Program-made: the position numbers and the translations under genes
Assembly (NCBI GenBank): GCA_021732415.1
Contig: JAKFVC010000029.1
Coordinates: 1-35,587 of the forward strand
Reading direction: 5' to 3'
Origin: Planctomycetaceae bacterium
GTDB lineage: Bacteria; Planctomycetota; Planctomycetia; Planctomycetales; Planctomycetaceae
DNA length: 35,587 bases
Shown here: positions 1-35,587 of the stretch, piece after piece
Layout of the letters: each line of letters starts with the position of its first letter
Position numbering within the stretch: position 1 is the first letter of the stretch
The notes under the pieces: generated by a model
The model's database searches: none
Told to the model about the DNA's origin: nothing
The model's input: the letters and a program-made list of their open reading frames with translations, nothing else

Positions 1-43
1 CTCACCCCCAGCCCCTCTCCCCGGAGTACCAGGGCGAGGGGAG
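1..43. repeat. C-rich/G-rich intergenic palindrome, cut by window edge
   Basis: A run rich in CCCCTCTCCCC is followed after a short spacer by GGGCGAGGGGAG, so the two sides can pair. This is the style of short intergenic palindrome seen elsewhere in the window. Its left end lies outside the window. The remaining bases up to 245 hold no convincing gene. Confidence 0.45.
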
Positions 44-245
44 CTAAAGTTTTTCGGAGGCCTTCCCCACCATTTAGTGGCTACCCCCTTACCATCGAAC
101 CAATCACGATTCCCCTTGAACCTAGGCCCCTGTCTGCCTATCCTTCTTATTCAAGATGATCTCCCGTCGCGTCTGGCCCTTAGTCGCCACAAGGACGCCC
201 GGTGGATTACGAAAACCCCGCTGCGTGCGGCGTATTATCAATCCC

Positions 246-1334
246 ATGGCAGATCGCAAATTACGACAGGCGATTGCGGCCGAAGCCGCGCGACTGTTGC
301 AGCAGCGAAAAGAACCCGACTTTCACGCCGCCCGACGCAAGGCGGCCCGTTGGTTTTCCCGCCAACGCGTCGCTCCAGCCGACTTGCCCTCGTTCGGAGA
401 AATCCAGCAGGAAGTGTTTGCCCTGGCCGGGTTGTTTTCCTCGGAACGGCAACAATCAGCCCTCAACGAAATCCGGCTGGTGGCTCACGATCTCCTGGAA
501 TTACTCCACGATTACGAACCGCGGCTGTCGGGTTCCGCCCTCACCGGGCCCATCCTGCCGGGTGCCGAAATTGAATTGACACTCGCGCACGGTAGCCTGT
601 CCGAGATCACGGCGATCCTGTTCGATGCGGGGTATCGGGCGCAGCTCAGGGCGGATGGCAGCCTGACGTTCTTCGATCGCTATCCGTGTGTCTTATCGAT
701 CCAGCCGGAATCGCACACCGAGGAATTCACTCAGCGACATCGGCAGATCGATCTGCAGGGGCTCGACGAATTATTGGCGGAAGAATCCGAGCGTGAGCAG
801 CACCGAATGGCCGCGCTCGATCAACAGGCCGATCAATTGGAGGCCGACGACGACGAGACCGACGATTACCATCCCGACTTCTTCCCCACGCTCGAGATGT
901 TGCTCAACAAGCTGGAATCGATCCGTCTGGATCCCATCCAGCACCCCGAGGGCGATCTGCTGTATCACTCGCTGCAGGTTTATGAACTCGGGTTGGCCGA
1001 ACGGCCGTATGATGAAGAATTCCTGCTGGCCTGCCTGGTCCACGACGTCGGCGTCGGCTTGGATCGCCGGCATCCGCTGGAGGCCGCGTGGAATGCCATT
1101 GGAGAACTGGTCACACCACGTACCTGGTTCTTCATTGAGAACCGCGCGGAGGCGGTCGAGTACCTCTCAACGGGCAAGATCCGCGGGACGTTGAAGCGTT
1201 CAGAGGACTTCGAAGAACTGGTGCTGCTCGCCAAGTGCGACCTCAAGGGGAGGCTACGCGGGGCGAAAGTCAGCTCGGTGGAAGAAGCGTTGGAATACAT
1301 CGCGGGATTGGGTTCCGCCTGGGATAACGCGTGA
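246..1334 (+). CDS. Nucleotidyltransferase-like protein fused to a C-terminal HD domain
   Basis: 362 residues from the ATG at 246. An in-frame ATG at 156 would add 30 basic residues unlike the family N terminus (LRQxIAxEAARLL), so 246 is preferred although no strong ribosome site is visible. The N-terminal part resembles bacterial putative nucleotidyltransferases with the pattern PRLxGSxLTGxxxxGxDIDI. Here that stretch reads GSALTGPILPGAEIELTL (96-113), so both metal-binding Asp positions are Glu, which may reduce or abolish transferase activity. An acidic linker (about 196-211) leads to an HD-type region with H241, H266-D267 and D332, the spacing expected for a metal-dependent phosphohydrolase. 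The natural substrate is unknown. The protein is probably cytoplasmic, with no signal peptide. It converges on the glycogen phosphorylase gene. Coding status is near certain; the function is inferred from motifs. Confidence 0.75.
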   Translation: MADRKLRQAIAAEAARLLQQRKEPDFHAARRKAARWFSRQRVAPADLPSFGEIQQEVFALAGLFSSERQQSALNEIRLVAHDLLELLHDYEPRLSGSALTGPILPGAEIELTLAHGSLSEITAILFDAGYRAQLRADGSLTFFDRYPCVLSIQPESHTEEFTQRHRQIDLQGLDELLAEESEREQHRMAALDQQADQLEADDDETDDYHPDFFPTLEMLLNKLESIRLDPIQHPEGDLLYHSLQVYELGLAERPYDEEFLLACLVHDVGVGLDRRHPLEAAWNAIGELVTPRTWFFIENRAEAVEYLSTGKIRGTLKRSEDFEELVLLAKCDLKGRLRGAKVSSVEEALEYIAGLGSAWDNA

Positions 1335-1344
1335 CGCGAAGCAT

Positions 1345-1443
1345 TATCCCATTGGTCCCATTGGTCCCATTGGTCCCATCCGTCCCATTAGTCCCATGAA
1401 TTTGATGGGACTTATAGGACTTATGGGACAAATGGGACTTATG
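1345..1443. repeat. 9-bp-period palindromic repeat (TTGGTCCCA / TGGGACTTA)
   Basis: Between two convergent genes, about five units of TCCCATTGG type are followed by about four units of the complementary TGGGACTTA type. The two halves can pair along their whole length with occasional mismatches, giving a long imperfect hairpin. It lies directly downstream of both stop codons, so it could act as a bidirectional terminator, but no T-run is present. Confidence 0.8.
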
Positions 1444-1453
1444 AAAATCATCC

Positions 1454-3613
<2,160 letters not shown>

Positions 3614-3736
3614 TATCGACTCATCCTGGAGTGCCAATTACCAATGCGCCTCTCCCGTGAGGCGGAAACCTGTGCGGAGTATAGCGAAACAGGCAAAGTA
3701 CGGGATAGTTCTAATCGTGCAGCGTCGTCTTATCGC

Positions 3737-4030
3737 TGGGAGGGCGAGGCTCCTAAGCCCCAACGGGGCGAACTAGGCCAGCCCAGGGTATCGCCCTGGG
3801 TTGCAGGTCAAATTATTGAATTGGAGCCCTGAAGGGGCGTACTAGGCCCATGCTAGTGCGCCCCTTCAGGGCTTGGAATGCTCTCTTGCGAGTTTACCCA
3901 GGGCGATGCCCTGGGCTGGCCTAGTTCGCCCCTTGGGGGCTGAAAACCACTGATCGTTACGCAACAAAAATCGGAAGAACAACAAACCCTGTCAATGACC
4001 TATTTTCGCCAGCCCAGCCTCGCCCTCCCA
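3737..4030. repeat. Nested palindromic element (three concentric inverted repeats)
   Basis: The outer arms TGGGAGGGCGAGGCT (3737-3751) and AGCCTCGCCCTCCCA (4016-4030) are exact inverse copies. Inside, 3755-3801 pairs with 3896-3941 and contains CCCAGGG-type sub-hairpins. Innermost, 3824-3874 forms a hairpin with arms GAGCCCTGAAGGGGCG and CGCCCCTTCAGGGCTT. The outer arm matches the ends of the elements at 7507, 14754 and 17141, but the interior differs. It fills most of the spacer between the phosphorylase and the sigma factor and carries no gene. Confidence 0.85.
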
Positions 4031-4143
4031 ATTGGAGGTTGCACCCGATATTTTCCGTGGATTGTCCTCAGATTATCTGCCACAATGACCAACCGTATTC
4101 TCTGCTCGCCCTCGCAAGCCATGTCCAGGCGGTGTTCACCGAG

Positions 4144-4710
4144 ATGACAGACCGAAATGTGACGCTGTTGCTCGAATCATTGGAGCAGGGGGATTCCGGC
4201 GCGTCGGAGCGGCTGCTGCCTCTCGTGTATGAGGAACTGCACCGCCTGGCCCGGCAAAAAATGGCCCACGAAGCTCCCGAGCATACCCTGCAGCCAACCG
4301 CCCTGGTCCACGAAGCCTACCTGCGGCTAGTCGGCGACGCCGCAGCTCCCAAGTGGGAAAACCGGGGACATTTCTACGCGGCAGCAGCCGAGGCCATGCG
4401 GCGGATTCTGATTGAGGCCGCACGCCGCAAGGCCAGCTTAAAGCGGGGCAGCGGTCGACTGCGCGTGGAATTCTCGGAAGATGTCGCTCAAGAGGATCCT
4501 GAATCTCCCGATTCGTTGCTAACGCTCAATTCCGCCTTGGAAAAGTTGGAAATCGAGGATCCGGAGTCCTTCAAACTGGTGATGCTCCGTTACTTTGGAG
4601 GTCTCACAATGGAGGAAGCCGCGGCGGCGTTGGGCATCTCGCTACGAACGGCCAACCGACATTGGAGCTACGCCCGCGCGTGGCTCAAACGTGAAATGAA
4701 CCGCGATTAA
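4144..4710 (+). CDS. ECF-type RNA polymerase sigma factor
   Basis: 188 residues from the ATG at 4144. The open frame extends to a TTG at 4039, but family N termini begin close to this methionine. Sigma region 2 covers about residues 7-90 (EELHRLARQKM, LQPTALVHEAYLRL, HFYAAAAEAMRRIL). Sigma region 4 covers about 130-185, with a helix-turn-helix in GGLTMEEAAAALGISLRTANRHW. The layout matches the ECF group common in planctomycetes and acidobacteria (TIGR02999-like). It should direct core RNA polymerase to a small promoter set. No anti-sigma gene is adjacent. The next gene downstream in the same direction is a membrane Ser/Thr kinase, the partner often found beside this group, so control by phosphorylation is a reasonable inference. 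Confidence 0.92.
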   Translation: MTDRNVTLLLESLEQGDSGASERLLPLVYEELHRLARQKMAHEAPEHTLQPTALVHEAYLRLVGDAAAPKWENRGHFYAAAAEAMRRILIEAARRKASLKRGSGRLRVEFSEDVAQEDPESPDSLLTLNSALEKLEIEDPESFKLVMLRYFGGLTMEEAAAALGISLRTANRHWSYARAWLKREMNRD

Positions 4711-4768
4711 GGGCCCGGCGGGCACAAAATTGGCACACTCGACGAGCGAATTTCGCATCTTGATTTAG

Positions 4769-4856
4769 AGAAGGCGAGGCTCCGCCGAGCCGTCCTGTAG
4801 CCTGACTCTCTGAGTCGGGAGCATGAAATCAAAGACCACCCGACTCGGAGAGTCAA
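4769..4856. repeat. Partial GGCGAGGCTCC element plus GACTCTCTGAGTC inverted repeat
   Basis: Bases 4769-4792 resemble one arm of the 130-bp palindromic element (GGCGAGGCTCCGCCGAGCC) but lack its partner arm. Immediately after, TGACTCTCTGAGTCGGG (about 4803-4819) is followed by its near inverse CCCGACTCGGAGAGTCA (about 4839-4855), giving a stem with a loop of about 20 bases. Related GAGTCGGG hairpins occur at 14531, 22821, 34064 and 34891. Confidence 0.75.
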
Positions 4857-4909
4857 AGTAGAACGCACTGACTTTTGATTCTCGCCGTATTGATGAATGC
4901 AAGAAGAAT

Positions 4910-4977
4910 AATCTCACGCAAAGGCGCAAAGAACGAAGGGATGAATTCTTTGCGCCTTGGCGCCTTTGCGTGAGATT
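4910..4977. repeat. Inverted repeat, AATCTCACGCAAAGGCGC type
   Basis: The left arm beginning AATCTCACGCAAAGGCGC (4910) pairs with the right arm GGCGCCTTTGCGTGAGATT ending at 4977, through about 25 base pairs around a short centre. It lies in the 356-base spacer between sigma factor and kinase and has no coding content. Confidence 0.85.
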
Positions 4978-5066
4978 TTATTCCCCTTTTCCTCACACTT
5001 TGAGTTAGGAAAACTGGAACGCTTGGCACGAGCCCGCCCCCATTAACCGTAATATTGAATTCAACC

Positions 5067-7502
5067 ATGCCCGTCAGTCGCGAAAAGCAGATCTTCCTGT
5101 CAGCACTGGACTTAGAAACCGCTGCGGACAGACAAGCCTACCTGGCCGAAGCCTGCGGTGACGACCAATCTCTGCGCGCGTCCATCGACGAACTGCTCGC
5201 GGCTCACGGTCAGCAAACGAATTTGCTCGACCAGCCGCTGGTGCCGTGTGCGAATCTGCGCCAGCAAGTCGACGACGAAATGACGGCTCAAAAGCGTGAG
5301 TCCCCCCAGGTCGGTTCCGAATTGGCCGGCGAAGGCGCAGGCGAGTCGGCCGGGAACTACCGCCTCATGGAGCAAATCGGCGAGGGTGGGTTCGGCCAGG
5401 TTTTTGTCGCTCAGCAACAGCACCCCGTCCGCCGCCAGGTGGCCGTTAAAGTGCTGAAACATTGGGATGACTCGGGAGAGATCCTGGCGCGCTTTGAGGC
5501 CGAACGGCAGGCCTTGGCGATGATGGATCACCCCCACATTGCCCGGGTTTTCGACGCCGGCACGACGTCCGACGGACATCCGTTCTTCGTGATGGAACTG
5601 GTCCGCGGAGTCTCGATTACCGACTTCTGCGAGCAACAACAACTCTCCATCCCGCAGCGACTGGAGCTGTTCATCACCGTCTGCCAGGCCGTCCAACATG
5701 CGCACCAGAAAGGGGTCATCCATCGCGACCTCAAGCCGTCCAATGTGATGGTCTCGCTGCACGATGCGACGCCTGTCGCCAAGGTGATCGACTTTGGAGT
5801 GGCCAAGGCGATCTCACACGTCATCAACGAGCCTCTGACCGACAAGACCATCTATACGCGGTTCTCGCAAATGATCGGGACACCGATGTATATGAGTCCC
5901 GAGCAAGCCGAGATGAATTCGCTCGATGTCGACACCCGCAGCGACGTCTATTCGCTGGGAATGGTCCTCTACGAACTCCTGACAGGGACGAGTCCCTATG
6001 ACAAAAAGCGGTTGAAAACGGCCAACTACGATGAGCTGCGGCGCATCATCCGCGAGGAAGAGCTACCCAGCCCGAGCACCCGCCTCAGCACGCTGGCGGC
6101 CTCGCTGTCGACTGTGTCGGCAAATCGCCGTGTGACATCGCCGCAACTCACAGCGCTGGTCCGTGGGGATCTGGATTGGATCGTCATGAAGGCGGTCGAG
6201 AAAGAACGCTCACGCCGGTACGAAACCGCGAGCGCCCTGGCGACGGATATTCGACGACATCTCGATAACGAACCGATCGAAGCGCGCCCGCCGTCCCGCT
6301 GGTATCGATTCACCAAGTTTACTCTGCGCCACAAAGTGACGCTTACGGCCGCTTCATTGGTGGTATTGGCCATGATGGTCGGGACGGGGCTCAGCGTCTG
6401 GCAGGCCAGTCGAGCCGTTGCGGCACGCAGAGAATTGGAATCATTCGTCGGACGGCTCAAAGATGCCAATGTCTTGCTGGCCAGCGGCCGAGCCCATGCC
6501 GATGCGGGCCGCTGGCCGGCTGCATCGGCCGACTACAAACGGGCGACCGACTTACTGCCGAACTACTACCACGTCTGGATTGAACGAGGGGCCATGCAGG
6601 TCCGACTCGGACTGTGGCAGGCCGCCGCGGAGGACTATGCGCAGGCGTTAAAACTGGAGGCACCGGTTTCCGGCGCAGAATGGTGGGGCGTTCCGCAGCT
6701 CCTCTTATTCGCTCATCAGGACGCAGCCTTCCGTTCAGTTTGCCTGGGGATGCTCGAACAGAAATCCGCGGCGTCCGAGACTCCTTCAGCGTCGGCGATC
6801 CGGAGTTGCGTATTCGCGACACAACCCATTGTGGATCCACAGCAGTTGGCCAAATGGGCGGAGGCGTCTCTGGCTTCAAACAAAGATTCTCACGGCGGCG
6901 ATCGACCGGGATTTGGTCCGCCTCCAGGCGTGTTTGGCCGCACTCATGGCCCCGGCGGGCCAGGAGGCCCCGGAGGACCAGGCGGACCAGGCCGCTCCGA
7001 TGAGAAGCACCGCGGTGGCCACGGCTTCGGCTTCGGAGACCACGGCCATCCGCCCCCACCCCCCGGCGGACCGGGCGGGCCGCGAGCGGGCGGGCAGTTC
7101 GGTACGTCATTACCACGGGGCGCTGTCCTCTATGTCACCGGGCTGGCCCATTACCGCGCTGGGAATTATGAACAAGCGATGCAGCGTCTGGACGAATCAC
7201 TGTCGGAAGATCGAGGCTGGCCGGGCCGCGCGGTCTGCTACCCCGTCCTGGCCATGGCCTATCATCGCGCCGGAAAAAGCGAGGCAGCTCGCGAGGCATT
7301 GGAGACAACAAAACAAACCATCGACGACTGGCTGACCTCCATGCTGGACAGCCCCGTCGGCGAAACTCCGGTCCCCTGGTTCGACTGGATCGAGTGCCAG
7401 CTGCTCTACCGCGAAGCCAGCCTCCTCATCACGGGGTCCGCACCTCCCGACGACCCGCGTCTCAAAACGATCGAAGACCGGGCGCTCTCAGCGATTCGCT
7501 GA
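5067..7502 (+). CDS. Membrane-anchored Ser/Thr protein kinase with TPR-type C-terminal region
   Basis: 811 residues from the ATG at 5067; a TTG at 5055 is also in frame. The first 60 residues form the helical segment usual in planctomycete kinases of this type. The Hanks-type kinase domain starts near residue 97 with the glycine loop GEGGFGQV (105), lysine K128 in VAVK, catalytic D221 in HRDLKPSN, metal-binding D242 in DFG, and SPEQ in the activation segment. One hydrophobic helix at about 424-446 should anchor the protein, leaving the kinase in the cytoplasm. Beyond it lie TPR-like helices interrupted by a Gly/Pro/His-rich stretch (about 614-677, GPGGPGGPGG and PPPPPGGPGGP). It follows an ECF sigma gene after 356 bases of repeats. 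Kinase activity is well supported by intact motifs; its target and signal are unknown. Confidence 0.93.
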   Translation: MPVSREKQIFLSALDLETAADRQAYLAEACGDDQSLRASIDELLAAHGQQTNLLDQPLVPCANLRQQVDDEMTAQKRESPQVGSELAGEGAGESAGNYRLMEQIGEGGFGQVFVAQQQHPVRRQVAVKVLKHWDDSGEILARFEAERQALAMMDHPHIARVFDAGTTSDGHPFFVMELVRGVSITDFCEQQQLSIPQRLELFITVCQAVQHAHQKGVIHRDLKPSNVMVSLHDATPVAKVIDFGVAKAISHVINEPLTDKTIYTRFSQMIGTPMYMSPEQAEMNSLDVDTRSDVYSLGMVLYELLTGTSPYDKKRLKTANYDELRRIIREEELPSPSTRLSTLAASLSTVSANRRVTSPQLTALVRGDLDWIVMKAVEKERSRRYETASALATDIRRHLDNEPIEARPPSRWYRFTKFTLRHKVTLTAASLVVLAMMVGTGLSVWQASRAVAARRELESFVGRLKDANVLLASGRAHADAGRWPAASADYKRATDLLPNYYHVWIERGAMQVRLGLWQAAAEDYAQALKLEAPVSGAEWWGVPQLLLFAHQDAAFRSVCLGMLEQKSAASETPSASAIRSCVFATQPIVDPQQLAKWAEASLASNKDSHGGDRPGFGPPPGVFGRTHGPGGPGGPGGPGGPGRSDEKHRGGHGFGFGDHGHPPPPPGGPGGPRAGGQFGTSLPRGAVLYVTGLAHYRAGNYEQAMQRLDESLSEDRGWPGRAVCYPVLAMAYHRAGKSEAAREALETTKQTIDDWLTSMLDSPVGETPVPWFDWIECQLLYREASLLITGSAPPDDPRLKTIEDRALSAIR

Positions 7503-7506
7503 TTGG

Positions 7507-7635
7507 TGGGAGGGCGAGGCTCCCGCCGAGCCTAATACGACCGCAGGTCGGCGTCCGCCGGAGGCCCCGTGCGATGCCTCCGGCGGACGCCGAGCTAAAG
7601 CTCGTGGTAGGCTCGGCGGGAGCCTCGCCCTCCCA
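7507..7635. repeat. 129-bp palindromic element, copy 1
   Basis: Ends TGGGAGGGCGAGGCTCCC and its inverse enclose a near-complete palindrome. Inner arms include GCCGAGCCTAATACGA against the GTGGTAGGCTCGGC side, and GTCCGCCGGAGGCC against GGCCTCCGGCGGAC-type sequence around a short centre. It starts four bases after the kinase stop codon. Copies 2 and 3 at 14754 and 17141 match it almost base for base. Confidence 0.9.
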
Positions 7636-8356
7636 TGTGGCATCCCGACTGAGTTCGCGTCTTTCCTGATTCTCGCCCACGGTCACCGAATTCCTGGCAC
7701 ACTCCGACCCCAGATTTCGCATCTCTAACTGAGTCAGCCAACAGGCTTCCGCCTCAAGCTGATCGAATTTCTAGTGATCCGTCAGCAGAATCAGCAATAC
7801 CTGATGTTAAGGCATATCAATTGCTCAATTTTCGACTCAATGATGAAACCCGCTTCAAATTGCACTTGATTCTGTCGATAAAGCGGCACAACTTGAAGAC
7901 ATTGTGGCAAGATATCTGCCTGGCGGGCCGCAACAGATCCACGAAAAACCGAACGCCGCAGCCTCACTCGCACGATTGTACGTAATACTCGGGACGCCCA
8001 GCGTTGGTGAGCGTGACCGCTCAGTTGACCGCTCAGTTGTCCGATTAGGCGATCTGGACCGCGTTCCATTGGCATAAGCTGATTCCTTCGCACGATTCAC
8101 TGATCGCACAGGGCAAGACCTGATGGACTGTAAGACAACAGAGTGAATTCCCAGTGATCAGTTCACGCTGGGATCGATTCCAATACGGGCCGCGTCACCG
8201 AAACAGTCTGCAATTGACAGCATCGGATTCGCCACGCGATCGCCGATCGTGATCGCGCAGTCGACCGTCCGAGCTGCCACACGTGTCAATTCGCCGTCGG
8301 GCGTGAGGCTCAATACAACACGTAGTGTTCAATACCGCATCATAAAGAAGCAAATC
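7636..8356. other. Intergenic region without a recognisable gene
   Basis: About 720 bases. One plus-strand frame is open from about 7843 to 8077 but lacks an ATG and resembles nothing recognised. A 12-base direct repeat, GACCGCTCAGTT, occurs twice in tandem near 8019-8042. The right part presumably holds the promoter and leader of the giant repeat protein, but no promoter boxes could be assigned. Confidence 0.5.
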
Positions 8357-11300
8357 ATGGCGAACTTTTCCTGGATGAAGTGGATTAACGAGGTTTGTCA
8401 ATTTGGTCGGCAGCCCCTCCGTCGTTCACGTCGCAGGAAGATGCTGGCCATTGAAGGCTTGGAAGATCGCACACTCCTCACGGCGAACTTGCCGGTCGCC
8501 AATGATGACGCCTATCAAGTTGCCGGTGATACGACCTTAAATGGAAGTACCGTCCTCGCGAATGACACCGACGCCGACGGCGATACGATCGACCAGGCGG
8601 TGTTCGCCAGTGGCGTGTCCCACGGGACGCTGACTTTGTCCGGCAACGGGACCTTCGCATACACTCCCGCGACCGGTTTCACGGGAATAGACTCCTTTAC
8701 TTATTATGCACGCGACTCCGTGGACAATGAGAACAGTGCCAGTCCCGCCCGAGTGACAATCACAGTTGGTACCACCAATGAAGGTCCTGTCGCAGATCCT
8801 CTCGTCATCAATGTCGCGACTGATACAGCCTTCGTCGGCGGACTTTCCGGAACGGACCCCGAGGGTGACTCACTGACGTTTGCTGCGGGCAGCACGTCCG
8901 CGAGCCATGGTACGGTCTCCATTGGTTCGGACGGTTCTTTTACTTACACACCCGGTCCGGGATACAACGGCCCGGACACGTTCTCATTCAATGTCGATGA
9001 CGGCACCACCACCAGCGCCGATGCACTCGTCAGGGTTAATGTCGGACCCGGATCCAACCACGCGCCGGTCCCGACGTCCATCAGCATCAATGCCACTCAG
9101 GACACTGTGTTTGCCGGTAGTGTCAGTGCCGTCGACCCGGATAATGATCCCCTGACCTACAATCAGGGCAGCACGGTGGCCGCACATGGCACCGTCTCGA
9201 TCGCTCTCAACGGGAATTTCACCTATACGCCCAACGTGGGCTATGTCGGCGCGGACTCATTCTCGTTCACCGCGAGCGACGGTGTCTTCAGCAGCACGAC
9301 CGATGGGCTCGTGTCGATCCAGGTTGCATCGACGGGCAATGCCACGCCGGTTGCCAATGCGATCAGTATCAACGTGGGATTCAACACGACGTTCGGCGGC
9401 GGCTTGTCCGGGAGTGACGCCGATGGCGATTCGCTGACTTACGCCGCCGGCAGCAAGGCGGCCGCACATGGGACCGTCACGATTAATACGAATGGTACGT
9501 TTACCTATTCTCCGACGACCGGCTATTCGGGCAGCGATTCATTCTCGTTCCATGTGAACGATGGCACGGTGAATAGTGCCGATGCCCTGGTTTCGGTCAC
9601 GGTCGCGGCAGCCCCCAATCATGCACCTGTGGCGACGGCGACTAGTATCAATGTCACCTTCAACACCAAGTTTAACGGCACGCTGTCAGGCACCGATGCG
9701 GACGGCGACAGCTTGACCTTCCTCGCCGGCAACACGGCCGCAGCCCACGGGACGGTGGTGATCAATTCCAACGGAACATTCAGCTACACACCGGCGACAG
9801 GTTACAGCGGTAGTGACTCCTTCACGTTCAAAGTGAATGACGGGACCGTCAATAGTGCGAACGCGACAGTTTCAGTCACCGTGGCCGCGGGCGTCAATCA
9901 CGCACCGGTGGCGACTCCTCAAAGCATCAATGTCGTCTTCAACACGCAGTATTCTGGAACATTGGCTGGCACCGATTCCGACGGTAACAGCTTGACCTTC
10001 CTCGCCGGCAATACCGCCGCCGCCCACGGGACCGTGGTGATTAACTCCAACGGGACGTTCACTTATAAACCCACTACGGGTTATAGCGGTAGCGACTCGT
10101 TCTCGTTCAAAGTGAATGATGGGACAGTCAATAGTGCGAACGCGACGGTTTCGGTCACGGTGGCGACTGCCGTCAATCATGCACCTGTGGCGACGCCCCA
10201 AAGTATTAATGTCACTTTCAACACGCAGTATTCCGGGACTTTGACAGGCACCGACGCCGACAGCAACACCTTGACGTTCTCGGCGGGCAGCACGGCCGCC
10301 GCTCATGGGACGGTGGTGATCAATTCGAACGGGACTTTCACCTACACGCCAACGACGGGCTACAGTGGCAGCGACTCGTTCTCGTTCAAGGTGAATGATG
10401 GGACCGTCAACAGCGCCGACGCCACCGTTTCCGTGACCGTCGCCGCGCACGTGAACTCGGCACCGGTGGCCACGGCGGTCACGATTAATGCTATCTTGAA
10501 TACCACGTACTCCGGGCAATTGGCGGGGACCGACGCCGATGGTGATTCATTGGCATTTTCTCAGGGCAGTACGCTCGCGGCACACGGCATTGTGCAGATC
10601 ACCACTGCCGGCGCATTTACCTACACGCCGAACACGGGATACACCGGGAACGATGCGTTCTCCTTTAAAGTGAATGACGGCACCGTCAATAGTGCCGATG
10701 CCACGGTGACCGTGCATGTGGACTCCACGAACACGGCGCCCGTGGCGACCCCGCAGAGTATTAAAGCCATCTTGAACACAACGTACTCCGGCCAATTGGC
10801 AGGGACCGACGTGAATGGCGACACGCTGACGTTTTCGCAGGGCAGTACGCTCGCGGCACACGGCATTGTGCAGATCACCACCAGCGGCGCATTTACCTAC
10901 ACGCCCAATACCGGTTACACCGGCAGTGATTCGTTCTCATTCAAGGTGAATGACGGCACCGTCAATAGTGCTGATGCCACAGTTTCTGTGCAGGTCGCTC
11001 TCCCGAATCGGGCGCCGGTCGCCACACCCGCGAACATCAGCGTCACGTTCAACACGCAATACTCCGGAACGCTCTCCGGCACTGATGCTGACGGCGATAC
11101 ATTGACGTTTGCGGCCGGTACGACAGCCGCGGCTCACGGTACCGTGGTGATCAATTCCGACGGGACTTTTACCTACACGCCGAACACCGGTTATAGCGGT
11201 AACGACGCCTTCTCATTCATCGTGAATGACGGGACAGTCAATAGTGCGAACGCCACGGTTGCGGTCCAGGTCGCGGCACGCGTGAATCATGCCCCAGTCG

Positions 11301-14300
11301 CCACTGCCACGACCATTCAGGTGGTGTTTAACACGACATTTATCGGTACGTTGACGGGGACCGATGCGGATGGCGATTCCTTGACGTTTGCAGCGGGCAG
11401 CACGTCCGCCGCGCATGGCACCGTGGGGATCAGTCCCAGCGGGACGTTTACTTACACTCCGAACGCGGGTTACTCCGGCAGTGATTCGTTCTCGTTCAAG
11501 GTCAATGATGGCATCGCCGATAGTGCCAATGCCACGGTGACGGTTCAAGTGGCCCCCGCGAATCGCGCTCCCGTCGCTAACGCGACCAGTTTTAGCGTCG
11601 TTGCCAATACTTCCTATTCCGGCACGCTGACAGGTTTTGATGCCGACGGTAACACTCTGACCTTCGCCGCTGGCAGTACTTCTGCCCTTCACGGCACCGT
11701 GCTGATCAACACCAACGGCAGCTTCACCTACACTCCGACTGCGGGTTACATCGGCAGCGATTCGTTCTCGTTCAAGGTCAACGATGGGTTCGTCTATAGT
11801 GCCGATGCCCTGGTTTCGGTCCAGGTCACCGCCCCCGTCAATCATGCTCCGGTCGCGACATCGGTCACCATCGGCGTCGCGCTCAACACGCAATATGTCG
11901 GGACATTGAGCGGAACGGATGCTGATGGCGACACCTTGACGTTCGCAGCGGGTAGCACGGCGGCCTCACATGGTACGGTGCAAATTGCCTCGAACGGAAC
12001 CTTCACCTACACCCCGAATACCGGGTACCTCGGCAGTGATGCGTTCTCATTCAAGGTGAATGATGGTACCGTCAACAGCGCCGATGGTCTGATTTCGATC
12101 CAAGTTTCGACGGGAGTGAATCATCCTCCCGTCGCGACGGCCACCAGCATTCATACGGTTCTCAACACGACCTATTCAGGCATCTTGACCGGGACCGATG
12201 CTGACGGAAACAGCCTGACCTTCGCGGCGGGCAGCACGGCTGCCGCACATGGCATCGTGGTGATCAACCCCGCCGGCAACTTTACCTACACGCCCAACAC
12301 GGGTTATGTCGGCACCGATTCGTTCTCATTCAAGGTCAATGACGGCACCGTCAATAGTGCCGACGCCACGGTTGCGGTCCAAGTGACGGCCAGCAACACG
12401 CCACCTGTCGCCACGGCCACCAGCATCCATGTCGTATTCAGCACTCCCTATTCTGGCACGCTGACCGGGACCGATGTCGACGGCGATCCTTTGACCTTCT
12501 CGTTAGGTAGTACATTCGCCGCACACGGCACCGTGCAGATCACTTCGATCGGGACCTTCACCTACACTCCAGCGACGAATTACATCGGCAGTGATTCGTT
12601 CTCGTTCAAGGTCAATGATGGCACTGTCAATAGCGCCGACGCCCTGGTTTCGGTCCAGGTCGCAGGCCCCGTCAATCATGCTCCTATCGCGAATCCCGCC
12701 AACATTAGTGTTGTCCTTAACACTCTGTACTCCGGCACGCTGACCGGCAGCGACGCCGATGGCAATGTTTTAACCTTCACCGCCGGCAGCACGTCCGCCG
12801 CACATGGTACCGTGGTGATCAACACGAATGGCGGTTTCACATACACGCCGAATACGGGCTACACCGGCAGCGATTCCTTCTCGTTCAAAGTGAATGACGG
12901 CACCACCAACAGCGCCGATGCCACGATTTCCGTGCAGGTTGCACCCGCAAATACGGCCCCCGTCGCCACGCCGGCCAGCATTAATGTTGTCCTCAATACG
13001 CAGTATTTCGGCGCATTGAACGGCACCGATGCGGACGGCGACACCTTAACCTTCCTGGCTGGCAACATCTCCGCAGCACATGGCACCGTGATCATCCATT
13101 CGAACGGCACATTTACCTACACGCCAGCAACGGGTTACACAGGCAGCGATGCATTCTCGTTCCGAGTCAACGACGGAACGGTGGATAGTGCTAATGCCAC
13201 GGTGGCAGTCCACGTGACGGCCGTCGCCAATCGAGCTCCCGTCGCGGTCGCCGCCAACATCAATGTCTTCTTCAATACGCAGTATTCCGGAACGCTGACG
13301 GGCACCGATGTCGATGGCAATACCTTGACCTTCGCGCCGGGCAGTACGTCCGCCACGCATGGCACGGTGGTGATCCATACGAATGGGACATTTACCTACA
13401 CGCCCAATACGGGATACACCGGCGGCGACTCCTTCTCGTTTAAGGTGAATGACGGGACCGTGGATAGCTCACCGGCGACAATCTCTATCCAGGTCGTCGA
13501 CGCAATCAACACCATTCCCGTGGCGAATCCGGCCACGATCACGACCACGGTCGGGACCGCACTGACTGGAACTCTGACGGGCTCCGATGCGGACGGCGAT
13601 CCCTTGACGTTCCTGATCGGCACCACGACTCCCGCCCATGGGACAATTGCCCTCGACACCAATGGTCACTACGTCTACACACCCAACGCCGGATATGTGG
13701 GCAACGATTTCTTTACCTTCAAAGTCAACGACGGCACCGCGAGCAGTTCGTCGGCTGCGGTGATTGTCCGCGTTCAGGCCGCAGCGAGCGCGGCCCCGAT
13801 CGTCAGCACGGGAACGGGATCTGTCGTCTCCAACGTCGCTTTTGACGGCTCCGTATCGGCTTTGTCGGTGGACGCCGAGGGCGATCCGCTGACCTTCGCC
13901 ATCGTTACGCAACCGACTCACGGGACACTCATCCTCAGTCCGGATGGGACCTTTGTTTATACCCCTGCTACGAACTATGTCGGACCAGACTCGTTCGAAT
14001 TCAAGGCGAATGATGGATCGCACGACAGCAATGTCGGGACATTCAACCTGACAGTCGCCGAGGCCTCGACTGGCTTCGACGTCGCGTTGTCCGACGACCC
14101 CGGGATCATCGCGACTCAAGTTCAGAACGTCACTCCGCTGGATACGACCGCCGACTTAGTGAACGTTGACCCGGCAGTCACGTTTGCGAATGCCGTGCTG
14201 ACGACAAGCATCACGTCGGGAGCCGGCCGCGGCGATCGATTTGTCGTGACGAGCGGTGGCACGGTCGAAATTCGCGGCAAGCACGTTCGCATCAATGGAG

Positions 14301-14512
14301 TCGAAGTCGCCCGACTCTCGGGAGGTGGCAGCGGACAGGCATTGCAAATCACATTCAGCTCGAGTGCCTCCGCAGATTCGGTGCAAGCCGTTATGCAGCG
14401 CATCGGATTGCAAACAACGAAACGCTCCGCGAGCACTTCACGAGTGGTCCGGTTCACAGTGAATGCGGACGGGTTCAGCAAGTCGGATACCATCGTTGCG
14501 AATAAGGCTTGA
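8357..14512 (+). CDS. Giant cell-surface protein of about 20 cadherin/Ig-like repeats
   Basis: 2051 residues from the ATG at 8357; an upstream GTG at 8249 adds a tail that does not look conserved. The N terminus is basic (RRSRRRK, 23-29) followed by LEDRTLLT (35-42), a motif typical of very large exported planctomycete proteins. Residues 44-1903 hold about 20 tandem units of 92-93 residues. Each starts near NxAPVAT and contains SGTLxGTDADGDxLTF, AAHGTV, GTFTYTPxTGYxGSDSFSFKVNDG. These are cadherin-like/bacterial-Ig (Big_17/VCBS-like) beta-sandwiches with acidic DxDGD motifs likely to bind calcium. The last 148 residues form a different beta-rich domain ending in VRFTVNADG. No enzyme domain is seen. 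A role in adhesion or as a surface stalk is inferred. Units 1, 19 and 20 are the most divergent. Confidence 0.9.
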   Translation: MANFSWMKWINEVCQFGRQPLRRSRRRKMLAIEGLEDRTLLTANLPVANDDAYQVAGDTTLNGSTVLANDTDADGDTIDQAVFASGVSHGTLTLSGNGTFAYTPATGFTGIDSFTYYARDSVDNENSASPARVTITVGTTNEGPVADPLVINVATDTAFVGGLSGTDPEGDSLTFAAGSTSASHGTVSIGSDGSFTYTPGPGYNGPDTFSFNVDDGTTTSADALVRVNVGPGSNHAPVPTSISINATQDTVFAGSVSAVDPDNDPLTYNQGSTVAAHGTVSIALNGNFTYTPNVGYVGADSFSFTASDGVFSSTTDGLVSIQVASTGNATPVANAISINVGFNTTFGGGLSGSDADGDSLTYAAGSKAAAHGTVTINTNGTFTYSPTTGYSGSDSFSFHVNDGTVNSADALVSVTVAAAPNHAPVATATSINVTFNTKFNGTLSGTDADGDSLTFLAGNTAAAHGTVVINSNGTFSYTPATGYSGSDSFTFKVNDGTVNSANATVSVTVAAGVNHAPVATPQSINVVFNTQYSGTLAGTDSDGNSLTFLAGNTAAAHGTVVINSNGTFTYKPTTGYSGSDSFSFKVNDGTVNSANATVSVTVATAVNHAPVATPQSINVTFNTQYSGTLTGTDADSNTLTFSAGSTAAAHGTVVINSNGTFTYTPTTGYSGSDSFSFKVNDGTVNSADATVSVTVAAHVNSAPVATAVTINAILNTTYSGQLAGTDADGDSLAFSQGSTLAAHGIVQITTAGAFTYTPNTGYTGNDAFSFKVNDGTVNSADATVTVHVDSTNTAPVATPQSIKAILNTTYSGQLAGTDVNGDTLTFSQGSTLAAHGIVQITTSGAFTYTPNTGYTGSDSFSFKVNDGTVNSADATVSVQVALPNRAPVATPANISVTFNTQYSGTLSGTDADGDTLTFAAGTTAAAHGTVVINSDGTFTYTPNTGYSGNDAFSFIVNDGTVNSANATVAVQVAARVNHAPVATATTIQVVFNTTFIGTLTGTDADGDSLTFAAGSTSAAHGTVGISPSGTFTYTPNAGYSGSDSFSFKVNDGIADSANATVTVQVAPANRAPVANATSFSVVANTSYSGTLTGFDADGNTLTFAAGSTSALHGTVLINTNGSFTYTPTAGYIGSDSFSFKVNDGFVYSADALVSVQVTAPVNHAPVATSVTIGVALNTQYVGTLSGTDADGDTLTFAAGSTAASHGTVQIASNGTFTYTPNTGYLGSDAFSFKVNDGTVNSADGLISIQVSTGVNHPPVATATSIHTVLNTTYSGILTGTDADGNSLTFAAGSTAAAHGIVVINPAGNFTYTPNTGYVGTDSFSFKVNDGTVNSADATVAVQVTASNTPPVATATSIHVVFSTPYSGTLTGTDVDGDPLTFSLGSTFAAHGTVQITSIGTFTYTPATNYIGSDSFSFKVNDGTVNSADALVSVQVAGPVNHAPIANPANISVVLNTLYSGTLTGSDADGNVLTFTAGSTSAAHGTVVINTNGGFTYTPNTGYTGSDSFSFKVNDGTTNSADATISVQVAPANTAPVATPASINVVLNTQYFGALNGTDADGDTLTFLAGNISAAHGTVIIHSNGTFTYTPATGYTGSDAFSFRVNDGTVDSANATVAVHVTAVANRAPVAVAANINVFFNTQYSGTLTGTDVDGNTLTFAPGSTSATHGTVVIHTNGTFTYTPNTGYTGGDSFSFKVNDGTVDSSPATISIQVVDAINTIPVANPATITTTVGTALTGTLTGSDADGDPLTFLIGTTTPAHGTIALDTNGHYVYTPNAGYVGNDFFTFKVNDGTASSSSAAVIVRVQAAASAAPIVSTGTGSVVSNVAFDGSVSALSVDAEGDPLTFAIVTQPTHGTLILSPDGTFVYTPATNYVGPDSFEFKANDGSHDSNVGTFNLTVAEASTGFDVALSDDPGIIATQVQNVTPLDTTADLVNVDPAVTFANAVLTTSITSGAGRGDRFVVTSGGTVEIRGKHVRINGVEVARLSGGGSGQALQITFSSSASADSVQAVMQRIGLQTTKRSASTSRVVRFTVNADGFSKSDTIVANKA

Positions 14513-14530
14513 AGTCGCAGTCGGACATTT

Positions 14531-14577
14531 CACTGAGTCGGGAGATTCTCGAAACGCAGACTACCGACTCGGAGAGC
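14531..14577. repeat. GAGTCGGGA / CCGACTCGGAGAG inverted repeat
   Basis: Just after the stop of the giant gene, CTGAGTCGGGAG is followed about 20 bases later by CCGACTCGGAGAG. It is a member of the GAGTCGGG hairpin family also seen at 4803, 22821, 34064 and 34891. Confidence 0.6.
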
Positions 14578-14753
14578 ATGCGCGTTTCGGTTCGGCATAC
14601 TGCGTTCAATGTAATTGCTGCGTCTTCAATACGGTTGGCTACGTCGGGTTGACGACCAGCGCCGCCCCGATGCAGCGGCACGAATTCGACTACGTGGACC
14701 GCGGTGGCTGCGCTAGGGGCGTTGTCCACGCTAAAAAGACGGGTTGAAACAGA

Positions 14754-14883
14754 TGGGAGGGCGAGGCTCCTGCCGAGCCTAAGACGACCGCAGGTCGGCG
14801 ACCGCCGGAGGCTCCAGTAACGGCCTCCGGCGGTCGCCGAGCTAAAGCTCGTGTTTAGGCTCGGCGGGAGCCTCGCCCTCCCA
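14754..14883. repeat. 130-bp palindromic element, copy 2
   Basis: Same ends and internal order as copy 1: TGGGAGGGCGAGGCTCC, GCCGAGCCTAAGACGACC, GCAGGTCGGCG, a CCGCCGGAGGC stem, AGCTAAAGCTCGT, then the inverse of the first arm. Differences from copy 1 are scattered single bases plus a changed centre. Confidence 0.9.
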
Positions 14884-15086
14884 GCACGCCGAGCCGCAAA
14901 TTAAGTTGTGACAAAGCGCTAGGGGCGTGTCATTTTGGCGAGATTAACGCCCCGTTGTACAATGAAAGGGTGCTCGGTGCTAAAGAGGGTTGTCTCAGGA
15001 AACACGAATTAAACGTACCTGAGAAGCTGTACCGGTGAGTTGGGCGCTAGCCCACGGTTCGCGCAACAATCGACTTGACAGTTCGA

Positions 15087-15103
15087 GGGCGCACACGGTG
15101 CGC
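15087..15103. repeat. Short perfect hairpin GGCGCAC-ACG-GTGCGCC
   Basis: A 7-bp perfect GC-rich stem with a 3-base loop. A second weak palindrome, GGGCGCTAGCCC, lies just before it (15040-15051). Neither is followed by a T-run. Confidence 0.5.
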
Positions 15104-15155
15104 CTGCGGTGGGAGAGTAGATCTGCGTGAGTTGAGAGTAGATTAAAGACAGATT

Positions 15156-15191
15156 GAAGAAGTCGAAGAAGTCGAAGAAGTCGAAGAAGTC
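15156..15191. repeat. Tandem 9-bp repeat (GAAGAAGTC) x4
   Basis: Four exact consecutive GAAGAAGTC units. Variants phased at 9 bases (CAAAGAAGTC, GAAGAGTTC) recur at about 15298-15327, 15440-15477 and 15573-15608. The purine-rich strand bias is strong. No reading frame here resembles a gene. Confidence 0.85.
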
Positions 15192-15217
15192 GCGACCTTA
15201 AGCTCCAGATTCGACTC

Positions 15218-15275
15218 CCGTGGCAGACGCTGCCAGCGTCTGTGGCCGCCGACGCTAGCAGCGTCGAGCACGGAG
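15218..15275. repeat. CGTGGCAGACGCTGCCAGCG-type palindrome, copy 1
   Basis: It contains TGGCAGACGCTGCCAGCG followed by CGACGCTAGCAGCGTCG, both self-complementary. The same family occurs at 15502, 24355, 25722 and 29483. Confidence 0.75.
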
Positions 15276-15345
15276 GCACTCCTGGCATTCGAAGCGGTCA
15301 AAGAAGTCGAAGAGTTCAAAGAAGTCACGCCAGAAAATATCGACC

Positions 15346-15425
15346 AGGCGAACCGGGTGCCGTGAGGCCCCGGACCGATTTCGACGCCGATACCGGTCCG
15401 GGGCCTCACGGCACCCGGCTCGCCT
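15346..15425. repeat. Long hairpin with 32-bp arms
   Basis: Left arm 15346-15377 (AGGCGAACCGGGTGCCGTGA...) and right arm 15394-15425 (...TCACGGCACCCGGCTCGCCT) are inverse copies with one or two mismatches around a 16-base loop. It is GC-rich and very stable on paper. It lies between the two copies of the 284-bp duplication. Confidence 0.85.
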
Positions 15426-15501
15426 GATTTCTGGTGGGTGAAGAATTCAAAGAAATCAAAGAGTTCAAAGAAGTCACGGCGTAACAATCCGAATCCAGCT
15501 C

Positions 15502-15560
15502 CAGTGGCAGACGCTGCCAACTTCTGTGGCCGCCGACGCTAGCAGCGTCGGCCACGGGGG
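15502..15560. repeat. CGTGGCCGACGCT-type palindrome, copy 2
   Basis: It contains TGGCAGACGCTGCCA, then GCCGACGCTAGCAGCGTCGGC, which is a complete palindrome, ending in CCACGGGGG. It is the partner of the copy at 15218 within the 284-bp duplication. Confidence 0.75.
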
Positions 15561-15837
15561 CACTTGGGCATTCGAAGAGGTCAAAGAAGTCGAAGAGTTC
15601 AAAGAAGGCGCGCCAGAAAAATATCGACCAGGCGAGCCAGCCGCCAAACAACCAACCTCTTGTTCGCTCCGCTCACCTAGATTCCAGAATCTGGGCGACC
15701 CATCGCGCCATATTCGTCGCACGCAAACCTAAAGTTAATACGCTATAGCTCCCGTGCTTGTGACTCGGTTAGGCCACGATTAGACTCAGGCTTGTTCTCG
15801 AGATGCGTGCCTTCACGTCTTCAATAGAAAGTACAAA

Positions 15838-17109
15838 ATGAACATGCTGACGCGATTCGCAACACTGCTCATTCTTGTCGTCCTCAGCGCGCCCGTGTTG
15901 GCCGCGGATTGGCCGGCCTGGCGAGGCCCCACCGGGCAGGGCTTCTGCGAAGAGAAGAACATCCCCCTGACCTGGAGCGACAAGGAAAACGTCAAGTGGA
16001 AAGTGCCGTTGGCGAATCCGGGGAACTCGACCCCTGTCATCTGGGGCGACAAGATCTTCCTGACCCAGGCCAACAAGGGAGGCTCGCAACGCAGCCTCCT
16101 GTGCTTCGCCCGGGCCGATGGCAAGTTGCTGTGGCAGACCGACGTCGCTTATACCGAGCCCGAAAGAAACTGGGACCCGAGTTGGTATGGCAACGCTTCA
16201 CCGGTGCTGGATGGCGAGCGGGCCATTGTCAGTTTCGGCTCCGCGGGGATGTATTGCTATGACTTCGACGGCAAGGAACTGTGGAAACGGACTGACCTGG
16301 GCAAATGGGAGCACGCCTTCGGCAACGGAGCGTCACCCGTGCTCTATGGTGAATTGGCGATTCTCTGGTGCGGACCGAACGAAACCAAGGGACGCAACTT
16401 TCTGCTGGCGGTGAATAAGAAAACGGGCGAGACCGCCTGGGAACAGGATCAAAGCTATGGCTCGTGGTCCACGCCACTCATCGCCAAGGTGAATGAGAAG
16501 GACCAGCTCATCGTGGGCTATTCGAAAGATGTGAAAGGCCAGCCTGACGATCAAACCGGCTTTCTGTATGGCTTCGACCCGGAGACCGGCAAGGAGATTT
16601 GGAAGTGTCAGGGTCTGAACAGTTATTGTTATACGTCGCCCCTGTACGGCGAAGGAGTCGCAGTAGGCATGGCGGGGTACGGCGGCTCGGCTCTGGCCGT
16701 GAAGCTCGGTGGCAGAGGCGACATTACGGCTGACCGACTTTGGTTGCATCCCAAGAACACGCAACGGGTCGGATCAGGCATGGTCATTAACGGACACGTT
16801 TATATCGTTGACGAGAATGGAGTGCCGCGCTGCTACAACCTGCAATCTGGCGAAGAGCTATGGAAAGTCAGCCAGCGGCCAGGCAGCGGCACCAACACCT
16901 GGGGCTCGATGGTCCAGGCTGACGGCAGACTCTACGTGCTCATGCGCAACGGCGAAACACTCGTCTTCGCCGCGAGTCCCACCTATGAGCTGCTGGCCGT
17001 GAACAAGCTGGGCGGCGGAGAATCCACGAACTCCTCGCTGGCAATCTCCAATGGCCAAATCTTCCTGCGCACGTTCACTAATTTATGGTCCATTGAAGAG
17101 AAAAAGTGA
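15838..17109 (+). CDS. Secreted PQQ-binding-like beta-propeller protein
   Basis: 423 residues from the ATG at 15838. A Sec signal peptide covers about residues 1-22 (RFATLLILVVLSAPVLA, ending before ADWPAWRG). The mature protein starts with DWPAWRGPTGQG, a hallmark of the large planctomycete family of PQQ-like/BamB-like propellers. Blade motifs recur: ADGKLLWQTDV, FDGKELWKRTD, KKTGETAWEQD, PETGKEIWKCQG and LQSGEELWKVSQ, each with the W and G-K/E pattern of the PQQ-enzyme repeat. No quinoprotein dehydrogenase catalytic motif was recognised, so this is more likely a binding or scaffold protein than an active dehydrogenase. It acts in the periplasm or outside. Both flanks are repeat-filled, so it appears to be transcribed alone. 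Its cellular role is unknown. Confidence 0.88.
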   Translation: MNMLTRFATLLILVVLSAPVLAADWPAWRGPTGQGFCEEKNIPLTWSDKENVKWKVPLANPGNSTPVIWGDKIFLTQANKGGSQRSLLCFARADGKLLWQTDVAYTEPERNWDPSWYGNASPVLDGERAIVSFGSAGMYCYDFDGKELWKRTDLGKWEHAFGNGASPVLYGELAILWCGPNETKGRNFLLAVNKKTGETAWEQDQSYGSWSTPLIAKVNEKDQLIVGYSKDVKGQPDDQTGFLYGFDPETGKEIWKCQGLNSYCYTSPLYGEGVAVGMAGYGGSALAVKLGGRGDITADRLWLHPKNTQRVGSGMVINGHVYIVDENGVPRCYNLQSGEELWKVSQRPGSGTNTWGSMVQADGRLYVLMRNGETLVFAASPTYELLAVNKLGGGESTNSSLAISNGQIFLRTFTNLWSIEEKK

Positions 17110-17140
17110 GCCCGAGAGAGTGATTGAAAGGCCAGTTAAT

Positions 17141-17281
17141 TGGGAGGGCGAGGCTCCCGCCGAGCCTAATACGACCGCAGGTCGGCGTCCGCCGGAGGCC
17201 CCGTATAATGCCTCCGGCGGTCGCCGAGCTAAAGCTCGTATTAGGCTCGGCGGGGTACCCTCTGGGTCCCTCGCCCTCCCA
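17141..17281. repeat. 141-bp palindromic element, copy 3, with altered right arm
   Basis: The left half matches copy 1 nearly exactly. The right arm, normally GGCGGGAGCCTCGCCCTCCCA, reads GGCGGGGTACCCTCTGGGTCCC before TCGCCCTCCCA, so an extra small GGTACCC-TCT-GGGTCC hairpin replaces the AGCC part. It lies 31 bases after the propeller gene. Confidence 0.88.
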
Positions 17282-17339
17282 TCTCAAACACGCTCGCGGC
17301 ATCGCAGAGCACGAGGTGCAGGCGAACCGTTCTCGTCGT

Positions 17340-17960
17340 TTATTTCGCTGGCTTCTTCAAATAGTCATCGCGTATGGCGTGCAATTGTTTCCAGATCGCC
17401 GCGTCGCGGGCCTGAGGTGAGACACACGCAAAAACGTAGTTGCGATCGTTCCTGGCCCAGGTCCGAATCTCCAGGTTCAGCTTCTGTGGCTTCTGCGTCG
17501 CGAACGGTTCGACCCAATTGAGCGTGCCGGCGTACTGAGTCGGCACATCCGCAGCTTTTTCGTTCGCGGCAGGCGCTGTGTCGGATTTGGCGCGTTGCAG
17601 TTCCAGCGTAAACTCGGCCGGATCGACATCCGGAAGCTTCCCATTGAGCACGGTCTTGCACAGACCTCGAAAGTATTTCAAGAACTCCTCTTTGACAACC
17701 GCATCCGTCAGCTCCGGCTTCGGCTGCAGTTCGAACACAAACGCATAGCAGAAGAAAGAATCCGACGCCGGTTTCATCATCCCGGGTGCAAACCGAATAT
17801 GTTCAAACCCTTTCAACTTCATATCCGGAGCAAACCCAGGAGGCAGCGCAATCGTTTCGCCCCCCCAGTCTTCCGGAGCGGCCAGCTTCGCAGCCTTCGG
17901 CTCTTCACCGAGCAACAACACTCCGGACATCAGCAGACTGACAGCAAATATGCGAAACAT
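17340..17960 (-). CDS. Secreted protein of unknown function
   Basis: 206 residues from the ATG at 17960, preceded by a near-perfect ribosome site (AGGAGG with a 5-base spacer), so the start is secure. The first 18 residues (MFRIFAVSLLMSGVLLLG) look like a short Sec signal peptide. The rest contains a central FFCYAFVFELQPKPELT segment, a helical stretch ending LKYFRGLCKTVLNGKLP, and a C-terminal part with NLEIRTWARNDRNYVFACVSP that reads as beta-strand. I do not recognise a family. It follows the lyase-like gene on the same strand after 105 bases and may be co-transcribed with it. Base use and gene layout look ordinary for the region, supporting a real gene. Confidence 0.75.
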   Translation of the reverse strand: MFRIFAVSLLMSGVLLLGEEPKAAKLAAPEDWGGETIALPPGFAPDMKLKGFEHIRFAPGMMKPASDSFFCYAFVFELQPKPELTDAVVKEEFLKYFRGLCKTVLNGKLPDVDPAEFTLELQRAKSDTAPAANEKAADVPTQYAGTLNWVEPFATQKPQKLNLEIRTWARNDRNYVFACVSPQARDAAIWKQLHAIRDDYLKKPAK

Positions 17961-18065
17961 GCGAACCTCCTATCAACGAGCATCGAGCGACAAGGCCGTC
18001 CGTAACATAGACGACAGCCCGCCCGATGTCACGCGAATACCCGATCAACTCAGGCGTGATCCGAA

Positions 18066-18800
18066 CTAATCCTTCTCGATGAGCCGTGGCAGCATGACCT
18101 CAGCCAGCGTGGTCGCCTCGATCACGTGGTCGAAGACGATCGTCTCCGGAACTTCGATCGTGTCACGCATTAATCCGATCTGGAAGAACGCCACATTTTC
18201 GTCGAGTAACGTGGCGGTCATTGCGCGCGGCACGACTTGTTCGCCGTCGAACCAGACTTCGACGAAGCCCTTGGCGGGATCGCGCGACCACAAGACGTGA
18301 ACCGCAAAATCGTGCCAGCGGCCGGGGGTGAGCTTTCCCTTCCCCGTCCAGCGGCGCGCATAGGGAACGCGCGTGCTGTAAACAAGATCCTCACCGTGAG
18401 CCTCGAACGACATCAATTGACGCCAGCTATTTCTGGTTTCGAAATACCCGACCGAGTGAAAATCGTCCGTGAGCTTTTGCGGCAGGAAGACACTCCAGCC
18501 GAAATAACGTTCGGTCCCTTCGGCCGTCCCGGGTGGTGTGGGTTGATGTTGAAACTCGATCCGATCCAGCTTTCCGCGTTGCGCCGCGTTGGTCCCGTCG
18601 ATTCGCAAGGCGTACTTACCGGCCCGCACAGGTTCGGTCACGACCTTGACGCTGTCGGTCTTGGGAGCACCTCGCCACTGCTCGGTGGTGCCGGTTTCAA
18701 AATCCCCTCGCCAGATGACTTCGGCCCAGACTGGAAGCGCCAGCAACAACAGAGTCACCGACAGCAAACTGATGGAAACCTGATTGTGATGAGAGTGCAT
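18066..18800 (-). CDS. Secreted heparin-lyase-I-like polysaccharide lyase family protein
   Basis: 244 residues from the ATG at 18800, with AAGG nine bases upstream; an in-frame GTG at 18845 gives an unlikely longer form. A signal peptide ends near LPVWAEV (about residue 26). The mature part shows the beta-jelly-roll pattern of the Polysacc_lyase (PF14099) family: WRGDFETGTTEQWRG, KYALRIDG, RYFGWSVFLPQKL, and GRWHDFAVHVLWSRDPAKGFVEVWFDG. Family members cleave uronic-acid-containing polysaccharides by beta-elimination, but many planctomycete homologues are uncharacterised, and the catalytic residues could not be confirmed by eye. It is divergent from the DUF1592 gene starting at 18967, with 166 bases between starts, so the two may share a control region. 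Confidence 0.75.
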   Translation of the reverse strand: MHSHHNQVSISLLSVTLLLLALPVWAEVIWRGDFETGTTEQWRGAPKTDSVKVVTEPVRAGKYALRIDGTNAAQRGKLDRIEFQHQPTPPGTAEGTERYFGWSVFLPQKLTDDFHSVGYFETRNSWRQLMSFEAHGEDLVYSTRVPYARRWTGKGKLTPGRWHDFAVHVLWSRDPAKGFVEVWFDGEQVVPRAMTATLLDENVAFFQIGLMRDTIEVPETIVFDHVIEATTLAEVMLPRLIEKD

Positions 18801-18966
18801 ACGCGTTGACCTTAAATTGGCGATCGCAGGCAAAGTAGCCTTCACGCGGAGCGTGAAAGCGACTTTGGCCCTCAGGAACCATTCCGCGCTGGACGCGAGG
18901 TGTCGGTGTAGTCAGAATGAAGATCATCGCACGGTTGGATCGGTTCTATCAAGGTACGACGGGAAT

Positions 18967-21510
18967 ATGACCACCCAGCACACGCCACCGATCCGAATCC
19001 GCTCACGGCGGGAAATGCGTCTGAGCAACGGCTGCAGAACATGGCTGAGCGTCCTGATCGCCGGCGTTGTTGGTGGTAGCCTGGGGCTGAGCGGATTGAC
19101 CGCACGGGCTGCCGATCCCACAGTCAAGCCGCTCGACGACTCTACCCAGAAGTTCTTAACACAGCACTGCCAGGCATGCCACATGGGCCCCAAGCCCAAG
19201 GGCAACTTCCTCCTGGAAAATCTCTCGCAGGACTTTGCCGACAAGGAGAACCGACAGCGGTGGCTGGCCGTGCTCGAGCAGATTAAAGCGGGCACCATGC
19301 CGCCGAAAGCCAAGCCCCGACCTCCAGCCCCGGAAGTCCAGACTTTAGTCGATTGGATCAGCGGACGAGCAGCCACCGAAGAATCGGCCCGGCAGGCCGC
19401 GCAGGGCAGGGTGGTCTTGCGGCGGCTGAATCGTGCCGAGTACGCGAACACCGTGCGCGACTTGCTCAAGGTCGAAGTCGACTTGAAGGACCTGCTGCCC
19501 CTGGATACGTCAACCAACGGCTTCGACAACAACGCCGACGCCCTGCACGTCTCGTCCTATCTGATGGAGAACTACCTCGAAGCCGCCGACCGCGTTTTGG
19601 ACGCCGCCATTGCCAGCGGTCCGCGACCCAACATCATCAACAGACGCTTCGACATTAAGGAAGAAAAAAGTGTCAAGCCCACCGGCAGCGTGTATCGCCA
19701 CGTGGACGACGGCGTGGCGATCTTTAGCTCGTGGGTTTCGGCCAACATTCAGGTCACGCTGTGGAACTTTCGGACTCGCGAGCGCGGCAAGTATCGCTTT
19801 CGCATTTCGGGCTATGGCATGCAAAGCGACAAGCCGCTCAATTTTCATGTGGTTGCCGGCACGCTGACCGCCGTGACTGAGGAGCGTCTGATCGACTACT
19901 TCTCCGTGCCTGCGAATCAACCAACCGTGGTCGAATTCGTCGAACAACTGGAAGCTCGCAATTGCATTCGGATCGTCGCGGACGGACTGGGAGCCCTGCC
20001 GCCGGAAGTCGAAAAAGTCGGTGCGGAGAACTATAAGGGACCCGGCCTGGTTGTACAGTGGGTCGACATCGAAGGACCGCTGCTCGACTCGTGGCCGCCC
20101 CCCAGCCATCAACAGCTCTTCGGAAATCTCAAGCAGATCCCCGCCCCGCTTCCCGACGCTCCCCACCGCCGAGAAGTCGTCTCGGAGCAACCATTGGTCG
20201 ATGCGGAACGAATTCTCCGGGACTTCACGCGCCGGGCCTTTCGACGGGCTGTGACGGATGATGACATCAAGCCGTTTCTGGATCGAGTCCGAGTCCGATT
20301 GGATCAGAATTACTCGTTTGAGCAAGCGTTGCGAGTCGGTCTGAAAGCCATCCTGGTCTCACCCCATTTCTTGTTTCTGCGAGAAAGAACCGGGACCGAA
20401 AACCCTGCCACCCCGCAGAGCGACAAGACACCGCCCGTCCGACCAGCGGCCCTCGACGACTTTGCCCTGGCCAGCCGGCTCTCTTACTTCCTGTGGAGCT
20501 CCATGCCGGACGAGGAACTGCTCCAGCTTGCCGAACAACGCAAGCTGCGGGAACCCGACGTGCTGCGCCAGCAGGTCGAACGGTTGCTGAGCGATGCCAA
20601 AGCGAAAGCCTTCACCGAGAACTTCGCCGGTCAGTGGCTGGGACTGCGCGCGATCGACGATACGACGCCCGAACGCATGCTCTATCCGGAGTATGACGAC
20701 ATCCTCAAGGTATCGATGGTCAAGGAGACGCTCCTGTTCTTCGAGGAAGTCTTGAAGAACGACTTAAGCCTGACAAACTTTGTGGCCTCCGACTTCAGCA
20801 TGCTCAACGGCAGGCTGGCCAAGCTCTATGGCATCCCCGATGTGGAAGGGTTGGACTTCCGCAAGGTCACGCTGCCGCCAGACAGTCACCGCGGTGGAGT
20901 CTTAACGATGGCCAGCGTGTTGAAGGTGACGGCCAACGGCACCACGACTTCGCCCATCCTGCGTGGGGCCTGGGTGCTCGACCGCATCCTGGGGACACCG
21001 CCGCCGAAGCCGACCGTCGATGTCGAAGCCGTTGAACCCGACATTCGCGGCGCCACAACAATCCGCAGTCAACTGGCCAAGCACCGGGAGATCGGCGAGT
21101 GCGCCAGTTGCCATGTGAAAATCGATCCACCGGGATTTGCCCTGGAGAACTTCGACGTGATGGGTGGCTGGCGGGATCACTACCGCAGCGTCCGCGAAGG
21201 CGAGCCGGCAATCGTGAATGGCCGGAGGGTGCGCTATATGAACGGCCCGCCCGTTGACGCAGCCGACGTTCTGCCAGACGGCCGGAAATTTCAAAACATC
21301 GACGAATACAAACAACTGTTGCTGGCCGATAAGGACCAACTGGCCCGTGCGCTGGCGGAAAAGCTGCTAAGCTATGGCACGGGCGCGGCCCCCACGACAA
21401 CCGACCGGCCAGAGATCGAGGCCATCGTCAACCGCGTCCGCGACAAGCAATACGGCTTCAGATCATTGGTTCATGAGATCGTGCAAAGCCCCGTTTTTCA
21501 AAGCAAATAG
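18967..21510 (+). CDS. DUF1592-type planctomycete multidomain c-type cytochrome (module 1)
   Basis: 848 residues from the ATG at 18967. The ATG at 19015 is an alternative that places the signal peptide (ending near LTARAAD) closer to the start. Domains in order: a cytochrome-c-like segment with heme motif C68-QA-C71-H72 and a downstream GTMPPKAKP; DUF1587 (about 147-214, GRVVLRRLNRAEYANTVRDL); DUF1595 (about 412-473); DUF1592 (about 495-623, FALASRLSYFLWSSMPDEEL); DUF1588 (about 633-733, with a second heme motif C712-AS-C715-H716 followed by KIDPPGFALENFD); DUF1585 at the C terminus (about 775-848). The protein is exported and should bind two hemes. No reaction is established for the family. 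A DUF1552 gene follows 27 bases later, the usual partner. Confidence 0.93.
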   Translation: MTTQHTPPIRIRSRREMRLSNGCRTWLSVLIAGVVGGSLGLSGLTARAADPTVKPLDDSTQKFLTQHCQACHMGPKPKGNFLLENLSQDFADKENRQRWLAVLEQIKAGTMPPKAKPRPPAPEVQTLVDWISGRAATEESARQAAQGRVVLRRLNRAEYANTVRDLLKVEVDLKDLLPLDTSTNGFDNNADALHVSSYLMENYLEAADRVLDAAIASGPRPNIINRRFDIKEEKSVKPTGSVYRHVDDGVAIFSSWVSANIQVTLWNFRTRERGKYRFRISGYGMQSDKPLNFHVVAGTLTAVTEERLIDYFSVPANQPTVVEFVEQLEARNCIRIVADGLGALPPEVEKVGAENYKGPGLVVQWVDIEGPLLDSWPPPSHQQLFGNLKQIPAPLPDAPHRREVVSEQPLVDAERILRDFTRRAFRRAVTDDDIKPFLDRVRVRLDQNYSFEQALRVGLKAILVSPHFLFLRERTGTENPATPQSDKTPPVRPAALDDFALASRLSYFLWSSMPDEELLQLAEQRKLREPDVLRQQVERLLSDAKAKAFTENFAGQWLGLRAIDDTTPERMLYPEYDDILKVSMVKETLLFFEEVLKNDLSLTNFVASDFSMLNGRLAKLYGIPDVEGLDFRKVTLPPDSHRGGVLTMASVLKVTANGTTTSPILRGAWVLDRILGTPPPKPTVDVEAVEPDIRGATTIRSQLAKHREIGECASCHVKIDPPGFALENFDVMGGWRDHYRSVREGEPAIVNGRRVRYMNGPPVDAADVLPDGRKFQNIDEYKQLLLADKDQLARALAEKLLSYGTGAAPTTTDRPEIEAIVNRVRDKQYGFRSLVHEIVQSPVFQSK

Positions 21511-21537
21511 TCGTGATAGCGCACCAGGGATTATTCC

Positions 21538-22809
21538 ATGCAATTCAATCGAAGGCGTTTTCTGCGTACTGCCGGTGTGTCGCTGGCCTTACCCTGGCTC
21601 GACGCCTTCTCGCTGGCCCGCGCGGCGACGGGTGCCGCTCAGCCACGCCGCAGAATGGTTTGTATCTGCACGCCACTCGGATTGCATCCTCCCCATTTCT
21701 TCCCCGAGAAAACCGGCGCGGACTACGAGCTAACCCCCTACTTGGAATTGCTCAAAGACTACCGTGATCAGTTCACGGTCATCTCCGGTTTGTCACATGC
21801 GGGGATGAGTCCTGGCTTCGCCCATCAAGCCTCGGCCAGTTTCTTAACCGGCGTGCCAGGTGCGGGCCGACCCGGCTTTCGCAATGCGATTTCACTCGAC
21901 CAATTCGCAGCCGAGCACATCGGCGGCCAGACCCGTTTCCCCAGCCTGATTCTGTCGGGCGAGGGTGCCGGCCTATCGTGGACTCGCACCGGGGCACTCG
22001 TCCCCGCGGCCACCTCACCCTCGCGCGTGTTCGCCCGGATGTTCCTGGCGGGAAGTACCGAAGAGGTCCAGTCCCAGGTGCGTCGGCTGGAGGATGGCCG
22101 CAGCATTCTCGATGATGTCCGCGATCAAGCAAAATCGCTGCGGTCCGACCTCGGTACTGGCGATCGCGAAAAGCTCGACGAATACCTCACCAGTGTCCGC
22201 GAACTCGAGCAGCGATTAGTCACTGATGAAGGCTGGACCAAGACCCCCAAACCCAAGGTGGATGCCAAGCAACCCGAGGACATCCCCAACGCGGCCGATC
22301 TGATCGGTCGAACGCGGTTGCTGTTTGATGTCACGCACCTGGCCCTGCAAACCGATTCGACGCGGCTCATCACGATCATGCTCGCCGGCTCGACATTCGC
22401 TCCGCCGATTCCGGGTGTGACCAAGGGACACCATGACCTGTCGCATCACGGCAAGGATCCGGGAAAACTTGAAGAGCTCAAAATCGTAGAGCAGGAGACC
22501 ATGAAGACCCTGCGCGATCTGCTCGCCAAGCTCAAGCAATCGCAAGAGGACGGCGGAAGTCTGCTCGACCGCACGACGGTGTTCCTGGGCAGCAACCTGG
22601 GTGACGGCAGCAGCCACAGCGTGAAGAACCTGCCCGTCCTGCTGGCGGGTGGCGGCTTCCGACACGGCCAGCATCTGCCGTTTGATCCACATAACCCGCC
22701 GCCGTTGTGCAACCTCTACGTGAGCATGCTCCAGGCAATGGGCATCGAGACCGACAAGTTCGGCACGAGCACCTGTACACTAACTGGGTTGGAACTCAAA
22801 CGGACTTGA
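21538..22809 (+). CDS. DUF1552 protein with Tat-type signal (module 1 partner)
   Basis: 423 residues from the ATG at 21538, 27 bases after the DUF1592 gene and surely in the same transcript. The N terminus has a twin-arginine motif (RRRFLR, 5-10), a hydrophobic stretch and ARAA, so it is likely exported folded. Family motifs include CTPLGLHPPHFFPE, a helical middle region (EEVQSQVRRLEDGRSILDDV), HLALQTDSTRLIT, the His-rich GHHDLSHHG (297-305), and a C-terminal NLYVSMLQAMGIETDKFG. The conserved His and Asp residues suggest metal binding, but no activity is established. The general pairing with DUF1592 cytochromes suggests a joint periplasmic task. Bases downstream contain two repeat elements. 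Confidence 0.92.
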   Translation: MQFNRRRFLRTAGVSLALPWLDAFSLARAATGAAQPRRRMVCICTPLGLHPPHFFPEKTGADYELTPYLELLKDYRDQFTVISGLSHAGMSPGFAHQASASFLTGVPGAGRPGFRNAISLDQFAAEHIGGQTRFPSLILSGEGAGLSWTRTGALVPAATSPSRVFARMFLAGSTEEVQSQVRRLEDGRSILDDVRDQAKSLRSDLGTGDREKLDEYLTSVRELEQRLVTDEGWTKTPKPKVDAKQPEDIPNAADLIGRTRLLFDVTHLALQTDSTRLITIMLAGSTFAPPIPGVTKGHHDLSHHGKDPGKLEELKIVEQETMKTLRDLLAKLKQSQEDGGSLLDRTTVFLGSNLGDGSSHSVKNLPVLLAGGGFRHGQHLPFDPHNPPPLCNLYVSMLQAMGIETDKFGTSTCTLTGLELKRT

Positions 22810-22820
22810 CGAGGCCGTTG

Positions 22821-22840
22821 CCCGACTCTCTGAGTCGGGA
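22821..22840. repeat. Perfect hairpin CCCGACTC-TCT-GAGTCGGG
   Basis: An 8-bp perfect stem with a 3-base loop, 11 bases after the DUF1552 stop codon. It belongs to the GAGTCGGG family. It may help end transcription but lacks a T-run. Confidence 0.7.
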
Positions 22841-22892
22841 GTATCAAGAACAAAAAACTCGACTCGAATGCCAGGTTCGACTGATCTCAACT

Positions 22893-23013
22893 TTTTGAAC
22901 CACGAATCACACAAATGACACGAATCGGAGTCCTGAAAACGACATTCGAAGGGGCTGTAGTCGATCACCCTTCGTGAGCCATTTCTTAATATTCGTATGA
23001 TTCGTGGTTCAAA
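22893..23013. repeat. Inverted repeat, GAACCACGAATCACAC type
   Basis: The left arm TTTTGAACCACGAATCACAC (from 22893, running on to GACACGAAT at 22925) pairs with ATTCGTATGATTCGTGGTTC (from 22990). The two arms match apart from a short stretch missing on the right. The same core forms a perfect inverted repeat at 31386-31461. Confidence 0.85.
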
Positions 23014-23094
23014 ACAATGGCCTTGATCGATCAATGAACCATGAGCTCCAAAATCCCCTTGGCGTTCTCAGCACGAAATAAAAAATGGAGTGAT

Positions 23095-24324
23095 ATGAAG
23101 ACAACGATGATGTTGGTATTGGTGGGTCTGGCATTCGCGTTCGGCACTGCGGCCGGGGCCGATACGATGACATGGCCCCCCGAACGGCACAAGGAGTCCG
23201 TCTTCACGGAGCGTAAGCTGGAAGTCTTCCAGCACGGAACGAAAGCGGAATGGGGTTACTCCGCGCCTCAAACCGATACGTTCCTGGTGCTCCATCCCAA
23301 GCAGGCACGCTCGAACGCTCCGCTGTATGTCGTGCTGCATTCGGCGGGACATGATGTCAACTCGTGCCTGGCCTGCACGGACAAAGTCGGCAACCACGAT
23401 ATCTATCATGCGCCGGCCGATTTCTATGCGCTCTACCTTGATTGTAAGGCCAACAAGGGAGACTGGTGGTGGGGCGGCAATAAGTATCAAAACGCGGAAG
23501 TCAGTCCCACGGACAAGCGAGTCATCGACACGGTCAAGTGGGTGATCAAACAATACGGCATCGACGAAAACCGAGTCTATCTCGCGGGCAACTCCATGGG
23601 CGGCAGCGGGACACTCGGCATCGGCATGCGGCATGGAGACGTTTTCGCCGCGATCAAGGCCAACGTCCCCGCCAAGGTCGAACATGTTTCCAACCGCATG
23701 TACTTCACGTCACCAACTGTCCCTGCGGATGTGAAAATCCCCGACCCTCCCATCGTGGTGGATTATTCGGCTCCCAACGATGGGTGGTCGAAAGGCCACG
23801 ACTTTTATGCCAAGGTGATGAACGAACGGAAGTACCCGTTGTTCTTCTATTGGGGTCCCTTCGGCCACGCGAACAATCACGAACAAATCATGAAGGTCAA
23901 TGACCTGATCAATTCGTTCGACTGGCTCAACGTGAAAAAGAACGAGGCCTACCCTGTATTTACCAACGCCTCAACGAATGATGCCTTGCCGTGGCCAGAT
24001 CAGCTGACCGTTAAGAAATCCGGCCAGATCAACGCGTTCTTCCGTTGGAAGAACATCTCAGACACACCGAGTTCGATGGAGATCTCACTGTTCCTCATCG
24101 CCCCGTCGGAACTCAAGACCACCTTCAAGATTCCCTCTGAGGCCACGGCAGACGTCAGCTTGCGGCGGCTGCAGATGCTAAAGGTCGCCCCCGGCGAAAC
24201 AGTCAAATGGACATTCGGCACCGCCAGCGGAGAGACCAAGGCTGACGCCACCGGCTGCATTACGATTCCCGGTCTCAAGATCACTTCGGAGCCGGTGACA
24301 TTGACCATTAAGGAGGCACTCTAA
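23095..24324 (+). CDS. Secreted alpha/beta-hydrolase (esterase-like)
   Basis: 409 residues from the ATG at 23095, with GGAG four bases upstream; an ATG at 23041 is in frame but lacks a ribosome site. A signal peptide covers about 1-22 (MMLVLVGLAFAFGTAAGA). An alpha/beta-hydrolase core follows: LYVVLHSAGHDVNS near the oxyanion region, nucleophile S167 in AGNSMGGSG, a probable acid in VVDYSAPNDGW, and a probable His in GPFGHANNHEQ. It resembles PHB-depolymerase/prolyl-oligopeptidase-type esterases. The last 120 residues form a separate beta-rich domain (INAFFRWKNISD, VKWTFGTASGETK). The likely job is hydrolysis of an ester, perhaps on a polysaccharide, in the periplasm. It lies between two DUF1592/DUF1552 modules, but no operon link is proven. 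Confidence 0.82.
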   Translation: MKTTMMLVLVGLAFAFGTAAGADTMTWPPERHKESVFTERKLEVFQHGTKAEWGYSAPQTDTFLVLHPKQARSNAPLYVVLHSAGHDVNSCLACTDKVGNHDIYHAPADFYALYLDCKANKGDWWWGGNKYQNAEVSPTDKRVIDTVKWVIKQYGIDENRVYLAGNSMGGSGTLGIGMRHGDVFAAIKANVPAKVEHVSNRMYFTSPTVPADVKIPDPPIVVDYSAPNDGWSKGHDFYAKVMNERKYPLFFYWGPFGHANNHEQIMKVNDLINSFDWLNVKKNEAYPVFTNASTNDALPWPDQLTVKKSGQINAFFRWKNISDTPSSMEISLFLIAPSELKTTFKIPSEATADVSLRRLQMLKVAPGETVKWTFGTASGETKADATGCITIPGLKITSEPVTLTIKEAL

Positions 24325-24354
24325 ATCGAGGGGTGCCGTAAGGCGCCGGACAAT

Positions 24355-24415
24355 CCCCCCGTGGCCGACGCTGCCAGAGTTGGAGGACAGACGCTGGCAG
24401 CGTCTGCCACGGGGG
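24355..24415. repeat. CCCCGTGGCCGACGCTGCC palindrome between convergent genes
   Basis: Arms CCCCCCGTGGCCGACGCTGC (24355 onward) and GCAGCGTCTGCCACGGGGG (to 24415) pair with one or two mismatches around a 16-base centre. It lies between the esterase gene and the oppositely oriented DUF1552 gene, starting 31 bases after one stop and ending 8 bases from the other. Confidence 0.85.
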
Positions 24416-24422
24416 CCGGACA

Positions 24423-25706
24423 TCAAGCCGTAATTCCCAACTCCGACACCGCCCCTATACTGGCACCAAATTTGTCCGCCTCAATGCCCATCTGCTGCAG
24501 CATGCTGACATACAAATTCGACAGCGGCATATTATTCTTACGATCAAACGCCACGTGCCCTGCATGCTTGAAACCACCGCCTGCCAGAATGATCGGCAGG
24601 TTGTCCCCCGAGTGCGAAGACGCGTTCCCGAGGTGACTCGCATGGAGCACCAGGGTCTGGTCCAGCAAGGGACGTCCGCCGTCATCGGTGGCCTTCATCT
24701 TGGCCAGAAACCCGGCAAACAATTTCATTTCGGCTTCTTCAATCGTCGCCAGTTGCTGCAGTTTGGTTTCATCCTGACCGTGATGTGACGCATCATGATG
24801 AGTCAAAGTGATGCCGTCCATCTGCAGGTTTTCCTGGTGTGACCAGTGATTCACTGTAATCGCGCGGGTCGAATCCGTCTGCAACGCCAGATGTACCAGA
24901 TCGAACCATTGTCGTTCGCGATCGATCATCCGCCGGGGATCTTCAGCGAACAGTTTTGCATCCGCTTCTGACACTTTCGGCTTCGGTCGGCGAACCCACG
25001 CCTCATCCTGCTGCAGGCGTTGCTCAGCTTCGCGGATCGACGTGAGCATCAGGTCCAGGCGGCGGCGATCTGCAGGACTGAGCGACTTCGACAGGCCACG
25101 AGCCTGATCCCGGACTCCATCCAGGATGCTGTTGCCGGTCGCAATCTTCTGAATTTCCTGCTCGACCTCAGCTGGCGTCCCATCGATAAACAATTTCTTA
25201 AAGACCCCTTTGATGGAACCCTCACCGGGCACAGCCATACCCCGACGATTCCACGACAGATTATTGCTATCGCCCAGCACCAGCGACGCGAACCGCGTCT
25301 CCGCCCCCACGCGCGCCGCGATTTCCTGATCGAGCGAAATCGTGTTCTTATGGTTGTTCCAGTCTTCAGCAGAAATGCCCGTCAGCAGGGCTTTATCCGT
25401 ATGGTGCCCACCCCCATAGCCCAGATGCGACATCCCCGAAAACAACGTGAAGTCCTGACGAAAGTCCTCGAGTACCTTGAGGTACCGCGTCGACTCGTAG
25501 TCTTTGCCCGCCTTCTCCGGAAACAAGTATGGAGTGTGCAGTCCGAGGGACCGGCACATGAGCAGAATCCGCTTGGGCCGCAATGCGACCGCTTTCTGCT
25601 CAGCCCGCAGCCCCACGGGCAGCATGGCATCCAGCAGCGGCAACCCGATGCATACTGCGCCCGATCTCAAGAAGGAACGGCGATTGTGTCCGTGGAACTT
25701 TGTCAT
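24423..25706 (-). CDS. DUF1552 protein with Tat-type signal (module 2 partner)
   Basis: 427 residues from the ATG at 25706, with GGAG six bases upstream. The N terminus NRRSFLRSGAVCIGLPLLDA is a Tat-type signal. The motifs parallel the module 1 paralogue: LLMCRSLGLHTPYLFPEKAG, EVEQEIQKIATGNSILDGVRD, HLALQTDSTRAIT, HHDASHHGQDE, and NLYVSMLQQMGIEADKFG. The two paralogues share family motifs but differ widely elsewhere, so this is not a recent duplication. It lies downstream of its DUF1592 gene on the minus strand. The 55-base gap between them carries a palindrome, which could separate translation or stability of the two messages. Export and pairing with the cytochrome are likely; biochemical activity is unknown. 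Confidence 0.92.
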   Translation of the reverse strand: MTKFHGHNRRSFLRSGAVCIGLPLLDAMLPVGLRAEQKAVALRPKRILLMCRSLGLHTPYLFPEKAGKDYESTRYLKVLEDFRQDFTLFSGMSHLGYGGGHHTDKALLTGISAEDWNNHKNTISLDQEIAARVGAETRFASLVLGDSNNLSWNRRGMAVPGEGSIKGVFKKLFIDGTPAEVEQEIQKIATGNSILDGVRDQARGLSKSLSPADRRRLDLMLTSIREAEQRLQQDEAWVRRPKPKVSEADAKLFAEDPRRMIDRERQWFDLVHLALQTDSTRAITVNHWSHQENLQMDGITLTHHDASHHGQDETKLQQLATIEEAEMKLFAGFLAKMKATDDGGRPLLDQTLVLHASHLGNASSHSGDNLPIILAGGGFKHAGHVAFDRKNNMPLSNLYVSMLQQMGIEADKFGASIGAVSELGITA

Positions 25707-25721
25707 AGCGGTCTCCAACTT

Positions 25722-25750
25722 CGTGGCCGAGGCTAGCAGCGTCGGCCACG
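25722..25750. repeat. CGTGGCCGAGGCTAGCAGCG palindrome in operon spacer
   Basis: CGTGGCCGAGGCT and AGCAGCGTCGGCCACG form a nearly perfect hairpin. It fills most of the 55-base gap between the DUF1592 stop and the DUF1552 start on the minus strand. Same family as 15218, 15502, 24355 and 29483. Confidence 0.8.
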
Positions 25751-25761
25751 GGTTCGGCAAA

Positions 25762-28224
25762 TTACTTGTTCAGAAATATCCGACTCTGCACTATGTCATG
25801 CACTAACGACCGAAAGCCGTACTTGTTCGCCCGGGACTTCGCAACCAACTGCTCAACGACTTCACGATCAGCGAACTGAATTTCCGCGCCAGTACCATAA
25901 ATCAACAGTTTTTCCACGAGATTCCGCGCGAGCTGATCGGGATCCTGCAGAAGAATCTGCTTGTATTGATCGATATCCCGGAACTCGTGGCCGTCCGCAG
26001 TGACGCCCCCTTGTTCCACATCCAGGCCACGAACCACTTCGCGACCCGGATAATTGGCCAGCTTAACCACAGCCTCGCGCTTATAAACCGTTCCTCGGTA
26101 GAAATCTCGCCAGCCGCCAATGACGTCGAACGACTCGAGAGCAAACCCCGGCGGATCAATGTGTCGGTGGCACGCGGCACACGATTCAATATTGCGATGC
26201 TTATCGAGTTGCTGGCGCACCGTCGTCGCGCCGCGGATATCGGGCTCAATCGCCGAGACATTCGCCGGCGGGGGAGACGGCGGTTGGCCCAGAATGCGAT
26301 CGAGCACCCATTTGCCCCGCAACACGGGAGACGTCTTCGTGCCATCAGCCGTGACCTTCAAGATGCTCGCGTGCGTAAGCACTCCACCACGATGACAATC
26401 CGGTGGCAGTTTGGTGAATCGCATCTCCCCACCGAAAACACCGGGAATCCCATAGTGCTTCGCCAGCCGCTCATTCAGAAACGTCCAGTCGGAGTGCGTG
26501 AAATCGGTCAGACTGCGATCGTGCTGCAGAATTTCCTCGAAGAACCGCTGCGTCTCGTTCGGCATCGACCAGAACAAAAAGTCGTCGAATTCCGCATACG
26601 CTTGGGGGTCTGGCGTCGTATCGTTGATCTGCCGCAGCCCCAGCCATTGGCCGACAAAGTTCTCCGTAAATCGTCGAGACCGCGGGTCCTTCAGCAATCG
26701 CTCCACCTGGGCCCGCAACACCACGGGCTGGGTCAACTCGCCTTTTGCAGCCAGTTGCAGCAACTCGCGATCAGGTAACGTCGACCACAAAAAATACGAC
26801 AACCGCGCGGCCACAGCATAATCGTCCAACGCTACGGCCTTGCCTTGCCGCGAGACTAACGGTTCGGTGAGAAAGAGGAAGTGCGGCGAACAGAGCGCAG
26901 CCCGGTATCCAAGCAGCATTGCGTCCTCAAACGACAGCTTCTTATCGAGCGCAGCGAGCACGATCTGCACATAGTAGTCCTGCAACTCGGCACTCACCGG
27001 CCGACGGAACGCCAACGGCAGAAACGACTGCATCAATCGCTTGGCATCCGCCCGCGGATCCGCAGATTCCACGCGCAGCCAGTCCCCTTTGTAGCGCGAC
27101 TTCTGCGGCAGGTCGCCAAACAAGTTCAAATAGCCGACTGCCGGAAAGGGATCCAACGGACCTTCAATCTCCAGCCACTCAATGGCCAACCCCGGCCCGG
27201 TATACTGTTCGAGCGGCTTGCCTTGGCTCAGTTTGCGGTCGGCAAATTGACGCTCGGTCGGCAACGACCAACCCACCACATCAACCAGATCGTTGTTACC
27301 GAGATCACATTCCTGCTCGATCACAGTCGGCTTGTCAGCGGGAGCATCGCGCACCGCCAGGACACTATTGCCGTCACGTCCCCACGGTTTACCCGCCGAA
27401 AACCGCACCGGCAGCGGCTGGCCCTCCGTCCCCACCGCAAACACCGACGCCCGCACCATGTAGCGACCAGGCTGTGGTACGGTAGCCGTACCGATCGGAA
27501 TGTGCCCATAGGGAATCGCGTGAACAAACAAATTGTCGCCAGCCACCCGTAGAGAAACTCCCAGCATGGCATTCTTCGACTTGGCGAGAACTTCTTGTCC
27601 GGTGAGGCGAGTCTTGATCTTCGTCGGCACCTGCCGCGGGATCACCGTCTTCAGCGCCTTCTCGGCCGCATCCTGATAACGCAGCAAATGGACGGACGAC
27701 ACATCCAGAACCTCGCTGACATTATCGAACCCCGCCGCGACCGTATCCTCAGGCAATAGATCTCGAACTGATACCTGCTGCCCCAGCAAATCGCGGAGTG
27801 TCGTTTCATACTCAGTGATGTTCAACCGGCGCAGCACCACACGGCCATCCAACTGCTGCTTGGCGAAAGACACTGCGTGCAAACGTTGCCGCAACCATTC
27901 CGCCATTCGCTGGCGTTCCGCGGGCGCAGGCTGCGGTTCGCCCTTCGGCGGCATCTGGCTGAGCTGCAGTTTGTCGTACACCGGAATCCAGCGAGCAGAA
28001 TCCTCGTCCTTCGAGGACAGCGATTCCAACGACAACTTCGCCGTAGCCGTGGCGTCATCGTGACAGCTCAAACAGTACTTCTTCAGAAACCCATTAAATT
28101 CCGTCCGGGACTGCCCAGTAACGGCCGGCTCAGCCGCCTGACCGTGACCAGGGAACGCGATGATGAAAACGAGAGACGCAGCGACGAACAGGCCCTGCAT
28201 TCGTTTCTGAACTAAGTTGACCAT
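25762..28224 (-). CDS. DUF1592-type planctomycete multidomain c-type cytochrome (module 2)
   Basis: 820 residues from the ATG at 28224. A signal peptide ends near GHGQAAEP (about residue 31). The heme motif C51-LS-C54-H55 starts a cytochrome-c-like domain containing SQMPPKGEPQP. DUF1587 begins at about 127 (GRVVLRRLNITEYETTLRDL), followed by DUF1595 (RLMQSFLPLAFRRPV), DUF1592 (YAVAARLSYFLWSTLPDREL, GQWLGLRQINDTTPD), DUF1588 with a second heme motif C682-AA-C685-H686 and HIDPPGFALESFD, and a C-terminal DUF1585 ending in VHDIVQSRIFLNK. Order and spacing equal module 1 at 18967. The DUF1552 partner follows directly. The protein is exported and is expected to bind two hemes; its substrate or electron partner is not known. 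Confidence 0.93.
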   Translation of the reverse strand: MVNLVQKRMQGLFVAASLVFIIAFPGHGQAAEPAVTGQSRTEFNGFLKKYCLSCHDDATATAKLSLESLSSKDEDSARWIPVYDKLQLSQMPPKGEPQPAPAERQRMAEWLRQRLHAVSFAKQQLDGRVVLRRLNITEYETTLRDLLGQQVSVRDLLPEDTVAAGFDNVSEVLDVSSVHLLRYQDAAEKALKTVIPRQVPTKIKTRLTGQEVLAKSKNAMLGVSLRVAGDNLFVHAIPYGHIPIGTATVPQPGRYMVRASVFAVGTEGQPLPVRFSAGKPWGRDGNSVLAVRDAPADKPTVIEQECDLGNNDLVDVVGWSLPTERQFADRKLSQGKPLEQYTGPGLAIEWLEIEGPLDPFPAVGYLNLFGDLPQKSRYKGDWLRVESADPRADAKRLMQSFLPLAFRRPVSAELQDYYVQIVLAALDKKLSFEDAMLLGYRAALCSPHFLFLTEPLVSRQGKAVALDDYAVAARLSYFLWSTLPDRELLQLAAKGELTQPVVLRAQVERLLKDPRSRRFTENFVGQWLGLRQINDTTPDPQAYAEFDDFLFWSMPNETQRFFEEILQHDRSLTDFTHSDWTFLNERLAKHYGIPGVFGGEMRFTKLPPDCHRGGVLTHASILKVTADGTKTSPVLRGKWVLDRILGQPPSPPPANVSAIEPDIRGATTVRQQLDKHRNIESCAACHRHIDPPGFALESFDVIGGWRDFYRGTVYKREAVVKLANYPGREVVRGLDVEQGGVTADGHEFRDIDQYKQILLQDPDQLARNLVEKLLIYGTGAEIQFADREVVEQLVAKSRANKYGFRSLVHDIVQSRIFLNK

Positions 28225-28439
28225 GCGGAGAGATCCACCTGAATTGATCGGGAAGCGCTTTCAGGTTCACGAGCCTGTCATTTTATCAGACCGCAGACTG
28301 CAATCTAAGCACTAATACAGAAAATTCGCCGAGGGAAAGTCGTTCAGTCTTCGCTGACCAATACTCCTCAAAGAACGACATCAGCCACCGAATCACCACT
28401 CGGCGGCTGAAATCTCAGGCAACACGCGGACCGACTCCA

Positions 28440-29117
28440 TTACGGGTAGAACGGGCTCGAAGCCGGCTGACCGAAACCCGATGAGGGCTGACCAAACCCG
28501 GGCTGTGACCCTCCGAATCCCGGCGCTCCCTGTCCCAAATATTGCTGACCGAATCCCTGGTACTGCGGACTGAATCCACCCATCGGTTGCGAATAGGACG
28601 ATCCCGGTTGGCCAAATCCCGAGTACGAAGGCTGGCCGAACGATTGGCTGGGGTAGCCTGAATTCATCGACGGACCATACTGATTCGGCATGTACGGCGT
28701 CATCTGGCTGGGAGCAAACTGACTCGGCCCATACTGATTCTGCATGTTCGAGGGCCCGAACTGGCTGCCATAGCCCCCGCCGAATCCACCGCTCGCGGGC
28801 ATCCCATAGGCCGGGCTGGAGTAGCTCGAACCGAGGTACTGATTGCCGCTCCCAAAGCCTCCATAGGTGCTGTCGTATCCACCATAATAGGTGCTATACG
28901 CGGGCATCCCATACGACTGCGATTGCAAACCGCACCGTCCGTTGCGGCACGGGCTGCCTCCAAAGGATTGTCCGTAACCCGGATAGCCATAGCCGTTCGA
29001 GTAACCATACGGCCCCTGGGCCGTCTTCAACGATTGCTCGTTGGCTGCCTGTGCGGTGCCGCCTGCGAGTGCCAGTCCCAGGAGTGCCGCAGCAGTTAAG
29101 GAAAAGAATTTCGTCAT
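28440..29117 (-). CDS. Secreted Gly/Tyr/Gln/Ser-rich low-complexity protein
   Basis: 225 residues from the ATG at 29117. A clear signal peptide (FFSLTAAALLGLALAGGTAQA, to about 24) is followed by a region built almost wholly of G, Y, Q, S, P, F, N and M. Repeating patterns include GYGYPGYGQSFGG, QYGPSQFAPSQ, NQYGPSMNSGYPSQSFGQP and GFGQPSSGFGQP. Two cysteines sit in PCRNGRCG (about 56-63), the only ones in the mature part. Charged residues are nearly absent. No family is recognised. The composition resembles matrix, silk-like or prion-like sequences, and an extracellular structural role is a guess. It lies 215 bases upstream of the module 2 cytochrome on the same strand. The signal peptide and strand-specific codon pattern support a true gene. 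Confidence 0.8.
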   Translation of the reverse strand: MTKFFSLTAAALLGLALAGGTAQAANEQSLKTAQGPYGYSNGYGYPGYGQSFGGSPCRNGRCGLQSQSYGMPAYSTYYGGYDSTYGGFGSGNQYLGSSYSSPAYGMPASGGFGGGYGSQFGPSNMQNQYGPSQFAPSQMTPYMPNQYGPSMNSGYPSQSFGQPSYSGFGQPGSSYSQPMGGFSPQYQGFGQQYLGQGAPGFGGSQPGFGQPSSGFGQPASSPFYP

Positions 29118-29482
29118 GATTTAGTTCCGAAGCTCGTGCGTCATTCGGAAGAAGTGGCGTACGTGCTGCCTGCATCCTGGTAATTGAGCGGGTGCTGACT
29201 CGTCAGTCTCACTGAGAGGCCGGTGCAGGGGACTAACGCACTTACCGCGCCTGAAATGTCTTCGAGTTGATTTTTACCCCCGAGCCACGCGAATCGTTTT
29301 GATTCTGGCGATAGCAGCTTGAAGATGTACCGAGAATGCCGAGTTTTCCGACTTCTTAATCAGAGAAGAGACCGGTCAGCCCGACGATCTAGACCGGCGA
29401 GACGCGATTTCAACCGAGATTCGCAACATCGCACGTTGTAACAATTGCAAGAACGACAAAGAGAATGGATGTTTTTACAATG
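29118..29482. other. Divergent intergenic region
   Basis: Between the leftward low-complexity gene and the rightward GH20-like gene. It should hold both promoters, but no boxes could be assigned with confidence and no gene or repeat was recognised before the palindrome at 29483. Confidence 0.5.
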
Positions 29483-29512
29483 CCCCCGTGGCGGACGCTG
29501 CTAGCGTCCGCG
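29483..29512. repeat. CCCCCGTGGCGGACGCTGCT palindrome upstream of the glycosidase gene
   Basis: CGCGGACGCTAGCAGCGTCCGC-type self-complementary sequence with a CCCCCGTGG lead, 34 bases before the start codon of the next gene. Same family as 24355 and 25722. It would lie in or near the leader of the message. Confidence 0.75.
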
Positions 29513-29545
29513 TCCAGACAATTAAATCGATCGAAGGACCCTACC

Positions 29546-31240
29546 ATGCACGCTCGCTTGTCATGTCTGCTCAGTGTCCTCTTTCTCTCCCTCCTGCAAC
29601 CCGCCCAAGCCGAACCTCCCACTCGCCGCTGGCTCTACCTCCAGCAAAATCTGCAAGTCGCCGAAAACCTCCCCAAGATCGAAGACATCCTCCGCCGAGC
29701 CGCCAAGGTCGGCTACAACGGCGTCGTCCTGGCCGACTATAAACTCAACGTCCTCGATCGAGTCCCCAAGCACTACTTCCAAAACGCCGAACGCTTCAAA
29801 TCCCTCTGCGAGGAATTGAAGCTCGAGATCATCCCCACGGTGACCCCGTTCGGCTACAGCTCCGGCATCCTGGCCCACGACCCTAATCTCGCCGAGGCCC
29901 TCCCCGTCAAGAACGCGCCGTTCCTCGTCCGCGATGATGTCGCGTTGCCCATCGACGGCAACAAGAATCTCGTCCCCGGCAGCTTCGAAGAGTTTCAAGG
30001 CGATCAGTTCGCCGGCTGGCGTTTTCAAGATGAGCCGGGTGCCGGGACCTACGTCGACACCAAGGTCACCCACGGAGGCAAGGCCGCCCTGCGGATCGAG
30101 AACGCCCCGGGAACCTCAGGCAATCGTCGGATCCACAAACGCATCCCCTCCCGCCGCTGGACTCAATTTCACGCCTCCGTCTGGATCAAAACAGAAGGCT
30201 TCGAATCGGCCGGTGAAACAAAAATGTTCGCCATGAACCCCGAAGGCCGGGTTCTCTCCCACAGCAACCTGGGTGTCCAACGGACCCAGGACTGGACCCA
30301 GCACCACGCCGTCTTTAACAGTCTCGATGGCGACTACCTTCAGTTTTATGCAGGCACGTGGGGCTGCCAGGGAGGCAAACTCTGGATGGACGACCTCCAA
30401 CTAGTCGAAGAGCCCTTCGTCAACTTAGTCCGCCGCCCCGGCTGCCCGCTGGTCGTCCAGAACGCCGATGGCACCCAGACCTACGAAGAAGGCCACGACT
30501 ACGTCCCCCTGGCCGACCCGCAATTGGGAACAGTCCCCTATGCCGGCGAGTTCAACATCTATCACATCCCACCACAGCTCAAGTTTCCCAAGGTCTCACG
30601 TATCCAGAACGGACAGAAGCTGCAGGTCAGCTACTATCATGCGGTCACAATCTACGACAATCAGGTCCCATGCTCTCTCACCGAACCCAAAGTGTTTGAA
30701 GTCGTCGACCACCAGATCCGTCGAGTGGAAAAACTCTTCGCCCCCAAAACATTCTTCCTCAGCCACGACGAAATCCGAGTCGCCAACTGGAGCCAACCCG
30801 ATCAACAGGCTGGGAAAAAGGCCGGCGAGGTCCTCGCCGAAAACGTTCGCCGTTGTGTAAAAATCATCCGCGAGATCAACCCTGAAGCCCAGTTGTGCAT
30901 CTGGAGCGATATGTTCGATCCCCATCACAACGCCGTCAACAATTTCTATTTAGTGAACGGAGACCTGGTCGGATCCTGGGAAGGCCTCCCCAAAGACATG
31001 GCGGTCACCAATTGGAACAGCGGCAAGCCCGACAAGAGCCTCCCCTTCTTCGCCAACCGCGGCCATTCCCAAGTCCTGGCCGGCTACTACGACGGAGCCC
31101 CCGAAGACATCCGAAAATGGCAAGCCGCAGGGAAGGGCCTGAAGGGAATCAACGGCGCCATGTACACAACCTGGAAATCAAACTTCACCGACCTGGAGAA
31201 ATTCGCCGAAGCCGCCTGGGGTGGTACCGGAGCGAAGTGA
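29546..31240 (+). CDS. Secreted GH20-like glycoside hydrolase with carbohydrate-binding-like insert
   Basis: 565 residues from the ATG at 29546, with AAGGA seven bases upstream; an open-frame extension to 29465 runs through a palindromic repeat and is rejected. A signal peptide spans about 1-22 (LSCLLSVLFLSLLQPAQA). A TIM-barrel start follows (ILRRAAKVGYNGVVLADYK, LEIIPTVTPFGYSSG). Residues about 140-290 form a beta-sandwich insert like CBM4/9 modules (ENLVPGSFE-type start, AALRIENAPG, QFHASVWIKTEG, GKLWMDDLQLVE). The barrel then resumes with FFLSHDEIRVANW, where the D408-E409 pair corresponds to the Asp-Glu catalytic pair of GH20 enzymes, and continues with CIWSDMFDPHHN. Exo-hexosaminidase-type activity is plausible but unproven. 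It seems to be transcribed alone. Confidence 0.75.
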   Translation: MHARLSCLLSVLFLSLLQPAQAEPPTRRWLYLQQNLQVAENLPKIEDILRRAAKVGYNGVVLADYKLNVLDRVPKHYFQNAERFKSLCEELKLEIIPTVTPFGYSSGILAHDPNLAEALPVKNAPFLVRDDVALPIDGNKNLVPGSFEEFQGDQFAGWRFQDEPGAGTYVDTKVTHGGKAALRIENAPGTSGNRRIHKRIPSRRWTQFHASVWIKTEGFESAGETKMFAMNPEGRVLSHSNLGVQRTQDWTQHHAVFNSLDGDYLQFYAGTWGCQGGKLWMDDLQLVEEPFVNLVRRPGCPLVVQNADGTQTYEEGHDYVPLADPQLGTVPYAGEFNIYHIPPQLKFPKVSRIQNGQKLQVSYYHAVTIYDNQVPCSLTEPKVFEVVDHQIRRVEKLFAPKTFFLSHDEIRVANWSQPDQQAGKKAGEVLAENVRRCVKIIREINPEAQLCIWSDMFDPHHNAVNNFYLVNGDLVGSWEGLPKDMAVTNWNSGKPDKSLPFFANRGHSQVLAGYYDGAPEDIRKWQAAGKGLKGINGAMYTTWKSNFTDLEKFAEAAWGGTGAK

Positions 31241-31260
31241 CGAACGCTAACTGGATTTAA

Positions 31261-31609
31261 AGTTTTTAGCCACGGATTAACACAGATGAAACACGGATTG
31301 GGTCAGCGTATGTAATTGGTTGTCGTGCTGGCGGTGCGCTTAGAGTCTTTAACGAAACCCCTTGTCATACGAACTAGCTGTTCCTATTCGTGTCATTGGT
31401 GTGATTCGTGGTTGATGAATTCCTAATCAATAGAACCACGAATCACACCAATGACACGAATTAGGTCCCAGCGAGAGCCATTCTGTGATTTGTTGCACGG
31501 TTTCTTGGTAGGAGTTTTGTTAGCGAATCTGATGACGATTGCAGAGACAGCGTGACTCTTACCTTGTCTGAATCCGTGTTTTATCTGTGTTAATCCGTGG
31601 CTAAAACTC
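31261..31609. repeat. Nested inverted repeats between convergent genes
   Basis: Outer arms 31261-31299 (starting AGTTTTTAGCCACGGATTAA) and 31571-31609 are inverse copies over about 38 bases. Within them, 31386-31413 and 31434-31461 form a perfect 28-bp inverted repeat of the ATTCGTGTCATTGG type around a 20-base centre. The inner repeat shares its core with the element at 22893. The whole spacer between the glycosidase and dihydrolase-like genes is this structure. Confidence 0.9.
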
Positions 31610-31629
31610 TTCGTACTTTTAGCCATCAG

Positions 31630-32460
31630 TTACTTCCAAACCGCCCCCTCCTCACCGTCCAACCTCAAAGTCAAACACTTAGCACTCCCACCCGACTTCA
31701 AGAACTCATCCAGCGGAGTTGCGTGCGTCTGATATCCGTGGGCCTGCAGATCGGCCTCCAACTGCGGGCAGCCGCTATTCATGACGACGTGCTTCCCGAC
31801 GACAACCGCATTGCAAGCAAACCGAGTCGCCTCGTCATCGCCAACGGGAATCAGCGTCGGTACGGCATTTTCGATGGCACTCCGCCCGTAGGCATCAAAT
31901 GCCGCCGGATAGTACAACGCCTCGGTCGGACTCAACGGACAGAAGCACGTATCCAAGTGATAGTACCGCTCGTCCACTAACTGTAAGGGAATGACGCGGC
32001 AGTGCAGATCTTTCCCTAACCACTGCAGCGCGTGCGCATCGCTCCGCACGATATAGCCGCCGAATAGTGTCTCGCCACAATACAGCGCATCCCCGGCCCC
32101 TTCGAAATTCCAGGGTTCCGGCGGCAGGCGGGTTTCAAACGCATTAGCCTGAAACCAGGCATCATTGACGGGAGTCTCACCCTGCCGCGGACCATGTCGA
32201 AAGCGCGACAGATAAGCCCGATCCTTCCAAATCAGCGCGGCATTCGCGGTAAACACCAGATCGGGCAATCCGGGCACAGGATCCATCAACTCGATCGCGG
32301 CCCCGACACTTTCCAGCAACGCCTTCAGATCACGCCACTGCTGCCGAGCCGTCGTGTAGTCGGCATTGATCTCTTTGTGCATCCACGGATTGATTTCGTA
32401 TTCAATCCCAAAGTAATCCGGCGGGCACATCAGTATTCGCGGCTGCGGATGATCCATCAT
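31630..32460 (-). CDS. Arginine dihydrolase-like enzyme (ArgZ/AgrE N-terminal domain type; guanidino-modifying superfamily)
   Basis: 276 residues from the ATG at 32460 (GGGAGG four bases upstream; a second ATG follows directly). The sequence closely follows the first domain of cyanobacterial ArgZ/AgrE: RILMCPPDYF, INPWMHKE, DLVFTANAAL, FEGAGDALY, VDERYYHLDTCFCPL, YYPAAFDAY, FACNAVVV and EFLKSGGSAKCLTLRL. Likely catalytic residues are E120, D124, H168 and nucleophile C262. Known ArgZ enzymes convert arginine to ornithine, ammonia and CO2. Related dimethylarginine hydrolases give citrulline, so that activity cannot be excluded. The residue N73 in TANA matches an asparagine I recall as important for the dihydrolase reaction. 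The protein ends after this domain, lacking the ornithine-cyclodeaminase-like half of AgrE. It is cytoplasmic and has no operon partner of arginine metabolism. Confidence 0.82.
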   Translation of the reverse strand: MMDHPQPRILMCPPDYFGIEYEINPWMHKEINADYTTARQQWRDLKALLESVGAAIELMDPVPGLPDLVFTANAALIWKDRAYLSRFRHGPRQGETPVNDAWFQANAFETRLPPEPWNFEGAGDALYCGETLFGGYIVRSDAHALQWLGKDLHCRVIPLQLVDERYYHLDTCFCPLSPTEALYYPAAFDAYGRSAIENAVPTLIPVGDDEATRFACNAVVVGKHVVMNSGCPQLEADLQAHGYQTHATPLDEFLKSGGSAKCLTLRLDGEEGAVWK

Positions 32461-32494
32461 CTTGCCTCCCGGTCAACTTAAGTCCGATTGCCAA

Positions 32495-33937
<1,443 letters not shown>

Positions 33938-34063
33938 TGGATTCACCCTCAGATCAATATCAGGTAGGCCGGACGATCTCGCGAGCTATCGAAGCAGAGT
34001 CCGTCCGACGTCATTCCAAACCTCAAGCGTATCAGGAGTTGCCACAAAACGCCAGAAAACCCC

Positions 34064-34087
34064 GTAGCTTGACTCTCCAGAGTCGAG
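34064..34087. repeat. GTAGCTTGACTCT-AGAGTCGAG hairpin
   Basis: GACTCTCCAGAGTC is self-complementary, preceded by GTAGCTT. It is nearly identical to 34891-34912 and related to the GAGTCGGG hairpins elsewhere. Confidence 0.65.
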
Positions 34088-34890
34088 CGAAACCCCATCC
34101 GACTCCGCTCACCAATTGTCTCAGTCCCCAGCGAGAATTCTCAAGATTTTCGAGAAAACTCTAGACAAATTAGCCGGATTCTCTGGACACAATGCTGCAG
34201 CCGCACCCGTCGAGTCGTAACTGCATTGAGTCCCAGCAGTTTCGAACTTCGACCGATGCGGCTCGGAAAGACTCACCGGCAACACTTTCCCCAATCCCAA
34301 CTGTCCGCGGTTGCTCACACCTGCCCAGTCTAACGCAATCTTTATCTCACGGGGGAACTTTGCCCGCCACCTTACGTCAAAGCGACCAACGAACCCTAGA
34401 CTTCGATCCTACAATGGTGGTTACAACCCAGCTCAGCCGCTGCTCGAACTGGGGCGGGCCAATCAGTCCTGTGAACGATCAGACACGCCAGTGTACTCCC
34501 ATTGAGATCCGCTCGCTGATACGAGCCCCCTCAATGGGAATTCTGTTTACAGGAGAGTGGGCATTTCTATTTCCAGTTGATATTGCAAGGTTGCAATTGT
34601 GAAACATCCGATCCAGGACTCACGCGAGTCAATAATTCTCGCCTTCTCCGATCCGTTAAGGTGCGACCCCAGCCTCCGCCGAGACAACCAGCCGTCGACT
34701 ACGGGCATCAACAGTTGCAGCGACGCCACACCGTACCGCGGCTGGAGCGCCCGTTTCGGCTCCCTCCTCGCCAGTTTCGTCGCCCCCATCTCCCCCGACA
34801 TCTGCGGCCTCCCCAACCGCCACGGCGGCCTCCCCGTCAGCCAACTCCGCCTCCTGCCAGGCTAAGCAACCCTCCAGAGTCGCCCCGTTG

Positions 34891-34912
34891 TAGCTTGACT
34901 CTCCGAGTCGAG
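34891..34912. repeat. TAGCTTGACTCTCCGAGTCG hairpin
   Basis: CTTGACTC-TCC-GAGTCGAG pairs over about 8 bases. Same family as 34064. It lies 48 bases downstream of the small leftward gene. Confidence 0.65.
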
Positions 34913-34959
34913 CACTCGTTCCAGGTACTCCGCCGAACGAGCCACCACGGACCGCCCCC

Positions 34960-35142
34960 CTACGAAGCCTTCCGCAGCACATTCGCCACCAGCCGCGCGG
35001 CATTACTCGAAACATACAAACTCTCGGGATCCAAGCCCTTCGCACGAATGACGGCGATCGCCGCGGCGCATGATTGACCGTGATAGACGACCCGCTCACC
35101 TTGCAGGACGATCCACGTCCGTTGTTCCTGTTGTCGCGTCAT
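34960..35142 (-). CDS. Small DUF5678-like protein
   Basis: 60 residues from the ATG at 35142, with a GGTGGAAG ribosome site about nine bases upstream; a longer frame to 35202 is less likely. The sequence TWIVLQGERVVYHGQSCAAA, then IRAKGLDP and LYVSS, follows the pattern of DUF5678-type small proteins (W-V-L-GE-VV-G near the start, then a helix and G-P). Those proteins are often found beside a retroviral-type aspartic protease gene, but no intact protease gene follows here. It has no signal peptide or membrane segment. The function is unknown. The match is by eye and short, so the family call is tentative. Confidence 0.5.
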   Translation of the reverse strand: MTRQQEQRTWIVLQGERVVYHGQSCAAAIAVIRAKGLDPESLYVSSNAARLVANVLRKAS

Positions 35143-35299
35143 TGCGAAACTTCCACCGACCGTGCTCCGGTCGCGAGGCTGGGGATTCGTCCGGCTCCCC
35201 AAACGCCGGTCGTGGCCTGCGTCGCCACTGCTCCTGATTTTACCACTACACTAATTTGTATCTTACACGTTATCTCTTATTGAGATGTCATCGAACGTG

Positions 35300-35375
35300 A
35301 GGGCCCGCCCCAATGGAGACTCACATCACAAAGCATCCTGGAGGGATGCCAGAGAGTAGCCGGTGGTTGAGGAGC
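35300..35375. repeat. GCATCCTGGAGGGATGC-type repeat interrupted by the IS end
   Basis: GCATCCTGGAGGGATGC pairs with itself, followed by CAGAGAGTAGCCGGTGGTTG. This looks like one arm of another intergenic repeat whose continuation is missing because the insertion sequence starts at 35376. Confidence 0.5.
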
Positions 35376-35587
35376 CTGTCACTTATACACAACGAATTCA
35401 ATTTTCTGGACCGAAAGCAATCCAGGCAGTTGCGAAGTCGGTCATTCTTCGAAGCCCGATCCAAATCGGTTGAGGTCCTGCTGGGGCTTCAGTGGCTCGG
35501 TTGTTGTAGCCCCCCAGTTGCGACAGCAACTGCATGATCTCGGATAGCTGCGGCAGTTTTTTCGGGAGAGGCCGCTTGGTGACCACT
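35376..35587 (-). mobile_element. IS4-family insertion sequence, one end, cut by window edge
   Basis: CTGTCACTTATACACAACG (35376-35394) matches the Tn5/IS50 mosaic end CTGTCTCTTATACACATCT at 16 of 19 positions and points outward at 35376. The transposase reading frame ends only 22 bases inside it. The other end is beyond the window, so target duplication cannot be checked; TTGAGGAGC (35367-35375) would be the 9-base candidate. Confidence 0.8.
35398..35587 (-). CDS. IS4/Tn5-like transposase, C-terminal fragment (partial)
   Basis: Only the last 60 or so residues are in the window; the frame runs off the right edge, so the visible GTG near the edge is not the true start. The segment LPQLSEIMQLLSQLGGYNNR, then PQPIWIGLRRMTDFATAW, matches the C-terminal dimerisation region of Tn5-like IS4-family transposases, with the typical L-LGG-x-x-R and W-G-L-x-R-x-x-D-F pattern. 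The catalytic DDE residues lie outside the window. The stop codon is 22 bases from the element end, the normal layout. Whether the copy is intact cannot be judged. Confidence 0.82.
   Translation of the reverse strand, partial: VVTKRPLPKKLPQLSEIMQLLSQLGGYNNRATEAPAGPQPIWIGLRRMTDFATAWIAFGPEN

Follow-up and report, generated by a model that had tools for sequence, protein, structure and literature searches.

Two convergent pairs of di-heme cytochrome and DUF1552 genes in a planctomycete: candidate extracytoplasmic redox modules, one with a carbohydrate link

Polysaccharide breakdown is widely associated with planctomycetes and Verrucomicrobia, and some members of both groups encode large numbers of heme-protein pairs. 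In a 35,587-nucleotide stretch of DNA from a Planctomycetaceae bacterium (hereafter the window), two such pairs lie between a polysaccharide lyase gene and a GH20-like gene, with an esterase-like gene separating them. This arrangement raises the question of whether the five parts form one carbohydrate-processing system or whether each pair is a unit in its own right, and of what such a unit might do. No biochemistry for these heme-protein pairs was found in the literature searched, in agreement with an earlier sequence-only reading of the locus, and a search for work on planctomycete cytochromes and carbohydrates likewise found none. In freshwater Verrucomicrobia, PSCyt3 genes are linked to a family of unknown genes, and a role in carbohydrate metabolism was suggested (PMC5615132). 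Those PSCyt3/PSD cytochromes are of the same kind as the ones considered here, with a conserved partner adjoining and carbohydrate-binding module (CBM) domains in some; the main-text passages of that work leave the function open and, unlike the present analysis, give no fold, pairing statistics or lyase linkage.

The sequence-only reading described two modules of identical gene order facing each other around an esterase, and the layout bears this out (Table 1). In each module the cytochrome gene is followed by a DUF1552 gene, and the two modules converge on the alpha/beta hydrolase gene. Their sequences have clearly diverged, with 45% identity between the cytochromes and 46% between the DUF1552 proteins. 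Pfam E-values for the module genes reach 2e-85 (DUF1552) and 1e-47 (DUF1592), far beyond chance. Of the flanking genes, the lyase lies well above the PF14099 cut-off, and the GH20-like match is weak and partial (23.8 bits against 22.3, over profile positions 119-261 of 348 only). The esterase is just above the Pfam cut-offs for Peptidase_S9 (27.4 against 22.6) and Esterase_PHB (PF10503; 24.3 against 23) and falls below the NCBIfam thresholds for PHB depolymerases (48.7 bits against 150 and 34.5 against 107.85). Promoter and terminator scans returned 10 promoter-like sites (3.5 expected) and 14 terminator-like sites (11.6 expected), of which no evidential use was made.

Table 1. Features of the locus, in window coordinates.
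Feature	Position	Strand	Remarks
PF14099 (PL20-type) polysaccharide lyase	18066..18845	-	likely start ~18800; divergent from module 1; Pfam 98.5 bits, cut-off 29.9
Module 1 di-heme cytochrome	18967..21510	+	CBB3/PSCyt1-like heme domain, DUF1587, jelly-roll, DUF1595, DUF1592, DUF1588, DUF1585
Predicted jelly-roll domain within module 1 cytochrome	19633..20082	+	residues 223-372; no annotation; closest to CBM36/CBM35/CBM6
Module 1 DUF1552 protein	21538..22809	+	PF07586 287 bits, cut-off 30; Tat-like RRRFLR start
Alpha/beta hydrolase (PHB-depolymerase-like esterase)	23041..24324	+	N-terminus signal-like; between modules
Module 2 DUF1552 protein	24423..25760	-	PF07586 223 bits, cut-off 30
Module 2 di-heme cytochrome	25762..28224	-	same five planctomycete-specific domains as module 1
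GH20-like protein	29465..31240	+	partial, weak Pfam match

Both cytochromes belong to the planctomycete-specific di-heme type. DUF1587, DUF1595, DUF1592, DUF1588 and DUF1585 all exceed their Pfam cut-offs in each protein, in the order PSD3-PSD5-PSD4-PSCyt3-PSD2, and each carries two CxxCH motifs, as had been noticed from the letters (CQACH at residue 68 and CASCH at 712 in module 1; CLSCH at 51 and CAACH at 682 in module 2). The domains and two heme motifs recur in all 19 cytochromes of the host genome. Over a wider set of 95 cytochromes of at least 700 residues, 84 carry both motifs and 11 a single one; several of the single-motif sequences start late, and two entries represent the same contig from two sources.

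The pairing of the two families extends well beyond this locus, a single instance of a two-gene module that is widespread. In the host genome, 19 DUF1592 genes and 19 DUF1552 genes are paired one to one on the same strand. Across 15 genomes (this one and 14 others of the phylum), both families occur in the same six and neither occurs in the same nine; in those six, a DUF1592 gene lies by every one of the 46 DUF1552 genes, with at most one gene between them where maps were read. Partners also co-evolve: the correlation over 18 of the 19 pairs is r = 0.895, a value reached in none of 9999 permutations, the L115 pair having been left out because its DUF1552 gene is cut at the contig start. Among 80 module-1-type DUF1552 loci, a cytochrome gene is directly upstream in 66 and present anywhere in the stretch in 69 (the match in L174, being DUF1549-type, is not counted), so strict pairing is weakened there. 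The 14 loci without a directly upstream cytochrome comprise six at contig starts and eight in which more than 5.9 kb lies upstream and the whole stretch lacks a cytochrome gene. Around the other 17 modules of the host genome, 40 scanned neighbours form a mixed set of sulfatases and GDSL and alpha/beta hydrolases, together with ankyrin, kinase, regulator and amidohydrolase genes.

The two modules of the window are, judging by their sequences, old paralogs of separate clades. A local tandem duplication was considered and rejected: the cytochromes fall in separate clades of 47 and 6 sequences, each with an SH-aLRT support of 100, in a quick LG+G4 tree in which many deep branches are long. Two other cytochromes of the same genome lie nearer to that of module 1 than the module 2 cytochrome does, and module 2 has its nearest relatives in other genomes.

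Both DUF1552 proteins of the window match the DUF1552/HXXSHH profile (PF07586) over its full length, with the motifs HDLSHH and HDASHH. Structures were modelled for the DUF1552 protein and the cytochrome of module 1, in both cases without heme or metal. The DUF1552 model (pLDDT 88.6) appears to adopt an alkaline-phosphatase-superfamily fold. It aligns with PafA (5tj3) at a VIA Z-score of 18.1 over 271 residues (rmsd 3.9), Z-scores are at least 5 for 789 of 1000 chains, and the best 50 matches listed include PafA, NPP and sulfatases at Z ~16-18 over ~230-270 residues. The best Foldseek match is a sulfatase (E 2.5e-5), with TM-scores no higher than 0.42 in the best 25 matches listed, so the fold assignment depends on the second look by VIA. 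Sequence searches of DUF1552 against solved structures returned nothing meaningful for such a fold.

What would set DUF1552 apart from the rest of the superfamily is its histidines, as judged by motif, and the heme partner encoded next to it. H299, H303 and H360 (module 1 numbering) do not vary in either of two alignments, one of 20 and one of 48 sequences. A histidine pattern was found in 105 of 114 gene calls for DUF1552; among the nine misses, four show the histidine by eye and five are truncated calls. By motif comparison, an invariant histidine stands at, or one residue from, what we take to be the position of the phosphatase nucleophile, with no conserved Ser, Thr or Cys there, and the acidic metal ligands presumably typical of the superfamily are not conserved. 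The invariant histidines 96, 299, 303 and 360, near the nucleophile and metal-ligand places of phosphatases and sulfatases, are candidate metal ligands.

The model of the module 1 cytochrome (pLDDT 83.3) adds a domain that Pfam leaves blank, no family being matched over residues 223-372. This predicted jelly-roll is closest to carbohydrate-binding modules: the top VIA matches are CBM36, CBM35 and CBM6 chains, led by CBM36 7ay3 (Z 14.3, rmsd 2.3, 118 residues aligned). Foldseek against solved structures gave mixed jelly-rolls, including TNF-like folds, with weak E-values. Neither window cytochrome has a CBM match in Pfam or in a profile search. One of the 19 paralogs of the genome does exceed the Pfam cut-off for CBM60, in the stretch just before DUF1595, and the jelly-roll profile aligns with that paralog at E 0.001, with a probability of only 21.6. 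The domain, apparently described here for the first time, is a candidate sugar-binding domain, a jelly-roll fold being in itself no proof of sugar binding.

A carbohydrate link of module 1 is further supported by its neighbours. Only three PF14099 matches occur in the 9.87 Mb host genome, and one of them adjoins module 1. The family is, as we understand it, PL20, and a profile of four orthologs of the lyase finds glucuronan lyase A (2zzj) at E 5.7e-7; the likeness is one of sequence, with only the C-terminal third aligned. Linkage of lyase and module 1 recurs in four arrangements: divergent in the window and in the same-genus genome G003, downstream in G083, G098 and L132, upstream with an esterase between in L124, and downstream on the opposite strand in L123. 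Only 4 of the 80 related loci have the lyase together with module 1, and in G002, also of the same genus, the two lie apart. Of those 80 loci, 8 whose target gene was missing from the gene calls were passed over; in the others, six closely related loci of Verrucomicrobia have a lyase-like gene directly upstream, and five further loci have an esterase gene there. Pfam lyase matches of this Verrucomicrobia protein are below cut-off, so the label is a lead only; a search of solved structures with seven of its sequences gave no match at E 0.1, and a relation to the PF14099 lyase was not detectable (hhalign E 0.32).

Taken together, the reading that we prefer, at a probability of about 0.4, is that each module encodes a two-component extracytoplasmic redox enzyme, in which a metalloprotein exported by Tat would act with a di-heme cytochrome exported by Sec as a sugar oxidoreductase. 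DUF1552 would be exported folded by Tat, hold a metal by histidines 96, 299, 303 and 360, and bind a sugar or uronate, while the jelly-roll of the cytochrome would anchor the complex to the glycan. The cytochrome would connect DUF1552 with the respiratory chain by electron transfer; in the simplest case the sugar would be oxidised, or alternatively electrons would flow in the opposite direction and reduce an O2-activating metal. For module 1, the adjoining lyase may supply the substrate by cutting a uronic-acid polymer; module 2, as a different paralog, would act on another substrate. The same tentative reading takes the esterase between the modules as an independent, genus-level neighbour. 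Predicted folds, candidate metal ligands, a linked lyase and a domain that may bind glycan give experiments on the two-protein module particular residues and a class of substrate to aim at, and the folds and evolutionary history of the pairs make a test of their chemistry possible.

Two other functions have to be weighed against this sugar oxidoreductase. Modules with no tie to carbohydrates, serving instead to transfer electrons or to maintain the envelope, in a genome whose richness in secreted hydrolases would account for the lyase and esterase neighbours, would fit the mixed surroundings of the other modules and the low count of lyase-bearing loci. The rarity of PF14099 in the genome, its recurrence beside module 1 in several arrangements and the upstream lyase-like and esterase genes of Verrucomicrobia argue in the other direction, and we regard this explanation as unlikely, if worth serious consideration. 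That DUF1552 is still a phosphatase- or sulfatase-like hydrolase, while the cytochrome senses redox state or serves as a scaffold, seems slightly less probable again: the modelled fold and the sulfatase genes adjoining or near several modules are in its favour, but by motif comparison a histidine would stand at or next to the nucleophile position and the acidic ligands would not be conserved.

A wider claim, that the whole 13 kb region from the lyase to the GH20-like gene is one polysaccharide utilisation locus for one substrate, now appears improbable. The order is kept from the lyase on in G003, over three contigs that map consecutively on the window, and a second cytochrome or DUF1552 gene is present in 12 of the 80 related loci, where ~2 would be expected, by estimate, if ~20 modules per genome were placed at random. 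In the stretches read from other genera, however, neither the esterase nor module 2 nor the GH20-like gene lies near module 1, and each of the two modules falls in a supported clade of its own. Of the 98 other relatives searched, 8 have an ortholog of the esterase, which lies beside a module only in G003 among the stretches read, some of which are short or at contig edges (5.9 kb in G017; gene near the contig start in G001 and G009); as a module component the esterase was rejected beyond the genus. Module 2 orthologs outside the genus lack module 1, the esterase and the GH20-like gene in the stretches read. The GH20-like gene adjoins module 2 only in the host genome and G003 among the loci read, and is near a module in none of three other-genus loci read (11 other-genus genomes have a match). 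Since these three parts occur together only within the genus, a single five-gene system is not supported. Of the substrate-specific extracytoplasmic polysaccharide-processing locus proposed from the sequence, the paired, heme-containing, predicted exported proteins and the carbohydrate link of module 1 survive, and the locus-wide system does not.

The histidine-rich fold may reach beyond DUF1552, through a parallel planctomycete pair formed by DUF1501 and PSCyt2/PSD1 (DUF1549/DUF1553) proteins. DUF1501 and DUF1552 are homologous (hhalign probability 98.2, E 4.2e-14), a relationship that, like the DUF1552 fold, is new in the present analysis. A bolder and doubtful extension would make both families an alkaline-phosphatase fold turned all-histidine metal oxidoreductase with a dedicated di-heme, CBM-bearing cytochrome. 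Together they would form a respiration-linked machine of a new class that oxidises glycans outside the cytoplasm and that some planctomycete genomes have multiplied about twenty-fold; in module 1 it would be specialised for glucuronan-type lyase products. Against solved structures DUF1501 gave weak matches only, led by lipoteichoic acid synthase (E 0.038) and a sulfatase (E 0.055). It differs from DUF1552 in its conserved motifs (WDxHG, GRxH) and in its cytochrome partner. The DUF1501 protein of the window also starts with a Tat-like twin arginine, and in L114 a DUF1501 gene adjoins a PSCyt2/PSD1 gene.

Each of the 19 DUF1552 genes in the host assembly (9.87 Mb in 350 contigs, one of them the window) has its own same-strand DUF1592 cytochrome gene, with at most one gene between the two; the cytochrome family likewise numbers 19 genes (20 matches, two in a single gene). 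The cytochrome comes first in 15 pairs and DUF1552 in four. Two CxxCH motifs and the five planctomycete-specific domains are present in every one of the 19 cytochromes. Cytochrome distances track those of the DUF1552 partners (r = 0.895 over 18 own-genome pairs; 0 of 9999 permutations as high), and the partners pass down as units. Among 14 further genomes sampled from the phylum, five hold both families and nine neither. Across these and the host genome, 46 of 46 DUF1552 genes lie beside a same-strand DUF1592 gene, pairing being read from coordinates, and one DUF1592 match is left without a DUF1552 partner (genome G107).

Loci resembling module 1 were drawn from a species-genome collection as the best 80 of 534 DUF1552 relatives. 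In 66 of these 80 a same-strand cytochrome gene sits directly upstream, within 3 kb, and 69 have one anywhere in the stretch read. Six of the 14 loci without an upstream cytochrome gene start within ~1.1 kb of the contig start. The other eight (L122, L138, L171, L174, L176, L182, L196, and L197) have more than 5.9 kb of DNA upstream, and the stretch read holds no cytochrome gene; their DUF1552 genes are possibly orphans, or have a partner elsewhere in the genome. Pairing is thus the general rule, and its exceptions fall in the module 1 clade. Other genes can stand between the partners (see table), among them a nucleotidyltransferase/HEPN-like pair that is toxin-antitoxin-like.

The two module 1 proteins were modelled with AlphaFold, supplied with 47 and 44 further sequences. 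The predicted DUF1552 fold (pLDDT 88.6) aligns with alkaline-phosphatase-superfamily chains, the closest being PafA (5tj3; Z 18.1, 271 residues, rmsd 3.9), followed by NPPs and then sulfatases. Foldseek by itself linked the model to a sulfatase at E 2.5e-5 with low TM-scores, and sequence searches of DUF1552 against solved structures detected no match. By profile comparison, DUF1552 is homologous to DUF1501 (probability 98.2, E 4.2e-14, 366 columns), a family that adjoins a DUF1549/DUF1553 cytochrome gene in locus L114.

Phosphatases and sulfatases of this superfamily have a Ser/Thr/Cys nucleophile about nine residues ahead of a TG. Three further elements follow strands, namely an Asp (first strand), D-x3-H (a middle strand), and D-H/N (a later one), and a His comes last. 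Motif mapping places a histidine of DUF1552 (H96 in module 1) at or beside the nucleophile position. The pattern occurs in 105 of 114 DUF1552 gene calls and, by eye, in four more, the remaining five being truncated. H299, H303, and H360 are invariant in alignments of 20 and of 48 sequences, and the expected acidic positions show no conservation there. We read this, from motif mapping rather than superposition, as a hydrolytic centre that was probably lost, with a putative histidine metal site in its place. An N-terminal motif that looks like a Tat signal (RRx[FVLMAT][LIMAV][RKHQS] within the first 60 residues) is found in 78 of the 114 calls, several of the others being truncated, and would fit folding of DUF1552 around a cofactor prior to export. 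Unlike DUF1552, both cytochromes of the window open with a hydrophobic stretch that, from the sequence, looks Sec-like.

In the module 1 cytochrome, residues 223-372, between DUF1587 and DUF1595, have no Pfam name. They are modelled as a jelly-roll whose nearest match is CBM36 (7ay3; Z 14.3, 118 residues, rmsd 2.3), with CBM35 and CBM6 also matching. One of the 19 own-genome cytochromes, the paralog at L101, has a Pfam CBM60 match just ahead of DUF1595 (50.2 bits against a cut-off of 28.2). CBM60 is related to CBM36, and both bind xylan in a calcium-dependent way. Against a CBM identity for residues 223-372 stands the commonness of the jelly-roll fold; no CBM is found by sequence in the window cytochromes, and the profile link to the L101 region is weak. 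The best explanation, unproven and held at a confidence of a little under 0.4, is a redox enzyme that combines an altered phosphatase fold with a di-heme cytochrome able to bind glycan. The open-access literature searched yielded no biochemistry of these modules. One paper's full text mentions DUF1552 and DUF1501, neither appearing in its main text (PMC5615132), and a results table on Rhodopirellula stress transcription includes one DUF1552 gene (PMC2754498). The locus itself is an unexceptional instance of a system that is widespread and poorly understood.

Close orthologs of the PF14099 lyase (at least 73% identity), a family with three matches in the own genome, one of them in the window, occur in five of 99 genomes, own included. 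They adjoin module 1 in the own genome, G003, G098, and G083, and are separate from it in G002. Among the best 80 of 534 loci, four have a lyase beside module 1 (L123, L124, L132, and L134; L134 and the G098 locus are apparently on one and the same contig). The lyase is divergent from module 1 in the window and G003, downstream on the same strand in G083, G098, and L132, upstream with an esterase between in L124, and ~1.8 kb downstream on the opposite strand in L123. That the lyase recurs in differing orders is a better argument for a functional link than a single inherited order would be. Where a gene was called directly upstream of a module-1-type cytochrome (42 loci), it is a BD-FAE-type esterase in five (L118, L119, L124, L172, and L185; one checked by Pfam scan, the others assigned through sequence clustering), a pectate lyase in one (L188), and a lyase-like protein in six, all Verrucomicrobia (L143, L159, L160, L163, L165, and L168; the one member scanned has sub-threshold Cip1/PL14 matches and the rest are 86-92% identical to it). 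Others are an amidohydrolase, aldose epimerase, beta-lactamase-like gene, DUF1501, another module, or unrelated genes. Neighbours of the other 17 own-genome modules are mixed (40 scanned).

The sequence-only reading was correct on gene content and coordinates, with two cytochrome-DUF1552 pairs converging on an alpha/beta hydrolase. Its proposal of one polysaccharide locus holds in part: recurrent lyase and esterase neighbours moderately support a carbohydrate role for module 1, and a joint system of lyase, esterase, GH20-like gene, and both modules is unsupported. In the stretches read, esterase, module 2, and GH20-like gene occur together only in the own genome and G003, of the same genus. 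Esterase orthologs are present in nine of 99 genomes, own included, and of the eight others only G003 has one beside a module in the stretches read. The closest relatives of module 2 are in G003, G086, G098 (two), and G078; outside G003, module 1, esterase, and GH20-like gene are all absent from the stretches read, one just 3.4 kb long. The GH20-like gene has matches in 13 of 99 genomes, own included. It adjoins module 2 in the own genome and G003, and has no module nearby in the three other-genus genomes read (of 11 with a match).

That the modules are copies of each other is ruled out by their separate clades and low mutual identity (cytochromes 45%, DUF1552 46%). Module 1 is closer in identity to two other own-genome modules, and a 96-row tree separates the two, with module 1 inside a clade of 47 rows and module 2 inside one of six (SH-aLRT 100 each). 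Their shared neighbourhood is kept only within the genus. A second cytochrome or DUF1552 gene is present in 12 of the best 80 of 534 loci, against ~2 that we estimate would arise by chance at a density of ~20 modules per 8 to 10 Mb. Unlike modules therefore tend to cluster.

Intergenic gaps are 27 bases inside module 1 and one inside module 2. The esterase starts 231 bases past module 1. Just 3' of the DUF1552 stop in module 1 lies a hairpin sequence whose 8-base arms pair perfectly, so co-transcription of the esterase with module 1 may or may not take place.

Features of the window and of related loci
Feature	Position	Remark
Repeated intergenic hairpin sequence	4797-4827, 22817-22847, 34890-34920	CCCGACTC TCT GAGTCGGG in middle copy
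Short repeat ACGAATCACAC-AATGACACGAAT	22897-22925, 31386-31413 (inverted), 31433-31461	Flanks both sides of esterase-module 2-GH20-like block
ECF sigma factor gene, then Ser/Thr kinase with TPR repeats	4039-7502	
Giant repeat protein	8441-14509	2023 residues; ~20 Ig/cadherin-like domains of bacterial type; repeats recur every 276-279 bases
Protein without family name	17340-17960	206 residues; upstream of lyase
Arginine dihydrolase/dimethylargininase-like protein	31630-32460	NCBIfam E 1.5e-82, under curated cut-offs; adjoins DUF1501 gene
23S-rRNA-intervening-sequence-type four-helix protein gene	L143:6534-6947	Between cytochrome and DUF1552
Gene matching that of L143	L163:6472-6885	Likeness by length and place alone
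Nucleotidyltransferase gene overlapping weakly HEPN-like gene	L124:4634-5717	Within module 1, separating its two genes
Genes similar to L124 insert	L137:4326-5349	Likeness by size and place alone
Homolog (46%) of 17340-17960 protein	L126:3547-4215	Verrucomicrobia; directly upstream of module 1

The block between the short repeats could have been moved or inverted by them. A PQQ-propeller gene precedes the 206-residue protein gene in the window, and likewise its L126 homolog. The ECF sigma factor and Ser/Thr kinase are likely a regulatory pair.
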